Of a DNA stretch of 64,000 nt, positions 1-64,000 are shown one piece after another (the stretch's first letter is position 1; the number at the start of each line of letters is the position of its first letter). The translations under genes were made by a program, and so were the position numbers. Source of the DNA: Tahibacter soli (GTDB taxonomy: Bacteria; Pseudomonadota; Gammaproteobacteria; Xanthomonadales; Rhodanobacteraceae); contig NZ_JAOVZO020000015.1 in the NCBI RefSeq assembly GCF_025717065.2, positions 124,001 through 188,000 of the forward strand, written 5' to 3'. Under the pieces are notes generated by a model, which saw nothing but the letters and a program-made list of their open reading frames with translations, did no database searches and was not told the origin of the DNA.

Positions 1-1
1 C

Positions 2-1426
2 CGCCGGCGCAGCACCGGCGAGACGGCGATCGTCCTCACCGACGGCTACGAGGCGATCCGCGACGGCGCGCTGACGCTCGATGCGGTCGACGCCGAACTC
101 GCCGCGCTCGGCGCCGCGGCGCCGGACGACGGTTTCGCGACGCGCTGGCGGCGCGCGTTCTGGACCGAGATGCGCCGCGCGCTGCGCTGGGGCGACGCGA
201 ACGCCGAAGGCGCGGCCGATCCGGAACTCGCGGCGCTGCAGGACCCGCTCGACGCGAAGCTCGACCGCGTGCTGTCGTCGCAGCATCTGCGCTTCGAGGA
301 AAAATACGGCCCGGTGCCGCATAGCGAACAATTGCATACGTATAACGCGGGGCGTTCGTTCCGCGACGCCGACGATCGCGCCCGGCTGCTGCGCATCGTC
401 GCCACGCCGCCGACGCGCGGGCTGTATCCGGTCGACGCCGACTACGACTATCACATCGGGCTGCGCGGGCTGCTGCCCGGCGCCGCGCTTCCGCAGCGCT
501 TCGGCAGGGTCGAGGCCGCGAAGCCCGATGCGCAAACGCAGGCGATCGCGCGCGGCTGGACGTTCCTGCTCGGCCTTGCCAGCCTGTCGGAGCGCAACGA
601 CGGACTGATGGAACTCGAACCGCGCGCGGAACTCGAGCGCGAACTCCTCGAGGCCATGCTGCGATTTCCGCGTGCGCCGCAGCGGCGCGTCGGCGTCGCG
701 CTGCCGGCGCTCGCGCAGCGCTGGCTCGTGCGGGTCGTCGCGCTCGCGCTGGCGGAGGAGCACGCAAGTCTCGCCGCGCGCCGGCCGCGCGTCGACGACA
801 TCGTCGCGCTCTGCGCACGCGCGCAGCGCTTCGACGTCGCGACCGCGCCGAAGGAGCTCGCCGGCGTCGTCGACGCCGTGCGCGCGTACGCGGCGGCGCG
901 ATGGCCGCGCGGACGCATCGATGCCGAACTCGCGCTTTGGCGTGCGGGCCGGCGCGGGCCTGCGCGTCTGCAGCGGCTGACGGCGTTCGCATGGACCGCG
1001 TCGGCTCGCCGCTCAAGTGCGATCGCGACGGCGATCGTCGACGGCTTCGGCGGACGACCCTCGACGGCCGCGCGGCGGTTGTCGCTGCTCGACGCGTTCG
1101 TGCGCGCCGCGCCGCGACTCGCCGACGGCGTGCGGCTCCGGCTGGCGGCCATCGCGCGCGATGCGGCCGCGGTACTCGACGCGGCGGACGCCTGGCCGCC
1201 GGCGCTGCGGCGCGACCGGCCGGGCCTGTCGTTGCGGCTCGGTCTGCCGCTGCCGCGCGGCGCGCTCGCCGACGCGCTGGCGGAGCAGGCCGACGACGGC
1301 AGCTGGAACGCCGATCCGCCGCTCGCCGAACTGCCGGACTGGCAGGATCGCTACGTCCTGGCTATCGTGCAGGCCGGCGCAGCCGCGCTCGACATCCTGC
1401 AAGCCGTGGAGAACCGCGATGACTGA
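2..1426 (+). CDS. Hypothetical protein, 5' end outside the window
   Basis: The reading frame is open from the first complete codon (position 2) to TGA at 1424-1426, giving at least 474 residues; the true start lies upstream. An internal ATG at 170 is unlikely to be the start because the frame upstream has the same Arg/Ala-rich composition without a stop. I do not recognise a family. The protein looks soluble and mostly helical, with long Ala/Leu/Arg helices in the second half and no obvious signal peptide or membrane segment in the visible part. Its stop overlaps the start of the GNAT gene (1419-1421) by 8 bp, which suggests translational coupling and one transcript. Confidence 0.6.
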   Translation, partial: RRRSTGETAIVLTDGYEAIRDGALTLDAVDAELAALGAAAPDDGFATRWRRAFWTEMRRALRWGDANAEGAADPELAALQDPLDAKLDRVLSSQHLRFEEKYGPVPHSEQLHTYNAGRSFRDADDRARLLRIVATPPTRGLYPVDADYDYHIGLRGLLPGAALPQRFGRVEAAKPDAQTQAIARGWTFLLGLASLSERNDGLMELEPRAELERELLEAMLRFPRAPQRRVGVALPALAQRWLVRVVALALAEEHASLAARRPRVDDIVALCARAQRFDVATAPKELAGVVDAVRAYAAARWPRGRIDAELALWRAGRRGPARLQRLTAFAWTASARRSSAIATAIVDGFGGRPSTAARRLSLLDAFVRAAPRLADGVRLRLAAIARDAAAVLDAADAWPPALRRDRPGLSLRLGLPLPRGALADALAEQADDGSWNADPPLAELPDWQDRYVLAIVQAGAAALDILQAVENRDD

Positions 1427-1709
1427 TCACACCGGGCAATATCCGATCCGCCACGAACCCGACGCGCGCCGTTTCGTCGTCGTCGTCGACGGGCACGAGT
1501 GCGAACTCGTCTATCGCCTCGCCGGCGGCGTGATGAAGATCGTGCACACGGGCGTGCCGTCGGCCGTCGGCGGACGCGGCATCGCGGGCGAGCTCGTGCG
1601 CGCCGCGTACGACGCCGCGCGCGCGCAGGGCTGGAAGGTGATTCCGGCGTGCAGCTATGCCGCGGTGTGGGTCGAGCGGCATCCGGAATACGCCGATCTG
1701 GCGGGTTGA
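1419..1709 (+). CDS. Small GNAT-like N-acetyltransferase (COG2388 type)
   Basis: A 96-residue protein starting at the ATG that overlaps the upstream stop. It has the compact single-domain layout of YidJ/COG2388 proteins: a strand-rich N-terminal half (IRHEPDARRFVVVVDGHE), a short strand with VMKIVHTGVP, a acetyl-CoA pyrophosphate-loop-like GGRGIAGELV, a helix, then VIPACSYAAVWVERHPEY. The Cys/Ser/Tyr and final HPEY segment are typical of this family. The family presumably uses acetyl-CoA, but the acceptor is unknown. It lies in a same-strand run with the genes on both sides (20 bp before the next start). Family call good, substrate unknown. Confidence 0.8.
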   Translation: MTDHTGQYPIRHEPDARRFVVVVDGHECELVYRLAGGVMKIVHTGVPSAVGGRGIAGELVRAAYDAARAQGWKVIPACSYAAVWVERHPEYADLAG

Positions 1710-1729
1710 ACGAAACCCGGAGGTGCGAG

Positions 1730-2329
1730 ATGGGTACCCGCAATCCGAAAGTCGACGCGTACATCGCCAAGTCGGCCGAGTTCGCGCGGCCGATCCTCGA
1801 GCACCTGCGCGAGATCGTGCACGCGGCTTGTCCGGAAGTGGAAGAAGAGATAAAGTGGAGTTCGCCGCATTTCATGTATCGCGGCATGCTGTGCGGCATG
1901 GCCGCGTTCAAGCAGCACTGCGCGTTCGGCTTCTGGAAGGCCGCGCTCGTGGTGCCCGACGACAGGAACGACGAGGCGATGGGCAATTTCGGCTGCATCG
2001 CGACGGTCAAGGACCTGCCGCCGCGCCGCACGATCGAGGGCTACATCAAGAAGGCGATGAAGCTCAACGAAGACGACGTGAAGCCGGTGCGGCCGAAAAG
2101 CGGCGCGCCGAAGCCGCCGGTGGAACTGCCGGACGATCTGGCCGTCGCGCTGAAAAAGAACAAGAAGGCCGGGGCGACGTACGAGGCCTTCAGCCCCAGC
2201 GCGCGTCGCGAGTACGTCGAGTGGATCACCGAGGCCAAGCGCGAGGAAACGCGCGCCAAGCGCGTGGCGCAGGCCGTCGAGTGGATGGCCGAGGGCAAGC
2301 AGCGCAACTGGAAGTATCAGAACTGCTGA
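1730..2329 (+). CDS. DUF1801 / YdeI-OmpD-associated family protein
   Basis: 199 residues. I place the start at ATG 1730, preceded by a GGAGGTGCGAG ribosome-binding site. Residues about 15-110 match the DUF1801 fold (ILEHLREIVHAACPEVEEEI, then a conserved W/F-rich segment including HCAFGFWKAAL). Residues about 135-195 form the OmdA/YdeI helical tail: ELPDDLAVALKKNKKA, FSPSARREYVEWI and a basic RAKRVAQAVEWMAEG. Proteins of this two-part type are widespread and often annotated bacteriocin-protection or YdeI-like, with no settled biochemistry. The gene ends 13 bp inside the convergent gene on the minus strand. Confidence 0.8.
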   Translation: MGTRNPKVDAYIAKSAEFARPILEHLREIVHAACPEVEEEIKWSSPHFMYRGMLCGMAAFKQHCAFGFWKAALVVPDDRNDEAMGNFGCIATVKDLPPRRTIEGYIKKAMKLNEDDVKPVRPKSGAPKPPVELPDDLAVALKKNKKAGATYEAFSPSARREYVEWITEAKREETRAKRVAQAVEWMAEGKQRNWKYQNC

Positions 2330-3213
2330 CGCGGCGCGCGGCATGAAAAATCGTCGAAGGCGGCCGGCGCCGCCGTGTCGCGCGCCATCACGCGCCAATG
2401 GCCGCCGTCGCGCGCCAGGCGCAGCGGCAGCAGCTGCGGCTTGCCGTCGGCATCGGTGCGCCTGAGCACGATGTCGAAGCCGTTCGCGTCGTGCCAGCCC
2501 TTCGCGTCGGCGACGACGCGCGAACCCGCGACGCGCGCGCGGCACGCGAGCGCAAGGCTCGGACCTTGCGCGTCGAGGTCGGCGATCGCGACGGCCGCGG
2601 GCGCATTGAGGCTGTTGAGCACCGCGATGCGGCCGCCGCCGGGCGACAGCGCGGCGACGTCGCCGCCGTTGTGCACGAACGCGACCTTGCCGTTGTCGGC
2701 GCCGATCAGGAACGCGCCCGGCGAGTCATGCGCGAAGTCGATCGCGACGTGCAGCAGTCCGGTGTTCGCGATGCGACCGAGAAAGCGATGGCGCGCGCCG
2801 TCGCCGTCGGCGCTGCGCGTGGCCTTGATCGCGTAGTCGACGAAGCGCAGCGGCGTGCCGTTCGGCGGCGCGATGCGCAGCGTGCCGCCGTCGCGCGTGA
2901 CGAGTCCGTGCTCGGCGTCGATCAGGCGCGCTTCGGCTTGCGCGGCGCAGCGCGCGTCGTCGGCGCAATGCAGTGCGTCGCTCGCGAACGGCAGCGACGG
3001 ATCGCCTTCGGCAAGCGCCGGAGCGGCGAGGATCGCGGCCTCCGCGTCGGGTGCGAGCGCGACGATCGGAACGTCCGCGGTGTCGAGTTCGCGCACGCGC
3101 GACGACAGATCGACGACGCGCGGACTGTCGAAGCGCAGGCCGTCGTCCGGCGGCGCGGCGACGGACGATGCGGCGAAGGCAAGCGCGAAGAAGGCGTGGC
3201 GGGCTGGTTTCAT
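2317..3213 (-). CDS. Secreted hypothetical protein
   Basis: 298 residues from ATG 3213. I prefer this to the upstream in-frame Met because it puts a standard signal peptide at the N terminus (MKPARHAFFALAFAASSVAA, cleavage after VAA). The mature part is strand-rich and Asp/Ala-rich, with four Cys (CADDARC, one in LALACRA, one in FDDFSC) that could form disulphides in the periplasm. No family recognised. It is convergent with the YdeI-like gene (13-bp overlap) and divergent from the first CHAT gene, with about 148 bp between the two starts, so both promoters sit in that gap. Confidence 0.65.
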   Translation of the reverse strand: MKPARHAFFALAFAASSVAAPPDDGLRFDSPRVVDLSSRVRELDTADVPIVALAPDAEAAILAAPALAEGDPSLPFASDALHCADDARCAAQAEARLIDAEHGLVTRDGGTLRIAPPNGTPLRFVDYAIKATRSADGDGARHRFLGRIANTGLLHVAIDFAHDSPGAFLIGADNGKVAFVHNGGDVAALSPGGGRIAVLNSLNAPAAVAIADLDAQGPSLALACRARVAGSRVVADAKGWHDANGFDIVLRRTDADGKPQLLPLRLARDGGHWRVMARDTAAPAAFDDFSCRAPRQQF

Positions 3214-3301
3214 CGGCGTTCCGCGCAGGTCGTATCGATGTCGCAACGTGTTCGCGTGCACGAAGCGAACACGCGGCGACGCTATAGGGACGACGGCGAC
3301 T

Positions 3302-3317
3302 TTGTGCCAAAGTAGGC
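3302..3317 (+). promoter_or_regulatory. 16-bp motif shared by the two CHAT genes, copy 1
   Basis: TTGTGCCAAAGTAGGC occurs here 45 bp before the CHAT-1 ATG and again at 8463-8478, 50 bp before the CHAT-2 ATG. The flanks of the two copies differ, so the core looks selectively kept. TTGTGC resembles a -35 element but I see no convincing -10 at normal spacing, so it could instead be an operator. Function is inferred from position only. Confidence 0.45.
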
Positions 3318-3361
3318 GCCGTCGCAATGTGTTCCAGCCGGCCCGTTACAGCGGAGGCGCC

Positions 3362-6300
3362 ATGGAATCGAACGGGGGAAGGTGTCCGTGCCTCGCGCGG
3401 TTGGTCATGCGCGGGTTGATGGCAGTCGCGATCCTCTTGCCGTTCGTGTCGTATTGCGCCGCACCCGATGGCGCGCCGCCGAGGCTCGTCGACGGCACGC
3501 GCATCGAACGCAGCATGCCCGGCGATGCGCAGGACCGTCTGATCGTCGACGCGTCGCGCGGCGCGCTGGTGGTGATCGTCGAGCAGATCGGCGCGGACCT
3601 CGTCCTGCGTTGCGACAACGAAGCGCATGCGCGCAACTCGGCGACCGGCCGCTGGGGACCCGAAGTCGTCGTCGTTGAAAAGGCGTGCGACCTGTCGGTG
3701 CGCGCGCGCAGCGTCGGCATGCCGAGGATCGTCTATCGCGTCCGTGCGTTCGGGTTCGACAGCGCCGAAGGACGGCGCTTGCCGCCGCGTATCTGGAGAT
3801 TGTGGTCGCAGGGACACTACGACAGCGGAACCGAAGACACCAAGGGCCATACGGCCGCGTTGGAAAAACTGCGTCAGGTCGAACGCGCGGTTGCGGCGCG
3901 CGGAAGCAGCGACGATCGGCGCTATCTGCAATACGGCAACGCGCACATGCTGCGTCGCATGGGCAGGTATGCCGAAGCCATCGCGGCATACGATGCGCTG
4001 ACGAAAGGGTTGGACGCGAAGCGGCATTCGGTCTGGTTCGCGCGCGCGAGCAACGGCAAGGGATTGGCGCTGCGCGAACTCGACCGGTTCGAAGACGCCG
4101 ATCGCGCGTTTGCCGACGCGGTGCGTTACGGGGCGGACCGCAAGGACGCGTACGAATGGGTTTCGGCGCGGAACAACCGCTGTCTGATACTGCACCACTA
4201 CGGCCGGCTGGCCGAGGCGCGTGACTGCTACATCGCCGTGATTCCGCTCTACCGCGAGGCCGCGCCGAACCAGGTCGCCGTACCGATGCTCAACCTCGCG
4301 GCCGCCGCCGACACGCTCGGCGAGCCGGCGCTCGCGCTGAAGAACTATCGTGCAGCGCTCGAGTTGCGGCGTGCCGGCACGGATCGCAGCAGTCTCGCCA
4401 TCGTGCTGCTCAACCTCGCGAACCATGAAGCACAGACAGGCGCGTGGCCCGACGCGCTCAAGCACAGCCTGGAAGCGCAGCGCATCTTCGAAGCGCTCGG
4501 CGATCGACCGCGGACGACCAACGCGTTGCGGCTGCGCGGCTGGATCTATCGCGAGTTGGGTGAGGCGAGCCGTGGGCGCGAATACTACGAAGCCGCCTTG
4601 CGCGTCGCACAGGAGAGCAACGACCGCAACGCGATCGCGATGGCGAAGTCGGGGGTCGCGCGCAGCGATCCCGACGATGGCGCGGCCGCGGCGGCGCATC
4701 GCGAGGCGATCGCCTATTTCGTTGAAACACGGCAGTCCGGGTTTGCGAGCCAGGAATGGCTGATGCTCGCCGAGCGGCTAGATGCGATGAATGCAGGCAC
4801 TGCACGCGACGAGGCGTTGGCGGCCTGCGAAGCTTTGCTGCAAGCCAATGGCAATCGCCCGTACCGCGCGCATGCCGCGATGTTGCGTGGCCGCGTCGCG
4901 CTGCGCGAAGGCCGGCTCGACGAGGCGCAGGCGCGTGCTGAAGCGGCGATTGCGCTGCGCCGGCAGACGCGTGAGCCGGACGGTCTTGCCGATGCGCGTC
5001 TGCTCAAAGCACGCGTCGAGCGCCGACGCGGACGCGCCGATGCGGCCTTCGCCGAGATCGTGCGCGGGCTCGACGAACTACAGCGCGCCGAGCGCTTGCC
5101 GGGCAGCCCGATTCTCGCCGCCAATCTCTACGACCGCCGGATCGATCTGCTCGACGAGGCGACCGACATGCTGCTCGGCAGTGATGCGGCCAGCGAAGCC
5201 GATGTGGAGAGGGCGTGGACGCTGAAGTGGAAGTACTCGCGCATACCCGAAGCGGTGTCGCCCGCGCCGGCTGCAGCGGACGAGCGCGAGCTGGTCGACG
5301 AACTGCGCGCGAAAGTGATGCTGTTGTCCGGTTCGCGGGCGCCAGGATTCGTGAGTTCGTCCAAGCCATATACGTCCGAACAACTCGCCGAGATCGCAAC
5401 ACGCGTCGACGCCATCGAGTCGCAGCTCGACGCGCGGCGTGCTGTCGCCGCCGTCGGCGTTGTCGCGCCGCCGCTCGGTCTCGCTGCCGTTCGCGCGGCG
5501 CTTCGGCCCGGCGAGGCGTTCATCGCGATCAACCTCGGCGCGCGCACGAGCGGCGCCTGGGTCGTTACGACCGACGCCGTGCGCTGGGTTTCGCTGCCGA
5601 CCCGCGCCGACGTGATTCGCGCGACGCGGAACGTGGTCGAACGCCAGGGCAAGGCGGAGTTCGATGTCCTGTCGCGACAGTTGTCGCCGCTTGCCGTCGC
5701 GACGGCATCGGCGCGACGCCTGCTGATCCTGCCTGATGGCCCCTCGAACCTCGTTCCGTTTGCCGGCTTGGCCGACCGTGACGGCAAGTACTGGGTCGAG
5801 CGCGGCGCGATCGTGTTGCTCGCCGCGCCGCCGGCGTCGACAGCGCCGTTGCGACCGAGCGCGCTCGCGCCGAAGTTTCCGGTGGTCGTCTGGGGCGGCG
5901 GCGCGTCCGGGGAACCGGCGCTCGTGCAGAGCAGTGTGCGGGTGTATCGCTCCGGCGCCGACATGGCCGAGCTGCCGGCGGTCGCCGTCGAAATCGGCCT
6001 CGTCACACGCGTGCTCGGCGAACGGCGCGTGAGGCTCGGCGACCCGCGCGCGATTGCTGCGCCCGAGACGGACCGATGGATGTTGCACGTCGCCGGGCAC
6101 GGTCTGGCGAGTAGCGAGCATCCATACGCAGCGGCGCTTGCGCTGCCAAGCGAAGACGGATTCACGTTCATGAGCGCGCCGTCGCTCGCGCTCGGCGCCC
6201 GGCCGCCGAGCGTCGTGTTCGTCAACGTGTGCGAGGGCTTCTCGGGACGCCTGTTCGAATCGCAGCCGCCGTCGTCGTTCGCGCGCCGGTTTCTCGAAGC

Positions 6301-6508
6301 CGGTGCGAACGTCGTCGTCGCGGCGTCGTGGCCGATCGAAGACAGTCGCGCGGCACGCTTCGCCGCGCTCCTCTACACCGAACTCGAACGCGATCCGTCC
6401 GACGTCGCCGACGCGCTCGCGCGTGCGCAACGCACCGCGCTGCGGCACGGTGGTCTGCGCGAGCTGCGCAACTGGAGCGGGTATTCGGTGATTCGTTCGG
6501 ACGGGTGA
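3362..6508 (+). CDS. Exported TPR-CHAT caspase-like protein, paralogue 1
   Basis: 1048 residues from ATG 3362 (GGAGG-type site at 3352-3356). Order: an N-terminal hydrophobic signal (LMAVAILLPFVSYCAA); a beta domain of the PPC-like type at about 40-140; a long TPR region (about 160-700) with repeats such as RYAEAIAAYDAL and ALAALKNYR-like helices; a C-terminal CHAT domain (about 780-1040). The CHAT catalytic dyad is visible: H913 in HVAGHG and C957 in VFVNVCEG, followed by ASWPIED. CHAT domains are caspase-like cysteine proteases, usually cytoplasmic and controlled through their TPRs, so the export signal is notable. It is a paralogue of the gene at 8528-11650 with the same architecture. Substrate unknown; the two genes in between are candidate partners. 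Confidence 0.9.
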   Translation: MESNGGRCPCLARLVMRGLMAVAILLPFVSYCAAPDGAPPRLVDGTRIERSMPGDAQDRLIVDASRGALVVIVEQIGADLVLRCDNEAHARNSATGRWGPEVVVVEKACDLSVRARSVGMPRIVYRVRAFGFDSAEGRRLPPRIWRLWSQGHYDSGTEDTKGHTAALEKLRQVERAVAARGSSDDRRYLQYGNAHMLRRMGRYAEAIAAYDALTKGLDAKRHSVWFARASNGKGLALRELDRFEDADRAFADAVRYGADRKDAYEWVSARNNRCLILHHYGRLAEARDCYIAVIPLYREAAPNQVAVPMLNLAAAADTLGEPALALKNYRAALELRRAGTDRSSLAIVLLNLANHEAQTGAWPDALKHSLEAQRIFEALGDRPRTTNALRLRGWIYRELGEASRGREYYEAALRVAQESNDRNAIAMAKSGVARSDPDDGAAAAAHREAIAYFVETRQSGFASQEWLMLAERLDAMNAGTARDEALAACEALLQANGNRPYRAHAAMLRGRVALREGRLDEAQARAEAAIALRRQTREPDGLADARLLKARVERRRGRADAAFAEIVRGLDELQRAERLPGSPILAANLYDRRIDLLDEATDMLLGSDAASEADVERAWTLKWKYSRIPEAVSPAPAAADERELVDELRAKVMLLSGSRAPGFVSSSKPYTSEQLAEIATRVDAIESQLDARRAVAAVGVVAPPLGLAAVRAALRPGEAFIAINLGARTSGAWVVTTDAVRWVSLPTRADVIRATRNVVERQGKAEFDVLSRQLSPLAVATASARRLLILPDGPSNLVPFAGLADRDGKYWVERGAIVLLAAPPASTAPLRPSALAPKFPVVVWGGGASGEPALVQSSVRVYRSGADMAELPAVAVEIGLVTRVLGERRVRLGDPRAIAAPETDRWMLHVAGHGLASSEHPYAAALALPSEDGFTFMSAPSLALGARPPSVVFVNVCEGFSGRLFESQPPSSFARRFLEAGANVVVAASWPIEDSRAARFAALLYTELERDPSDVADALARAQRTALRHGGLRELRNWSGYSVIRSDG

Positions 6509-6580
6509 GAGATTCGGTCTTCTCAATGCAATGGATCATCGCAGCGCAGTGCTGCGAACATTTGATGAGGAGATACGACG

Positions 6581-6940
6581 ATGGCGAATATTCTGGGCGA
6601 GTGGCCGGTCAAGACGCACGTGCCGGTGCCGGGGCTTTTTATGTATCCGCTGATCCAGGCCGGCCACAAGGTCGTTATCAAGGACGAGCATGGCCAGCTA
6701 TATTTCGAAGCGTACTCGAGCGTAAACCCCACGACGCCCTATTTTCGAATCAAGGTCGAGTACAGCGGTTCCACCGGGGCAGTCCAAGGGAAAGAACGGT
6801 ACATGCCCACCGGCGTCGAGTATTCGGTGACGGCGTACATCAAGGAATTCGGCGACTACGCGTACATCCTTGGGTACGCGCAAACCCACACGACCGCGGA
6901 AGACAGTGGCGGGCAGTGGGACGGCAATCGCCCGAAGTAA
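6581..6940 (+). CDS. Small orphan protein between the CHAT genes
   Basis: 119 residues from ATG 6581, with a good GAGGAG ribosome site 9-14 bp upstream. No signal peptide or membrane segment. The predicted structure is mostly beta with many aromatic residues (VVIKDEHGQLYFEAYSS, YFRIKVEYSG, YAYILGYAQTHTT), ending in a Gly/Asp-rich polar tail. I do not recognise the family. GC content is visibly below that of the flanking genes, as in the next gene. It follows CHAT-1 by 72 bp and precedes the next gene by 39 bp, so all three could share a transcript. It could be a target, adaptor or inhibitor of the CHAT proteins, but nothing in the sequence proves this. Confidence 0.6.
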   Translation: MANILGEWPVKTHVPVPGLFMYPLIQAGHKVVIKDEHGQLYFEAYSSVNPTTPYFRIKVEYSGSTGAVQGKERYMPTGVEYSVTAYIKEFGDYAYILGYAQTHTTAEDSGGQWDGNRPK

Positions 6941-6979
6941 CCGCATCGCACATCGTACCCTCTCGCATCCCCGTTCCGG

Positions 6980-8305
6980 ATGAAGCCCGCCATGATTCAC
7001 TACCCGCCTGAAAAAAATTACTGCGTCAACATTCTCGCGATCTTCGAAAAGAATGTCGGCGATGGCGAATGGTCTTTCAATCACCTGCTCGACGCCGTGA
7101 GAAACTGGCGTGGCTTCGGATATCGCTTCGTCGTACGCGAGCACGTGCGTTTGAAAGACAAGCCGATCACCGAAGAACTCGTCGAAGACGTCGACGAAAT
7201 GTGGTTCTTCGGTACGGCGTTGTGCAACAAGCCGGAAAACAGCCTCCCACTAAGCGATGACGAAGTTGCCGTCATCAACGCACGAATGATCGTCGGCGTT
7301 GGCGTATTCGCCACGGGCGACCATGAGCAGATCGGTGCGTGCCTGTGCGAACGGATTCCACGCGTCGACAGGATGAGGGTCTGGCGAGGTGCCGATGCGC
7401 CTCGCCAGATGCCGCCGGATTCGTACAACTCGAACCTGCGTTCGCCATATCGCGATGTGATCGACTACAAGCTCACCACGATGTACGGGGACGTGGAAAC
7501 TGACGACAGCGACACTTCCGCGAAGCAGATTTGGACAACCCGCGACGACGCATCGGGCACGGCGCACGAACTGTTCCAGCTCGGCTATGTGGGAACCGAA
7601 AAACAATGGGTAAGGTTCCTGCCGGATCACATGCACGAGGGGCGGCTTCGCGACTATTCCGCAACCGACGATCCGGCGATTTTCAGTCAAACCTACCCTG
7701 GTGCGCCGCTTCCGCGCATCGTCGCGTACGCGAATCGCATGAGTTTCAGCATGGGACGCAAAGGACGGTCCCTTGAATATCCGGTGGTTTCCGTCTACGA
7801 GTCCGAGAACTGCGAGGGCAATATCGTCGTCGATTCGACGTTCCATCACTGGACCGATTCGAACGCGCTGCGCCTGCGTTTTTCGCCGACGTGGCTGCAC
7901 GTCGAGCAGTTTGCGATCAACGTCGCGAACTGGCTGCTGGGTTGGAGAGGGCGCGACAAGGTAAAAAAGGGAATTATTGAGTATATCGCAACAACGAGCG
8001 AGCAGAGGAAGAGATTGATCGAAGATGAGGCGATTGAAGAGGTCGCTGACGACATCGGTAAGGTGGCCAACTATATGAGCCGGCAATTGGGCGAGCATCG
8101 AATTGTCGTCGATGCGCTGGAGCGAATTCTGTACGGGAACGTACTAAGCGCGAAGAACAGGAAGAACGAGATGGAACTTGACACACGCATTCGCGCAGGA
8201 TGGCCACAGTTGAAGGGCGCGAACCTCAAGGATCTGCGCGAGACCGGCAAGTTGCCGAGCGTCATACTCGGACTGACCTTCGCAGGCCAGGCACTTCCGG
8301 AATAG
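6980..8305 (+). CDS. Orphan protein with GATase1/ThuA-like N-terminal region
   Basis: 441 residues from ATG 6980 (a second Met four codons on is also possible; ribosome site weak). No signal peptide. Residues about 10-130 look like a Rossmann-like class I amidotransferase/ThuA fold: VNILAIF, VDEMWFFGTA, VGVGVFATGDHEQIG. The usual nucleophile elbow Cys is not evident. The middle has a DHMHEG motif and an IVVDSTFHHW motif like those of uncharacterised ThuA-fold proteins. The last 120 residues are charged helices (EQRKRLIEDEAIEEVADDIG) that may form a coiled coil or a bundle. GC is low for this genome, suggesting acquisition. Placement between two CHAT paralogues suggests a functional link. Fold assignment is moderate, function unknown. 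Confidence 0.6.
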   Translation: MKPAMIHYPPEKNYCVNILAIFEKNVGDGEWSFNHLLDAVRNWRGFGYRFVVREHVRLKDKPITEELVEDVDEMWFFGTALCNKPENSLPLSDDEVAVINARMIVGVGVFATGDHEQIGACLCERIPRVDRMRVWRGADAPRQMPPDSYNSNLRSPYRDVIDYKLTTMYGDVETDDSDTSAKQIWTTRDDASGTAHELFQLGYVGTEKQWVRFLPDHMHEGRLRDYSATDDPAIFSQTYPGAPLPRIVAYANRMSFSMGRKGRSLEYPVVSVYESENCEGNIVVDSTFHHWTDSNALRLRFSPTWLHVEQFAINVANWLLGWRGRDKVKKGIIEYIATTSEQRKRLIEDEAIEEVADDIGKVANYMSRQLGEHRIVVDALERILYGNVLSAKNRKNEMELDTRIRAGWPQLKGANLKDLRETGKLPSVILGLTFAGQALPE

Positions 8306-8462
8306 CGGGAGCGGTGCGGCTGTTTCGGACGATCGAACGGAGCTGCCGCCGCAAGTGCGACTGTGGATTTCCCGTCGCCACTGTATCGAGCCTCTCAACG
8401 AACGACGCGAACACGTCGCGTTCGCGCAGCGCGCACTTGCGCGATCGGCCTCCAACGCGCGA

Positions 8463-8478
8463 TTGTGCCAAAGTAGGC
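8463..8478 (+). promoter_or_regulatory. 16-bp motif shared by the two CHAT genes, copy 2
   Basis: Exact second copy of TTGTGCCAAAGTAGGC, inside the 222-bp gap (8306-8527) before CHAT-2. Nothing else in the gap is recognisable. The similar distance to both CHAT start codons supports a shared promoter or operator and co-regulation. Confidence 0.45.
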
Positions 8479-8527
8479 AAAGCGCGCGAACGGCGACCAC
8501 CAGCGGGTCGCCCGAGACGGGGGTCGG

Positions 8528-11500
8528 ATGGCGCAGAAGGAAACGATACGGCTCGCCGCGCGAGCCGCCTGGGTCGTCATTCTCGCGACGGCGTGCGCCG
8601 CCGTGCACGCCGATGTGCCGCGGCTCGCGGACGGCGGCACTCTCGAACGCACGATATCGACCGGCGTCGACGATCGCATCGCGATCGACGCGAACGCGGG
8701 CCCGCTCGTCGTCGTCGTCGCGCAGAACGGCGTCGACCTGTCGCTGCAGGTCGACGGCGACGCGCACGTGCGCAACGCGCCGACGGGACGCTGGGGCGAC
8801 GAGCTCGCGATCGTCGAACGCGATGCGGAAATCGTCGTGCGCACGCGCGCCACCGGCGTCGCGAACGCGCGCTATCGCGTTCGCGCGTTCGCGCTCGGCG
8901 GCGCGGAAGGCCGCCGCCTGCCCGCGCCGGTCTGGCGGCTGTGGGCGCAGGCGTACTACGACGCGGGCGTCGATGCCGTCGCGGGCTATCCGGAAGCGGC
9001 CGGCCGCTTGCGCGGCGTCGAGGCCGCGCTGGCCGCGAGTGCCGACGGCGGCGGCGAATCGCTGCGCGAAGTGCGGCTCGGCATCGCCAATCTGCTGCGC
9101 CGCGCGATGAAGCACGACGAGGCCATCGCGGCGTACGACGCGATGCTCGCGACGCTCGACGAACGCGAACAGCCGCAATGGGTCATGCGCGCGAGCAACG
9201 GCAAAGGCTTGTCGTTGCGCGAGAAAGCGATCTATCCGGAGGCCGACGCGGCGTTCGCGCGCTCGGAGGCGATCGGCGACGCCGGGCACGATCCGTTCGA
9301 ATGGGTCTCGGCGCGCAACAACCGCTGTCTGATCAAGCAGCATCTCGGCCACCTCGCGGCGGCGCGCGACTGTTATCGCGACGTCATTCCGGCGTACCGC
9401 AAGGTCGCGCCGGAACAGGTCGCCGTGCCGCTGCTGAATCTCGCTGCCGCTGCTGCGGCGCTCGGCGAGCCGGAAACCGCGCTGCCGAACTTTCACGAAG
9501 CGCTGGCGCTGCGCCGCGCCGGCACCGATCGCGTGAGCCTCGGCGTCGTGCTGACGAACCTCGCGGTGTTCGAGGCGCGCACCGGCGCATGGCCCGAGGC
9601 GCTCGCCCACAGTCTCGAGGCGCAGAACGTGTTCGAGTCGATCGGCAATACCGCGCGTCTGGCCGGCGTGCTGCTCGTGCGCGGCTGGATCTACGAAAAT
9701 CTGCACGAATCGTCGCGTGCCCGCGAATACTTCAACCGCTCGCTGGCGCTGGCGAACAAGACCGGCGACAAGGGCGCGATCGCCGCGGCGCGGTCGGTGC
9801 TCGCGGGCAGCGAGACCGACGATGCGCTCGCCGCCGCGGCGCATCGCGACGTCATCGACTGGTACGCGCAAACCGGCCAGTCGGAGTGGGAGATCGACGA
9901 GCGGCTGGAGCTCGCGCGTCGCCTCGACGCGCTCGGCGACGCCGCGGGGCGTACGGCGGAACTGGCGAAGATCGATGCGCTGCTGGCTGACGGTGCGAGC
10001 CGCGTGCAGCGCGCGCGGGCCGCAATGCTGCGCGCGACGGTGGCGCAGCGCGAGGGCCGCGACGCCGACGCGCTCGTGCTGGTCGATCAGGCGATCGCGC
10101 TGCGCGTGCAGGCGCGCCAGCCCGACGGAGTCGCCGCGGCGCGGCTGGCAAAAGCGCGTATCGAGCGGCGCGCGGGCCGTGCCGACGCGGCGCTCGCCGA
10201 ACTCGAGCGCGCGCTCGCCGAACTGCGGCACGCCGAGCGGTTGCCGGGCAGCCCCGTGCTGGCCGCGAACCTGCTCGATCGCCGCGGCGAACTGATCGAC
10301 GAGGCGACCGATCTCGTGCTCGGTCCGGAGCCCGGCACCGCGGCCATCGAACGCGCCTGGGCGCTGCGCGGCAGGTTCGCGTCGTCGCCGGCCGCGTTCG
10401 CGCCGGTCGACGCGGCGCAACGCGAACTGCTCGCCGAACTGCGCGCGAAGGTGATGGTGCTGGCCGGCGCGTCGTCGCCGCGCGTGGCAGCGGCCGCGAA
10501 GCCTCAGGACGCCGACGAGCAGGCCGCGGTGGCGCGCCGCATCGAGGCGATCGAATCGGAACTCGACGCGCGCGCCGCGCAGGAACGGCGCGCCGCTTCG
10601 CGCACGGCGTTGTCGCTGCCGGCGCTCGCGGCGGCGCTCAAGCCGGGCGAGGCGTTCGCGGCGCTCGCGCTCGGCGAACGGCGCAGCGGCGCATTCGTCG
10701 TCGCGCCCGACGGTTATCGCTGGGTGACGCTGCCGCGCCGCGGCGTGCTCGACGCGGCGACGGTCGAGTCGGTCTCGCGGCCCGACGCGTCGACGCTCGC
10801 ACCGCTGTCGCAGGCGCTCGTTCCGCTCGCGCAGGCGCTCGGTTCCGCGCGCCGCGCGATCATCGTGCCGGACGGCGCGTCGCATCTCGTGCCGTTTGCG
10901 GCGCTGCGCGACGGCGACGGCCGCTACTGGGTCGAACGCCGCAGCGTCACGCTGCTGTCCGAGCCGCCGTCGCTGCCGGCGCAGCTGCGACCGCTCGCCG
11001 TCTCGGCGGGGTATCCGGTCGTCGTGTGGGGTTCAGGCCGCACCGCCTCCGGCCGCATCGTCGCCGATCGGGCGGTGTTTCGCTCGGGCGCGAAGCTCGC
11101 GCCGCTGCCGGGCGCGTCGATCGAGCTCGCGCTGATCGAAACCGCGCTCGGCGAATCGCGCGTGAGCCTCGGCGATTCGTACGCGCGCGTCGTCGCGCCG
11201 AACGCGGCGAACTGGGTGCTGCACGTGGCGGCGCACGGCATCGCCAGCGCGGCGCATCCGCAGGCCTCGGCGCTCGCGCTGCCCGACGCCGACGGCGGCG
11301 CGTTCACGCTGCTCGGCGGCGGCGAAGTAGATTTGGGTAAAATTCCGCCTCGTCTCGTTTTTTTGAACGCGTGCGAAGGCGCTGCCGGCCGCATGTTCCT
11401 GACGCAGGCGCCGTCGTCGCTCGCGAGCGATTTCCTGCGCGCCGGCGCCGATGCCGCGCTCGCCGCCGCGTGGCCGGTGGAAGACGCGCAGGCCGCGCGT

Positions 11501-11650
11501 TTCGCGCAGCTCGTGTACGCCGCGCTCGAGCAGCGCAGCGACGATGCGGCCGAGGCGCTCGCGCTCGCGCAGCGCACGGTGCTGACGCGCCGCCGCGGCG
11601 CGCCGCCGCGCGACTGGGGCGGCTATTCGCTACTCGTGCGACCGCGCTGA
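8528..11650 (+). CDS. Exported TPR-CHAT caspase-like protein, paralogue 2
   Basis: 1040 residues from ATG 8528 (GGGGGT just upstream). A clear signal peptide (ARAAWVVILATACAAVHA, cleavage before DVPRL) is followed by a PPC-like beta domain, about 500 residues of TPRs and a C-terminal CHAT domain. The dyad is H903 (HVAAHG) and C949 (FLNACEG), followed by AAWPVED. It aligns with paralogue 1 along its whole length: RWGDELAIVERDAEI here against RWGPEVVVVEKACDL there, and the shared RNNRCLI in the TPRs. The tandem pair most simply arose by duplication, with the two low-GC genes arriving later or being retained between. The 3' end overlaps the convergent DUF1028 gene by 21 bp. Confidence 0.9.
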   Translation: MAQKETIRLAARAAWVVILATACAAVHADVPRLADGGTLERTISTGVDDRIAIDANAGPLVVVVAQNGVDLSLQVDGDAHVRNAPTGRWGDELAIVERDAEIVVRTRATGVANARYRVRAFALGGAEGRRLPAPVWRLWAQAYYDAGVDAVAGYPEAAGRLRGVEAALAASADGGGESLREVRLGIANLLRRAMKHDEAIAAYDAMLATLDEREQPQWVMRASNGKGLSLREKAIYPEADAAFARSEAIGDAGHDPFEWVSARNNRCLIKQHLGHLAAARDCYRDVIPAYRKVAPEQVAVPLLNLAAAAAALGEPETALPNFHEALALRRAGTDRVSLGVVLTNLAVFEARTGAWPEALAHSLEAQNVFESIGNTARLAGVLLVRGWIYENLHESSRAREYFNRSLALANKTGDKGAIAAARSVLAGSETDDALAAAAHRDVIDWYAQTGQSEWEIDERLELARRLDALGDAAGRTAELAKIDALLADGASRVQRARAAMLRATVAQREGRDADALVLVDQAIALRVQARQPDGVAAARLAKARIERRAGRADAALAELERALAELRHAERLPGSPVLAANLLDRRGELIDEATDLVLGPEPGTAAIERAWALRGRFASSPAAFAPVDAAQRELLAELRAKVMVLAGASSPRVAAAAKPQDADEQAAVARRIEAIESELDARAAQERRAASRTALSLPALAAALKPGEAFAALALGERRSGAFVVAPDGYRWVTLPRRGVLDAATVESVSRPDASTLAPLSQALVPLAQALGSARRAIIVPDGASHLVPFAALRDGDGRYWVERRSVTLLSEPPSLPAQLRPLAVSAGYPVVVWGSGRTASGRIVADRAVFRSGAKLAPLPGASIELALIETALGESRVSLGDSYARVVAPNAANWVLHVAAHGIASAAHPQASALALPDADGGAFTLLGGGEVDLGKIPPRLVFLNACEGAAGRMFLTQAPSSLASDFLRAGADAALAAAWPVEDAQAARFAQLVYAALEQRSDDAAEALALAQRTVLTRRRGAPPRDWGGYSLLVRPR

Positions 11651-12859
11651 CAGGCGCCGGTCGTCCGGCCAGCGCTTGCGCGCGAGGCGCAGCTGCGTTC
11701 GCGCGTCGCGCGCGAGACCGAGCGCGGCGAGCGCATCGATGCGCACGAGCGCCGACCGCGATGTCTCGTCGCGCGCCGGCAGCACGCCCAGCGCCTCGGC
11801 CGGCCGTTGCGCCTCGACGAGCCGGGCAGCGAGCGAGGCGCGCGCGGCCGCGGGTGCCTGCGCGTCGAGCGCGCGCAGATCGGCGAGCGCCGCATTGCGC
11901 TGCGCGTCGTCGACGTAGCGGGCGAACAGCGGATTGGCGCCGAGCGCGGCGTAACGACCCGCGCCGAGTTCGACCGCGCGCCACGCATCGTTCTGCGCGA
12001 ACGCCGCCGCGAGGTATTGCAGCGCCAGCTGCGGCCGTTCGATCTCGATGGCGACGCGCGCCGCCTGCAGCCACGCGCGCGGCCAGGCCGGCGCCTTCGC
12101 GACCGCGCCGATCAGGAGATTCGCGGCGCGTTCGAACTCGCCGCGCCTGGCGGCCTGTCGCGCCGCGACGATGTCCTGCCGTGCGGCGTATTGCCCGTAC
12201 AGCGAGGTCAGTGCCGCGATCGGATCGCTCGCGTGATCGACGCGCAGGTCGATATCGATCGGCCAGCCGTCGGTCGTGCGCACGAGGAGCGCGGCCGATT
12301 CGCGCCCGGTCGTCTGCCCGCCGGCGCGTTCGCCGGCAGCGAGCGATGCGAGCAGGCGTTCGGCGAGCGGGCCGCGCGCGGCGAGAAACGCCGACTCCAT
12401 CGCGGCGATCACTTGCGGGCCGGCGAGGCCGTTGCCCTGCACGCTGTAGCCCGCGCCGCCGCGCGACCCGGCCCACGGCGACGCCGCGACGTCGCGGCCG
12501 GTATGCACGGCGCTCGTACCGTCGACGCGCACGAGCGCCACCTGACGGGCTTGGATCGTCTCGCCGTCGAAATCGCCGTCGTCGGCGAGGATGCGCGCGA
12601 GCGCGTCGGCCGGCGTCGCGCCGGCCGCCATCAGCGCGAGCGCCTGCGGGCCGTAGTGCGGGTTCGTCTCGAACTGCGACACGAGCGCGCCGACGCCGGC
12701 CTGCGCGGCCGGCACGCTCGCGCCGACGGCGAGGTTGTTCGTCTGCACCGCGACGCCGCAGGCGCGTGTCGCGGCGTCGCAGGCGACGATCGAGTAGGTC
12801 GCGTGCGCCGGTGCGGCGGCGGCGAGCAACAGCGGCAACCATCGGCGCAAGGCGGGCAT
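11630..12859 (-). CDS. Secreted DUF1028 Ntn-hydrolase-like protein
   Basis: 409 residues from ATG 12859, chosen because it gives a signal peptide (WLPLLLAAAAPAHA). The mature start TYSIVACDAATRACGVAVQT is the DUF1028 N terminus, a family placed in the Ntn-hydrolase superfamily. Other family blocks seen: TNNLAVGASVPAAQAGVGA, GYSVQGNGLAG, and RTTDGWPIDIDLRVDH near residue 220. The C-terminal ~170 residues are TPR-like helices, an extension seen in some members. Possible peptidase or amidase, acting in the periplasm; substrate unknown. Same strand as the M14 carboxypeptidase gene, whose stop is 52 bp upstream, so the two may be co-transcribed for peptide breakdown. Confidence 0.85.
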   Translation of the reverse strand: MPALRRWLPLLLAAAAPAHATYSIVACDAATRACGVAVQTNNLAVGASVPAAQAGVGALVSQFETNPHYGPQALALMAAGATPADALARILADDGDFDGETIQARQVALVRVDGTSAVHTGRDVAASPWAGSRGGAGYSVQGNGLAGPQVIAAMESAFLAARGPLAERLLASLAAGERAGGQTTGRESAALLVRTTDGWPIDIDLRVDHASDPIAALTSLYGQYAARQDIVAARQAARRGEFERAANLLIGAVAKAPAWPRAWLQAARVAIEIERPQLALQYLAAAFAQNDAWRAVELGAGRYAALGANPLFARYVDDAQRNAALADLRALDAQAPAAARASLAARLVEAQRPAEALGVLPARDETSRSALVRIDALAALGLARDARTQLRLARKRWPDDRRLSARSHE

Positions 12860-12911
12860 CGGGCGACTCCGTTCGGGAATCGCGCTTCGATGCCGTCCGC
12901 GGCGCGACGGT

Positions 12912-14684
12912 TTAGTCCGCCGGCGCGCTGTCGACGCGCAGCACGGGATAGAGATTGAAGCGCTCGTCCCACGACGAATGCCGGCGCGCGAAGAACGCAA
13001 GACGCGCGCTCGCGTTCTTGGCGAACGCCGGGTCGTCGGCGAGCTTTTTGTTGAACGCCTCGGCGAGCGCCGGATCGGCCTTGAGCTGCGCGCGCGCAAC
13101 GTCCTCGGCGACGTAGTCTTCCATGTATTCCTTCTGTTCGAACGCGCCGTTGAACAGGCCCCACGCGGCGAGCGCGTCGGGCGCGGCCGGCTCGAGCAGC
13201 GCGACGACGATGCGCGAGCGCGCCTGCGCGATCGGCACGAACAGCGCGCCGGCGCCGACGTCGCGCGTCTCGTTCTTCCAGTCGCCCGTGAGCGTCGCGC
13301 GCTGGTGACCTTCGACCGGCTGGCCCGAGAACGCGGCGCCGTCGGCGCGGAACGTCTGCGCGGCGAGCGACGCGGGCCGCTTCAGCGCGCGGAACTCGAC
13401 GCCGTGCGCGGCGAGCCGCGCGCCGACTTCTTCGGCGAACGCGGCCGGCACGACATAGCCGGCCTTCGGCGCGTCGACGCTGCGATCGGGCACGACTTCG
13501 TCGCGCAGCGGCACTTTCCAGATTTGCGGTTTTTTCTCGTCGTAGCGGGTCATCAGCGCGCCGGAGATTTCCGACGGCGTGCGCGTGTACGCGTAGCCTC
13601 GGAAATCGATCGTACGCGTCGCTTCGGTCGCCTTGTAGTCGAGCGGCACGCGCGTGCCGCCGAGTTGCGTCGCGCGCGCGTCGGCTTCGTGCTGCAGCTT
13701 GCGCCATTGCGCGCCGCGCTCGGCGGTGAGTTCGAGCACGTCGACGATCGTGTTGCGCGTGATGCGAACGCGCGTCGGGTAGTCCTTCCACGAATGCGTT
13801 TCGACGAGCATGCCGAAGCGGTTGCGCAGCGGCAGGTAGCCGGTCGAGAAGCGCGGCGGCGGCACGCCGTCGACGAAGCCCGAGGCCGGATCGTCGGAGA
13901 CGACGAACGACGGATAGAACGTCAGCGGCAGCGAACCCTGTTTGGCGAGCTTGCCGGCGGTGTCGTCGCGCAGCGCGCGGCCGGCCTTGCGCAGCGCGTC
14001 GTCGCCGGAATGCGCCGGCTCGACCTGGATCGACACGTCGTGCTCGAACTGCGCGCCGTCCGTCACATGCAGGTCGATGTACGCGACGGGATCCCAGGCG
14101 TTGACGAGGCCGAGCATCGCGCGCATCTCGGGCGCGTCGGCCTTGAGGTAGTCGCGGTTCAAATTGTAGTTCTGTGCGGTCGTGCGCCAGCCCATTTCTT
14201 CCGGGCCGCGCTGGTTCGGCCGGTTCCAGCGGCCGAAGCGCTCGTGCCCGTCGATGTTGAACACCGGCACGAAGACGAGCACCTGTTTGGCGAGCGCGCC
14301 CTTCGCCGCTTTCCCGGAGAGCGCCTCGCGCAGCGCGAGAAAGCCCGCGTCCTTGCCGTCGATTTCGCCGGCGTGGATGCCGCCCTGGATCAGGAGCACC
14401 GGCAGCGCCTTGGCGCGCGCCTCGTCGGGCGTCAGCGCGCCGGCCCTCGACGCGACGAGCGCGAGCATCGGCCGGCCCTCGGGCGTGCGGCCGAACTCGA
14501 TGCAGCGCACGGCGTCCGGGTACGCCTTGTGGAAACGTTCGCACAGCGCCGCGACTTCGTCGTAGCGGCCGGTGCGTTTGAAGCCGGACTGTTCGGCGAC
14601 GGTGGCGAGCGGATCGGCGGCGGCGAGCGCGTGGCTTGCGCCGGCGGTCGCGACGAGCGCGGCGAGGAGGCGGGAGAGGTTCAT
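12912..14684 (-). CDS. Secreted M14-family zinc carboxypeptidase
   Basis: 590 residues from ATG 14684 with a signal peptide (LLAALVATAGASHALAA). M14 zinc ligands are visible: HAGEIDGKDA (His and Glu, around residue 105), and the third His in VAYIDLHVTDG (around residue 205). The substrate-side Arg/Asn region is represented by NLNRDYLKADAPE. The rest (about 330-590) is a long C-terminal region with a WGLFNGAFEQKEYMEDY motif typical of this bacterial subgroup, which is much longer than pancreatic carboxypeptidases. Predicted to remove C-terminal residues from peptides in the periplasm or outside. Lies 52 bp upstream of the DUF1028 gene on the same strand. Confidence 0.88.
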   Translation of the reverse strand: MNLSRLLAALVATAGASHALAAADPLATVAEQSGFKRTGRYDEVAALCERFHKAYPDAVRCIEFGRTPEGRPMLALVASRAGALTPDEARAKALPVLLIQGGIHAGEIDGKDAGFLALREALSGKAAKGALAKQVLVFVPVFNIDGHERFGRWNRPNQRGPEEMGWRTTAQNYNLNRDYLKADAPEMRAMLGLVNAWDPVAYIDLHVTDGAQFEHDVSIQVEPAHSGDDALRKAGRALRDDTAGKLAKQGSLPLTFYPSFVVSDDPASGFVDGVPPPRFSTGYLPLRNRFGMLVETHSWKDYPTRVRITRNTIVDVLELTAERGAQWRKLQHEADARATQLGGTRVPLDYKATEATRTIDFRGYAYTRTPSEISGALMTRYDEKKPQIWKVPLRDEVVPDRSVDAPKAGYVVPAAFAEEVGARLAAHGVEFRALKRPASLAAQTFRADGAAFSGQPVEGHQRATLTGDWKNETRDVGAGALFVPIAQARSRIVVALLEPAAPDALAAWGLFNGAFEQKEYMEDYVAEDVARAQLKADPALAEAFNKKLADDPAFAKNASARLAFFARRHSSWDERFNLYPVLRVDSAPAD

Positions 14685-14780
14685 CGACGGTACCGTGGGA
14701 GTGCGGAACCGTCGATGTTAGTTCGCGTGCGCCGATGTGGATACGGCTGGACGATACCGCTTTGGCGCGTTTGCGGCAGT

Positions 14781-14808
14781 CCGCCCGCCGCGGTTTCGCG
14801 GCGGGCGG
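14781..14808 (-). terminator. Hairpin downstream of the small membrane gene
   Basis: Perfect 12-bp GC-only stem (14781-14792 pairs with 14797-14808) with a GTTT loop, 25 bp after the stop of the gene at 14834-15253. There is no clear U tract, so efficiency is uncertain. Confidence 0.5.
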
Positions 14809-14833
14809 CGGGTGTCGTGTCGGGGATGGATCG

Positions 14834-15253
14834 TCAGAACGCGCGTACGAGGAGCCACAGCGCGAGCACCAGGCAGACGACGCCGAGGATCGCCTTGAAC
14901 GGCGCGAGCCTCGCGGAGAAGTCGGCGAGTCCCTTGGTGAAGCCGTTCTCGCCGATCAGCGCCTTGAGCGCCGGCACCGACAGGATCAGCGACAGCGCGA
15001 TGACGACGAACTGGGTGAGCAGGCCGATCAGGAAGTGGAACGGCGCGTAGCTGAAGGCGGACATCGCCGAGAGCAGGTGCAGGAACCCGATCAGTCCCCA
15101 GATCAGGCCGACGAGGCCGATCCAGCCTTCGACCGATTGCAGCTGGTTCAACGGACCGGCGAGATTGGCGTTGCGTTCGCGCAGCAGCGCGGCGATGCCG
15201 AGGATGCCGAGCAGTATCAGAAGTACGAGCGTGACGAACCACATGGACGACAT
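14834..15253 (-). CDS. Small four-helix membrane protein
   Basis: 139 residues from ATG 15253, set by a strong GGAGG site. Four hydrophobic segments: about 5-24 (FVTLVLLILLGILGIAALL), 43-63, 71-92 and 117-138 (ILGVVCLVLALWLLVRAF). Polar loops are short, apart from a basic/acidic loop near residue 100 (ENGFTKGLADFSARLAPFK). The family is not recognised with confidence, though small proteins of this shape are common in Xanthomonadales. It follows the secreted protein at 15369-16217 on the same strand, but a strong hairpin lies between them, so it probably has its own promoter. Confidence 0.7.
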   Translation of the reverse strand: MSSMWFVTLVLLILLGILGIAALLRERNANLAGPLNQLQSVEGWIGLVGLIWGLIGFLHLLSAMSAFSYAPFHFLIGLLTQFVVIALSLILSVPALKALIGENGFTKGLADFSARLAPFKAILGVVCLVLALWLLVRAF

Positions 15254-15330
15254 GAGTTTCCTCCGGTTGGGTCGCGAACGGAACGCGTCAGGGACAGCGA
15301 CGCGAACATAACCCATCGAAGGATGCCTGT

Positions 15331-15360
15331 GCGACGCCCGGAGCGGGGGCCGGGCGTCGC
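15331..15360 (-). terminator. Hairpin after the secreted protein gene
   Basis: Perfect 11-bp stem GCGACGCCCGG / CCGGGCGTCGC with an 8-nt loop, starting 9 bp past the stop at 15369. Position fits a transcription stop or mRNA 3'-end stabiliser; no U tract follows. Confidence 0.5.
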
Positions 15361-15368
15361 GGCGATGC

Positions 15369-16217
15369 TCAGCGTTCGCCGGCCTGCGGCGCGATCAGAT
15401 CGAGCGCTTCGTCGAACTCCTTGCCGGCGTCGATGCTGTTCTCGCGGCCGAGATCGACTTCGGTATGCGTCTCGTCGTCGAACAGGCCGGCCGACAGGCG
15501 GTCCATCGCCGTGTTCATGTGTGCCTGGGCGACGGCGAGCTTGCGCAGCGCCGAGTCTTCGAGCGAACGCACGGCCGCTTCGCGGTCGGGCAGGTTCGTG
15601 CGGCGGCGCAGTTCGACGCGGCCGGCGGCTTCGGTGGCGAGGCTGCTCAGCGTCGCGAGCAGCGTGCGCGTCTCGACGAGCGCGCGCGTCGGTTGCGCCG
15701 GATTGCGCAGGTCGGCCTTGAGGCGGTCGAAGTCCGGATCGAGCGAAGCCCACTTGGCGCCGCTGATCTTGTACGGGAAGTTCGGCACGCAGCCGCACGA
15801 CGGCACCTTGCCCTGCGCGTTGACCCAGTTCTTGCCGTAGTTGGTGAAGATCGAGCGGTACTCGTTGCCGACCTTGTACGAGAACGTCTGGCTGTGATCG
15901 GTGTACTCGACCACGATGTCGTTCGGGTACGGGCAGCCGGCCTTCGGAATCCAGACGAACACGTCCTTGCTGAAGTTGCCGTTGCCGGAGGTGTCGCTCC
16001 AGTCCCAGTACGCCGGCAGGTTGATGCGCATGCCGCAGGCGAACGCCGGCGGCGTCAGTTTCGAGTTGCCGAGCGTGATGTCGCCGGGCGCAACGTCGAG
16101 CAGCGTGTCCGGCGAGACGTAGTGCCACACTTTGTATTCGGCCATCGCGTTGGCGCCGGTCGCGGCGAGCGAGAGCAGGGTGCCGAGGGAAGCGGCCAGC
16201 AGGTTCTTGGTCAACAT
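15369..16217 (-). CDS. Secreted hypothetical protein
   Basis: 282 residues from ATG 16217 (GGAG site upstream). Signal peptide MLTKNLLAASLGTLLSLAAT with a likely cut after GANA. The mature N-terminal half is strand-rich with paired Cys (FACGMRINLP, AGCPYPND, SCGCVPNFPY), suggesting disulphides. The C-terminal third is a charged helical region (residues about 170-270). No recognised domain. An isolated, single-gene unit bounded by a hairpin. Confidence 0.65.
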   Translation of the reverse strand: MLTKNLLAASLGTLLSLAATGANAMAEYKVWHYVSPDTLLDVAPGDITLGNSKLTPPAFACGMRINLPAYWDWSDTSGNGNFSKDVFVWIPKAGCPYPNDIVVEYTDHSQTFSYKVGNEYRSIFTNYGKNWVNAQGKVPSCGCVPNFPYKISGAKWASLDPDFDRLKADLRNPAQPTRALVETRTLLATLSSLATEAAGRVELRRRTNLPDREAAVRSLEDSALRKLAVAQAHMNTAMDRLSAGLFDDETHTEVDLGRENSIDAGKEFDEALDLIAPQAGER

Positions 16218-16312
16218 GACAATCTCCGTATCGTTTGGTTGGGTCCGCCCAGCGGCGGGTTATCCAGACGTACGGCGTTTGTCGCGCGCAGGGATCACGC
16301 ACGAAAAAATTT

Positions 16313-16441
16313 TCAGCAGACCATGCCGCCGAGACTCGACGCGAAGATCGCCGCACCCCAGCGCATCCACAGCGCCGCGAGCACCGCCGCGAGCGCGATC
16401 GCGGCGATCCACACGGCGTAGCGGCGCGCGACGAGGCGCAT
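16313..16441 (-). CDS. Possible 42-residue single-span membrane peptide
   Basis: A short reading frame whose ATG (16441-16439) overlaps the TGA of the MFS transporter gene as TGATG, the classic arrangement for translational coupling. It encodes MRLVARRYAVWIAAIALAAV followed by more hydrophobic residues: a basic N terminus and one strong membrane span. It could be a small subunit or stabiliser of the transporter. The caution is that short open frames are frequent in this GC-rich DNA. Confidence 0.4.
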   Translation of the reverse strand: MRLVARRYAVWIAAIALAAVLAALWMRWGAAIFASSLGGMVC

Positions 16442-17676
16442 CAGACCGGCTCGGGCGCCGCGCGCAGCCGCGGAAACTCGACCGCGCGGTCGCTCGTCGC
16501 GAGGCTGATCGCCGCGGCGGCGAGACCGAGCGCGATGCTCGCGAGCCAGATCGGGTCGTAGCTGCCGGTGGTGTCGTACAGCCGGCCGGCGAGCCACGCG
16601 CCGAGGAAGCTGCCGATCTGGTGGCTCAGGAACACGACGCCGTACAGCGTCGACAGATAGCGCAGGCCGAACATGCCGGCGACGAGTCCGCTCGTCAGCG
16701 GCACGGTGCCGAGCCAGAGGAAGCCGAACGCGGTGGCGAAGACGAGCGCCGACGCGGGCGACAGCGGCACGAGAAGGAACGCGACGATCGCCAGGGCGCG
16801 ACCGCCGTACAGCGCGGCGAGCAGCATCGGTTTGGAGTGACGGTTGCCCCAGAGGCCGAACAGATACGAACCGGCGATGTTGGCGAGGCCGATCAGCGCG
16901 AGCGCGTACGCGCCGACGCTCGGCGCGAGGCCGCGGTCGACGAGAAACGCCGGGAAGTGCGTCGCGATGAACGCGATGTGGAAGCCGCAGACGAAGAAGC
17001 CGAAGTTGAGCAGCCAGTAGTGCGGATGCGCGGCGGCGCGGCGCATGACGGTGCCGAGCGACAGCGCGTCGTCGTCGGCCGCGGCGTTCGCGACGGCGGC
17101 CGGGCGGATGCCGATCGCCGCGACGATCGAGACGAGCACGAGCGCGGTCAGGCCGATCATCGCGCCGCGCCAGCCGGTGCTCGCGATCAGCGCCTGCGCG
17201 ATCGGCACCACGGCGAACTGGCCGAACGAGCCGCCGGCGGTGACGAGACCGAACGCCATGCTGCGCTGTTCCGGGCGCACGAGGCGACCGACGCCGGTCA
17301 GCACGACGACGAACGTCGTGCCGGACAGGCCCAGGCCGATCATGACGCCGAGCGCGGTCATGACGTCGCCGGGCGCGTGCGCGAACGCGGCGAGCGCGAG
17401 ACCCGCGGCGTAGACGATCGTGCCGACGACGAGCACGCGGCGCACGCCGTAGCGGTCGGCGACGGCGCCGACGAACGGCTGCGCGATGCCGAACAGCAGA
17501 TTCTGCACCGCGAGCGCGAAGCCGAAGTACTCGCGGCCGAAACCGAATTCGACGCCCATCGGCTGCATGAACATCGCGAAGCTCTGCCGCACGCCCATGC
17601 TCAGCGTGACGATCAGCGCGCCGCAGGCGATCGCGATCACCGCGGCGCGGGTCCAGGAAGTGTCGCGCGTAGTCAT
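16441..17676 (-). CDS. MFS transporter
   Basis: 411 residues from ATG 17676. Twelve hydrophobic segments can be counted, in two groups of six around a cytoplasmic loop near residues 195-215. The MFS signature between TM2 and TM3 is present as GAVADRYGVRRVLVVG, and a weaker echo in the second half is LFGLWGNRHSKPM. Overall pattern (TRAAVIAIACGALIVTLSMG start, GVRQSFAMFMQPM) resembles the OFA/monocarboxylate-type group, but the substrate cannot be told. The LysR gene is divergent with 98 bp between starts, the usual layout for a regulator controlling its neighbour. A 42-residue peptide overlaps the 3' end. Confidence 0.88.
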   Translation of the reverse strand: MTTRDTSWTRAAVIAIACGALIVTLSMGVRQSFAMFMQPMGVEFGFGREYFGFALAVQNLLFGIAQPFVGAVADRYGVRRVLVVGTIVYAAGLALAAFAHAPGDVMTALGVMIGLGLSGTTFVVVLTGVGRLVRPEQRSMAFGLVTAGGSFGQFAVVPIAQALIASTGWRGAMIGLTALVLVSIVAAIGIRPAAVANAAADDDALSLGTVMRRAAAHPHYWLLNFGFFVCGFHIAFIATHFPAFLVDRGLAPSVGAYALALIGLANIAGSYLFGLWGNRHSKPMLLAALYGGRALAIVAFLLVPLSPASALVFATAFGFLWLGTVPLTSGLVAGMFGLRYLSTLYGVVFLSHQIGSFLGAWLAGRLYDTTGSYDPIWLASIALGLAAAAISLATSDRAVEFPRLRAAPEPV

Positions 17677-17774
17677 GCGGGCGTGCGTTCCGTAAAGGCG
17701 ATAGCGCACTTTACGCCTGCGCCGCGTTCCGCCATACCATTGCGCGGCGAGATTCACTCTCAAGGAACGGTGAA

Positions 17775-18671
17775 GTGTCCGACAGTCTCGGCGACATCGC
17801 GGTGTTCGTGGCGGCGGCGGACAGCGGTCGCCTCGCGCACGCCGCGCGCGCGCTCGGCATCTCGCCGGCGGCGGTCAGTGCGGCGCTCAAACGCCTGGAA
17901 ACCTCGCTCGGCGCGAAGCTGATGCTGCGCACGACGCGCAGCCTGCGACTGACGCAGGAGGGCGAGCGCTACCTCGCGCATGCGCGCGGCGCGCTCGAAT
18001 CGCTGCGGCAGGGGCGTCTGGCGCTCGCGAGCGACACGAACGACGTGCGCGGCCTCCTGCGCATCACCGCGCCGGCCGACTTCGGGCGCAATCGCGTCGC
18101 CGCGTGGCTCGACGAGTTCGCCGCGGCGCACCCGAACGTGCAGTTCCAGATGACGCTCGACGACGCCGTCGCCGATTTCTTCCGCTCGCCGATCGATCTC
18201 GCGCTGCGCTACGGCCGCTTCGCCGATTCGAGCCTGATCGCGCAGCCGGTCGCGACGCTTGCGCGCGTGCTGTGCGCCGCGCCCGGCTATCTCGCGCGGC
18301 GCGGCACGCCCGAGCGGCCGCTCGATCTCGTCGCGCACGACACCATCTGCTACATGGTGCAGCAGCGCGCGGCCGACCGCTGGCGGCTTTCGCGCGGCGA
18401 CGACGACGTCGAAGTGCAGGTGCGCCCGCGCTGGGTGTTCAACGACGCCGAGATGGTGCGGCGCTGGGCGATACGCGGCAACGGCGTCGCGTATCGCATC
18501 CTGAGCGACATCGCCGCCGATGTGGAAAACGGGAAATTACAGCGCGTGCTGCCCGAATGGCACGGCGAACCCGTGCCGCTGAGCCTCGTCTATCCCGACC
18601 GCAAGCTGTCGCCGGCGCTGCGCCTCCTGATCGGTTTTCTGACCGAAAAGTGCGGGGCGCTCGCGTCGTAG
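17775..18671 (+). CDS. LysR-family transcriptional regulator
   Basis: 298 residues, start GTG 17775 with AAGGAACGG upstream. Residues 5-65 are the LysR winged helix-turn-helix (DIAVFVAAADSGRLAHAARA, ISPAAVSAALKRLETSLGAK, RTTRSLRLTQEGERYL). Residues about 90-295 are the periplasmic-binding-protein-like effector domain, closest to the CrgA/DsdC-like group (RGLLRITAPADFGRN near residue 92, IRGNGVAYRILSDIAADVENG near 235). Divergent to the MFS gene, so it probably regulates the transporter and itself from the 17677-17774 gap. Effector unknown. Confidence 0.93.
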   Translation: MSDSLGDIAVFVAAADSGRLAHAARALGISPAAVSAALKRLETSLGAKLMLRTTRSLRLTQEGERYLAHARGALESLRQGRLALASDTNDVRGLLRITAPADFGRNRVAAWLDEFAAAHPNVQFQMTLDDAVADFFRSPIDLALRYGRFADSSLIAQPVATLARVLCAAPGYLARRGTPERPLDLVAHDTICYMVQQRAADRWRLSRGDDDVEVQVRPRWVFNDAEMVRRWAIRGNGVAYRILSDIAADVENGKLQRVLPEWHGEPVPLSLVYPDRKLSPALRLLIGFLTEKCGALAS

Positions 18672-18675
18672 AGCG

Positions 18676-19368
18676 CTATTTCTTGTCGAGTCCGAACAGC
18701 ACGCGGCGGCCTTCGTCGCTCGTGATCGGGTTGCGCGCGGCGAGGTTTTTCGCGACGGCGTACGCACGGATCGTCGCCGGACGCGCGGCGACCGCATCGA
18801 ACCAGCGCTTGAGATTCGGGAAGTCGGCGAGGTTCTGGCCCTGGCGCTCGTGCGGCACGATCCACGGATAGCAGGCCATGTCGGCGATCGTGTACGCGCT
18901 GCCGGCGATGAATTCGCGGCCGTCGAGCCGCTTGTCGAGCACGCCGTACAGGCGCGCGGTTTCGCGCACGTAGCGGTCGATCGCGTAGGGAATCTTCTCC
19001 GGCGCGTACGTCCCGAAATGGTGGTTCTGTCCGGCCATCGGCCCGAGGCCGCCGACCTGCCAGTACAGCCATTCGAGCACGGCGGTGCGGGTGCGCGGGT
19101 CGTCCGGCAGGAACTTGCCGGTCTTCGTCGCGAGGTACTGGAGGATCGCGCCGGATTCGAATACCGGAATCGGCTCGCCGCCGTCGGCGGGCTGCGTGTC
19201 GACGATCGCGGGAATGCGGTTGTTCGGCGAGATCGCGAGGAACTCGGGCTTGAACTGGTCGCCCGCGGTGATGTCGACCGGACGGATCTCGTAGGGCACG
19301 CCGGCTTCTTCGAGCAGCAGCGTGATCTTGTGACCGTTCGGCGTGCCCCAGTAGTAAAGCTCGATCAT
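18676..19368 (-). CDS. yfcG: Glutathione transferase, YfcG (Nu-class) type
   Basis: 230 residues from ATG 19368. N-terminal thioredoxin-like domain (1-85) with the Nu-class active site LYYWGTPNGHKITLLLEEAG: Thr and Asn take the place of the usual Cys/Tyr. It also carries ISPNNRIPAIVD (cis-Pro loop) and FESGAILQYLA (glutathione binding). The C-terminal helical domain has WLYWQVGGLGPMAGQNHHF, near-identical to E. coli YfcG. The family shows disulphide-bond reductase activity with glutathione in the cytoplasm. Convergent with the LysR gene (4-bp gap). Confidence 0.92.
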   Translation of the reverse strand: MIELYYWGTPNGHKITLLLEEAGVPYEIRPVDITAGDQFKPEFLAISPNNRIPAIVDTQPADGGEPIPVFESGAILQYLATKTGKFLPDDPRTRTAVLEWLYWQVGGLGPMAGQNHHFGTYAPEKIPYAIDRYVRETARLYGVLDKRLDGREFIAGSAYTIADMACYPWIVPHERQGQNLADFPNLKRWFDAVAARPATIRAYAVAKNLAARNPITSDEGRRVLFGLDKK

Positions 19369-19404
19369 GGTCGTGTTCCTGCGCAAGGTCGAACGCGTAT
19401 GCGT

Positions 19405-19436
19405 GCGGCGCCGCGCGTTTTCAAGCGCGGCGCCGC
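19405..19436 (-). terminator. Strong hairpin after the M64 operon
   Basis: Perfect 12-bp stem GCGGCGCCGCGC / GCGCGGCGCCGC with an 8-nt loop, starting 16 bp beyond the stop of the M64 gene. Likely ends the two-gene minus-strand unit; it also lies just upstream of the YfcG gene start. Confidence 0.55.
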
Positions 19437-19451
19437 CTGTTTCGCGTCAGG

Positions 19452-22400
19452 TCACTGCGGCGGCTCGGACAAGAGCGTGATGGGCACGTCGGTCTTGCGG
19501 AACGCGCCGCCGCCGGGCGGCGCGATGTCGACGTCGACGCGGTTCGTGCCGCCGGGCGGATCTTCGCGCGTGGCCGTCGCGAGCGTCAGCGTGATGCGGC
19601 CGATCGGCGCCTGCGTGCGCGTCGCGGGCGCATTGCACGTGCGGCAGTAGCCGTTGTCGGCTTCGTACGCGACGAGCGGTTGCCCCGAAGCGAAATCGCC
19701 CGTCGACGCGCTCGCCCAGCGCGGCTGTCCGTTGGCGTCGACGTAGTACAGGAACGCGACGAGCGTCGGCGCGCCGTCGCCGTCGTCGATCGCGGTGACT
19801 TCCATGCCCCAGCCCGGATCGGCAGGCGCGAACCAGTGTCCCGAGAAGTCGGGCGAAGCATGCGCCGAGCGCGCGACGGCCGGTTCGATGCACCACAGCG
19901 CGGCCTTGCCGCCGACCGACCAGCGCATCGCCGCGAGCCCGCGAGCGTCGGCGCGATCGTCGGTGCGGCATGCCTCGTTGCGTGCGAAGTCGATCGACAG
20001 ATCGCCGGATGCGACGGCCGGCGAACCGCCGCCGATGCCGCGCACGCGCGTGAGCGTTCTGCCGTTCGGGTCGGCGATCGGCACGAACGTACCGCCGCTG
20101 ATGCGGCCGAGCGACTGGTACCATTCCGGCTTGCCGCTGTCGTCATAAGTGTAGAAAACGACGAAGTACATATCGCCGCGCTCGGGGTCGCGGCGGAACA
20201 GCTGCAGGTCGACGCCGTGGCCGGCGCGGCGGCGGTCGTACCAGTTGCCCGACGGCGGCGCCGTCGCGGTCTGGAACAACCGTGCGAAACGCGCGTCGAG
20301 CTCGCGGCGCCCGACGGCGTCGAAGAACAGGCCGTAGCGCATGATCGAGTTCCAGCTCGGCCGGAATGCGCCGGCGCGGTGGTAGCGCGCGCCGGGAAAC
20401 AGCCCGATGCCGTCGTGCGCATACGTCGAGGGCACCGGCGCGTCGGCCGCGACGAGGTCGTTCCATTTGAGGTCGGCGCGCGCCGGGCGGCCGGTGAGAT
20501 TCGGCTCCGTCGGCTCGGCGATGTCGCTGACGCTGTCGAGATACCAGTATTCGATGTATTCGTCGCCGAGCCAGCCGAGCGCGTGGCCGGTCTCGTGGGC
20601 GATCGGAGTTTTCGTGTAGCCGGCCAGGCGATGACCGCCGTCGGCGACGATCGATCCGGGCCACGTATTGATCGTCGCGTTCGCGCGACCGCCCCGCGGC
20701 ATCTCGTTGACGAGCACGACGACGAGATCGTAGCCCGGCACGACGCGTTCGGCCGCGACCAGCGCGGCGTTCCGGTCGAGCAGGACGACGCCGCGGCTCG
20801 CGTAGTACGTCGCGCCGAACAACGAGGCGCGTTCGCGCAGCCGCGTATTGTTTTCGTCGACGACGCCGACGCCGGCCTGCGGCGAGGCGAGGAACGCGGC
20901 CTTGACCTCGAAGTCGCCGCGCCGCTGCGACCAGTAGTCGCCGCCGAACCAGTCGCGCAGATAAGTTTCCACATTGGCATAAAACAAAGACGCGTCGTCG
21001 ACGTTCGGCACGCCGTCGCCGTTGGCGTCGACGAACGGCTCGGACAGCGCGCGCGGGTCGGCGCCTTCCTGCGGGTATGCCGGCCTGTCGCCATGGCCGT
21101 CGATGAGGTCGCCGTCGCCGCTGTGCCAGGCGCCGTCGCCGTTGCGGTCGAACCAGGTGTAGCCGTCCCAGACGCCGTTGCCGTTCGTGTCGGTGAAGGT
21201 TTCGCGGCCGGCGACGTAGCCGTCGCCGATGAACAGCACGCGGATCGGATCGTCGCGCGTCGACGCGAGCATCGTGCGGACGGGGCCGTCGCCGGACGGT
21301 GCCGGCAGTTCGTCGAAGACGATTTCGTCCGGCAGCGCCGCCGTCGTGTCGAGCGCGATCTGCTTGGGCAGCGCGCGCGTGCCGGGCGGCGGGTCGAGCA
21401 CGAGCGTGCGGTCGTCGTTGACCGGAATCGTGAGCGGGCCGTTGCCGTACAGCCACCCGAGGCTGTGCGACCGGCGATCGAAGATGCTGCCGCCGCCGAA
21501 TGCGACCTCGCGGCCGTGCGCATCGACGAGCTTCGGCCGCCACGCGCGCATCGGTCCGAGGTCGAGTGCGAGGGTCGCGTCGGCTTCGCGCAGGTCGACG
21601 CTCCGCCACGGCGTCGTATCGGTGCCGGCCGAGACGAAGCGCAGTTCGTAGACGCCGGGTCGCGTCTTGAGCATCGAGGTCATCGTGCGTACGCCGTTCG
21701 CGCACGCGGACTCGGTGCTGCCCAGGACCGGTTCGCCGAGCGTGCGGCCGTTTTCGCGCACGTGCATGACGGTCGAGCGATAGGTGTCGCAGTCGGCCCA
21801 GGTACGCTCGATCGTCAGCGTTCGCGTCGGCGCCGGGATCGTCAGGTCGACGGTCGCGTCGCCGTCGATGCGGACGCCGCGACGCTCGGTCGGTGCGAGG
21901 TGCAGTACCCGGAACGCGGTCTCCGGAAAGCGCTCGGCCTTGAAATCGTAGGTGTCGAGCGGCAGCGCGATGACGTAGGCGCCGGTCGTGGAAATCTCGG
22001 TCGACTGCACCAGCGCGCCGTCGCTCGCGCGATACGCGCTGAGCGTGCCGTAGTTGTCGCCGTTCGACAGGTCCGTCGCATCGACCATGACGCGGCCGGT
22101 CACCATCGCGCCGCGCCGCGGCGCGACCGTGACGCGCTCGCCGTCGGCGAAGCGGCGCGGGCCGATCGCCGTCGGCATCAGTCCGTCGCTGGCCGGAAAA
22201 TTCAGGATGACGCGACCGTCCGGAACGAGCACGTTCCAGTTCGTGTAACCGGCGGAGAACGACACGGTGTCGCCGCCCGCGTACGCGCTGCCGTAGCCCT
22301 GCCACGACGGCCCGGCGTCGCCGCCGGCCGCGAGTGCGACGCGCGTGCCGCGGCGCAACGCCGGATGCCAGACCTGACCCGCCTCGAACACGAGTCCCTG

Positions 22401-23840
22401 CGCGCTCGACGGCAGGAACGGCGCAGCCGCGCTCAGCGAACAGCCGTAGCGCGCGCCGGGCCGGATGCGCAGCAGCACCGTGGCGAAACCGTTGCCGTTG
22501 CCCCAGGTCGCATCGTTTTCGTTGTGGCAGCCGACTTGCCAGTCGATATTCGGAACCGGACCGTCTGAGAGCGGACGCGCCGGCACGAGGATGCCGGCGT
22601 CGAGCGCGATGTCGGCGCGCAGGTCGCCGCCGACGACGCCGAGTGACCGGCGCGAGTTGAGCCAGCGCGCCGGCGTCGCACGGTCCGTTGCCACCAGCGT
22701 GACCGGTTTGCCGTCTCTCGGCACGGCGACGCCGTAGCTGCCGTTCGCCGTGACCGTGCCTTCGCCGATGATGTAATCGCCGCCGTATCCGGTCGGCACT
22801 CTGGCCTCGACCGCGACGTTGCCGGTCGGTGCGCCGCCGGTCGGCGTCAGCACGCGGCCTTCGATCGCCCAGCCGCGCACGAGCCGCAAGTCGGGCACGC
22901 TGCCGTCGGGGGCGGGTGCGATGTCGAATGCCTGCTGCGGATACGGCGGCGGCGGACGCGCATCGATCCGCACCGCGGCGCCGGCATCGACGTCGACGGT
23001 GTAGCGGCCGTCGGCGTCGACCGTGAAAAAACGCGAGCCCGTGGTGTCGAGGTCGATCCAGGCGCCGAACGCGGCGCCGAGCGCGCGGCCGTCGTCGCCG
23101 AGGATGCGGCCGCGATACGTGCGTACCGTCGCGGCTTTTGCGGGTACGGCGTGCGGTGCCGGCACCGCGATCGGCGCGACAGCCGTCGCGTCGGCGCGTA
23201 CGGCGTCGATCGTCTGCGGCGAATGCGGCCCGTCGGGGAGCCGCAGCGCGTCGAGACGCCGCCGGCGTTCGTCCGTCGGTTCGCGGACGAAGGCGGTCGC
23301 GGCGTCGTCGCCTTCCTCGCGTCGGCGGCGTTCGTTGAACGCGGCGAGCTTCGCGATGGCTTCGGACGACGATTTGCCGGCCGACGACGACGCCCGCGCG
23401 AATTCGACGGCCGCATCGGCGGCTTTCTTCTGCGCCTCGCCGCGGAACGCCGCGTCGACGCGGCGGCTCCACAGGACGCGGCCCGACGCCTCGATCGCCG
23501 CGATCTGCGTCGCTTCCGCGAGCGCCGGCACGCGCACCGCGAGGCGGTACGCGCCGGGACCGGCATGCGCGACGCCACCGTGCACCGGCAGCGCGAACGG
23601 CGCCTGGTACAGCAGCCTGCCGGCGTCGTCGCGCAGTTCGATCCGCGCGGCGTCGCTGCCGCCGGCGATCGCCCGCCCCGGGACGAAGCGCTCGGTCGCG
23701 ACGACGTCGGTCGCGGTCAGGCCGCCGTCGGCGGCATCCAGCAGCAACAGCCAGCCGGCGGACTCGGCTGCCGCGACGATGCCCGAAACGGCGAAGAGCA
23801 GGGCGCAGACAGCGGCACGGCAGCGGACGGCGATCGACAT
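19452..23840 (-). CDS. Secreted M64-type metallopeptidase, paralogue A
   Basis: 1462 residues from ATG 23840; signal peptide about 1-25 (VCALLFAVSGIVAAAE). Residues about 230-700 hold several carboxypeptidase-regulatory-like/beta-sandwich modules (YRGRILGDDGRALG, WAIEGRVLTPTG). The catalytic domain (about 860-1220) matches IgA-peptidase M64: H1082 and H1086 in HETGHALGWLGDEY, the latter being the family's HExxHxxxxLGDEY motif. Just before it are Asp-rich calcium-loop-like repeats (DTNGNGVWDGY, DRNGDGAW, DANGDGVPNVDDA). The C-terminal ~240 residues contain two G-W-x-G-x-G modules (GNWYDRRRAGHGVDLQLF, GHWFAPADPGWGMEV). Predicted extracellular zinc protease. It lies 70 bp downstream of paralogue B in the same direction. 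Confidence 0.9.
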   Translation of the reverse strand: MSIAVRCRAAVCALLFAVSGIVAAAESAGWLLLLDAADGGLTATDVVATERFVPGRAIAGGSDAARIELRDDAGRLLYQAPFALPVHGGVAHAGPGAYRLAVRVPALAEATQIAAIEASGRVLWSRRVDAAFRGEAQKKAADAAVEFARASSSAGKSSSEAIAKLAAFNERRRREEGDDAATAFVREPTDERRRRLDALRLPDGPHSPQTIDAVRADATAVAPIAVPAPHAVPAKAATVRTYRGRILGDDGRALGAAFGAWIDLDTTGSRFFTVDADGRYTVDVDAGAAVRIDARPPPPYPQQAFDIAPAPDGSVPDLRLVRGWAIEGRVLTPTGGAPTGNVAVEARVPTGYGGDYIIGEGTVTANGSYGVAVPRDGKPVTLVATDRATPARWLNSRRSLGVVGGDLRADIALDAGILVPARPLSDGPVPNIDWQVGCHNENDATWGNGNGFATVLLRIRPGARYGCSLSAAAPFLPSSAQGLVFEAGQVWHPALRRGTRVALAAGGDAGPSWQGYGSAYAGGDTVSFSAGYTNWNVLVPDGRVILNFPASDGLMPTAIGPRRFADGERVTVAPRRGAMVTGRVMVDATDLSNGDNYGTLSAYRASDGALVQSTEISTTGAYVIALPLDTYDFKAERFPETAFRVLHLAPTERRGVRIDGDATVDLTIPAPTRTLTIERTWADCDTYRSTVMHVRENGRTLGEPVLGSTESACANGVRTMTSMLKTRPGVYELRFVSAGTDTTPWRSVDLREADATLALDLGPMRAWRPKLVDAHGREVAFGGGSIFDRRSHSLGWLYGNGPLTIPVNDDRTLVLDPPPGTRALPKQIALDTTAALPDEIVFDELPAPSGDGPVRTMLASTRDDPIRVLFIGDGYVAGRETFTDTNGNGVWDGYTWFDRNGDGAWHSGDGDLIDGHGDRPAYPQEGADPRALSEPFVDANGDGVPNVDDASLFYANVETYLRDWFGGDYWSQRRGDFEVKAAFLASPQAGVGVVDENNTRLRERASLFGATYYASRGVVLLDRNAALVAAERVVPGYDLVVVLVNEMPRGGRANATINTWPGSIVADGGHRLAGYTKTPIAHETGHALGWLGDEYIEYWYLDSVSDIAEPTEPNLTGRPARADLKWNDLVAADAPVPSTYAHDGIGLFPGARYHRAGAFRPSWNSIMRYGLFFDAVGRRELDARFARLFQTATAPPSGNWYDRRRAGHGVDLQLFRRDPERGDMYFVVFYTYDDSGKPEWYQSLGRISGGTFVPIADPNGRTLTRVRGIGGGSPAVASGDLSIDFARNEACRTDDRADARGLAAMRWSVGGKAALWCIEPAVARSAHASPDFSGHWFAPADPGWGMEVTAIDDGDGAPTLVAFLYYVDANGQPRWASASTGDFASGQPLVAYEADNGYCRTCNAPATRTQAPIGRITLTLATATREDPPGGTNRVDVDIAPPGGGAFRKTDVPITLLSEPPQ
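19733..19938. repeat. 206-bp identical tract, copy in M64 paralogue A
   Basis: Base-for-base identical to 24195-24400 (offset 4462) over 206 bp, although the two genes otherwise differ widely. It lies in the C-terminal W/G module coding region. Shorter identical stretches occur on both sides (for example 20138-20170 and around 20200). Best explained by recent gene conversion between the tandem paralogues. Confidence 0.9.
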
Positions 23841-23910
23841 CGTTCATTCCCTGATGGCCGCGCGGACGCGCGGCAGCGTTCGATTCTATGTCGACGCGCG
23901 GCGAGGCGCG

Positions 23911-26900
23911 TCACGGCGGCGGTTCGGACAAGAGCGTGATCGGCACGTCGGTCTTGCGGAACGCGCCGCCGCCGCCGGGCGGCACGATGTCGACGTCGAT
24001 GCGGTTCGCGCCGCCGGGCGGATCTTCGCGCGTGGCCGCAGCGAGCGTCAGCGTGATGCGGCCGATCGCCGCCTGCGTGCGTGTCGCGGGTGCTTCGCAG
24101 GTGCGGCAATAGCCGTTGTCGGCTTCGTACGCGACGAGCGGCTGCCCCGAAGCGAAATCGCCCGTCGACGCGCTCGCCCAGCGCGGCTGTCCGCTGGCGT
24201 CGACGTAGTACAGGAACGCGACGAGCGTCGGCGCGCCGTCGCCGTCGTCGATCGCGGTGACTTCCATGCCCCAGCCCGGATCGGCAGGCGCGAACCAGTG
24301 TCCCGAGAAGTCGGGCGAAGCATGCGCCGAGCGCGCGACGGCCGGTTCGATGCACCACAGCGCGGCCTTGCCGCCGACCGACCAGCGCATCGCCGCGAGC
24401 GCGGGCGCGTCGGCGCGGTCGTCGGTGCGGCACGCCTCGTTGCGCGCGAAGTCGATCGCGAAGTCTCCCGACGCGGCCGCGGGCGTGCCGCCGCCGGCGC
24501 CGCGCACGCGCGTGAGCGTCGTGCCGTTCGGGTCGGCGATCGGCACGAACAGGCCGCCGCTGATGCGGCCGAGCGCCTGGTACCATTCCGGCTTGCCGCT
24601 GTCGTCATAAGTGTAGAAAACGACGAAGTATATGTCGCCGTGCTCGGGATCGCGGCGGAACAGCTGCAGGTCGACGCCGTGGCCGGCGCGGCGGCGGTCG
24701 TACCAGTTGCCCGACGGCGGCGTCGCGGCCGACTGGAACAGCCGCTTGAAGCGTTCGTCGAGCGCGCGGCGCCCCACCGCGTCGAAGCGCGTGCCGACGC
24801 GCATGATCGAGTTCCAGCTCGGGCGGAACGCGCCGCCGAGGTAGTAGCGCGCGCCGGGGAACAGGCCGATGCCGTCGTGCGTATACGTCGACGGAATCGG
24901 CGCGTCGCCGGCGATGAGATCTTTCCATTCCACGTCGTCGCGTACGGCGCGCCCCGAGACGTTCGGCTCGACCGGCTCGGCGACGTCGCTCACGCCGCCT
25001 TCGACCGTCATGTCCGTGTATTCGTCGCCGAGCCAGCCGATCGCGTGGCCCGCTTCGTGCGCGATCGGCGTCGTCTGGTAGCCCGCATAGTGATGTCCGC
25101 CGTAGGCGACGATCGACGACGGCAGCGTGCCGATCGTCGCGTTCGCGCGGCCGTACAGCAGCGGCTCGTTGATGAGGATCACCAGCACGTCGTAGCCCGG
25201 CGCGAGCCGTTCGGCGGCGGTCATCGCCTTGTCGCGGTCGATCAGAATGATCCCGCGGGCCGACTCGAGTCCCGCGCCGAACAGGGTGCGGCGTTCGTAC
25301 AGCGTCGCGCCGCTCGCGTCGTACAGCGACGAGCCGGCCTGCGGCGACGCCAGGAACGCGGCCTTCACTTCGAAATCGCCGCGCCGCTGCGACCAGTAGT
25401 CGGCGCCGAACCAGTCGCGCAGATAACTGTTCACATTGGCATAAAACAACGACGCGTCGTCGACGTTCGGCACGCCGTCGCCGTTCGCGTCGACGAACGG
25501 TTCGGAAAGCGTGCGGGGATCGGAGCCCTCCGGGGGCGGCATCTGCGCGGCGCCGTGCGCGTCGATGCGATCGCGGGCGTTGTTGCGCCAGACGCCGTCG
25601 CCGTCGCCGTCGTACCAGGCGTAGCCGTCCCAGACGCCGTTGCCGTTCGTGTCGGTGAACGTCTCGCGTTCGGCGACGTAGCCGTCGCCGATGATGAGTA
25701 CGCGCAACGGCTCGGCGCGGTCGGACGCGAGGATCGTCCGCACGCTGCCGGCGTCGTCGACGGCCGGCGGCAATGCCTTGAAGACGAGTTCGTCGGGCAT
25801 GTCGAACGCCGCGTCGAACGCGACGCGCGCCGGCAGCAGACGTCCACCGGCCGGCGGCCACAGCAGCACGTGCCAGCCGTCGACCACCGGAATTTCCAGG
25901 CGGCCGTCGGGGCCGAGGCTCAGCGTGCGGCGGTAGTGCGACACGGTGTCGATGACCACGCCGTCCGAGAATTCGACCGGCCGGCGCGCTTCGTCGACGA
26001 GCTTCGGGCGCCAGATGCGCGTCGGTTCGATCGCGAAGTCGAGCGTCGCGTCGGTGTCGCGCACGTCGAGCCGGCGCCATGGCGTGGCGGCGGTGCCTTC
26101 CGGTTCGAGCCGCAGTTCGTAGTCGCCCTGCGCGATCTTCATGACCGATTTCGCGGTGCGCACGCCGGCGTCGCACGACGTGTTCTGCGCGCCGAGCCGC
26201 GGGCGTCCCAGCAGCCGGCCGTTCTGGCGCAGCACGACGTTGCTCAGGTAGTTCTTGTCGCAGTCCGGCCACGACACGTTGACCGTGACGGTGCGCGCCG
26301 GTGCCGGGATGACGAGATTTACCGTCGTGTCGGACGCGACGACGATGCCGCGCCGCTCGGCCGGCGCGAGATGCAGCACGGCGTACGACGGGTCTTCGAA
26401 GAACTCGGCGCGGAAGTCGTAGGTGCCGTGCGGCAGCGCGATGTAGTACGCGCCGCCTTCGGTGATCGTTGTCGACTGGACGAGCGCACCGTCGCCGGCG
26501 CGGTACGCGCTGAGCGTGCCGTACGCGGTGCTGCGCCAGGCGATCGGGGTTTCGAGCGCGACGGTTCCGGTCACGGTCGAGCCGCGCCGCGGCGCAAGGT
26601 CGATGCGCTCGTCGCGTTCGAACCGGCGCGGGCCGATGGCCGCCGGCAGCAGTCCCTCGAACGGCGCGTAGTTCATGAGGACCGAACCGTCGCCCACGAC
26701 CACGGACCAGTTCGTGAACGACGACGCGCCCTGCGCATGCGCACCGTCGACGGTCGTCGCTTCGACGGGCGTGTAGTTCGATCCGGCGTCGCCCCCGACC
26801 GTGACGGAAACGCGATGGCCGCGGCGCAGCGCCGGCAGCAGGATCTGGCCGCTGTCGAAGCGCAGGTCGGCGTACGTCATCGACAGGTATGGCGCGGCGG

Positions 26901-28332
26901 GCAGGAAGTAGCAGCTGCGCTTCACGCCCGGCCTGACGCGCAGCATCGCGGTCGCGCCGCCGGTGCCGGTCGCCTCGCTGAAATCGCCCTCGCCGATACA
27001 ACCGACGCGCCACTCCACGTCGGGCATGGCGTCGTCGGCCAGCGGCCGTACCGGCAGCACCAGGCCCGGATCGACGGTCACGTCGACGCTGCGGTCGCCG
27101 TCGACGCGGCCGATCGCGCTGCGTCCGCTCAGATAGCGCTGCGGATTCGCAAGGTCCTGCGCGATCAGCGCGATCTCTTTCGTGCTGCCCTTGCGCAGCG
27201 CGATCGCGTACCGGCCGTCGTCGGTAACCGCGGTTCCGGCGTCGGAGGGCCCGTTGAGGTCCGTTTCCTCGGCAACGATCTTGAACGCTCCGGTCGCGGC
27301 GGCGCCGTCCGAGGTCACGACGCGGCCCTGCAGGACCCAGCCGCGCGCGAGGCGCGCGTCCGTCGCCTTGCCGCTCGTATCGACCGTGACGAACAGGCGC
27401 TGCTCGGGATAGGGCAGCGGCGGTTCGACGTGTACGCGAATCGCCGTACCGATATCGGATTCGACCGCGTAGCGGCCGTCGGCGTCGACCTGGAACGCGC
27501 GCGTTCCGCCCGGCATCTCGATCTGCGCGCGGAACGCGGTGCCGATGGCTGCGCCGTCCTCGCCGAGGATGCGTCCGCGATACGTGATCGGTGCGCCGAT
27601 CGTGATGACGGGGCCGGCCTTGGACGCCGACGCGGGCGGGCTGTCCGCGATCGCCGTCTTCGCGTCGCGGCGGTCCGCCGCGCGCGCGATCGTCACGGGA
27701 CGATACGGCGCATGCGGCGCGTCGGCGCGCAGCAGCGTATCGAGCCGGCGCCAGTTTTCGGCCGTCGGCTCGCGTTCGAATGCGGCGGCGACGCGCGTGC
27801 GTTCGTCACGGCGGCGGCGTTCGTTGAGTGTCGCGACGGTCGCGATCGCCTCGGACGAGGCCTTGCCGGCCGACCGCTGGGCGAGCTCGAGTTTCGCGGC
27901 GACGCCGTCGGCGGCGCGGCGCGCGCCGGCGCGAAAATCGGCGTCGATGCGGCGGCTCCAGGCGACGCCGCCACCGGCGTCGACGATGTCGATGCGCGTC
28001 GCCTGCGGCAGCGCCGGCACGCGCACCGCGAGTCGGTTTGCATCAGGCCCCGCGTGACGGAGGGCCTCGTTGCGCGGAACCGCGATCGGGGCGGCGTAGA
28101 GCAGGCGGTCCGCTTCGTCGTAGAGCACGATCCGCGACGCGCCGTCGACGTCCGCGGCGTGTCCCGGTTCGAAGCGTTCGGTGGCGACGACGGTCGTCTC
28201 GGCGAAGCGGCCCTGGCTCGTGTCGAATACCAGCAGCCAGCCGGGCGATTCGGCTGCGGCGGCGATCAGGCAGTACAGGCTCAACAACAGGGCGGCAACG
28301 CGCGCCCGGTATCGACTGGACGACAGCAGCAT
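23911..28332 (-). CDS. Secreted M64-type metallopeptidase, paralogue B
   Basis: 1473 residues from ATG 28332 with signal peptide (VAALLLSLYCLIAAAAE). Same module order as paralogue A: N-terminal helical segment with ERRRRDERTR near 180, regulatory-like beta modules (YRGRILGEDGAAIG), calcium-loop-like repeats (DTNGNGVWDGY, DANGDGVPNVDDA), and M64 catalytic centre H1092/H1096 in HEAGHAIGWLGDEY, then the twin W/G modules. The N-terminal 1200 residues share roughly half their positions with A by eye, while the C terminus is nearly identical. First gene of a two-gene unit. No pilin- or Sec-independent export gene is adjacent. Likely role: degradation of extracellular protein; target unknown. Confidence 0.9.
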   Translation of the reverse strand: MLLSSSRYRARVAALLLSLYCLIAAAAESPGWLLVFDTSQGRFAETTVVATERFEPGHAADVDGASRIVLYDEADRLLYAAPIAVPRNEALRHAGPDANRLAVRVPALPQATRIDIVDAGGGVAWSRRIDADFRAGARRAADGVAAKLELAQRSAGKASSEAIATVATLNERRRRDERTRVAAAFEREPTAENWRRLDTLLRADAPHAPYRPVTIARAADRRDAKTAIADSPPASASKAGPVITIGAPITYRGRILGEDGAAIGTAFRAQIEMPGGTRAFQVDADGRYAVESDIGTAIRVHVEPPLPYPEQRLFVTVDTSGKATDARLARGWVLQGRVVTSDGAAATGAFKIVAEETDLNGPSDAGTAVTDDGRYAIALRKGSTKEIALIAQDLANPQRYLSGRSAIGRVDGDRSVDVTVDPGLVLPVRPLADDAMPDVEWRVGCIGEGDFSEATGTGGATAMLRVRPGVKRSCYFLPAAPYLSMTYADLRFDSGQILLPALRRGHRVSVTVGGDAGSNYTPVEATTVDGAHAQGASSFTNWSVVVGDGSVLMNYAPFEGLLPAAIGPRRFERDERIDLAPRRGSTVTGTVALETPIAWRSTAYGTLSAYRAGDGALVQSTTITEGGAYYIALPHGTYDFRAEFFEDPSYAVLHLAPAERRGIVVASDTTVNLVIPAPARTVTVNVSWPDCDKNYLSNVVLRQNGRLLGRPRLGAQNTSCDAGVRTAKSVMKIAQGDYELRLEPEGTAATPWRRLDVRDTDATLDFAIEPTRIWRPKLVDEARRPVEFSDGVVIDTVSHYRRTLSLGPDGRLEIPVVDGWHVLLWPPAGGRLLPARVAFDAAFDMPDELVFKALPPAVDDAGSVRTILASDRAEPLRVLIIGDGYVAERETFTDTNGNGVWDGYAWYDGDGDGVWRNNARDRIDAHGAAQMPPPEGSDPRTLSEPFVDANGDGVPNVDDASLFYANVNSYLRDWFGADYWSQRRGDFEVKAAFLASPQAGSSLYDASGATLYERRTLFGAGLESARGIILIDRDKAMTAAERLAPGYDVLVILINEPLLYGRANATIGTLPSSIVAYGGHHYAGYQTTPIAHEAGHAIGWLGDEYTDMTVEGGVSDVAEPVEPNVSGRAVRDDVEWKDLIAGDAPIPSTYTHDGIGLFPGARYYLGGAFRPSWNSIMRVGTRFDAVGRRALDERFKRLFQSAATPPSGNWYDRRRAGHGVDLQLFRRDPEHGDIYFVVFYTYDDSGKPEWYQALGRISGGLFVPIADPNGTTLTRVRGAGGGTPAAASGDFAIDFARNEACRTDDRADAPALAAMRWSVGGKAALWCIEPAVARSAHASPDFSGHWFAPADPGWGMEVTAIDDGDGAPTLVAFLYYVDASGQPRWASASTGDFASGQPLVAYEADNGYCRTCEAPATRTQAAIGRITLTLAAATREDPPGGANRIDVDIVPPGGGGAFRKTDVPITLLSEPPP
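24195..24400. repeat. 206-bp identical tract, copy in M64 paralogue B
   Basis: Second copy of the tract at 19733-19938; both are in the same reading frame, so the encoded segments are identical as well. Confidence 0.9.
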
Positions 28333-28432
28333 TGGTTTTCCCCCGCTTGGCCGCAGCAGCGTGCGGTAGCGTGTGGGAGTCTACCGTATCTTTCGTACTT
28401 TCGTGGCGATGTCGCCGCGGCGGCAGTTGCCG

Positions 28433-28789
28433 TCAGTCGCGCCGGTGCGTTTTGTCGTCGGCGGAGCCGCCGATCAGCGCGCCGCCGAACTTGGCGGCCA
28501 GAAAGAACAGCAACGCGGCGAGCACCGCGGGAACGGATGCGGCCAGCCATTCGGCCGCGCCGTAGTCGATGAGAACGACGACGCCGGTCGCGACGAACGC
28601 GCAGGCGAGCAGGGCGAGCGCAACGGTGACGCCGCCGAGCACGACGAGGCCGAACGGCGAGGCGCGGTTTGACGTCGCTTCCATTTTTTCGGCGGGCTTG
28701 CGTGAGGCGCGCAGGCGTCGCGGACGGGTCGCGGAACGGCGCAGAGCGCCCGGACCGGTCGGAGGAGCGAGGTTGCTGGTGACGCTCAT
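28433..28789 (-). CDS. Small two-span membrane protein
   Basis: 118 residues from ATG 28789 (in-frame ATG at 28795 also possible). A basic, Pro/Arg-rich N-terminal segment (LRRSATRPRRLRASRKPAEK) is followed by two membrane spans, FGLVVLGGVTVALALLACAF and VPAVLAALLFFLAAKFGGAL, and a charged tail. The shape resembles YqjE/phage-holin-like or DUF-type envelope proteins, but no family can be named. It is upstream of the M64 unit on the same strand (100-bp gap) and divergent from the CadC-like regulator. Confidence 0.6.
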   Translation of the reverse strand: MSVTSNLAPPTGPGALRRSATRPRRLRASRKPAEKMEATSNRASPFGLVVLGGVTVALALLACAFVATGVVVLIDYGAAEWLAASVPAVLAALLFFLAAKFGGALIGGSADDKTHRRD

Positions 28790-29356
28790 GGTCATGATTG
28801 TGCGGTTGGGTCCGTGCAAGTCACGTGAGGGCGAATTCCCGATTCAAAAGACGTTAACGGCGCCGATTCCCCCCAATAGACGAAAGTCGGCGGCCGGGCC
28901 CGTCATCGGCGGACCGCCGACCGGCCGCGGGTCCGGGCTCGCGGGTGTTCTGTCCGATGAGTTCGCATGAACGCTCGCGGCATCTTTGGCCGACTCGTCG
29001 GGCCGGATCGAAGTACTGCCGGTTCGACGCGTCGGGGCGCACGGATTCGCGGCCAAAACCGCTCGCGAGTTCTTCAGGCAACTCACCGGACGGGACACCG
29101 GCAGCGGGACGTCGATCTGCCGACGTCGCCTGGCGGTTTCCGGCGATTGAACATTCGCTCGCGGATTCAATGATTGTGAGCGAATAAAATAGATACGTAT
29201 CCGAATATACATTCTGTTTCATATTTTCTGCCGATCGGCCCTGTCCGGCGGATTTATCGACCGGCCCGCTGCACTAGACTCGGTGTGGCCAAACGGCGCC
29301 GTCGCGCGCGTCGCGGACGGCGCACGCGACGCGACCGGCCACTCACGAGATGACGG
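28790..29356. promoter_or_regulatory. Long AT-rich divergent intergenic region with inverted repeats
   Basis: 567 bp without a credible gene, between the membrane protein (minus) and the CadC-like regulator (plus). The stretch 29146-29235 is strikingly AT-rich for this genome. It contains an 8-bp inverted repeat ATTCGCTC (29153-29160) / GAGCGAAT (29178-29185) with a 17-nt spacer, a second one ATTGAA/TTCAAT (29146-29151, 29166-29171), and the palindrome GATACGTATC (29192-29201). These are plausible promoter and operator sites, perhaps for autoregulation. Confidence 0.5.
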
Positions 29357-32158
29357 ATGCAAGACGCTTCAGACGGCGAGCCGAATGCCGACGCTCGATT
29401 GCTGCGAATAGGGACGGTCGTCATCGATCTGCGCTACTCGCGCCTGACGCGCGACGGTCGCGAGATCGCATTGCCGCCGCGTGCGTTCGATCTGTTCGTA
29501 CTGTTCCTGACGAGGCCGGGCGTGCTGCTCGCGCGGGACGATATTTTTCGGCGGGTATGGAAGGAAGTACTGGTCGAGGACGCGAACCTGACGCAGACGG
29601 TGTGGCTGCTGCGGCGCGCGCTCGGCGACGAAGGCAAGACCTGGATACGCACCGTATCCAAGCGCGGCTACGTGTTCGAAGGTCCGCCCATCGAAGTGCT
29701 CGGTGCGGCCGCCGACGAAAATCCGGTCGTCGAGGCCGCGCCGCCCGTGGCCGGGCGAGACGTGACGCCCGGCGCATCGGCCGATGCGGTGCGGACGGAG
29801 GCGGAATCGGCGCCGTCGGTCGCAAGGCCGCGCATCCGTCGTCGAATCGCGATCGTCGCGCTCGTCGCGACGGCGGCGGCCGCGGCATTGATCGGGCGAT
29901 GGTGGTTCGCCTCGCGTGCTGAGGGCGCGCAGACCCCGGCTCGGCTCGTGGTGGTCGAGGCCGTCGCGGACGGCAACGACGGCGCGCCGCGCGCCGCGAT
30001 CGTGCTGGCGAGCGAATGGATCGCATGGCAGCTCGGCGACCTGCATCTGCGCGACGTCGCGAGGGTGGCGGCCGGTGCCGATATCGGCGCGGCGCGCGCG
30101 AACGACGACGTGCTGCTGCTGTCGGCCCGTCTGGACGATGCCTCGCAGCGTCTCGTCCTCGACGCGCAGCGCGTCGGTCGCGGCGGGGACGAACACTGGC
30201 AGGTCGCCGGCGGTGCCGACGACCTGCCGCGGCTCGTCGACGCGCTCGCGCGTCAGGTGATCGCGGCCGTCGCCCCCGATCGGAACGAAGCGGCCGTTGC
30301 GTTCGCGCTGCCGCTCGACGCGGTGCGCCCGTACGCTCGCGCGCTCGATGCGCGGCGCGGCGGCGCGATGGCCCTGGCCGATCTTGAAGAAACGGTGCGC
30401 CGCGCGCCGCGCTTCGAACCCGCCCGTCTGCAGCTTGCGCGTCGCCTGGTCGAACTCGGCCAGATTGCTCCGGCGCGAGAGCATGTCGCCGCGTTGTCGA
30501 CCTGGATCGCCGGCATGCCGTACCTCGCGCGCCGCTTGCTCGGCGCGCAGCGCGCCGAGGTCCTGCAGAACTTCGACGTCGCGGCGTACGACTATTCGGC
30601 GCTGGCGCGAGCGTATCCGCACCAGGTGCGGTTCCGGATCGACGCTGCGCGCAATCTCCTCGCCGACGATCGCGCCGACGAGGCGCTGCGCATGCTCGAC
30701 GAGGCGTCCGGCGAAACGCCGCCGGCGCTGCTGCAGGCGCAATCGTTGCTGCTGCGCGCCGATGCGCAACTGGCCCTCGGCGACGCGCACGCCGCGCGCA
30801 CGTCGGCGCTCCGCGCCGGCGCGATGGCCGGTCGCTGCGAGGCGTTGCACGCTCGCGCGCAGATGATCGCGGTTCTTGCCGGCGCGCAGGCGAGCGGGGG
30901 CGCGCCCGACGCCGACGCGTTGCGGCGAGCGGCGCGTCGTTTCGAGTCGGCCGGCGACGCGTTCGGCGCCTTGCGCGCGAACGTCGCGGCGGCGTCGCTC
31001 GCGCCGGACGGCGCGAATGCGCGGAGGCAGCTCGACACGTTGCTGGCGAAGGCCCGCGCAGTCGGCAACGTCGCGCTCGAAGTGCAGGCGCTGCTCGACC
31101 GTGCGCTGCTGGCGGCGAACGGCGGCGACTTTCCCGCGTATCGCGAAAGTCTGGCGGAAGCCGAGCACGCCGCCCGGATCGGCGGCAACGTCGTGCAACA
31201 GCGCGGCGTCGAAGCCCGAGTGCTCTACGACGAGGTGCAGCGCGGCGACTATGCCGCGGCGCGCCGGCGCATCGAACGATGGCGCGGCGACGCGCTGCGC
31301 GGATCCGCCGGCGTCGATCTCGGCATCAACATCGCGCGGTTCGAAGCTCACATCGGTGAATTTGCGGCGGCGCTGCGGACGCTCGGCGCGATCGGGCTGC
31401 GCGATCGAACGGCCGCGAACGCGCCGAGCGCCACGACGGCGGGACTCGCGTGCGTCGACGCCGACATTCTCATGAGGCAGGGCGCTCTCGAACACGCGCG
31501 AAGCCGGTTCGCCGTGTGCGCGGCCTCGCCGAGGCCGGTGGAGAGCAGTGTCGGACAACTGGGCCTCGCGGCCGTCGCCATGGTGAGCGGCGATCGCGAA
31601 GGCGCGCGGGCGCGCATGACGATGCCCAAGGTGGCGGACGATACGCCATCGAACCCGAACTGGCACGTATTGCAGACGACGTATCGTGCCCAGTTGCTGC
31701 TTTGGCTCGGCGATGTCGACGACGCACGCCGCGTCGTCGACCGCGGGCTCGCCTATGCCGAACGCAGCGGATTTCGGCGGCTGGAGGGGGCCGCGCGGCT
31801 GCAGCAGACCCAGATTCTGCTGTTCGAGCGACGGTACCGCGAAGCGGCGGCCGAACTGGAGCGGGCTCGCACGGCGATACCGGCCGACGACTGGTCCGAC
31901 AACGCCACGGCGCGCCTGCTTGGGGCGTCGATCGCGCTGGCGAGCGGCGACGAGACGGCCGCGTGGCCGGTTCTGGCGGCATTGAACGTAGAGGCGCACG
32001 AGCGCGGCGACGTACTCGTGCAGCTCGAAGCGATGAGCCTTGCGCGCGATCGGCTCGACGCGATCGGCAGCAGCCGTGCGGCGTACGACGCCCTGATCGC
32101 GCAGTCGGGCATGCGCGGCGCGTCGCGCCGCTGGCTGGTCGACGGCACCGCGCGATAG
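29357..32158 (+). CDS. CadC-like membrane transcription regulator with TPRs
   Basis: 933 residues from ATG 29357. Residues about 15-112 form an OmpR/PhoB-type winged helix (LPPRAFDLFVLFLTRPGVLL, VEDANLTQTVWLLRRALGDE, WIRTVSKRGYVFEG). After an Ala/Pro linker comes one membrane span at about 160-180 (IAIVALVATAAAAALIGRWW). The remaining ~740 residues are helical TPR-like repeats, expected in the periplasm. This one-component layout (cytoplasmic DNA-binding head, TM, large sensor) is that of CadC/ToxR-like regulators and is common in Xanthomonadales. It lacks a receiver domain and has no partner kinase. Likely targets are nearby genes; the signal is unknown. Confidence 0.87.
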   Translation: MQDASDGEPNADARLLRIGTVVIDLRYSRLTRDGREIALPPRAFDLFVLFLTRPGVLLARDDIFRRVWKEVLVEDANLTQTVWLLRRALGDEGKTWIRTVSKRGYVFEGPPIEVLGAAADENPVVEAAPPVAGRDVTPGASADAVRTEAESAPSVARPRIRRRIAIVALVATAAAAALIGRWWFASRAEGAQTPARLVVVEAVADGNDGAPRAAIVLASEWIAWQLGDLHLRDVARVAAGADIGAARANDDVLLLSARLDDASQRLVLDAQRVGRGGDEHWQVAGGADDLPRLVDALARQVIAAVAPDRNEAAVAFALPLDAVRPYARALDARRGGAMALADLEETVRRAPRFEPARLQLARRLVELGQIAPAREHVAALSTWIAGMPYLARRLLGAQRAEVLQNFDVAAYDYSALARAYPHQVRFRIDAARNLLADDRADEALRMLDEASGETPPALLQAQSLLLRADAQLALGDAHAARTSALRAGAMAGRCEALHARAQMIAVLAGAQASGGAPDADALRRAARRFESAGDAFGALRANVAAASLAPDGANARRQLDTLLAKARAVGNVALEVQALLDRALLAANGGDFPAYRESLAEAEHAARIGGNVVQQRGVEARVLYDEVQRGDYAAARRRIERWRGDALRGSAGVDLGINIARFEAHIGEFAAALRTLGAIGLRDRTAANAPSATTAGLACVDADILMRQGALEHARSRFAVCAASPRPVESSVGQLGLAAVAMVSGDREGARARMTMPKVADDTPSNPNWHVLQTTYRAQLLLWLGDVDDARRVVDRGLAYAERSGFRRLEGAARLQQTQILLFERRYREAAAELERARTAIPADDWSDNATARLLGASIALASGDETAAWPVLAALNVEAHERGDVLVQLEAMSLARDRLDAIGSSRAAYDALIAQSGMRGASRRWLVDGTAR

Positions 32159-32583
32159 GGATCTGTCGCGCGCGTTCCATCGGTTGCGGAACGGACGGAC
32201 GAGCCGCATGCGGCCGGAAAAGCGTCGGGCGATTGCATCGACGAAGCGGTGCGGACGCGCGTCGCGTGCGCATGCGGCGAGAGGTCGCCGATGGGATGGA
32301 CGGATGCGTGACGGGCTTTTTCGTAACGGTTCAAGCGGCCCGCCGTCCCCTCTGCAGCGAGGAAGACGACGGTCCTACCTCCCATGAACGACCGGGGGCG
32401 AGAGGCGGCGACACTATCCGAATTTTGTGGCGTGTCCACCTATTCGATTGGCTCAACATCCCATCATTTACTTCTCAATTTTGCGTCACGTTCGCCGATG
32501 TCGCGCATTCCGTTCGTCTCGACGCGCGGGCCGATTTCCTCCAACGGCGTCAAGAGTCGCCGACGAGCAGCGGCCTCGTTCGA
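32159..32583. other. Intergenic region between convergent genes
   Basis: 425 bp between the ends of the CadC-like regulator and the ChpA-like gene. I see no gene, no good hairpin with a U tract and no repeat. A locally AT-rich part lies at 32413-32490. Confidence 0.5.
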
Positions 32584-35500
32584 CTACGCGGTCGCGCGAC
32601 CGGATTGCAGCAGATTGGCGACAAGACCGAGCAGGCCGTCTTCCGAGTACGGTTTGCCGAGCGTCACGTCGACCCCGGCCGTGCGAGCGAGCTCGCGATG
32701 CCGCTCGGTGGTGCGCGACGTGATCATGACGATCGGCACCGTGCGCGTCGCTTCGGACTTGCGGACGAACGATGCGAGTTCGAGTCCGTTCATGCGAGGC
32801 ATTTCGAGGTCGACGATCAAGAGATCGGGCCGCTCCAGCTCGATGCGTTCGAGCGCTTCCAGGCCGTCGCGTGCAGTGACGACGCGAAAGCCCGCATCGC
32901 CGATCAACTGTTCGAGCGAACGGCGCGCGCTGAGCGAGTCGTCGACGATGAGCACCGACGGCGCCGGCGGGATCTCCTCGACGATCGACAGCGGTTGCGA
33001 CGCTTCGCTGGCGCGTCGCCGCAGCAGTTGCGGCAGATCCACGACCGGGGCGATCGCACCGTCTCCGAGGATCGTGGCGCCAAGCAGGCCGGGATTCGGC
33101 GGTACGTGCGGACCGAGATTCTTGACGATGACGGCACGCGCGTCGCCGACCGCGTCGACGAGGATGGCGAACGGTTCGCCTTGTGTCGATTCGACGACCA
33201 GCGCATGGCGTTCTCCACGGCGACCGCGAGCGGACGTTTCGAAGCCAAGCAGCGTTTCCAGTCGCGTCGCCCCGATCGTCGCATCGTCGATCGTCATGCG
33301 CAGCGCACCGTCGCGCACGGACAGATCGTCGTCGGACGACGCGACGACGCGCCGGATGCCGTCGAGGCCTACCGCCACCGCGGCGTCCGCAGCTTCGACC
33401 ATCAGTACGTCGGCGGCTACCTGGCTCAACGGCAGTCGGATTTCGACGTCGCAACCCTGTCCGCGCCTCGAGCGCAAGTCGAGCGAGCCTTTGAGCTCGA
33501 CGATGCGTCGATGCACGATGTCCAAGCCGATGCCGCGGCCCGAGGTCAGCGTCGCGGCTTTGCGCGTCGAGAAGCCGTTGCGCAACACGAGCGCCGCGAG
33601 TTCGGCGTCGCCCGGTTCGGCGTCCGGCGCGATCAGGCCGTGCTCGATCGCGCGCCGGCGAATCGCCTCGGCATCGAGCCCGCCGCCGTCGTCGCGGCAC
33701 AGCACGACGATCCAACCGGCGTCGCGGCGATACGAAAGCGCGATGCGGCCGGTGGCCGGCTTGCCGAGCGCGGCCCGGTGCGCGGGCGCTTCCAAGCCGT
33801 GGTCGACGGCGTTGCGCAGCACGTGCAGCAGCGGCTCGGCGAGCGCATCGACGAGATCCTTGTCGAGCGGTACGCCGTCGCCGTCGATGTGAAGTTCGCA
33901 CGGTTTTTCCAATTGCCGCGACGTCTGCCGGACGATGCGCTGCAGTCGCGGCGAAATGTCCCGTACGGCGATCTGGCGCGCCCGTGTTACGTGCTCGCGC
34001 ACGTCGAGCTGTACCCGATCCTGCTGCGACAGCCGGTCGCGCAAGTCGAGCACTTCGTCGTCGAGTTCGTCGATCGACGTGCGGGCGTCCGCCGACGCTT
34101 CGACGAGGCGCAGCATGACGGTGTGCAGTTCGTTGTAGCGATCGAGCTCCAGATCGTCCAACGCGCCGGCCTGGCGCAGTGTGTCGAGTGCCGCGCCGCG
34201 TACTTCGAAGAGCTGCTGCAGTTGCGCGATCAACGTCTGGAACGCGCGGGCATGGGTACGGATGTCGGCGTGATGGCGCTCGATGTGCACGATGCGGTCT
34301 TCGACCTGCCGCGCGCGAATGATCGTCTCGCCGGTGAGACGCCGGAGTTCGTCGAGCAGGCGCATCGGTATCGTGATCGTCGCCGTCGCGTCGGCGCTGC
34401 GGGGCTGTGACGATCGGTCGGCCGGCAAGGCGGCATCTTGCGCCGTCGCGTCGCGATCGACTTCTTCGCCGTGCGCCAAGGCGACGTCGGCGGATTCGTC
34501 GACGGTGCCGCCGTCCGCCTCGTCGAGCAGTGCGTTGGCACAGTCGTAGACGCGCTGAAGCTCGTCGATCGCGTGTTCGGGCGGGGGCGCGCGGCCGAGC
34601 ACGTGGTCGCTCATCGATTCGAGGCAGTCCGCCGCATCGACGAGCAAGGCATCGATCTGCGCGTTCGCGCGCTCGGGCGAAGCCGCAAGCGCCGACAGGA
34701 TTTCTTCGAGCGCGTGCGTGAGATTGGCGATGCCGCGCAGGCCGACGATGCTGCCGTCGCCCTTGAGCGTGTGCGCGACGCGAAGCGCGCGAGCGAGATC
34801 GTCCGCGGAATGGGCGCGCACGTAGCGCTGCACGCTGGCCGAGAAGTCCGCGCTGCGGCCGGGCAGTTCCTGCAGCATGCCCGCGAGCACGCCGGGCAAG
34901 GCGTCGGCCGCCAGTTCGAGCGCGACATCGGCCGCCTCGGCGATGCGTTTGCGTGCGAGCCGTGCGGTCGGATCGATGCCGACCGCGACAGCCGACAGTG
35001 CCGTGCGGAGGCCGGCGGCGTCGGTGTCGGCCAAGGCACGGCCCTCGATCAGGGCGGTTACGAGATCGGCCGCGACCTGTCCGTCACGCGGATCGTCGAG
35101 ATGACCGAGCAGCAGCACCGGCCAGACGCCGGCCGCGTGCACGTCGTCCGGTGTCGGCGCGGCGTCGTCGCGCACGCGTTCGAGCAGGCGCCGGTAGCCG
35201 GCGCAGGCCTGGTGCAAGCCGACGAGTCCGAGTCCCTCGACGGCCGATTCGATCGGGACGAACGTGTCCAGGCAGGCGTCGAGCGCTTCGGCGCGCTCGT
35301 CGTGCGACGCGTCGTGGCGTTCGAGCGCGACGGATACGGCGGGAAGCAGCTGCGCTTCGATGGCCTCGCGAACGAGCGCGAGTTCCTCGCGCGAGATCCA
35401 CACCGCAGTGCCGGATGGCGCGACCGTCTCGTCGTGCGGCAGCGCGTTGTCGTCTCCGGCCGCGTCGCGCGCCGCCTCGGCCGCGAGACTTGCTTCGCCA

Positions 35501-35934
35501 CCGCTGCCGGCACGGCGCGAAGCGGCACGTGCGAACTCCGACGCCTCTTCGTTCAGCGCGCCCGAGACGAGTTCGCGCACGCGCGGCGGCAGCGCCGGCA
35601 CGAACGACAGCGACAGCAGCGGATCGACGAGACGGACCGCGTCGTGCGGTTCGCCGCAGAGTACGTAGCCGCGGCAGTCGGCGATCCATGCACCGAATAC
35701 CGTGCGATCGGCCGGCGAGAGGTCGGCCGGCCATCGGATCGGCAGCTTGTGCAGCAGGCGCAAGAGGTAGGCGAGTCCGCGCAAGCCGCGGGCGGCGCTT
35801 TGCGCTTCCATCGCCTGTGCGATCTTCGCGACCGGCATGCCTTCGGGGCGTGCGCGTGCGTTGCCGTCGAGCACTTGTGCCGCAAGCCGCGCGAAGCCGT
35901 CGACGGTATCGCTGACGTAGGCGTCGTTGATCAC
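32584..35934 (-). CDS. chpA: ChpA/PilL-like hybrid CheA histidine kinase with receiver
   Basis: 1116 residues from ATG 35934. Order: an unassigned helical N-terminal region (1-170); a degenerate HPt-like bundle (about 180-260) lacking the His; one canonical HPt with the phospho-acceptor H388 in VAHTLKGDGS; a linker; a dimerisation and HATPase domain with N box LHVLRNAVDHGLE (about 700), G box SGRGIGLDIVHRR and F box GFST; a CheW-like regulatory domain (about 830-970); a C-terminal receiver with VLIVDDS and phospho-acceptor near D1041 in LLIVDLEMPRMNG. Fewer HPt domains than Pseudomonas ChpA. It phosphorylates the PilG/PilH-like receivers in response to the receptor next door. Last gene of the operon, 40 bp after pilJ. 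Confidence 0.9.
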   Translation of the reverse strand: MINDAYVSDTVDGFARLAAQVLDGNARARPEGMPVAKIAQAMEAQSAARGLRGLAYLLRLLHKLPIRWPADLSPADRTVFGAWIADCRGYVLCGEPHDAVRLVDPLLSLSFVPALPPRVRELVSGALNEEASEFARAASRRAGSGGEASLAAEAARDAAGDDNALPHDETVAPSGTAVWISREELALVREAIEAQLLPAVSVALERHDASHDERAEALDACLDTFVPIESAVEGLGLVGLHQACAGYRRLLERVRDDAAPTPDDVHAAGVWPVLLLGHLDDPRDGQVAADLVTALIEGRALADTDAAGLRTALSAVAVGIDPTARLARKRIAEAADVALELAADALPGVLAGMLQELPGRSADFSASVQRYVRAHSADDLARALRVAHTLKGDGSIVGLRGIANLTHALEEILSALAASPERANAQIDALLVDAADCLESMSDHVLGRAPPPEHAIDELQRVYDCANALLDEADGGTVDESADVALAHGEEVDRDATAQDAALPADRSSQPRSADATATITIPMRLLDELRRLTGETIIRARQVEDRIVHIERHHADIRTHARAFQTLIAQLQQLFEVRGAALDTLRQAGALDDLELDRYNELHTVMLRLVEASADARTSIDELDDEVLDLRDRLSQQDRVQLDVREHVTRARQIAVRDISPRLQRIVRQTSRQLEKPCELHIDGDGVPLDKDLVDALAEPLLHVLRNAVDHGLEAPAHRAALGKPATGRIALSYRRDAGWIVVLCRDDGGGLDAEAIRRRAIEHGLIAPDAEPGDAELAALVLRNGFSTRKAATLTSGRGIGLDIVHRRIVELKGSLDLRSRRGQGCDVEIRLPLSQVAADVLMVEAADAAVAVGLDGIRRVVASSDDDLSVRDGALRMTIDDATIGATRLETLLGFETSARGRRGERHALVVESTQGEPFAILVDAVGDARAVIVKNLGPHVPPNPGLLGATILGDGAIAPVVDLPQLLRRRASEASQPLSIVEEIPPAPSVLIVDDSLSARRSLEQLIGDAGFRVVTARDGLEALERIELERPDLLIVDLEMPRMNGLELASFVRKSEATRTVPIVMITSRTTERHRELARTAGVDVTLGKPYSEDGLLGLVANLLQSGRATA

Positions 35935-35974
35935 GCTTCCTCCCGCAAGGCCTTTGCCGCGGCCGTCGTCCCGC

Positions 35975-38497
35975 TCAATGCCGCGGCAGCGTGAACACGC
36001 GCACCGATTCGACGAGGTTCGTCGCGTAGTCGCTCAGGTTGCGCGTCTCGTCCGCCTGGCTTGCGAGCTGGTCGGCGGTTTCGCGCGTCGCGTTGCGGAT
36101 CTGCAGCGCGCGCGTCTGCAGCGCGCCCGATGCGCGCGACTGCGCGTCGGTCGTCTGCGCAATGCTTCGCACGGAGTTCACGAGCAGTTCGGTCTTCTCT
36201 TCGGTCGAACGCATCTGGTCGCCGGCGCGTTCGGCGAGGCGGCTGATTTCCACGACTTGCGAGATCGCACGATTGATTGCCTCGACCGTGTCGACGGTCT
36301 CCGACTGGATGGCGCCGACGAGATTGGAAATCTGCTGCGTCGCGCCGCGTGCGCCTTCGGCGAGGCGTTTGACCTCGTCGGCCACGACCGCGTACGCGCG
36401 GCCGGTTTCGCCGGCCGCGACGGCCTGCATGCTCGTGTTCAAGGCGAGCAAGCTGGTGCGCTCGGCGATGTTGCCGATCAGATTCACGGTCGAAGTGATT
36501 TCCTGCGAGCGCTCGCCGAGCCGCTTGATGCGCTTTTCGGTTTCGCGAATCAGGTCGCGCGACGCGGAAATGCCGCCGACCGTGTCGCGCACGATCGTCA
36601 GCGCCTCGCGCGTGCTGCGGATCGCCTCGTCGGCAGCGCGGTCGGCCTGCGTCGCGCGCTCCGCGATGTCCCTGAGCGCATCGGCGGCTTCGGAAATCTC
36701 CTTCGATGCCGCGTCGATTTCCTTCGAACCTTCCTCGGCGACGGCCATCGCCGTCTCCGCGCGTTCGCGCACGCGGCTCGACGCGTCGGCCACCTTGCCG
36801 GAGATCTCGTCGACGTTAGAGAGCACCTGCGCGGTCTGCCTCGTCATGAGGTTCAACGCGTCGGAAATCGCGCCCGTGACGTCGGCCGTCACCGGCACCT
36901 TGACCGTGAGGTCGCGCGAGCTCAGGCGGCTCACCGCCTGCATGATCTCGATCACCGACTGGTTCAGCTGCTCGTTCTCGCGCGCCGCGGCCGCGAGCGT
37001 GTTGACGCGATCGTCGAGCAGGTTATCGAAAGCCTTGCCGAGCTGGCCGAGTTCGTCGTTCGAGGCGATGCCGGTGCGTGCGTCGAGATCGCCGTCGGCA
37101 AGCCGCCGGACGGTGCCTTGCAGACGTGCGATCGGCTGGTTGACCGAGCGCGCGAGGCGCGACGAGAAGTACCATGCGGCGAAGAGCGCGAGGGCGAGCA
37201 GCGCCGCGCCGAAAAGAAGGATGTTGCGCAGCAGGGCTGCGATCGGCGCGAACGCTTCGGTCTCGTCGAAGCGCGCGACGATGCCCCATCGCAGGCCCAG
37301 CACGTCCAGCGGCGCGTAGGCGCCGAGCGAGCGTTCGCCGAGACGGCTGACGTACGTCGTGACGCCGGTGTTGCCGCGCAACGCTTCGGTCGCGGCGAAG
37401 GACCGGATGGGTTCGAAGCCGACGGTGTCGTCTTTCGCATCCGCTCGTTTCGCCGCGACCTCGCTCATGCCGCTTGCGCGGCGTTGCGCGAGATAGCTCT
37501 GTTTGTTCTCGACGAACTTGCGAGCCAGGCTGCGTGCGGTGGCATCGGGACCGACGAGGTAGGCCTCGCCGGTCTTGCCGAGGCCCGCCTCGTTCCAGTT
37601 CCGGTCGAACGTCATGATCTCGTTCAGCCGCGCATCGGACGTCTGCACGATGACGATCGCGATGCGCTTGCCGTCGTCGTCGAGGGCGACGGCCATGAAG
37701 CCGCTCGGATCGAGCAGCGACGGCGCGTAGTCGGCCGCGAAATCGGTCAGATGGAACGCGTCCTCGCGCGGATTTTCCCGCACCGCGCGAAACGCCTCGC
37801 CGAGTTTGCTCTTGGCGAACGGCCCGTTCAGCAGCGACGTGCCGAGGTCCATTTCCTTCGCGTAGGAGTACGCGATGAGGCCGGTCGACGGTTCGACGAG
37901 GTAGACGTCGCGATAGCCGTACACGGAGACGAACTCGCCGATGCGCGGATGCAGTTCCTGATGCACGTTGTCGTAGGCGCTGCCGTCTTTCGTGCCGACG
38001 TATGCGGATTTCGCGCCGATCGGATTGGGATTGTTCGCGAGGTACTGGTACTGCATCACGTACGTGGCGTCGGACAGCTGCTCTAGGATGGGCTTGACGT
38101 CGAGGGGCTCGCCGCCGTTGCGCCGCGCGTATTCCTGCTGAAACTCGCCGAGGTAGAAGCGCTGCATGCGTTCGCGCGCGACCGCGGTCGGCACGCCGGG
38201 ACCGACCGTGCCGACCGATTCGATCAGCTTCGGCGCCATCGTGCGGATCGAGCGCGCCTGCGAGAGCAGCATGACGCTGTTCCTGAGGTCGGCGAAGTAG
38301 TCGACGACCTGGTCGCCCTTGAGCGTACGCAGGCTCGTTATCTGCTCGAGCGCGCGTGCGCGCAGCGCATCGCGGCCGAGGTCGAAGGCGATGACGCTGA
38401 TGGCGATGCCGACGGCGAGCGTCGGCAGCAGCGACAGCAGCAGCGTGCCGTACTGGATTCGACCACGGATGCTGTTCAACGCCTCGAACGGTTTCAT
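35975..38497 (-). CDS. pilJ: PilJ-type methyl-accepting chemotaxis receptor
   Basis: 840 residues from ATG 38497, which overlaps the pilI stop as ATGA. TM1 about 17-39 (GTLLLSLLPTLAVGIAISVI), a large ~370-residue periplasmic sensor of the double-Cache type, TM2 about 415-437 (ILLFGAALLALALFAAWYF), HAMP about 438-490, then the signalling domain. The hairpin tip reads LALNTSMQAVAAGETGRAYA, with the M-Q-A-x-AGE signature of PilJ-class receptors. The sensor is larger than the usual PilJ domain (total near 680 residues in Pseudomonas), so the ligand may differ. Signals to the CheA-like kinase through the CheW-like protein encoded just upstream. Confidence 0.88.
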   Translation of the reverse strand: MKPFEALNSIRGRIQYGTLLLSLLPTLAVGIAISVIAFDLGRDALRARALEQITSLRTLKGDQVVDYFADLRNSVMLLSQARSIRTMAPKLIESVGTVGPGVPTAVARERMQRFYLGEFQQEYARRNGGEPLDVKPILEQLSDATYVMQYQYLANNPNPIGAKSAYVGTKDGSAYDNVHQELHPRIGEFVSVYGYRDVYLVEPSTGLIAYSYAKEMDLGTSLLNGPFAKSKLGEAFRAVRENPREDAFHLTDFAADYAPSLLDPSGFMAVALDDDGKRIAIVIVQTSDARLNEIMTFDRNWNEAGLGKTGEAYLVGPDATARSLARKFVENKQSYLAQRRASGMSEVAAKRADAKDDTVGFEPIRSFAATEALRGNTGVTTYVSRLGERSLGAYAPLDVLGLRWGIVARFDETEAFAPIAALLRNILLFGAALLALALFAAWYFSSRLARSVNQPIARLQGTVRRLADGDLDARTGIASNDELGQLGKAFDNLLDDRVNTLAAAARENEQLNQSVIEIMQAVSRLSSRDLTVKVPVTADVTGAISDALNLMTRQTAQVLSNVDEISGKVADASSRVRERAETAMAVAEEGSKEIDAASKEISEAADALRDIAERATQADRAADEAIRSTREALTIVRDTVGGISASRDLIRETEKRIKRLGERSQEITSTVNLIGNIAERTSLLALNTSMQAVAAGETGRAYAVVADEVKRLAEGARGATQQISNLVGAIQSETVDTVEAINRAISQVVEISRLAERAGDQMRSTEEKTELLVNSVRSIAQTTDAQSRASGALQTRALQIRNATRETADQLASQADETRNLSDYATNLVESVRVFTLPRH

Positions 38498-39036
38498 GCA
38501 GGTTTTTTCTCCAGGGAAGAGGACGGGATGAGCGAAGCGGGAGCGGTGCCTGCGGCGAGCCGCACGAGCCAGAGATCGAAACGGAAGTCGTACCAGCGTT
38601 GTCCGTCATGGCGGTACGTTGCGCCGACGAAGCCGTCGAGCCCGTGCGGCGCGTCCCGGACGTCGTCGTGGGCCATGTCGGGCGGCAGGACGCGCGGCTC
38701 GACGGCGACCGGCAGCGCGAATGCGGCGTCGGCCTCGCCGTCGCCGACGACGACCGCATGGGCGCACCTGGCGCGTGCCGCCAGTCCGAAATAGTGCGGA
38801 AGATCGAACAGCGGCACGAGATTGCCGTGCCGGTTCAGCAGTCCGCAAAGCCACGGCGGCGTGTTCGGTACGAGGGTCGCGCGAACGTTGCGCAGCAGCT
38901 GCGCGACGCTGCCGGTGGGCAACAGGAGACCGAGCGGCTTCCCGTCGGACAGGTCGAGCACGATGCCGCAACGAGCGCGGCCCTCGGTGCCGTTCGTGGA
39001 TGCCGGCACGGGCAGCGGAGCACTCGCGACGTTCAT
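38494..39036 (-). CDS. pilI: PilI-like CheW adaptor
   Basis: 180 residues from ATG 39036, which shares its A with the pilH stop (TGATG). One CheW-like beta-barrel domain: CGIVLDLSDGKPLGLLLPTG, VPNTPPWLCGLLNRHGNLVP, LFDLPHYFGL. The L-L-N-R-H-G-N-L-V-P-L-F-D-L block is the CheW core that contacts receptor and kinase. The C-terminal 60 residues (GLDGFVGATYRHDGQRWYDF) are slightly longer than in classic CheW, as is common for PilI. Links the PilJ-like receptor to the ChpA-like kinase. Start choice rests on the overlap and on the absence of conservation upstream. Confidence 0.85.
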   Translation of the reverse strand: MNVASAPLPVPASTNGTEGRARCGIVLDLSDGKPLGLLLPTGSVAQLLRNVRATLVPNTPPWLCGLLNRHGNLVPLFDLPHYFGLAARARCAHAVVVGDGEADAAFALPVAVEPRVLPPDMAHDDVRDAPHGLDGFVGATYRHDGQRWYDFRFDLWLVRLAAGTAPASLIPSSSLEKKPA

Positions 39037-39404
39037 CAGGCAACGGCCGATTTGATCGCGTCGATCAGTTCGGCTTTCGAATACGGCTTTCCGACCAGCG
39101 ATCGGGCGCCCTGCATGCGCGCCCACAGCTGATCGGCCTTCTGGTTCTTCGTCGACACCATCACGACGGGAATGGCCTTCGTCGACGGATCGGCCTGCAG
39201 TACGCGGCAGGCTTCGTAGCCGTCCATTTCCGGCATGACGATATCCATCAGGATCACGCTCGGCTTTTCGGATTTCGCACGATCGACCGCTTCGCGACCG
39301 CTGGCGGCGGTGATCGCGAGCCACCCCGCTTCGGTGACGATGGCGCGCAGGTTGGCCACTTCGGCGGCGGAATCGTCGACGATGAGTACGGTGCGCAAAG
39401 ACAT
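39036..39404 (-). CDS. pilH: PilH-like single-domain response regulator
   Basis: 122 residues, only a receiver domain. Acidic pocket VLIVDDSAAE (D10, D11), phospho-acceptor D54 in VILMDIVMPEMDGYE, the conserved Ser/Thr near residue 84 (VVMVSTKNQKAD) and Lys in GKPYSK. The N-Q-K-A-D-Q-L-W-A-R-M-Q-G-A block matches PilH. In the Chp system PilH opposes or tunes PilG output at the pilus motors. Separated from the PilG-like gene by 33 bp. Confidence 0.88.
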   Translation of the reverse strand: MSLRTVLIVDDSAAEVANLRAIVTEAGWLAITAASGREAVDRAKSEKPSVILMDIVMPEMDGYEACRVLQADPSTKAIPVVMVSTKNQKADQLWARMQGARSLVGKPYSKAELIDAIKSAVA

Positions 39405-39437
39405 GGAACCTCCTTCATGGGCGCGAAGCGCCGTTCG

Positions 39438-40322
39438 TTATGCGGCGGGGTTGCTCGGCCAGCCCGCCGCCGGAATGAATCCGCGCCGTTGCGCTTGCGC
39501 CAGATCGTTCTTGCACAGCTTCGCCACGATCCGGTTGACCGCCTGATGGAAGGCGACGACGTCGATCGGCTTGACGAGATACAGATCGCAGCCGGCGAGC
39601 GCGCCGCGTGCTCGGTCGAACGCCGAGGACCGGCTCGTCAGCATGGCGATCGGCAGCCTGCGGGTGGCCGGGTTGCGGCGGACTCGCCGGCACACCTCGT
39701 AGCCGTCGACGCCGGGCATCACGACATCGAGAAACAGGAGATCGAAGGTCTGTCGCTCGAGAAGGTCGAGTGCCGCCGATCCGTTCGACACGCCCTCGCT
39801 GCGTATGCCGAGCTCGATCAGCGCCGCCTGGATCTGATTGCGCACCGTGATGCTGTCGTCGAGTACGAGCGCGCGTATTTGCGCCAGCTGCGGCGCGGGC
39901 GTCTGCGTCGACGCGGTCGGCGTCGGGATCGCCACCGCGGCGCGCGTGGGCGTGGCGCTCGATCCGCCGAGCAATCCTTGCGTGCCGTTCGCTTCGGACA
40001 GCACGATGTCGTCGAGCGTGCAGACGAGATGGGACCACAACGCGCGTCGCGAGATGCTGTAGCCGCGTCGATCGGGCGCATGCGCGTCGGCGAGATGGAC
40101 GGCTATCACGCGCGGACTGTGGACCCGCAAGTTTTGCAGCGCGATCTGCCAGCCTGGCGCCAGCGGTTCGATCAACAGGATGTCGCAGCCCTCGTCGTGC
40201 GGGAGAGGCGACCAGACGTAGCGAAACCGCGACGAGGGCACGCGTGAAAGAATGATGCCGACGACACGTTCTTCGCGCGGCGAGAGGCCGCAGGCGGCGA
40301 CGCGCCGGACGGCGGGCGTCAC
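39438..40322 (-). CDS. PilG-like response regulator with extra N-terminal domain
   Basis: 294 residues from GTG 40322, preceded by GGAG eight bases upstream. In-frame ATGs at 40394 and 40472 would lengthen it, but the added residues are Arg-rich and look non-coding. Residues about 1-125 form an unassigned alpha/beta domain (VVGIILSRVPSSRFRYVWSP, CDILLIEPLAP) that looks like a degenerate receiver or pseudo-receiver. After a Thr/Pro/Ala linker, residues about 150-270 are a full receiver (RALVLDDSITVRNQIQAAL, phospho-acceptor Asp in LLFLDVVMPGVDGYE, AMLTSRSS, LVKPID). It takes the PilG position in the operon, yet canonical PilG is a lone ~130-residue receiver. First gene of the operon. Confidence 0.75.
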   Translation of the reverse strand: MTPAVRRVAACGLSPREERVVGIILSRVPSSRFRYVWSPLPHDEGCDILLIEPLAPGWQIALQNLRVHSPRVIAVHLADAHAPDRRGYSISRRALWSHLVCTLDDIVLSEANGTQGLLGGSSATPTRAAVAIPTPTASTQTPAPQLAQIRALVLDDSITVRNQIQAALIELGIRSEGVSNGSAALDLLERQTFDLLFLDVVMPGVDGYEVCRRVRRNPATRRLPIAMLTSRSSAFDRARGALAGCDLYLVKPIDVVAFHQAVNRIVAKLCKNDLAQAQRRGFIPAAGWPSNPAA

Positions 40323-40848
40323 GCCTGCGACTCCGCCGCCGGGTCGGACGCGGCGGTGCCGCAGATCGACGGACGCAAGTCCGTGCGGCGACATTCGTCG
40401 CCCGACACCGGCCGATCGGAAAAAACAAACGTATCGCCGAGAAAAGTCGGAGTCATGCTCGCGCCTTTGCATTGCGTCGGAGTTCCGCAGGTTGCGGGTC
40501 GCGACCGCGATGGGTTCGGTCGCGGTCGTTCGTTTCCGTCAGGAGAAGAAAACGGCGGCGCAAGCGCGACCGGTTTCCACGCGGGACTGGATATTAAAAA
40601 ATAAAACGTACACTTTTTTAGTATTTGCTTGCGGCAGAGCCGCAAGCGCCGTGGAAGCAACGCGTCGTTGAAGGGAGCCCGACCGCTTTTGGGGATGCGG
40701 AAACGATCGGGGTCTTGCCTTCGCCGAAACGCGGCAGCCGAGGTCAATCTAGGACGTGGCGCGCAGCTTCGACCTCAGGCCGATCTCAATTTTTTCTCAA
40801 GCGGCGTAGAAAAAGGCCGGACACAACATGCCCTGGTCCACGTAAACT
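40323..40848. promoter_or_regulatory. Divergent intergenic region with AT-rich core and hairpin
   Basis: 526 bp between the PilG-like gene (minus) and tcdA (plus). The core 40588-40626 is very AT-rich (TTAAAAAATAAAACGTACAC, then a T6 run) and abuts a perfect 9-bp hairpin GCTTGCGGC-AGA-GCCGCAAGC at 40627-40647. The run of T lies before the hairpin on the plus strand, so it is not a standard terminator in either direction; it may be an operator or lie in the 5' leader of the chemosensory operon. A second AT-rich patch at 40789-40815 may carry the tcdA promoter. Confidence 0.45.
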
Positions 40849-41646
40849 ATGACGATGAACGCGCAGCCCCAAAGATTCGACGGCGTCGACAGACTGTACG
40901 GACGTGGAAGTATCGAGCGCCTCGCGCGTGCGCACGTCGCCATCGTCGGCGTCGGCGGCGTCGGTTCGTGGAGCGTTGAGGCGCTCGCGCGCAGCGGCAT
41001 CGGCCGGTTGACGCTGATCGACCCCGACGAAGTCTGCGTGTCGAACACGAATCGGCAATTGCACGCGCTCGAGGGCCAGTTCGGACTGGCCAAGGTCGAC
41101 GTTCTGGCGCAGCGTTGCAGGGCGATCAATCCCGCGATCGAGGTACGCACGGTGCAGTCGTTCCTGACGCCGGTGAATCTCGGCGAGTTGCTCGACGGCG
41201 GATACGACATCGTTCTGGACGCCTGCGACAGTTTTCGCGTCAAGGTCGAAATGATCGCGTGGTGCCGCCGCCGCAAGCTGCCGCTCGTCGTCGTCGGCTC
41301 CGCCGGCGGCCGTGTCGATCCGACGCGCATCCAGGTGCGCGATCTGTCGCGCACCGAGCACGACGCGCTGCTGTCGCTCGTGCGCAAGAAGCTGCGCCAG
41401 GATTTTGCCTTCCCGCGCAATCGCGACCGCTACTTCGGCGTGCCGGCCGTGTTCTCGCTCGAAAACGTGCGCTACCCGCAAGCCGACGGCAGCGTCTGCG
41501 GCACGCGACCGGCCGATGCCGATGCGAGTTTCCGGCTCGACTGCGGTGCCGGCCTCGGCGCCGCGATGCACGTCACCGCGACCTTCGGCATGGTCGCGTC
41601 GGGCAAGATCATCGAGAAACTGCTCGCGAGATCCGACGTCGCTTGA
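40849..41646 (+). CDS. tcdA: tRNA threonylcarbamoyladenosine dehydratase TcdA
   Basis: 265 residues from ATG 40849 (ATG 40855 also possible). E1/ThiF-MoeB fold: nucleotide loop VGVGGVGSWSVEALARSG near residue 33, LIDPDEVCVSNTNRQLHA (Asp and Arg for ATP), VLDACDSFRVKVEMI, and the family block FGVPAVFSLENVRYP. Length and motifs match TcdA (CsdL), which uses ATP to cyclise t6A37 of tRNA to ct6A with help from the CsdA/CsdE sulphur system. The Cys-X-X-Cys pair typical of MoeB zinc sites is absent, which supports TcdA over MoeB. Upstream of DUF6116 and tatD. Confidence 0.93.
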   Translation: MTMNAQPQRFDGVDRLYGRGSIERLARAHVAIVGVGGVGSWSVEALARSGIGRLTLIDPDEVCVSNTNRQLHALEGQFGLAKVDVLAQRCRAINPAIEVRTVQSFLTPVNLGELLDGGYDIVLDACDSFRVKVEMIAWCRRRKLPLVVVGSAGGRVDPTRIQVRDLSRTEHDALLSLVRKKLRQDFAFPRNRDRYFGVPAVFSLENVRYPQADGSVCGTRPADADASFRLDCGAGLGAAMHVTATFGMVASGKIIEKLLARSDVA

Positions 41647-41699
41647 GCCGCGGGCGGCGGACCGCATATCGTGGCATGTCGGACGGAGAGGACGGGAAG

Positions 41700-41936
41700 A
41701 TGTCGAAAGCCGGAGTGCGCAGTTTCTTGCTGGGGCCGGTCGTTGCGTATCTGTCGCGGCTGCGTTTTCCGCGTCTGGCGCTCGTGACGGCCGTGCTGTT
41801 CGCGATCGACCTCGTCGTGCCCGACTTCATTCCGTTCGCGGACGAGATACTGCTCGCGCTCGCGACATTGCTGCTGACGCGCTGGAAGCGGCGCAACGAT
41901 CCGCCGGAAATCGAGTCGCCGCCGCCGGCACGCTAG
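41700..41936 (+). CDS. DUF6116 small membrane protein
   Basis: 78 residues from ATG 41700, with GGAGAGGACGGG upstream (ATG 41676 in frame is less likely). Two adjoining hydrophobic helices: LALVTAVLFAIDLVVPDFIP and FADEILLALATLLLTRW, followed by a basic/Pro-rich tail (KRRNDPPEIESPPPAR). The LRFPRL and DFIPFADEILL blocks match the small DUF6116 family found in Xanthomonadales. Role unknown, inner-membrane location expected. Its stop codon overlaps the tatD stop on the other strand through the palindrome CTAG at 41933-41936. Confidence 0.8.
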   Translation: MSKAGVRSFLLGPVVAYLSRLRFPRLALVTAVLFAIDLVVPDFIPFADEILLALATLLLTRWKRRNDPPEIESPPPAR

Positions 41937-42718
41937 TCGGGTAGTGCGAACAGCCGTGCCGCGTTCGCGCGTGTCGCCGCGGCGATCGTCTCGCGCGATT
42001 CGCCGCGCAGGCTCGCGACGTGGTCGAGCACTTCCGCGACGTGCATGGGCTCGTTGCGTTCGCCGCGACGGCTCGCGAGCGGCTGGTCCGGCGCGTCGCT
42101 TTCGAGCAGCAGGAATTCGAGCGGCATGCGCGCGACGATGTCGCGCAGGCGTCTGGCCCGCTCGTACGTGACGGGTCCGCCGAAGCCGAGGCAGAATCCC
42201 GCCTTCCACAATTGCGACGCCTGCTCGTAGCTGCCCGAGTAGCTGTGCACGACGCCGCGCAGGCCGCCGACGCGGCGCACGCGGGCGATCACTTCGTCCA
42301 CGGCGCGGCGCGCGTGCACGATCAGCGGCAGGTCGAATTCGCGTGCAAGTTCGAGCTGTCCGTCGAAATAGCGGCGCTGCGCGTCGGGATCGAGGTCGGT
42401 CACGAAGTAGTCGAGCCCGCATTCGCCGACCGCGACCGGCCGTTCGCGCGCGAGCGTGTCGGCAAGATCGGCCAGATGTTCGGGACGATGCTCGGGCAGA
42501 TACATCGGATGCAGGCCGTACGCCGGGTGCAGGCCGTCGTGCGTGCGGCACAGCGCGGCCAGCGCGTCCCAACCGGCGCGCGAGATCGCGGGGATCACCT
42601 GCCGCGTAACGCCGGCGGCGCGTGCACGCGCGATGACGGCGTCGCGGTCGGTGTCGAATTCCGCGACGTCCAGGTGGCTGTGGCTGTCGGTCAGCGGGGC
42701 GGGCGAGGGTGTCGTCAT
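41933..42718 (-). CDS. tatD: TatD-family metal-dependent DNase
   Basis: 261 residues from ATG 42718. TIM-barrel amidohydrolase with all expected metal ligands: DSHSHLD at the N terminus, GECGLDYF (Glu), LIVHARRA (His), VVHSYSGS (His) and LLESDAPDQP (Asp). TatD-type enzymes are Mg-dependent 3'-5' nucleases used in DNA repair and RNA or DNA turnover in the cytoplasm. Members YcfH, YjjV and TatD look alike, and YjjV-like is as likely as TatD proper. Convergent with DUF6116, divergent from the glycosyltransferase. Confidence 0.9.
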   Translation of the reverse strand: MTTPSPAPLTDSHSHLDVAEFDTDRDAVIARARAAGVTRQVIPAISRAGWDALAALCRTHDGLHPAYGLHPMYLPEHRPEHLADLADTLARERPVAVGECGLDYFVTDLDPDAQRRYFDGQLELAREFDLPLIVHARRAVDEVIARVRRVGGLRGVVHSYSGSYEQASQLWKAGFCLGFGGPVTYERARRLRDIVARMPLEFLLLESDAPDQPLASRRGERNEPMHVAEVLDHVASLRGESRETIAAATRANAARLFALPD

Positions 42719-42818
42719 CCGGCCGAGTCTCGCGCGCGGAGTGCGTGGCCGGCAAGCGCCGCGCTCGCCGGCCGCGGGTCGCGGCGCTAGACTCGCGTTT
42801 TTCCCCAGCCCCGCACGC

Positions 42819-43799
42819 ATGACTTCCGCACCGCATTCCGCGAGCGTTCTTCTCGTCGCATGGCGCGCGGCCGACACGATCGCGGCGGCGATCGACGGCG
42901 CGCTCGCGCAAACCGTGCCGTGCGAGATCATCATTTCGGACGATGCATCGCCGGACGACACCTTCGAGGTCGCGCGGCGCCACGTCGAAGGCTACGCGGG
43001 ACCGCATCGCGTCGTCGTGCGGCGCAGCGAGACCAACCGCGGTCTCGGGCGACATCTTTCGGAACTGATGGCGATGGCGCGCGGCGACGTGTTCGTCGTC
43101 ATGGCCGGCGACGATATCGCGCGACCGCCGCGCGTGGAACGCAGCCTTGCCGCGTTTTCCGAAAATCCGGATGTGTACATCGTCGGCTCGGTCGTCGACG
43201 AAATCGACATGCAAGGCGCGCCGCTGCGCCGGGGCGTGCGGCACATGCCGCCGTCATTCGATCTTGCGTACTTCCTGCGCGCCGGCAAGCTCGCGACGCT
43301 GCTCGGCGCGACGATCGCGTTGCGGCGCGAGGTGTTCGACCGATTCGGGCCGCTCGTGGCGGGCGCCGAGGACAACATCCTGTCTCTGCGCGCCGCGTTG
43401 CTCGGCCGCGGCCTGTGCCTGGCCGAACCGCTGGTCGACTATCGTCAGAACCCCGAAAGCCTGGGCAACTGGATCTTCGCGCGCGGCGACGACACGCCGG
43501 AGCGTTTTCGCCGCCGCTACGAGCGCACCGTGCGCATGTACCGCGACGTCGCCGACGATCTCGAACACGCGGTTGCCGCAACCCCGGAGCTGGCGGCCGA
43601 GCGGCGCGTCCAGGCGATGCGCATCGTCGAGATGTACCGCATCGAGGCCGATGCGCGCGAGGCGATTCTGACGAAGCCGCGGCGCGATTGGATAGCGCCG
43701 ATCTGGCGTGGGCTCAATCATCCGGGTTTGCGTCGCAAGAGTGCCGAGCGCGCGTTGAAGCTGCTGTTGCCGCGACGCTGGTTCGGTCTGAAGGGATAG
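42819..43799 (+). CDS. Family 2 glycosyltransferase
   Basis: 326 residues from ATG 42819. GT-A fold: SVLLVAWRAADTIAAAIDGA, EIIISDDASPDDTFEVARRH (nucleotide-binding Asp pair) near residue 37, and the metal-binding D-x-D equivalent VMAGDDIARP near residue 96. The acceptor side has GAEDNILSLRAALLGRG with the E-D catalytic region. The C-terminal 80 residues are basic helices (RRDWIAPIWRGLNHPG) that may touch the membrane. Transfers a sugar from an NDP-sugar, probably to a surface glycan or glycolipid. No other glycan genes are adjacent, so the pathway cannot be told. Confidence 0.85.
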   Translation: MTSAPHSASVLLVAWRAADTIAAAIDGALAQTVPCEIIISDDASPDDTFEVARRHVEGYAGPHRVVVRRSETNRGLGRHLSELMAMARGDVFVVMAGDDIARPPRVERSLAAFSENPDVYIVGSVVDEIDMQGAPLRRGVRHMPPSFDLAYFLRAGKLATLLGATIALRREVFDRFGPLVAGAEDNILSLRAALLGRGLCLAEPLVDYRQNPESLGNWIFARGDDTPERFRRRYERTVRMYRDVADDLEHAVAATPELAAERRVQAMRIVEMYRIEADAREAILTKPRRDWIAPIWRGLNHPGLRRKSAERALKLLLPRRWFGLKG

Positions 43800-43858
43800 A
43801 TCCGCGACGACCGAAGTGCAGACGCGGCTCGCCGGCCCGGCAAACCGCGTCGTGCGGC

Positions 43859-44410
43859 CTACTGCACGTCGAAATACTGCAGGGCCACCGGCAGTGTGTT
43901 CGTCGTCGCCTGGTTGTTGCCGTTGTTCGGGTCGTTGGTGCCGGGCGGCGGATCGGCGCGAACCGTGGCCGTGACCGTGCCGCCGGGTGCGCCTCCCATG
44001 ATCTGGATCATGAATCCCGAGTTCGGCGGAAGCGCCGGAATGTTGCCGGTATACGGCCCGGCGCCGTTCAGCGGCGGGCATACCGCGCCTCCGAATGGGT
44101 TGATGCAGGTCGCGTTCGCAGCGACCAGCGGCGGCATGAAGGTGATATTGAACGGCGCTCCGTTGGCATTCGCCGGGCCTGCGTTCGTGATCGTGACGTT
44201 GTACTGCACCGGTTGACCCGCCGGTGCGTCGGCGGTCCCCTGGATGAGAACCGCCGTGTCGGCCGTCGCCTGCGCGAAAACCGGGCCGGCCCATCCGCCG
44301 CACAGTCCGATCAACAGCAGCGCGCGCGCGCCGACCCGACCGATTCGGTGAAGGATCTCCGCGCCGCAATCGTTGCGGTCATTGAGACTATTGGAAAATT
44401 TGCAAAGCAT
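43859..44410 (-). CDS. Secreted DUF11-domain protein
   Basis: 183 residues from ATG 44410, with GGAGAG eight bases upstream. A long N region precedes the hydrophobic signal (ARALLLIGLCGGWAGPVFAQ, cut after FAQ/FA). The mature part is one DUF11-type immunoglobulin-like repeat: TADAPAGQPVQYNVTITNAG, NITFMPPLV, and NDPNNGNNQATTNT at the end. Two Cys flank the centre (ATCINPFGGAVCPP) and probably form a disulphide. Usually such repeats occur in long surface proteins, so a single-domain secreted version is small. Role likely surface or adhesion related, unproven. Confidence 0.75.
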   Translation of the reverse strand: MLCKFSNSLNDRNDCGAEILHRIGRVGARALLLIGLCGGWAGPVFAQATADTAVLIQGTADAPAGQPVQYNVTITNAGPANANGAPFNITFMPPLVAANATCINPFGGAVCPPLNGAGPYTGNIPALPPNSGFMIQIMGGAPGGTVTATVRADPPPGTNDPNNGNNQATTNTLPVALQYFDVQ

Positions 44411-44607
44411 GCCGCTCTCCTCGGAAGGTGAGGAAAGCCTACGTTGCCGGTCGCGATCCGCTCAATCGCCGGACGCGCCAAATTCGCCGTATGGACGGTA
44501 AACATTCCGTCGCGGTTGGCGAGGTGCGTACGGGAGACAAAGACACCTGCGCACGCCGCGATCCGTTGAGCGGCACCCGCGGGCAGCTCGCTTCCGATCG
44601 CGCGCCG

Positions 44608-45792
44608 TCAGGCGATCAGCCACGCGGCGAGCCCGAGAAACAGCGCCATGCTGACGACGTCGGTCGCGGTGGTAAGAAAAATGCTCGACGCCGTGGCCGG
44701 ATCGGCGCCGAGGCGTTTGAGCGCCAGCGGCACCGCGGCGCCGGCGACGCCGGAAATCGCGCAGCTCGCGACCATCGCGACGAAGGTGATCGACGCGAGC
44801 ATCCCCGGCTGCGGATGGTGCTGCATCGTCGCCAGCGCGAACATGCCGATCGCCGCGACGAGGCCGGTCAGCGCGCCGTTGGCGAAGCCGAGCAGCGCTT
44901 CCTTGGCCATCAGCGCCGCGGCCTGGCCGGCGCGCAGTTCGCCGAGCGTCATGCCGCGCAGCGTCACCGCGAGCGCCTGGCAGCCGGTATTGCTGCATTG
45001 TCCCGACAGCACCGGAATGAACACCGCGAGCAGCACGATGCGGTTGACGGTGTCCTGGAACGTGCCGACGACCGCGGCCGCGATGAACGCCGTGAACAGG
45101 TTCAGCTGCAGCCACGGATGGCGGAACTTCAAGGCGCGCAGCCACGGCGTGGCCGTGCGCTCTTCTTTTTCGACGCCGACCATCGAACCTGCCTGCGCGC
45201 TGATCTCGTAGGCCTGCTGCTCGAACAGCACCGAGCCGCGTACCACGCCGATCAGTCGGCGGTCGTCGTCGCAGACCGGATAGACCGGATAGTGGCGGGT
45301 GACCACTTCGTGCATCGCGTCGAACAGCTCCATGTCGGGCTTGAGCGCGAACGGCGAGCGCACCATGACGTCGGCCAGCGTGTCGTCGGCCGCGGCGTAC
45401 AGGAGCTCACGGAACGCGACCACGCCGACGAGCCGGTCGCTCGTGTCCACGACGTAGATATAGGTGATCAGGGTGTGCCGCACCGCGTCGCGCAGCGCGT
45501 CGACCGCCTCGTGCACGCGCGTGCCGGCCGCGAACACCGCGACGGGTTCCTCCATGAGCCGGCCCACCGTGCCCTCGGGCCAGGCGCTGTCCTCGAGCCA
45601 TTGCTCGCCGGCGCTGTTCGTCGCGGCGATGCGCTCGCGGCGCTCCGGCGCGAATTCCTCGAGAATCTCGACGGCCTGACCCGGATTGAGCTCGGCCAGC
45701 ACGGCGGCGATTTCGGTATCGCTGCACTCGTCCAGCGCTTCGGCCGCGCCCTTGGGATCGAGTTCGCGTACGCGCTGGGTCAAAGGCACCAT
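44608..45792 (-). CDS. mgtE: MgtE-family magnesium transporter
   Basis: 394 residues from ATG 45792. A short N-terminal MgtE_N-like helical domain (residues 1-55: PKGAAEALDECSDTEIAAVL); two CBS domains at about 75-200 (VGRLMEEPVAVFAAGTRVHE, YIYVVDTSDRLVGVVAFREL, DVMVRSPFALKPDMELFDAM); then five membrane helices from about 230 (HPWLQLNLFTAFIAAAVVGT, PVLSGQCSNTGCQALAVTLR). The Q-x-x-N-x-G-x-Q-A block and SIFLTTATDVVSMALFLGLA match the MgtE pore. The N domain is shorter than in Thermus MgtE (total ~450), so Mg2+ gating by that domain may be reduced. Dimeric inner-membrane Mg2+ channel. Confidence 0.9.
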   Translation of the reverse strand: MVPLTQRVRELDPKGAAEALDECSDTEIAAVLAELNPGQAVEILEEFAPERRERIAATNSAGEQWLEDSAWPEGTVGRLMEEPVAVFAAGTRVHEAVDALRDAVRHTLITYIYVVDTSDRLVGVVAFRELLYAAADDTLADVMVRSPFALKPDMELFDAMHEVVTRHYPVYPVCDDDRRLIGVVRGSVLFEQQAYEISAQAGSMVGVEKEERTATPWLRALKFRHPWLQLNLFTAFIAAAVVGTFQDTVNRIVLLAVFIPVLSGQCSNTGCQALAVTLRGMTLGELRAGQAAALMAKEALLGFANGALTGLVAAIGMFALATMQHHPQPGMLASITFVAMVASCAISGVAGAAVPLALKRLGADPATASSIFLTTATDVVSMALFLGLAAWLIA

Positions 45793-45931
45793 GGAGACCT
45801 GCCGGGGGCTTGAAAGTCGAAGCCCTAATGCTAGCTTAACGAAAGGCGGCCCGGGCTATGCGCTGGTTCAGCGTCAGGGGGGCAGCCTCGGGTCTGCGAC
45901 AACGGCGTTTCTGCGCTCACGGAGGCTACCC

Positions 45932-46372
45932 ATGAAATCGTTCCATTCGTTTCTCGGTTCGTTGACCCTGTTGCTCGCGGCCGTGCTCGGCACCGCCTCG
46001 ACGACCGCCGACGCGCGCCGCTACGACTACTGTCGCAACTGCGGTGTCGTGCGCGAGGTGTATCGCGATCGCGACCAGGACCGGCATCTGGGCGCGGGTA
46101 CCGTGATCGGCGCCATTGCCGGCGCGGCGCTCGGCAACCAGGTCGGCAAGGGCGACGGCCGCAAGGCGGCGACGGTCGCCGGCGCGGTTGCCGGCGGCGC
46201 GATCGGACACAATGTGGAAAAGCGCAATCGCGGTTCGCGCGACGTGTGGCGCATCGAAGTCGAAATGGACGACGGCGGCCATCGCAGCGTGACGATGAGC
46301 AGCAATCGCGAATCGCTGCGGCGCGGCGACCGCGTGCAGGTGCGCAACGGGCAGGCCTATCTGTATCGTTGA
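45932..46372 (+). CDS. Glycine-zipper (17-kDa antigen-like) envelope protein
   Basis: 146 residues from ATG 45932, with GGAGG seven bases upstream. Signal sequence SLTLLLAAVLGTASTTADA, with no lipobox Cys. Two Cys in RYDYCRNCGVVREVYRD follow cleavage. A Gly-zipper 2TM segment (about 56-100: GTVIGAIAGAALGNQVGKGD, GAVAGGAIGHNVEKRNRG) precedes a C-terminal beta segment (VEMDDGGHRSVTMSSNRESL). This is the Rickettsia-17-kDa-like glycine-zipper group found in outer-membrane or periplasmic proteins (SlyB/PcP relatives). Monocistronic; a strong terminator follows at 46414-46441. Confidence 0.82.
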   Translation: MKSFHSFLGSLTLLLAAVLGTASTTADARRYDYCRNCGVVREVYRDRDQDRHLGAGTVIGAIAGAALGNQVGKGDGRKAATVAGAVAGGAIGHNVEKRNRGSRDVWRIEVEMDDGGHRSVTMSSNRESLRRGDRVQVRNGQAYLYR

Positions 46373-46413
46373 TCGACGTTCGGTTTATTCAACGATAGCC
46401 GATGCCAACAACG

Positions 46414-46441
46414 CCGAACGCCCGCTTGCGCGGGCGTTCGG
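46414..46441. terminator. Bidirectional terminator hairpin
   Basis: Perfect 12-bp stem CCGAACGCCCGC / GCGGGCGTTCGG with a TTGC loop, followed on the plus strand by TGGTTTGCTT. It sits between convergent genes (glycine-zipper protein and cell-wall hydrolase) and can serve both. Confidence 0.75.
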
Positions 46442-46468
46442 TGGTTTGCTTGCGACTCGCCGGCGGCG

Positions 46469-46906
46469 CTAGTTCACCGCGAAGAAGCGGTGTTCGCCGA
46501 TCACGGCGAGCGGCGTGCCGGTCGCCCAGGACGGCGTTTCGGCGTAGCTGGCGAGGAAGTGGTTCGCACCGGGCACGACCAGCATGCGCAGATTGTCCGG
46601 CAGATTCCACATGTTGATGGCGGCGCCGGAAACGACCCAGGCGTGCAGCCACGATTCCAGGTTGTCCAGGTTGTAATTCTTGCTCGTAATGGACATGGCA
46701 AATTGTCCACGCGCCTTGACGACCTGGCACAGCGTATCGCCCCAACGGCGCTGTTCGCGGCGCCGCAGGGCGACTTCGGCCACGGCCATCTGGCCGAGCG
46801 CCGGTTCGCTGCGCGCTTCGAGATAGACCGTCGTTGCGAGGCAAGTCTGGTCGGCGAGAGGCTGCGGCATGACTTGCGTCAGCCACATGAGCCAGCTCAG
46901 TTTCAT
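46469..46906 (-). CDS. SleB-like cell-wall hydrolase (Hydrolase_2)
   Basis: 145 residues from ATG 46906 with GGAGGTTTGACC upstream. The domain starts at CLATTVYLEARSEPALGQMA, where the Glu of Y-L-E-A-R is the family's catalytic acid; it continues with VAEVALRRREQ, WGDTLCQVV, GQFAMSIT, and ends with the N-H-F-L-A and TPLAVIGEHRFFAV blocks. This is the lytic-transglycosylase-like hydrolase domain of SleB/CwlJ, here as a stand-alone protein. The N terminus (MKLSWLMWLTQVMPQPLADQ) is only weakly hydrophobic, so export is uncertain. It is preceded by an unusually long structured leader. Confidence 0.83.
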   Translation of the reverse strand: MKLSWLMWLTQVMPQPLADQTCLATTVYLEARSEPALGQMAVAEVALRRREQRRWGDTLCQVVKARGQFAMSITSKNYNLDNLESWLHAWVVSGAAINMWNLPDNLRMLVVPGANHFLASYAETPSWATGTPLAVIGEHRFFAVN

Positions 46907-47206
46907 GGTCAAACCTCCGTGCACTCGGCACCATGGGACGCCGGGCCGCGGAAGCGCCGTGCATCTTGCGGAAAACCTGGATGTCGGTGTCGCCGCCGTT
47001 TCGGTAAGGCGGCGTGGCTGCCCTCGCAATGGGGAGGTTCAGCCGGTTAGTGACGTCTCCCGCTCTGTCGGGAGGGCCCAACCAGGGCGCCGGATAGGCA
47101 CACGGCCCCGGACGCCAACGCCTGCGAGATCCGAATTCTTCCGGTTCGGCAGGCCTGGTTCGATCAGTTTTGCGAAGCGGGAATGTCTACCCGCGATGAG
47201 TCAGTG
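46907..47206 (-). ncRNA. Candidate structured 5' leader / regulatory RNA of the cell-wall hydrolase
   Basis: About 300 nt lie between a predicted promoter (47213-47242) and the hydrolase start, with several hairpins readable on the minus-strand RNA: 46991-46997 with 47008-47014 (7 bp, 10-nt loop); 47057-47062 with 47069-47074 (6 bp, 6-nt loop); and GCGGG/CCCGC near 47178-47195. A longer helix GCCTGC/GCAGGC plus CCA/TGG encloses a CCGAA/TTCGG hairpin in 47115-47160. No open frame there looks coding. It does not match any riboswitch class I know by eye. Confidence 0.5.
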
Positions 47207-47212
47207 GGGCGC

Positions 47213-47242
47213 ACCCTACCGGGTCCGGGGCAGGGTTGTCAA
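47213..47242 (-). promoter_or_regulatory. Sigma-70-like promoter for the hydrolase leader
   Basis: On the minus strand a perfect TTGACA (47242-47237) is followed after 18 bases by TAGGGT (47218-47213). Transcription would begin near 47206 and run through the structured leader into the hydrolase gene. An AT-rich stretch at 47270-47350 lies just upstream. Confidence 0.55.
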
Positions 47243-47696
47243 ACCGTCCGGTACGCCAATTCCGCGGATTAACGCCTGTCTAACATGCTGTTCAGTCTGT
47301 ATTTTGTTCTTGAAACGGGGTAATAGTTTCTTTGTAATCTTTAATAATAGTGGAAACAAGATGCCTCGACAGGGTCGTTCGCCTTGCCGTTGCTGGCGTT
47401 GCGGGGAGGCGGTCCGCAGGCGAAATGTGGCGAAATTATGGCGAAGTTGTGGCGGCCGGGGGCGGGGGCGGTGTAGATCGCAAGAACGCTTCAACGCCCC
47501 TGAAGGCGGCGCCGGCGAGGGGAGGGCGAAACGCGGGAAAAGCCACGTTTGCGACGAATGCGGCGGCGGACCGGCGAGGGCGGCGGGGTGAACCCCGCCG
47601 CGCCGCAAACCGCAGTCTTCGCGAAGACTGCGATCCAGCTTGTTGTTTTTTCGGGGATTTCGGCGAAAGCGAGGCCGCGCGCGGCACGACGCCAGG
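47243..47696. other. Intergenic region with direct repeats and two hairpins
   Basis: 454 bp without a credible gene. It contains an AT-rich stretch (47270-47350), a three-fold imperfect repeat of about 11 bp with core TGGCGAA (about 47424-47455), a 9-bp hairpin with a TGAA loop (47580-47601) and a perfect 22-bp palindrome at 47611-47632. The last two lie downstream of the PhnD-like gene on the minus strand and may end its transcript. Confidence 0.5.
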
Positions 47697-48515
47697 TCAA
47701 TACCCGTAGAAATCCTTCAGCATGGCTTCGGCGCCGGCATAGTCGGCCGGCGTCGCGCGCACGAACTTGCTGATGCCGAGTTCGAGCAGGAGATTGGCGA
47801 GCGCCGGGTCCTGGTCGAGCTTGAGCAGCGCCTCGGTCACTTTCGCGCGGACGGGTTCCGGCACGGACGGCGCAGCGCTGATGGCCGCGCCGGCGAACTC
47901 GTTCGAGGTCTTGATCGGCACGAGGTTCGGGTACTGGTCCTTGAGCCAGGTCGGAATCATCGCGGCCTGCGCCTCTCCGGCGAACACGGCCTCGACGGCA
48001 TCCTTCCACGACGCGGCCGACGACTGGATGTCGGGCTGGCGGATCGGATTCGGGTAGAACCCCAGCAGTAGCGCGTAGCCGAGGCTCGGCGCGCCCATGC
48101 AGACGATTTTCTGGCCGACGAGGCCCTCGAGACCGCCGGCCTGCAGATCCTGGTTCGAAACGAGCGTATAGCTCTGTTTTTCGGCCGTATGCACGAGCGG
48201 CACGAATTTCGAGCGCTGGATGCGGTAGTCGGCGAGATGCGCCTCGTCGAGCGCAAAATCGGTTTTCTGCGACTGGCGCAGGTCGCGCCAATAGAAGTGG
48301 TAGTTCTTCGGCGCGACCAGCGTGAATTTTTCGCCGGTCGCCTTGCCGAGATATTCCATCAGCGGCTTGTAGACCTCGGTGGCCTTTTCGGGCGGATAGA
48401 TCGGTTCGACCCAGAAGCTGTAGTCGGCCGCCGCCGCCGTGCCGCCGAGGAGGAGTGCGCCTGCCGCCATCGTCGCTTGCAGTCGCTGTCGAACCGCATT
48501 GCCGAACCTGCTCAT
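47697..48515 (-). CDS. PhnD-like periplasmic substrate-binding protein
   Basis: 272 residues from ATG 48515; signal peptide QATMAAGALLLGGTAAAADY. Single type II periplasmic-binding-protein domain of the PhnD/phosphate-phosphonate group: FWVEPIYPPEKATEVYKPLM, LDEAHLADYRIQRSKFVPL, then GLVGQKIVCMGAPSLGYALL and GEAQAAMIPTWLKDQYPN. These proteins usually feed an ABC importer for phosphonate, phosphite or related anions, but no permease or ATPase gene is near, so it is an orphan. Ligand unknown. Same strand as ygfZ, 72 bp downstream of it. Confidence 0.82.
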   Translation of the reverse strand: MSRFGNAVRQRLQATMAAGALLLGGTAAAADYSFWVEPIYPPEKATEVYKPLMEYLGKATGEKFTLVAPKNYHFYWRDLRQSQKTDFALDEAHLADYRIQRSKFVPLVHTAEKQSYTLVSNQDLQAGGLEGLVGQKIVCMGAPSLGYALLLGFYPNPIRQPDIQSSAASWKDAVEAVFAGEAQAAMIPTWLKDQYPNLVPIKTSNEFAGAAISAAPSVPEPVRAKVTEALLKLDQDPALANLLLELGISKFVRATPADYAGAEAMLKDFYGY

Positions 48516-48587
48516 GCCGCATCCCCTGGTCACCGCGTTCGTCGCGCGATTATACGCACGGAGCGTCGCGCCATTTCACCTTGATTA

Positions 48588-49490
48588 TCAATCCGGACGG
48601 TTCCATTTCGCAGAAATAACTTGAATCGATCCATTCGCCGCCGACAATACCGATCCGATTGTGGCGACTTCCTTGCGCACGACCGCCAGCGCGACGCGCC
48701 GTCCGGCGCCGTCGTTCGCCGACTGGAGCGCGACGCCGGCTTCGGCGCCACCGGTATCGCGCAGCGTTGTTGCGGCGGCCATCGTCGCTTCGTCGCCGGC
48801 GACGATCGTCAGCCGGCGTTTGTCGCCGCCGCCGCGAAAATGCAGGCGCGCGACGATTTCCTGGCCCGGATAGCACCCCTTCCTGTGGCTGATGCCGCCC
48901 AGGCGTGCAAGATCCAGCCACGACGGCAGCACCGCGTCGAGCGCGTGCGGCGGCAGCCATGGCAGGCCGGCGTCGATGTCGGCGCGCGTCCAGGCGTCGA
49001 GTTGCCGGGGCGTCGCATCCGACGCGACGGCGTCTGGCGGCAGCAACGCGGCGAGGCGCGTATCGTCGACGGCGAACGCGAAGGCACCGGCCGGCGGCGC
49101 CTCGCCGGGTTCGAGCGCGGCGACGACGTGTTCGACGATGTCGACCTTGGTCTTGAGCCGCAGCACGAACATCCTGAGCGGCCGTTCGAGCGCTTGCGCG
49201 TCGCCGCCGCGCAGGACGAGAACGAAACGGTCGTCGGCCGGGCGCAGCAGATGAAACAGCGCGCGGATACGGCCGTCGGGATTGAGCCATGCGGAGAGTT
49301 GCGCGCCGCCGACGGGCAGCGCGTCGACATCGTTGCAGAACTGCGCCTGGGCGTAAGCGGCCGCGTCGGGGCCGGAAAGTTCGATCGTTCGGGATCGCGA
49401 TAGGGCGTACACGGCGGACACGATGGGGGCGAAGGCGCGATTATCGCAGGGCCGGCGGCACGTTCGTACGGCCAAAGCAAGGGTTGTCAT
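48588..49490 (-). CDS. ygfZ: Folate-dependent Fe-S repair protein YgfZ
   Basis: 300 residues from ATG 49490; a GTG at 49418 would remove 24 poorly conserved residues and is a realistic alternative. GcvT-like folate-binding fold with the family motif K-G-C-Y-x-G-Q-E seen in GISHRKGCYPGQEIVARLHF near residue 213. N-terminal block IELSGPDAAAYAQAQFCNDV is also typical. YgfZ, with tetrahydrofolate, helps make or repair iron-sulphur enzymes. The location fits: 39 bp away and divergent lies the succinate dehydrogenase operon, whose SdhB needs three Fe-S clusters. Confidence 0.92.
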   Translation of the reverse strand: MTTLALAVRTCRRPCDNRAFAPIVSAVYALSRSRTIELSGPDAAAYAQAQFCNDVDALPVGGAQLSAWLNPDGRIRALFHLLRPADDRFVLVLRGGDAQALERPLRMFVLRLKTKVDIVEHVVAALEPGEAPPAGAFAFAVDDTRLAALLPPDAVASDATPRQLDAWTRADIDAGLPWLPPHALDAVLPSWLDLARLGGISHRKGCYPGQEIVARLHFRGGGDKRRLTIVAGDEATMAAATTLRDTGGAEAGVALQSANDGAGRRVALAVVRKEVATIGSVLSAANGSIQVISAKWNRPD

Positions 49491-49529
49491 GTCGCAGCCC
49501 GGGCGCTAACCTTCCGCCGCTTCACGACT

Positions 49530-49700
49530 ATGCCCGAACCTACTTCCCAGCCAGTTCCGCCCGATCGCGCCGTGCCCGAGCCCGTGGCTCCGACACAGCC
49601 GGATGCGCCGTCGCGTCCGCGCGAAATCGGCGGCCGCCAGGGGCCGGAGCCGACCCGCTACGGCGACTGGGAGAAGAATGGTCGTTGTATCGACTTTTGA
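49530..49700 (+). CDS. DUF1674 / SDHAF4-like succinate dehydrogenase assembly factor
   Basis: 56 residues from ATG 49530 to TGA 49700. The N-terminal half is Pro-rich and disordered (PEPTSQPVPPDRAVPEPV). The C terminus is the DUF1674 signature GPEPTRYGDWEKNGRCIDF in full. In eukaryotes the homologous SDHAF4 binds flavinylated SDHA and shields it before it joins SDHB. First gene of the sdh operon, 82 bp before sdhC. Short genes of this size are easily missed in annotation. Confidence 0.88.
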   Translation: MPEPTSQPVPPDRAVPEPVAPTQPDAPSRPREIGGRQGPEPTRYGDWEKNGRCIDF

Positions 49701-49782
49701 TGCGTGAAGCGCCGCCCCCGGCGGCGTGCAGCGCATTCGAGGCGATGCGGCGACCGGTTCGGTATCCCGGTTGGCGTAAAGG

Positions 49783-50187
49783 ATGGCGACCATGCCTCAG
49801 GCGGCACGACCCACATCTCCCCATCTGTCTGTCTATCGCTGGCAGGTTCAGATGGCCACCTCGATCCTGCATCGCGGCGCCGGTATCGCGCTCGCGGTCG
49901 GCACGATCCTTCTGCTCGCGCTGCTCGGCGCGCTCGCCAGCGGCCCCGAAGCCTATGCGAAGGTGCAGGCCTGCGCCGGTTCGCCGTTCGGACGGATACT
50001 GCTCGTCGGCTGGACCTGGTCGCTCGCGTACCACCTGCTCAACGGCCTGCGGCACCTGTACGAAGACGCCGGCTACGGCTACAAGATCAAGGAATTCGTC
50101 GCGACGAGCTGGATCAGCGTGATCGGCTCGTTCGTGCTCACCGCGCTCGTCTGGGCCTGCGTGCTCCTGCGCGGAGGTGCGGCATGA
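49783..50187 (+). CDS. sdhC: Succinate dehydrogenase cytochrome b556 subunit
   Basis: 134 residues from ATG 49783 (ATG 49792 also possible). Starts with the SdhC block RPTSPHLSVYRW, then HRGAGIALAVGTILL (TM1), GWTWSLAYHLLNGLRHLYED where the His of L-R-H-L is the heme b axial ligand, and TM3 (VIGSFVLTALVWACVLL). Anchors complex II in the inner membrane and, with SdhD, forms the quinone site. Stop overlaps the sdhD start as ATGA. Confidence 0.95.
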   Translation: MATMPQAARPTSPHLSVYRWQVQMATSILHRGAGIALAVGTILLLALLGALASGPEAYAKVQACAGSPFGRILLVGWTWSLAYHLLNGLRHLYEDAGYGYKIKEFVATSWISVIGSFVLTALVWACVLLRGGAA

Positions 50188-50576
50188 GCGCCAACGATCG
50201 TCTGCGCACGCCGCTCAAGAACGTCCGCGGCATCGGCGCCGCGCGCAGCGGCACCCATCATTTCATCGTCCAGCGCGTGACCGCGGTCGCGCTCGTGCCG
50301 CTGACGCTGTGGTTCGTCTGGCTCGCGCTGTCGCTGATGCACCTCGACTACGCGTCGGCGCGCGCGCTCGTCGGCCAGCCGTGGAACGCGGTGCTGATGA
50401 TCGCGTTCATCGTCGCGACGTTCTGGCACGCGCAGCTCGGCCTGCAGGTCGTGATCGAAGACTACGTGCACACGCGCGGCCTCGAAGTCGCCTCGCAGCT
50501 CGCGGTCAAATTCCTCGCCGTGCTCGGCGCGCTCGCGTGCGCGCTGGCCGTCGTCCGCATCGCCCTGGCCAGCTGA
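50184..50576 (+). CDS. sdhD: Succinate dehydrogenase membrane anchor subunit
   Basis: 130 residues from ATG 50184. [20 protein letters not shown] at the N terminus is typical of proteobacterial SdhD. Three membrane helices: [40 protein letters not shown] and [20 protein letters not shown]. The motif [16 protein letters not shown] includes residues of the heme/quinone region. Twenty bp before sdhA. Confidence 0.94.
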
Positions 50577-50595
50577 GAAGCGGGAAGCGCAAAGA

Positions 50596-52383
50596 ATGGA
50601 AAGCTACAAGATTCAGCAGCACAAGTACGACGTGGTCGTGGTCGGCGCCGGCGGCGCGGGCCTGCGCGCGACGTTCGGCATGGCCGCGAAAGGCCTGAAC
50701 ACCGCGTGCCTGACCAAGGTGTTTCCGACGCGCTCGCACACGGTCGCGGCGCAGGGCGGCATGTCGGCCGCGCTCGGCAACATGGGCGAGGACGACTGGC
50801 GCTTCCACTTCTACGACACCATCAAGGGTTCGGATTGGCTGGGCGACCAGGACGCGATCGAATACATGTGCCGCGAAGCGATTCCGGCCGTGATCGAGCT
50901 CGAACACTACGGCGTGCCGTTCTCGCGCACCGAAGAGGGCAAGATCTACCAGCGCCCGTTCGGCGGCATGACGACGCACTACGGCAAGGGCACCGCGCAG
51001 CGCACCTGCGCCGCGGCCGACCGCACCGGCCACGCGATTCTGCACACGCTGTATCAGCAGTCGCTCAAGCACGACGCCCGCTTCTATATCGAATACTTCG
51101 CGCTCGATCTGATCATGGATTCGGACGGCGTATGCCGCGGCGTGCTCGCGCTCGACATGGCCGAAGGCACGCTGCACCTGTTCCGCGCCCACGCGGTGGT
51201 GCTGGCGACCGGCGGCTACGGCCGCGCGTATTTCTCGGCGACGTCGGCGCACACCTGCACCGGCGACGGCGGCGGCATGGTGCTGCGCGCCGGCCTGCCG
51301 CTGCAGGACATGGAATTCGTGCAGTTCCATCCGACCGGCATCTACGGCGCCGGCTGCCTCATCACCGAAGGCGTGCGCGGCGAGGGCGGCTACCTCACGA
51401 ACTCGAAGGGCGAGCGCTTCATGGAGCGCTACGCGCCGAACGCGAAGGATCTCGCCTCGCGCGACGTCGTCTCGCGCGCGATGACGATCGAAATCCGCGA
51501 AGGCCGCGGCGTCGGCGAGCATGCCGACCATATTCACCTGAACCTGATGCACCTCGGCCCCGAGGTGATCAACGAAAAGCTGCCGGGCATCGCCGAGAGC
51601 GCGCACATCTTCGCCGGCGTCGACGTCGCCAAGCAGCCGATTCCGGTGCTGCCGACCGTGCACTACAACATGGGCGGCATTCCGACCAACTACCACGGCG
51701 AAGTCGTGCGCAAGGTCGGCAACGACAACGACGCCGTCGTGCCGGGCCTGTTCGCGATCGGCGAGGCCGCGTGCGTGTCGGTGCACGGCGCCAATCGCCT
51801 GGGTTCCAACTCGCTGCTCGACCTCGTGGTGTTCGGTCGCGCCGCCGCGAACCGCGCGGCCGAGGTGATCAAGCCGGGCGCGCCGCACAAGGATCTGCCG
51901 GCGTCGGTCTGCGACGCGGCGCTCGCGAACTTCGACCGCCTGCGCTACGCGAACGGCGGCTCGGCGACCGCGGACATCCGACTCAACATGCAGAAGATCA
52001 TGCAGAAGGACGCCGCGGTGTTCCGCACCGGCGAGACGTTGAAGGAAGGCTGCACGAAGATCTCGCAGACGTTCGATTCGTTCGCCGACGTCAAGGTCAG
52101 CGACCGTTCGCTCGTGTGGAACTCCGACCTGATCGAAACGCTGGAGCTGCAGAACCTGCTCGGTCAGGCCGTCGCGACGATGTACTCGGCCGAGAACCGG
52201 CCGGAAAGCCGCGGCGCGCATGCGCGCGAGGACTACAAGGATCGCGACGACGCCGAGTGGCAGAAGCACACGCTGGTCGCCGTCGACGACAAAGGCAAGG
52301 TCTCGTTCGACTACCGGCCGGTGCACATGTACACGTTGACGAAGGACGTCGACGTGGTGCCGCCCAAGCCGCGCGTCTACTAA
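50596..52383 (+). CDS. sdhA: Succinate dehydrogenase flavoprotein subunit
   Basis: 595 residues from ATG 50596. FAD Rossmann loop [17 protein letters not shown] at residues 15-31; covalent FAD attachment H48 in [16 protein letters not shown]; catalytic/substrate blocks [31 protein letters not shown], and [17 protein letters not shown] near residue 400. C-terminal domain ends with [16 protein letters not shown] and [12 protein letters not shown]. Oxidises succinate to fumarate in the citric-acid cycle. FAD insertion would be helped by SdhE and the DUF1674 protein, both encoded in the same operon. Confidence 0.98.
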
Positions 52384-52393
52384 GGCCCCAGCG

Positions 52394-52771
52394 ATGGCGC
52401 GCGAAGGCGGACTCCTGAACTGGCAGTGGCGAGGCTATTCGCGCAACCATCGCGACCGGCTGAACCTCGTGCTGCACATCGTGGCGGTGCCGGCGTTCGT
52501 CGCGGGCATGCTCGCCACCGTGTCGCTCGCGCTCAAGGGGTTCTACTACGGCGCCGCCGCGGCGTTCGTGTTCGCGATCGTCGCGTTCGCGCTGCAGGGC
52601 ATCGGCCACAAGCGCGAAGCGCAGCCGCCCGAGCCGTTCGACGGCCCCGGCGACTTCGTCGCGCGCGTGTTCGCCGAACAATTCATTACTTTTCCGCGTT
52701 TTGTACTAAGCGGCAACTGGATGCGCAACCTCGCAGGCCGGGCCGAACAGGACGACAACCGTCATGGCTGA
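52394..52771 (+). CDS. Mpo1-like (DUF962) membrane protein
   Basis: 125 residues from ATG 52394, 10 bp after sdhA; its 3' end overlaps sdhB by 8 bp. Two membrane spans (about 27-47, 50-68). His-rich family motifs: [19 protein letters not shown] and [20 protein letters not shown], followed by [16 protein letters not shown]. Yeast Mpo1 is an iron-dependent dioxygenase acting on 2-hydroxy fatty acids; the bacterial version keeps the His pattern. Its position inside the sdh operon is a repeated feature in Xanthomonadales as far as I recall, but a role in complex II is unproven. Confidence 0.8.
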
Positions 52772-53552
52772 ATTCACGCTGCCGAAGAACTCGAAGATCC
52801 AGCAGGGTCGCCACTTTCCGGCGAAATCCGATGCGAAGAACGTACGCACGTTCAAGGTGTACCGCTGGAATCCCGACGACGGCAAGAACCCGAGCGTCGA
52901 CACCTACGACGTCGATCTCGCCGCGTGCGGCCCGATGGTTCTCGACGCGCTGATCAAGATCAAGAACGAGATCGACCCGACGCTGACGTTCCGCCGCTCG
53001 TGCCGCGAGGGCATCTGCGGGTCGTGCGCGATGAACATCGACGGCACGAACACGCTGGCGTGCACGAAGGCGATCGGCGACTGCGACGCGAAGGAGGTGC
53101 CGATCTACCCGCTGCCGCATATGCAGGTGATCAAGGATCTCGTGCCCGACCTCACGCATTTCTACGCGCAGTACGCGTCGATCAAGCCGTGGATCCGCAC
53201 GCAGAGCGCGCCGCCGCCGGACGCCGAGCGCCTGCAGTCGAAGGACGACCGCGCCAAGCTCGACGGCCTGTACGAGTGCATCCTGTGCGCGTGCTGCTCG
53301 ACGTCGTGCCCGAGCTACTGGTGGAACGGCGATCGCTACCTCGGTCCCGCCATTCTGCTGCAGGCCTATCGCTGGATCGTCGACAGCCGCGACGAGGACA
53401 CCGGTGCGCGCCTGGACGACCTCGAAGATCCGTTCCGCCTGTATCGCTGCCACACGATCATGAACTGCGCGCGCACCTGCCCGAAGGGCCTGAACCCGGC
53501 CAAGGCGATCGCCGAGATCAAGAAACTGATGGTGCAGCGCCAGTCGGTGTGA
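52764..53552 (+). CDS. sdhB: Succinate dehydrogenase iron-sulphur subunit
   Basis: 262 residues from ATG 52764. [2Fe-2S] ligands in [18 protein letters not shown] plus the later Cys of TLACTKA; [4Fe-4S] ligands in [15 protein letters not shown]; [3Fe-4S] ligands in [18 protein letters not shown]-terminal ferredoxin-like domain begins with [10 protein letters not shown], longer by about 20 residues than E. coli SdhB. Passes electrons from SdhA to the quinone site of SdhCD. Stop shares a base with the sdhE start (TGATG). Confidence 0.98.
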
Positions 53553-53803
53553 TGACCGACGCGTCGCAGATCAATCGTCTGCGCTGGCGCTGCCGGCGCG
53601 GCACGCGCGAGCTCGACGCGCTGGTCGGCTGGTGGCTGAACGCGCGTTACGCGCAGGCCGACGAAGAGACGCAGCGCGCGTTCGCCGAACTGCTCGACGT
53701 GCAGGATCCGGATCTTTGGAACTGGCTCGTCGGACGCGAGGCGCCGCCGCGCGCCGACTGGCGGCGGATCGTCGATGAAATCCGCGCAAGCGATCGCGTT
53801 TGA
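53552..53803 (+). CDS. sdhE: FAD assembly factor SdhE
   Basis: 83 residues from ATG 53552. Carries the RGxxELD motif needed for flavinylation (CRRGTRELDALVGWWLN), followed by FAELLDVQDPDLWNWLVGRE, the rest of the five-helix DUF339 domain. Assists covalent attachment of FAD to SdhA. In enterobacteria the same protein was first described as the CptB antitoxin with YgfX; here too it overlaps ygfX (29 bp). Confidence 0.95.
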   Translation: MTDASQINRLRWRCRRGTRELDALVGWWLNARYAQADEETQRAFAELLDVQDPDLWNWLVGREAPPRADWRRIVDEIRASDRV

Positions 53804-54218
53804 GGTCGCGCCGTCGCGGCGCCTCGTCTATCTGCTGGTCTCGCTGGCCCTTGCCGCGATGCTCGCGGTGACGCTGTCGGGCGTGCCGCATGCCGACATC
53901 TGGCGCGGAATGATATTGCTCGGAACGGTCGTTTCCGCGACGCGATACGCCCGCACGGGCACATGGCGTGTCGCATGGCGCGAAGACGGCACCTGGGGCG
54001 TCGCCGACGCGCGGTCGGTCGCTTCCGAGGCGACGCTCGCGGGCTGGAGCCGGATCGGCCACTTCGCCGCGCTGCGCCTGACGCTCGCGTCCGGGCGGCG
54101 CTTGTCGCTATTGTTGCTGCCCGACAATGTCGACGCCGTCACGCGCCGGCGCCTCGTCGTGCGGCTCGCACGGGGCGAAGCTGCGCAAGCGGCTGCCGAT
54201 GTGTCATTGTTGCCATGA
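53775..54218 (+). CDS. ygfX: YgfX (CptA)-like membrane protein
   Basis: 147 residues from ATG 53775. Two N-terminal membrane spans (LVYLLVSLALAAMLAVTLSG, IWRGMILLGTVVSATRYA) and a cytoplasmic beta domain containing WRVAWREDGTWGVADARS and LLLPDNVDAVTRRRLVVRL. The L-L-L-P-D-N motif and size match YgfX. Enteric YgfX has been reported to act on division and cytoskeletal proteins and to bind SdhE. The overlap with sdhE supports coupled translation. Similarity is by motif and synteny. Confidence 0.82.
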   Translation: MKSAQAIAFEVAPSRRLVYLLVSLALAAMLAVTLSGVPHADIWRGMILLGTVVSATRYARTGTWRVAWREDGTWGVADARSVASEATLAGWSRIGHFAALRLTLASGRRLSLLLLPDNVDAVTRRRLVVRLARGEAAQAAADVSLLP

Positions 54219-54244
54219 TTCGCGCGTCGTTCGCGCAGGTTCGC

Positions 54245-54799
54245 ATGCCGATGAAAAAATCCCTGATCACGAGCGCGTGCCTCACCGCCGCGTGGGCGCT
54301 GTGCGGCACGGCCGCCGCGGCGCAGCCGCCGTCCAAGACGATGTTCAAGTGCGTCGACGCCGCAGGCGTGACGACGTTCCAGGCGCTGCCGTGCACGGCG
54401 GGCGCCAGGCAGTCGGAGGTCAAACTGCGCGAGCCGGCGAAAGAATCCGGAGCGCAGCCGGAACAGGCGCCGGAAATCGATCCGGAAACCGGCCTGCCGG
54501 TCGAGCCCAAGCCGCTCGTGTCGTACGAATGCACGACCGCGCAGGGCTGGACGTTCTACAAGCACCGGCCGTGCCCGCCGGGCGTGCGCGTCCCGACGCC
54601 GGGCGCCACGACCGTCGACGCGAGCGACACGCTCGCCGCGACGCAGGGCGAATGGATACGCGTCAGCGGCGCGCCGGTGCCGCGGCTGGAAGCCTGCCGC
54701 CGCATCGCCGAAGGCCCGGCGCGCAAGGGACACGTCTTCGACGACGTCGCCACCGAACGCGACCGCGCGGCCGGCAACGATCCGTGCCTGCAAAAATAA
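54245..54799 (+). CDS. Secreted DUF4124-like protein
   Basis: 184 residues from ATG 54245 (AGG five bases upstream). Other in-frame ATGs are 54215, overlapping the ygfX stop, and 54251. Signal peptide KKSLITSACLTAAWALCGTA with cut near AAAA-Q. Two short Cys-containing repeats of DUF4124 type: TMFKCVDAAGVTTFQALPC and VSYECTTAQGWTFYKHRPC, each with a Cys pair and an aromatic Y/F before the second. Periplasmic and probably disulphide-bonded; family function unknown. Ends 72 bp before lolC. Confidence 0.75.
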   Translation: MPMKKSLITSACLTAAWALCGTAAAAQPPSKTMFKCVDAAGVTTFQALPCTAGARQSEVKLREPAKESGAQPEQAPEIDPETGLPVEPKPLVSYECTTAQGWTFYKHRPCPPGVRVPTPGATTVDASDTLAATQGEWIRVSGAPVPRLEACRRIAEGPARKGHVFDDVATERDRAAGNDPCLQK

Positions 54800-54871
54800 C
54801 GGCCGCGTTATCGCACTCCCGGCGCCGTTCGCGGTCGGAAGCCGCCAGTGTCGCAAAGGAATGACGCATCG

Positions 54872-56113
54872 ATGTTCCGACCGCTAGAACTCTTCATCGG
54901 CCTGCGCTACACGCGCGCCAAGCGCCGCAACCATTTCATCTCGTTCATCTCGCTCGTCTCGATGGCCGGCATCGCGCTCGGCGTCATGGCGCTCATCGTC
55001 GTGATCTCGGTCATGAACGGTTTCGACAACGAGCTGCGCACGCGCATCCTCGGCATGGTGTCGCACGCGACGATCGCCGGCGTTGGCGAAAGCGTGCGCG
55101 ACTGGCCGGAGGTCATCAAAAAGGCCGAAGCGAATCCGCGCGTGCTGGGCGCGGCGCCCTACACCGAGCGCGAGGCGATGCTGCAGGGCCAGCGCGTCGC
55201 CGGCGCGCTCGTGCGAGGCATCCTGCCGGAGCAGGAGCCCAAAGTGTCCGAAGTCGGCAAGAAGATGGTCGCCGGAGAACTCCACGACCTCGTGGCCGGC
55301 GGCTTCGGCATCGTGCTCGGCAAGGAGCTCGCGTACAAGCTCGGCGTCGACGTCGGCGAGAAGATCGTCGTCTACGCGCCGGAAATCCGCGCGACGCCGG
55401 TCGGTGCGGTGCCGCGGCTCAAGTCGTTCACGGTCGTCGGCATCTTCGAGATCGGCATGGAGGAATTCGACTCGGGCCTCGCGATCGTGCACCTCGCCGA
55501 CGCGCAGCGGCTGTACCAGACCGACGGCCCCGACGGCGTACGCCTGAAACTCGACGACATGTTCAAGGCGCTCGGCGTCGCGCGCGAACTCGCCGGCGAC
55601 CTCGGCGGCCTGTACCGCGTGCGCGACTGGATGCAGGGCCACCAGAACTTCTTCCGCGCGATCGCGATGGAGAAGCGCGTGATGTTCATGATCCTGTCGC
55701 TGATCGTCGCGGTCGCGGCGTTCAACCTGGTGTCCACGCTGGTCATGCTCGTGACCGACAAGCAGGCCGACATCGCGATCCTGCGCACGCTCGGCGCGAC
55801 GCCCGGCAGCATCATGGGCGTGTTCATGGTGCAGGGCGTCTTCGTCGGCGTGATCGGCATCCTGATCGGCGTGGTGTCGGGCGTGATCATGGCGCTCAAT
55901 CTCGAGGCGGTGGTGAAATGGATCGAGCACACCTTCGGCGTCGCGTTCCTGTCGCCCGACGTGTACTACATCAGCGACCTGCCGTCGGACATGCACTGGA
56001 GCGACGTCGGCCTGATCGCGCTGCTCGGCTTCGTGTTTTCGCTGCTCGCGACGATCTATCCCGCGTGGCGCGCCGCGCGTACCGAACCCGCCGCGGCGCT
56101 GCGCTATGAGTAA
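54872..56113 (+). CDS. lolC: Lipoprotein-releasing ABC transporter permease LolC/LolE type
   Basis: 413 residues from ATG 54872, with AAAGGA 11 bases upstream. N-terminal [20 protein letters not shown], then TM1 ([20 protein letters not shown]) and the [11 protein letters not shown] motif of LolC/E; a periplasmic MacB-like domain (about 50-270); three C-terminal membrane helices ([60 protein letters not shown]). Releases outer-membrane-destined lipoproteins from the inner membrane to LolA. A single permease gene precedes lolD, consistent with a homodimeric LolF-like arrangement, though a second gene may lie elsewhere. Confidence 0.93.
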
Positions 56114-56822
56114 CGCGATGAACACGAACGACGACGTGGTGCTGCGCGCGAGCGGCGTGGCCAAGACCTATCAGGAAGGCAAGCTGCGCACCGACGTGCT
56201 CGCCGACGTGAGCTTCGCGCTCCGGCGCGGCGAGACGCTCGCGATCGTCGGCGCCTCGGGCTCGGGCAAGAGCACGCTGCTGCACATCCTGGGCGGCCTC
56301 GACACGCCGAGCACCGGCGAAATCGACGTCGCCGGCCAGCGGATGTCGGCGCTGTCCGACCGTGCGCGCGGCCTGCTGCGCAATCGCGCGCTCGGCTTCA
56401 TTTATCAATTTCACCACTTGTTGCCGGAATTCACGGCGCTCGAAAACGTCTGCATGCCGCTTCTGATCCGCGGCACGCCGATCGGCCAGGCGCGCGCGCA
56501 GGCGACCGACCTGCTCGGCCGTGTGGGCCTCGCCGCGCGGCTCGAACACAAGCCGGGCGAAATGTCCGGCGGCGAACGCCAGCGCTGCGCCGTCGCGCGC
56601 GCGCTCGTCACGCGGCCCGCGTGCGTGCTCGGCGACGAACCCACCGGCAATCTCGACGAGAAGAACGCCGCGCAAGTCTACGGCCTCATGCTCGAACTCA
56701 ACCGCGAAATCGGCACGAGCTTCGTGCTCGTCACGCACGACCTCGGCCTAGCGCGGCGCATGGACAGGGTGCTGGAGCTCCACGGCGGACGATTGACGGA
56801 GGCCGCCGCAACCGCGGCGTAA
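56106..56822 (+). CDS. lolD: Lipoprotein-releasing ABC transporter ATPase LolD
   Basis: 238 residues from ATG 56106 (overlaps lolC by 8 bp; ATG 56118 is possible). Walker [11 protein letters not shown] loop [19 protein letters not shown] (the F-x-H-L-L-P-E-F block is LolD-specific), signature [15 protein letters not shown], Walker [12 protein letters not shown], switch His in LVTHDL. Powers LolC with ATP hydrolysis at the inner-membrane cytoplasmic face. Confidence 0.96.
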
Positions 56823-56830
56823 CCCGACCG

Positions 56831-59134
56831 GTGCAGGCCGCCCCACGACATCCTGCACCGTATCCTTCGCACCCTCTCTCACCGGCCGGCGCGCTCGCGT
56901 GGCTCGCGGGCGCCGTCGCGGTACAGGCGCTGACGGCGCTGCCGCCGTGGCCCGTGTCGCTCGCGTGCATCGTCGTCGCGCTCGTCGCCTGCGTGTGGGC
57001 GCCGCGGCTGCGTCTGCCGGCGCTCGCGCTGTTCGGCGCGGGCTGGGCGATGCTGCACGCGGCCTGGGGCCTCGATCGCCGCCTGCCGCACGCGCTCGAA
57101 GGCGAAGACGTCGTACTCGTCGGAACGATCGCCGGCCTCGTCGACACGCGCGGCGAATCGACGCGCTTCGACGTGCGCGTGCGCGGCACGCCGGTCGACG
57201 GCGTCGTGCGCCTGTCGTGGTACGGCGACGCGCCGGCGCTCGCGCCGTGCGAAACGTGGCGGCTCACCGTGCGGCTCAAGCGTCCGCGCGGCCTCGTCAA
57301 TCCCGGCGGATTCGACTTCGAACGCTACGCGCTGCAGCAGGGCGTGGTCGCGACCGGCTACGTGCGAGACGACGCGCCGGCCGAGCGCGTGATCGCAGGC
57401 GGCGTGTGCGTCGACGCGTGGCGCGCGCGCATCAGCGACGCGATCGCGCGGCAGTTCGGCGACACGGCGATCGCGCACCTGATCGCCGCGCTCGCGGTTG
57501 GCGATCAGCGCGCGCTCGGCGAGCCCGAGTGGCAGGTGCTGCGCGCGACGGGCATCGGACATCTGATCGCGATCTCCGGCTTTCACATCGGCATGCTCGC
57601 CGCGTTCGGCGCGCTCGTCATGCGCTTCGTATGGCGCCGGATACCGGCGCTCGCGCGACGCGTTCCGGCACCGCTCGTCGAAGCGCCGTTCGGGCTCGCG
57701 TGCGCGACGCTGTACGCCGCGCTTGCCGGGTTCGGTCTGCCGACCCTGCGCACGCTCGCGATGATCGCGGTCGTCGCGCTCGCGAGCCTGCGCCGGCGCC
57801 ATCTGCCGATCGCTCAGGGACTCGCGCTCGCCGCGGTCGCGATCCTCGCGGTCGATCCGCTGGCGGTGCTGTCGGCGTCGTTCTGGCTGTCGTTCGCGGG
57901 CGTCGCGTGGCTCGTGTTCTGCCTTGGCGCACGCGCGGCGCGAGGAACGCGCGGACTCGTCGCGGCGCAGGCCGTCGCGACGATCGGCCTGACGCCGCTG
58001 ACCGTGTGGTTCTTCGGACAGAGTTCGCTCGTCGGACCGCTCGCGAACCTCGTCGCGGTGCCGTGGATCAGCCTCGCCGTGGTGCCGCTGACCGTCGCCG
58101 GCAGCGTGCTCGTGCCGTTCGCGCCGTGGGCCGGCGGTGCTGCGCTGCAGGTCGCGGCGTGGCTGCTGCAGGCCCTGTGGCTGCCGCTCGAACGGCTTGC
58201 CGAGTTGCCGTACGCGCAGTGGTATTTCCCCGAAAGCACGCCGCTCGCATTCGCGTTCGCGGCGCTTGGCGCGTTGTGGCTGCTGCTGCCGCGCGGCGTG
58301 CCGGCGCGCTGGCTCGGCGTCGTGCTGCTGTTGCCGCTCGCGTGGCCGAGCGTGCGCACGCCGCCGCCGCGCGCGTTCGAAGCGGCGATGCTCGATGTCG
58401 GGCAGGGTCTCGCGGTGCTCGTGCGCACGCGCAACCACGCGCTGCTGTACGACGCCGGGGCGCGGTTTCCGTCCGGTTTCGATCTCGGTCAGGCCGCGGT
58501 CGCGCCGGCGCTGCGCGCGCTGGGCGTGCGCGAGCTCGATCGATTGATGCTCAGCCACGGCGACAACGATCACGCCGGCGGCGCGGCGGCGGTGGTCGCG
58601 GCGATGCGGCCGGCGCAGGTCGACAGCGGCGAGCCGGAACGCGTGAACACCCCGTCGCAGCCGTGCCGCGCGGGCGACGCGTGGAACTGGGATGGCGTCG
58701 CGTTCCGCGTGCTGCATCCGACCGACGCGAAAACCGTCAGCGAAAACGATCGCTCGTGCGTGCTGCTGATCGAAGCCGGCAATGCGCGCCTGCTGCTGAC
58801 CGGCGACATCACGGCGACCGTCGAAGCGGCGGTCGTGCGGGCGGCGGGGCAGGGGCCAGTCGTCGTCAGCGTGCCGCATCACGGCAGCAAGACGTCGTCG
58901 AGCGATGCGTTCGTCCGAGGGCTGTCGCCGTCGATCGCACTCGTGTCGGCGGGCTATCGCAACCGGTTCGGGCATCCGCATCCCGACGTCGTCGCGCGCT
59001 ACGCGGCGCTCGGCGTGCCGCTGATCGGCACGGCGGAGTCCGGATGTATACGGATGGAATTTTCCGCCGAACGCGGCGTGACGCCGATAGAACGGTGCCG
59101 CGAGGCGCGGCGGAAGTATTGGTCGGAGAAGTAG
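56831..59134 (+). CDS. comEC: DNA uptake protein ComEC/Rec2
   Basis: 767 residues from GTG 56831, eight bases after the lolD stop. N-terminal region with two or three membrane helices and the DUF4131/OB-like domain (about 25-150, RGLVNPGGFDFERYALQQGV); the competence membrane domain with GIGHLIAISGFHIGMLAAFG near residue 245 and several helices (LAMIAVVALASLRRRHLPIA); a C-terminal metallo-beta-lactamase-like domain (about 510-750) with AMLDVGQGLAVLVRT, LMLSHGDNDHAGGAAAV and VPHHGSKTSSSD. Forms the channel, and probably the nuclease, for single-strand DNA entry during transformation. Implies natural competence together with type IV pili. Confidence 0.94.
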   Translation: MQAAPRHPAPYPSHPLSPAGALAWLAGAVAVQALTALPPWPVSLACIVVALVACVWAPRLRLPALALFGAGWAMLHAAWGLDRRLPHALEGEDVVLVGTIAGLVDTRGESTRFDVRVRGTPVDGVVRLSWYGDAPALAPCETWRLTVRLKRPRGLVNPGGFDFERYALQQGVVATGYVRDDAPAERVIAGGVCVDAWRARISDAIARQFGDTAIAHLIAALAVGDQRALGEPEWQVLRATGIGHLIAISGFHIGMLAAFGALVMRFVWRRIPALARRVPAPLVEAPFGLACATLYAALAGFGLPTLRTLAMIAVVALASLRRRHLPIAQGLALAAVAILAVDPLAVLSASFWLSFAGVAWLVFCLGARAARGTRGLVAAQAVATIGLTPLTVWFFGQSSLVGPLANLVAVPWISLAVVPLTVAGSVLVPFAPWAGGAALQVAAWLLQALWLPLERLAELPYAQWYFPESTPLAFAFAALGALWLLLPRGVPARWLGVVLLLPLAWPSVRTPPPRAFEAAMLDVGQGLAVLVRTRNHALLYDAGARFPSGFDLGQAAVAPALRALGVRELDRLMLSHGDNDHAGGAAAVVAAMRPAQVDSGEPERVNTPSQPCRAGDAWNWDGVAFRVLHPTDAKTVSENDRSCVLLIEAGNARLLLTGDITATVEAAVVRAAGQGPVVVSVPHHGSKTSSSDAFVRGLSPSIALVSAGYRNRFGHPHPDVVARYAALGVPLIGTAESGCIRMEFSAERGVTPIERCREARRKYWSEK

Positions 59135-59139
59135 CTCTC

Positions 59140-59234
59140 GCTCGTCATCCCAGCGCAAGCTGGGATCCAGCCTTTGCTCGAAACTTTACGGCAAAGTCAA
59201 AAACTGGATCCCAGCGTTCGCTGGGATGGCGAGC
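59140..59234. repeat. REPIN-like pair of inverted palindromes
   Basis: Two 31-bp arms (59140-59170 and 59204-59234) are inverted copies with three mismatches. Each arm contains its own hairpin, ATCCCAGC-GCAA-GCTGGGAT (59147-59166) and ATCCCAGC-GTTC-GCTGGGAT (59208-59227), separated by 41 bp. This is the typical layout of extragenic palindromic doublets spread by a RAYT transposase. It sits between the convergent ends of comEC and the DUF349 gene and may stop transcription from both. Confidence 0.8.
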
Positions 59235-59254
59235 AAGGGCCGGGTGTGCACCGA

Positions 59255-61897
59255 CTACGGCAGCCGCTCCAACGCCGCCGCAAACCCTCGCGCAAACCGA
59301 TCGCGCATGTCGCCCGGCGCCGCGCCGAGTTCGACCCAGCGCGCGATCAGCGCAGTCAGTTCTTCGCGCGGCGCGGACGGCGCGCCGCCGCCCGACATGT
59401 GCTGCGAGAGTCGCGCGATCTGCAGGTCCATGCGCCGCTTGCGATCGATTTCCGGCGTTTCGATCGCGCCGAAGAATTCCAGTTCGACCAGCAGGCCGCG
59501 CGCATCGTCGTCGCCGCCGAACGCCAGCGGCGTACCGGCGAGCGCGGCGTCGAAGCGCGCCTTGAGCGGCATGGCGAGCGGCTCGGCCGTTGCGCCGATC
59601 GCGTCCCAGCGCTCGACGGCGCCCTCGGTGTCGCCGTTTTCGACCGCTTCGCACAGCGCGAGCCGCGCGAACGCGTCGTGGAATGCGGCCTGCCGGCGCC
59701 GGCGGTCGGCGTCGCGCGCGTGGCGGTCGAGCGTTTCCTGGGCGGTCTGCCAGCGGCGTTCGAGGTCGCGGTCGCGCACGCCGGTCTCGTTCCAGCGTTG
59801 TTCGATGTCGCGGCGTGCCGCACGGGGCGCGTCGGCGTCGGCCGCGAGCTGTTCGAGCGCGGCGACGACATCGAGCGCCGACTGCTTCGCGTCGGCGTCG
59901 CGCTGCTCGCGCTCGCGGCGGTTCGTGTCGAGCTTGGCGAAGACCGCGTCGCAGTGCGCGCGGAACTCCTTCCACTGCGCTTCGTCGGTGCGGCGGCGGC
60001 CGTTGCCGATCGCCTTCCAGCGCGCCTGCAGGTCGCGTACTTCGCGCGCGGCGGCCAGCGGGTCGGCGCTCGCCGCATTGCGCTCGGCGTCGGCGATCAG
60101 GCGGCGCTTCGCCGCTTCGATCTCGCCGGCGTGCGCGTCGAGCTTCGCATCGATCGCGGCGACGAGATTCTTCAGGCGTTGCGCGAGCGTCTTGCGCGCG
60201 CGCGGCTCGACGCCGTCGAGCGTGCGCAGCGACGCCGATACGTCGCGACGGCGCGCCGACAGCGCGTTCCAGTCGACGTTGCCGTCTTCGGCATCCGGCG
60301 CTTCCCACGCTGCGAGCTGTGTTTCGATTTCCTGCTGCGCCGATTTGCGCAACTCGTCGCGCTTGTTGAAATAGCCCTGCGCGGGCTTGAGCGCCTGATT
60401 GCACAGCGCGTGGAAACGCTTGCCCAGCGGATTGCTTTCGCCGCCTTCCGTCGCGTCGAGCGCCTGCCATTCCTGGCGCGCGTCGCGCACGCGGTTCGCC
60501 ACCGCGTCGGGATGCAGGCCGGCCGCGGCGAGCGCTTCGATGTCGTCGCACAGCGCCTTGCGGCGTTCGTTGTTCGACCAGCGCTGCCAGCGCTTGAGTT
60601 CGGCGTGGCGCGCCTGCGCGTTCGCGAGGCGCTTGTCGTGGCGCGCGATCGGCGGCAGGCCGTCGAGCACGCCCTGGATGCGCGTCTGCGTCGTCTGCGC
60701 GGCGGCGAGATCGCCGGCTTCGAGCTGGCCTTCGAGTTCGATCACGAGTTCGTCGAGATTGCGCCGCAGCGCCTTCTGTTGTTCTTCGTGCTTGAGCTTG
60801 TCGGCGAGCGTGCGCGCGAGTGCGGCTTCCAGATGCGCCTTGGCGAGCACCGCTTCGGCACTCGGCGCTTCTTCGACCGGCACGGGCGCCGGTTCCGGCT
60901 CGGGCGGCGGCGCGACCGCGAGCTGCGCGATGCGCTGTGCGAGCTTGCCGACGAGCGCTTCGGCCTTCTCGCGTTCGGGCAGTTCCGGCGCAGTCGCGGA
61001 GATCGCCTCGTGCGCTTCGACGACGAGCGCCTCGAGCGACGCGACCGACGCGGCCTTGTCGGCCAGGAGCGCCGTGCCGCGATCGCGCAGTTCGCGCAGG
61101 CGTTCGCGCTGCACGGCCGCCTCGGCGGTGTCGGACTTCAGAAACGCGAGCGTCGATTCGTAGCGTTCGCGCAGGAGCTTGGGCGCGCGCACGGCGACCT
61201 CGCTCCACAGCGGTTCGAGCGCGAGCAGTTCGGAGGCGCGCTCGGAACGCGGGCGGGCCAGCAGCGCTTCGATGCGTTCGCAGCACAGGCGTGCGCGCGC
61301 TTCGATCGTCGCCGCGTCGCCGGCGGCGATGCGCAGCGTCTCGACGCGTTCGCGCGCGAGGCGGCTGACGAGCTTGTCGGTCTTGCGCGTGCGTTCGGCC
61401 ACGCGCGCGAGCGCGTCGACGTCGACGACGCGGCCGAGCGCGATATGGCGCAGCTTCACGTCGGCGTCGCCGACCGCGACGTCGATCAGGAGGCTCGTGC
61501 GCGTGACGCGCGCGAGCGCGGCGCCGCGCAGCTCGCTGTCGGCCGCGTCGATCGCGACGCGTTCGAGTTCTTCGGGCGACAGCGTGTCGAGTTCGGCGAC
61601 CCGGCGATCGAGCGGCGGTACGCCGCTGCCGTTGCCGACGAGCATGGCGAGGTAGGCCGAGCGCGCGGTCTGGCGGATCGCGGCGTCGGCGTCGGCGGTC
61701 GAGCGCTCGCGCCACGCCTCGTACTGATTGAGACGGCGCAGCGCCGCGAGGCGCACGCCGGCATCGGCGTCGCTGCGCGCGATCGTCGGCAGCGCGGCCA
61801 CGAGTTCGGCGTCGCCGGCTTCGGCCACGGCGCCGCGACGCGTCGCCGGATCCTTGCTTTGCCAGCGGGGCTTGAACAACAAACGTGCGAGTTTCAT
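59255..61897 (-). CDS. DUF349-repeat protein
   Basis: 880 residues from ATG 61897. Residues about 10-160 resemble HEAT-like helical repeats (DADAGVRLAALRRLNQYEAW, DVKLRHIALGRVVDVDALAR). The rest is long coiled-coil helices with DUF349 modules, each with a W-K-x-I/L-G pattern (VRDLQARWKAIGNGRRRTDE, DIEQRWNETGVRDRDLERRW, and VRDARQEWQALD). An Ala/Pro/Glu linker lies near 330-350. Cytoplasmic, no signal or TM. DUF349 proteins are common but uncharacterised; links to DNA or ribosome maintenance have been proposed without firm evidence. Confidence 0.85.
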   Translation of the reverse strand: MKLARLLFKPRWQSKDPATRRGAVAEAGDAELVAALPTIARSDADAGVRLAALRRLNQYEAWRERSTADADAAIRQTARSAYLAMLVGNGSGVPPLDRRVAELDTLSPEELERVAIDAADSELRGAALARVTRTSLLIDVAVGDADVKLRHIALGRVVDVDALARVAERTRKTDKLVSRLARERVETLRIAAGDAATIEARARLCCERIEALLARPRSERASELLALEPLWSEVAVRAPKLLRERYESTLAFLKSDTAEAAVQRERLRELRDRGTALLADKAASVASLEALVVEAHEAISATAPELPEREKAEALVGKLAQRIAQLAVAPPPEPEPAPVPVEEAPSAEAVLAKAHLEAALARTLADKLKHEEQQKALRRNLDELVIELEGQLEAGDLAAAQTTQTRIQGVLDGLPPIARHDKRLANAQARHAELKRWQRWSNNERRKALCDDIEALAAAGLHPDAVANRVRDARQEWQALDATEGGESNPLGKRFHALCNQALKPAQGYFNKRDELRKSAQQEIETQLAAWEAPDAEDGNVDWNALSARRRDVSASLRTLDGVEPRARKTLAQRLKNLVAAIDAKLDAHAGEIEAAKRRLIADAERNAASADPLAAAREVRDLQARWKAIGNGRRRTDEAQWKEFRAHCDAVFAKLDTNRREREQRDADAKQSALDVVAALEQLAADADAPRAARRDIEQRWNETGVRDRDLERRWQTAQETLDRHARDADRRRRQAAFHDAFARLALCEAVENGDTEGAVERWDAIGATAEPLAMPLKARFDAALAGTPLAFGGDDDARGLLVELEFFGAIETPEIDRKRRMDLQIARLSQHMSGGGAPSAPREELTALIARWVELGAAPGDMRDRFARGFAAALERLP

Positions 61898-61910
61898 GCG
61901 TTCTTCGCCC

Positions 61911-63158
61911 TCAAGCGAGGCTCTTCAAGATGCGGAAACCGGCCATCCAGACGCCGATCATGCCGCCGAAATTGGTCAACAGAAAAACGAGCAGGGTGCG
62001 CGAAATGCGATTTTTCCACCAGCCCGTCCACTCGCTGACGTCGTGGCGCAGCGTATCGAAGTCGGCGACGCGCGGCTTGCGCAGCCAGATCTCGACGCCC
62101 GCGCTCGCGGCGCCCGGCGGTATGCCGGGCCGGAACGGCTTGAGCGGCGCGACGATCGCGGCGGCCAGCACCGACAGCGGATGTCCGCCGCCGGCGAGCG
62201 CGCCGAGGCCGGCGAGGCCGCCGGTGAAGAGCACCCAGTCGCGCAGCGCGTCGGTACCGAGGCTCGCGTCGCGCTTGAACAGGAGCGCGATGGCGACGGC
62301 GATCGCGACGAACACGCCGAGCGCGATCCACTTCGGCCAGCGCGAACCGGGCGGCACGACGTCGAGGTCGCGGCGCAGCTGTTCGGGCGGCTGCGTCTGC
62401 GCGGCGAGTTCTTTCTCGAGACCCGCGAGATGGCCGGCGCCGACGACCGCGAGCACGCGCTTGAACGAACCCTTGGCGCTTTCTTCGCGCAGCTTCGCGG
62501 CCATGTAGCTGTCGCGTTCGGCGATCAGGCTGCGATACAGCGGTTCGGATTCTTTCGCGAACTCGCTGAAAGCGCTTTCGAGCATGTCGCCGCGCTTGAG
62601 CTTTTCGATTTCCTGCTCGCCGATCTCGTCGCTCGAGAACACGCTGGCGCCGAGGCCGCTGATGATGCCGAGGCGATCCCAGAATCCGACGCTGCGATAG
62701 GCGCGCTTGAGCGTCGTGCCGATGTCGCGGTCCACCAGCCACACGGGCGTCTGCCGCGCTTCGGCGAGATCGACCGCGGCTTTCAGTTCGGCGCCGGGCT
62801 CGATGCCGTACTGCTCGGCGAGACGGCGCTGGAAGGCCGACAGCGCGAGATTCGCCGCGACGAGGCCGGCCTTGCCCTGGCGGATCACCTGGAACAAGTC
62901 CATTTTGCGCAGAAGTTCCGGGTCGCGCAGCGACGCGTGACGGTTCGCGTCGAGCTCGACCGCGACCGCTTCGAACGACTCGCGTTCGATGATGGCCTCG
63001 ACCGCGGCGACGCTCGCGCGCGACACGTGCGCGGTGCCGAGCAGCACGAATTCGGTGCCGCCGAGCGTGACGCGGCGGATCGGCTGGTCGCGCAGCGCGT
63101 CGGGAGGGCCGACGTCGTCCGGCAGTACGGCCGGCGCGCTCAATTCTTCGTTGGTCAC
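61911..63158 (-). CDS. TraB/PrgY-like membrane protein
   Basis: 415 residues from ATG 63158. Soluble TraB domain (about 25-260) with the paired GTAHVSRASV and VVGAGHLAGLEKEL motifs that carry the conserved His residues, and an E-L-D-x-x-R block (VAVELDANRHASL). The C-terminal part has several membrane helices (IALGVFVAIAVAIALLF, LAGLGALAGGG, LLVFLLTNFGGMIGVWMAGF). PrgY blocks secretion or activity of peptide pheromone in enterococci; the domain belongs to the TIKI/EreA-like superfamily of possible metalloproteases. Substrate here unknown. Five bp downstream of the nitrilase gene on the same strand, so likely one operon with it. Confidence 0.85.
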   Translation of the reverse strand: MTNEELSAPAVLPDDVGPPDALRDQPIRRVTLGGTEFVLLGTAHVSRASVAAVEAIIERESFEAVAVELDANRHASLRDPELLRKMDLFQVIRQGKAGLVAANLALSAFQRRLAEQYGIEPGAELKAAVDLAEARQTPVWLVDRDIGTTLKRAYRSVGFWDRLGIISGLGASVFSSDEIGEQEIEKLKRGDMLESAFSEFAKESEPLYRSLIAERDSYMAAKLREESAKGSFKRVLAVVGAGHLAGLEKELAAQTQPPEQLRRDLDVVPPGSRWPKWIALGVFVAIAVAIALLFKRDASLGTDALRDWVLFTGGLAGLGALAGGGHPLSVLAAAIVAPLKPFRPGIPPGAASAGVEIWLRKPRVADFDTLRHDVSEWTGWWKNRISRTLLVFLLTNFGGMIGVWMAGFRILKSLA

Positions 63159-63162
63159 GCGG

Positions 63163-64000
63163 TCAGTCCCGGAAGCGGCGCAGAAGATCGTCGTAGGCGT
63201 CGATGCGGCGGTCGCGCAGGAACGGCCAGATGCGGCGGACGTTCTCGCTGCGGCGCATGTCGACGTCGGCGACGAGGAGTTCGCGCGTATCGGTCGATGC
63301 CTGCGCGATGAATTCGCCCTGCGGACCGGCGACGAAGCTCGACCCCCAGAATTGCAGCCCGCGACCGCCGTCGGGCGACGCTTCGAAGCCGATGCGGTTG
63401 CACGACAGCAGCGGCACGCCGTTGGCGACCGCGTGGCCGCGCTGCACGGTGATCCATGCGTCGCGCTGGCGCGCCTTTTCGGCGTCTTCGTCGGCAGGGT
63501 CCCAGCCGATCGCGGTCGGGTAGAGCAGAAGCTCGGCGCCGGCGAGCGCCATCAGGCGCGCGGCTTCCGGATACCACTGGTCCCAGCACACGAGCACGCC
63601 GAGCTTGCCGACCGAGGTTTCGATCGGATCGAAGCCGAGATCGCCGGGTGTAAAATAGAACTTTTCGTAAAATGCGGGATCGTCCGGAATGTGCATCTTG
63701 CGATACTTGCCGGCGATCGCGCGCGAGCGGTCGAACACGACCGCGGTGTTGTGGTACAGGCCGGCGGCGCGGCGTTCGAACAGCGACGCGACGACGACGA
63801 GCTTCAATGCCTCGGCGAGCGCGCCGATGCGTTCGGTGCTCGGGCCGGGAATGGTTTCGGCGCGGTCGAATTCGTCGACGCTTTCGTGCTGGCAGAAATA
63901 CGGCCCGTTGTGCAGTTCCTGCAGCAGCACGAGTTGCGCGCCCGCCGCCGCCGCTTCGCGCAGGCCCGCTTCGATCGCGTCGAGATTCGCGTCGCGGCTG
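63163..64000 (-). CDS. aguB: N-carbamoylputrescine amidase-type nitrilase, 5' end outside the window
   Basis: The frame is open to the window edge, giving at least 279 residues; the start lies beyond 64000. Catalytic triad of the carbon-nitrogen hydrolase family: Glu in LLQELHNGPYFCQ, Lys in GKYRKMHIPDD, Cys in LGVLVCWDQWYPEAARLMAL. The Y-F-C-Q, D-P-A-F-Y-E-K-F-Y-F-T-P-G-D-L-G-F and P-T-A-I-G-W-D blocks are those of AguB, which hydrolyses N-carbamoylputrescine to putrescine in the agmatine route to polyamines. The usual partner gene for agmatine deiminase (aguA) would be expected just outside the window. Confidence 0.9.
   Translation of the reverse strand, partial: SRDANLDAIEAGLREAAAAGAQLVLLQELHNGPYFCQHESVDEFDRAETIPGPSTERIGALAEALKLVVVASLFERRAAGLYHNTAVVFDRSRAIAGKYRKMHIPDDPAFYEKFYFTPGDLGFDPIETSVGKLGVLVCWDQWYPEAARLMALAGAELLLYPTAIGWDPADEDAEKARQRDAWITVQRGHAVANGVPLLSCNRIGFEASPDGGRGLQFWGSSFVAGPQGEFIAQASTDTRELLVADVDMRRSENVRRIWPFLRDRRIDAYDDLLRRFRD

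Follow-up and report, generated by a model that had tools for sequence, protein, structure and literature searches.

The question of what exported caspase relatives act upon is raised by a locus of Tahibacter soli in which two TPR-CHAT proteases, CHAT-A and CHAT-B, flank two genes of lower GC content coding for proteins of 119 and 441 residues (Table 1; the window is the whole 64,000-nucleotide stretch of DNA that was analysed). The best-represented TPR-CHAT protease in the literature found is Craspase, an RNA-guided complex, which therefore acts inside the cell. The genes described here recur elsewhere as an apparently envelope-directed TPR-CHAT with fixed partners: the small tailed protein is a concrete substrate candidate and the 441-residue protein, from an uncharacterised family, is a candidate for the output enzyme, so that the question of targets becomes testable. 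The locus is, in addition, a pointer to a ThuA-fold family missing from Pfam.

Table 1. Features of the locus, in positions of the window
Feature	Position	Strand	Basis
CHAT-A, TPR-CHAT with export-like N-terminus, 1048 aa	3362..6508	+	Pfam CHAT and TPR, dyad, start, hydropathy, tree
119-residue small partner with a divergent body and the C-terminal tail EDSGGQWDGNRPK	6581..6940	+	Tail common to small genes adjoining 441-type genes
Predicted GATase1/ThuA-like protein, 441 aa, helical C-terminal region	6980..8305	+	AlphaFold2, Foldseek, invariant residues, relatives
CHAT-B, second TPR-CHAT with export-like N-terminus, 1040 aa, divergent paralogue	8528..11650	+	Pfam, dyad, tree, hydropathy

Layout of the locus and its two proteases

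The original prediction of twin CHAT proteases bracketing two orphan genes is borne out by Pfam matches and by coordinates running from 3362 to 11650, and so is the lower GC content of the orphans, at 58.3% for the small gene and 56.5% for the 441-type gene versus 68.7% for CHAT-A, 73.6% for CHAT-B and 69.1% for the window. Intergenic gaps measure 72 bp between CHAT-A and the small gene, 39 bp between the small and 441-type genes, and 222 bp between the latter and CHAT-B. The frame first assigned to CHAT-A stands and its start moves to the preferred ATG, position 3302 being a TTG in that frame. Neither of the two flanking genes that were tested is conserved across the genus (8 Tahibacter genomes): when compared with the other seven genomes, one has no relative and the other has one only in genome G004, on a different contig from the genes of interest there. 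No match to the locus was found among plasmid or phage sequences in the mobile-element search, which returned one weak match to a viral contig.

Both proteases match the CHAT model PF12770 over its cut-off (E 2.2e-29 for CHAT-A, 8.8e-36 for CHAT-B) as well as TPR models, and their His/Cys dyads are intact at exactly the residues claimed, H913/C957 and H903/C949, respectively. By PF12770 and the dyad they are classed as CHAT peptidases, with protease activity being predicted. In PADLOC they match weakly only (TPR, PDC-M16B, PDC-M71B, BovA), and the PPC-like domain attributed to them was not confirmed, no PPC model matching either protein at E ≤ 1 in the Pfam scan. An N-terminal hydrophobic stretch is present in both, with a 14-mer hydropathy of 2.24 in CHAT-A and 2.33 in CHAT-B, and their predicted export is a reading of this stretch. 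By a crude measure, a hydrophobic N-terminus occurs in 84 of 97 Lysobacterales CHAT ORFs (six of the 103, with their upstream end cut, were excluded); because of this frequency, and because a link between CHAT and ECF σ factors is already in print, the idea that export would make the system one of a new type is weakened. CHAT-A is 60% identical to the CHATs of genomes G004 and G007, and CHAT-B 50% identical to CHAT-A and to the other Tahibacter CHATs; CHAT-A is the counterpart of the single CHAT found in the corresponding T. aquaticus and T. harae loci.

The 441-residue protein and its small partner

The 441-residue protein has no Pfam model at E ≤ 1 and no PADLOC match at E ≤ 0.01, and neither a ThuA nor a GATase model is among the Pfam families matched by 68 members of its family at E ≤ 1. 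Sequence searches of solved structures with two profiles gave nothing convincing. Its AlphaFold2 model (pLDDT 75.9, pTM 0.77) has as top Foldseek matches the ThuA-like structures 4jqs (E 4.5e-4, TM 0.50) and 4pxy (E 5.4e-4, TM 0.51; TM by target length), followed by a SpuA-type amidotransferase at E 3e-3, with 4e5v also matched. Thus, the GATase1/ThuA fold proposed at the outset is moderately supported as a prediction, and the family would be a ThuA-fold family outside Pfam coverage. Invariant residues in the 68 sequences include G113, D114, H115, H196, D216, H217, H219, E220, D285, H289 and H290. None of the 22 invariant columns holds a Cys, C123 being only nearly invariant and lying outside the FATGDH motif, and the invariant nucleophile Cys that marks class I glutamine amidotransferases is absent from the family across these sequences; judging by the conserved residues, the protein is perhaps a metal hydrolase. 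An alternative start of its gene, ATG 6992, would agree with the starts of two Tahibacter relatives.

The 119-residue protein belongs to no family in Pfam (E ≤ 1), NCBIfam, PADLOC (E ≤ 0.01) or PHROGs. Its structure model was set aside at a pLDDT of 43.8, and its description as a beta protein was not confirmed by so poor a model. Its sole relative detected by sequence search is the small gene of G004 (E 8e-4), the remaining small genes beside 441-type genes having been identified by position and tail. The tails of these genes read EDSGGQWDG, SESSTGQWDG, AESGGEWDG, EDSGGQWNG and, twice, EDSGGTWTG. Other Lysobacterales TPR-CHATs adjoin different small genes together with S8 subtilases or animal-type haem peroxidases; small-gene tails in the S8-type cassettes read DDGSWxGD in three cases and DEGSYTGQ in one, and hhalign finds no homology between the bodies of the S8-type small proteins and those of the 441-type ones (probability 0.2%).

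A general tail motif, written post hoc, is found in 29 of 85 CHAT-adjacent versus 3 of 194 other small genes; the gene calls behind some of the 29 are doubtful, and the three controls include the partner, in a later slot, of the L142 CHAT. The motif was not replicated in a hold-out of 40 regions (39 analysed, the short L023 being excluded, and five without a CHAT match), where it occurred in 1 of 20 versus 0 of 79 genes (p 0.20). The CHATs of the hold-out are mostly lower-scoring, many come from another subclade and nine from outside the order, a composition that may explain the failure. The motif, having been drawn up after inspection of the data, is not claimed as a general feature because of this hold-out result. 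A RiPP-like reading of the tail was dropped, no supporting genes being seen.

Recurrence of the trio

A scan of genome contigs with the single 441-residue sequence gave no match, and one with the family alignment gave 197 loci, of which 80 were taken for examination. Among the eight Tahibacter genomes, relatives of the 441-residue protein (45-48% identity) occur, besides in T. soli, in G004 and G007, and these are also the only others with CHATs 50-60% identical to CHAT-A or CHAT-B. The genes stand in the identical order CHAT, small, 441-type in the window and in both genomes, and the expected co-occurrence of orphans and CHATs was therefore not refuted. The linkage extends to two MAGs: a Woeseiaceae contig (L056) with the order σ, anti-σ-like, CHAT, small, 441-type, and a 6.4 kb Blastocatellia contig (L060) with the order 441-type, small, CHAT, in which an 85-residue ORF is called between the small gene and a CHAT cut by the contig end. 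In total, the trio was found in five genomes of three lineages and in two gene orders. The four-gene order with twin CHATs was seen only in T. soli, the other trios having one CHAT, and was rejected as a unit; the recurring unit is a trio of one TPR-CHAT, a small tailed protein and a 441-type protein.

CHATs number 135 matches in 151 Lysobacterales genomes, about one per genome, and the chance of one lying within 5 kb of a gene is roughly estimated at 0.2%. Trio CHATs do not form one clade: the trio label needs three changes on the CHAT tree, where the starred branches force at least two, and since these CHATs occupy separate parts of the tree, more than one origin of the linkage is probable. 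The 441 family itself is rare, occurring in 3 of 299 genomes of a phylum sample. No CHAT accompanies three of the eight small+441 pairs (L049, L050 and L051, with 18-19 kb examined), nor does one match at 77 of the 84 family loci examined (up to 9 kb on each side, less on short contigs); therefore, this enzyme family mostly operates without a CHAT nearby. Both counts, and the failed hold-out of the tail, speak against an obligate trio.

Competing readings and related systems

The three genes probably work as one system. In the reading tentatively preferred here, at a little under even chances, the locus is a conserved module of TPR-CHAT, small protein and ThuA/GATase1-fold protein with a second, divergent protease copy, and the small protein, we infer, is its control partner. 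This protein would pair with the 441-residue enzyme, even where a CHAT is absent, and would offer the TPR-CHAT its C-terminal tail of Gly, acidic and Trp residues. In response to a cue from the envelope or from stress, the protease would cleave either the small protein or else the enzyme, and thereby switch on or off an enzyme likelier to be a metal-dependent hydrolase than a glutaminase. Two proteases could provide redundancy or two inputs. The partners have no visible export signals, whereas the protease is apparently exported; the N-terminal stretch could serve to anchor the protease in the membrane, or some other route could take the partners out. In a wider and rather improbable version, the exported TPR-CHATs of Lysobacterales and their relatives would be an undescribed polymorphic system under ECF σ control, with a constant protease, an interchangeable enzyme (ThuA-fold hydrolase, subtilase or haem peroxidase) and a fast-diverging adaptor that would match the two, dock its tail in the TPRs and, when cleaved, fire the enzyme at the envelope.

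It is, on balance, somewhat unlikely that the small and 441-residue proteins are a self-sufficient pair, an enzyme with its cofactor or inhibitor, next to CHATs that are merely co-regulated in an envelope-stress regulon and make no physical or proteolytic contact. The CHAT-less pairs and loci, and the differing predicted compartments of CHATs and partners, fit such a pair, but the tight spacing in the window and the adjacency to CHATs from separate tree parts, in two gene orders, do not. Distinctly improbable is that the CHAT is the protease of an ECF σ pathway, as proposed for ECF54 (PMC8999054, in its passage on that group) and supported for Csx29, Csx30 and CASP-σ (excerpt of PMC10028731), the small and 441-type genes being regulon output and not substrates. 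In its favour, 67 of 103 CHAT loci have a σ-like match no more than 3 kb away, versus 5 of 74 441-family loci without the trio (controls not taxon-matched, and eight of the CHAT loci having supplied HMM seeds), σ-like and anti-σ-like matches occur together at 39 of the 103, and T. aquaticus shares the order of L056, the anti-σ matches of both being below the curated cut-off. However, the σ HMM has no match in positions 1-16000 of the window, and thus none near either CHAT; CHAT-A and its T. harae counterpart (L048) have neither σ nor anti-σ matches beside them, none were recognised among genes called on the L060 contig, and σ regulation alone leaves the conserved small gene unexplained. A horizontally acquired low-GC pair beside unrelated chromosomal CHATs, in a functionally meaningless neighbourhood, would suit the GC contrast (56-58% versus 69%) and the flanking genes, yet the association returns in five genomes spread over three lineages and, within Tahibacter, the genomes with the pair are exactly those with a CHAT of the same group, making this disfavoured explanation highly improbable.

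Within a literature search that left most subscription journals outside its reach, only the ECF54 sentence and the Craspase work bear on an exported CHAT-ECF system. ECF54 is an ECF σ factor with CHAT, subtilase and carboxypeptidase genes in its genetic context and a proposed proteolytic control, treated in a passage on σ factors without an anti-σ factor (PMC8999054). The likeness is that CHAT genes here adjoin ECF σ genes and sometimes a subtilase. In contrast, anti-σ-like genes occur in T. aquaticus, L056 and at 41 of the 103 CHAT loci, the window is without a σ match, and the passage mentions neither a small tailed gene nor a ThuA-fold protein; an ECF σ gene adjoining a CHAT and free of anti-σ is found in none of the window, T. 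aquaticus and L056. In Craspase, from type III-E CRISPR loci with the TPR-CHAT Csx29, Csx30 and CASP-σ, the protease cleaves a neighbour-encoded protein (PMC10028731, excerpt), and TPR-CHATs with adjoining partner genes and an ECF-like σ are common to both systems, the latter being absent from the window and present in T. aquaticus and L056. Csx29, however, acts in a complex with Cas7-11 and upon activation by RNA (same excerpt), whereas export-like N-termini mark the proteases described here, and a Pfam scan of eight window genes gave no Cas family. With ThuA proteins and class I glutamine amidotransferases the 441 family shares its predicted fold (4jqs, 4pxy, 4e5v), and differs from them in lacking a Pfam model and an invariant Cys and in having extra invariant His, Asp and Glu residues and a helical C-terminal region. 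Finally, the S8 subtilase and haem peroxidase cassettes also combine an export-type TPR-CHAT and an enzyme with a small gene placed between the two, the peroxidase ones with σ- and anti-σ-like matches nearby, while their enzyme is another and their small-protein bodies have no detectable homology to those of the trio.

The CHAT locus and its recurrence

The 6.65 Mb genome of Tahibacter soli holds seven CHAT matches, and the locus in the window consists, as the original prediction correctly described it, of two TPR-CHAT proteases with intact dyads (CHAT-A and CHAT-B, 50% identical) around two genes of low GC content, the window as a whole standing at 69.1%; the PPC domain also ascribed to both proteases found no Pfam support. 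The successive spacers from CHAT-A through the 119-aa and 441-aa genes to CHAT-B measure 72, 39 and 222 bp.

Features of the window and of related loci
Feature	Position	Remarks
CHAT-A	3362-6508	TPR-CHAT; dyad H913/C957; hydrophobic N-terminus
Small gene, 119 aa	6581-6940	between CHAT-A and CHAT-B; GC 58.3%
441-aa gene	6980-8305	between CHAT-A and CHAT-B; GC 56.5%
CHAT-B	8528-11650	TPR-CHAT; dyad H903/C949; hydrophobic N-terminus
DUF1028 protein	11630-13099	opposite strand, just 3' of CHAT-B
M14 zinc carboxypeptidase	12912-14684	opposite strand, just 3' of CHAT-B
Second small+441-type pair of T. soli	L049:8733-10324	G000:C18, about 747.7-749.3 kb
Region with a 441-family gene 3' of a sigma-like gene	L070:1153-10380	same place as L052

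Relatives of the 441-aa protein occur in five of 61 genomes including its own, namely T. soli (two copies), T. aquaticus DSM 21667, T. harae P2K, G039 (two copies) and G040. In T. aquaticus and T. harae, a CHAT 60% identical to CHAT-A and a small gene precede the 441-aa relative; the other five Tahibacter genomes, one of them only 87% complete, carry neither such a relative nor an equally close CHAT. The family is rare, being present in only 3 of 299 genomes of a phylum sample. A profile scan of 84,980 species, with one genome per species, yielded 197 related loci, and among the 80 of these that were listed, a CHAT model built in this analysis and run on the flanking DNA examined detected CHAT in six: two from Tahibacter, L056, L060, and the actinobacterial L092 and L100, which were excluded from the trio count because their CHAT lies kilobases off. 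In L056, from a Woeseiaceae MAG, the order is ECF sigma (220 aa), anti-sigma-like (241), CHAT (1075), small (120) and 441-type (488), and in L060, from a Blastocatellia MAG, 441-type (489), small (132), a called 85-aa ORF and a CHAT ending at the contig end. When the window, L049, L050 and L051 are added to the 80 listed of 197, any CHAT is found in 7 of 84 loci and the trio of TPR-CHAT, tailed small protein and 441-type protein in 5 of 84. The conserved core of the neighbourhood is smaller than the original prediction described, and it extends beyond the genus.

A CHAT tree built by a quick method from 140 C-terminal regions unites the four Tahibacter genes in a single group with support 95, and places L056, on a long branch, and L060 elsewhere. 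Overall, the 441-linked label is clustered beyond what chance gives (10 of 500 shuffles reached an equally low value), since Tahibacter supplies four of its six rows. It nevertheless requires three changes, at least two of them forced by well-supported branches. The linkage has thus probably arisen more than once, and this speaks for a working relation between the genes. In the tree, CHAT-B branches as the sister of a group made up of CHAT-A and the two single Tahibacter CHATs, and is therefore an old or fast paralogue; no closer relative was found among the 61 genomes searched.

The 441-aa family and the small protein

No Pfam family matched more than two of 68 family members, and there was no match in NCBIfam or PADLOC for the three members tried or in PHROGs for the two tried. 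With an AlphaFold2 model of the 441-aa protein made from the 68 sequences (pLDDT 75.9), Foldseek ranked ThuA-like proteins first (E 4.5e-4), with SpuA-type amidotransferases (E 3e-3) and glutaminase domains of CTP synthase (2e-2 and weaker) among the hits that came next. The invariant residues are G113 D114 H115, G119, R128, M132 R133, W135, H196, P215 D216 H217, H219 E220 G221, A249, G280, D285, H289 H290, N295 and N314. No cysteine is invariant among the 68, so that glutaminase chemistry is unlikely; the family may possess a metal site. Most of the family members detected are larger proteins, commonly of about 560 aa, with no accompanying CHAT; within four genes of them, protein clusters taken by eye for sensor kinases and response regulators recur (14 and 13 loci). 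In L070, the 441-family gene lies downstream of the sigma-like gene, of a gene judged by eye to be protein-kinase-like and of two whose products appear to be secreted. Near several solo family genes (L104, L120, L062, L076) recurs a protein that we take to resemble a vanadium haloperoxidase/PAP2 relative.

A sequence search with the 119-aa protein found only the T. aquaticus copy. Small genes adjoining 441-type genes in the Lysobacterales keep, with small departures, the C-terminal tail (E/S)(D/S)S(G/T)G(Q/E/T)W(D/N/T)G, outside which identity falls to about 18-32%. The second small+441-type pair of T. soli bears the same tail, with no CHAT in the 19 kb examined around it. A Gly/acidic tail motif, written after inspection, occurs in 29 of 85 genes beside CHAT versus 3 of 194 others, and did not replicate in a hold-out (1/20 vs 0/79, p 0.20).

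Other TPR-CHAT cassettes and the sigma link

Four Tahibacter genomes (L142, L143, L144 and L145, from T. harae, T. aquaticus, G002 and G001) encode another TPR-CHAT followed by a small gene and an S8 subtilase, assigned by PF00082 in the last three and in L142 by an HMM built from them. Their small-gene tails read DDGSWxGD or DEGSYTGQ, and the bodies share no detectable homology with the 441-type small proteins. An animal-type haem peroxidase, a small gene lacking the tail and a CHAT stand in a row in L154, L191, L204, L216, L219 and, outside the Lysobacterales, L275; L149, L220 and L225 match the peroxidase without this order (PF03098 was run on L149 and L154 only, and an HMM derived from this pair served for the others). 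The ordered cassettes have anti-sigma-like and mostly also sigma-like matches close by. A group of CHATs belonging to one family, f8 (L234, L243, L244, L245, L248, L251, L257 and others), has a different context in common, with genes encoding about 312 and 277-309 aa upstream, often a 245-aa gene downstream, and no adjoining sigma matches.

At E<=1e-15, 135 CHAT matches occur in 67 of 151 Lysobacterales genomes. The loci surveyed comprised the window, L047, the T. harae locus L048, 20 picked from CHAT searches and 80 from a score-ordered order-wide list, leaving out loci already included and several at contig ends. Within 3 kb of CHAT, 67 of these 103 loci have a sigma-like match, 41 an anti-sigma-like match and 39 both, as judged by HMMs seeded by eye, partly from eight of the same loci; an NCBIfam/Pfam check, covering T. 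aquaticus and L056, placed sigma over and anti-sigma below cut-off. The comparison set, 441-family loci without the trio, which span many phyla, has a sigma match within 3 kb in 5 of 74. By a crude measure, a 14-mer of mean hydropathy of at least 1.6 within the first 140 ORF residues, 84 of 97 CHAT ORFs carry an N-terminal hydrophobic stretch versus 4 of 52 sigma genes; the same measure is positive in 16 of 68 441-family members and in two of the three 441-type ORFs of Tahibacter in their called form, and it fails to detect CHAT-A if the whole ORF is taken.

Proposed mechanism and known systems

The small protein and the 441-aa protein are the constant pair, which CHAT joins in five of eight cases (the window, T. 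aquaticus, T. harae, L056 and L060, and not L049-L051). This pattern favours a small protein that would act both as partner of the 441-aa enzyme and as docking or cleavage target of the protease. TPR domains can bind C-terminal peptides, and the tail of the small protein may bind the TPR domain in this way. As the original prediction pointed out, the proteases look exported and the two proteins encoded between them look cytosolic, a mismatch of compartments.

Searches of the literature and of family databases (Pfam, NCBIfam, PADLOC, PHROGs) found neither the trio variant nor the 441 enzyme family described. A TPR-CHAT with partner genes and an ECF link is, however, a known kind of system. In Craspase, the CASP-sigma inhibitor Csx30 is cleaved by Csx29 (PMC10028731), and the likeness lies in a protease with partner genes and a sigma factor of ECF-like type. 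For ECF54, control by proteolytic enzymes was proposed on the strength of CHAT, subtilase and carboxypeptidase proteins in its neighbourhood (PMC8999054), the last recalling the M14 carboxypeptidase near CHAT-B; here the likeness is a CHAT neighbouring an ECF sigma factor, with control through proteolysis proposed there.
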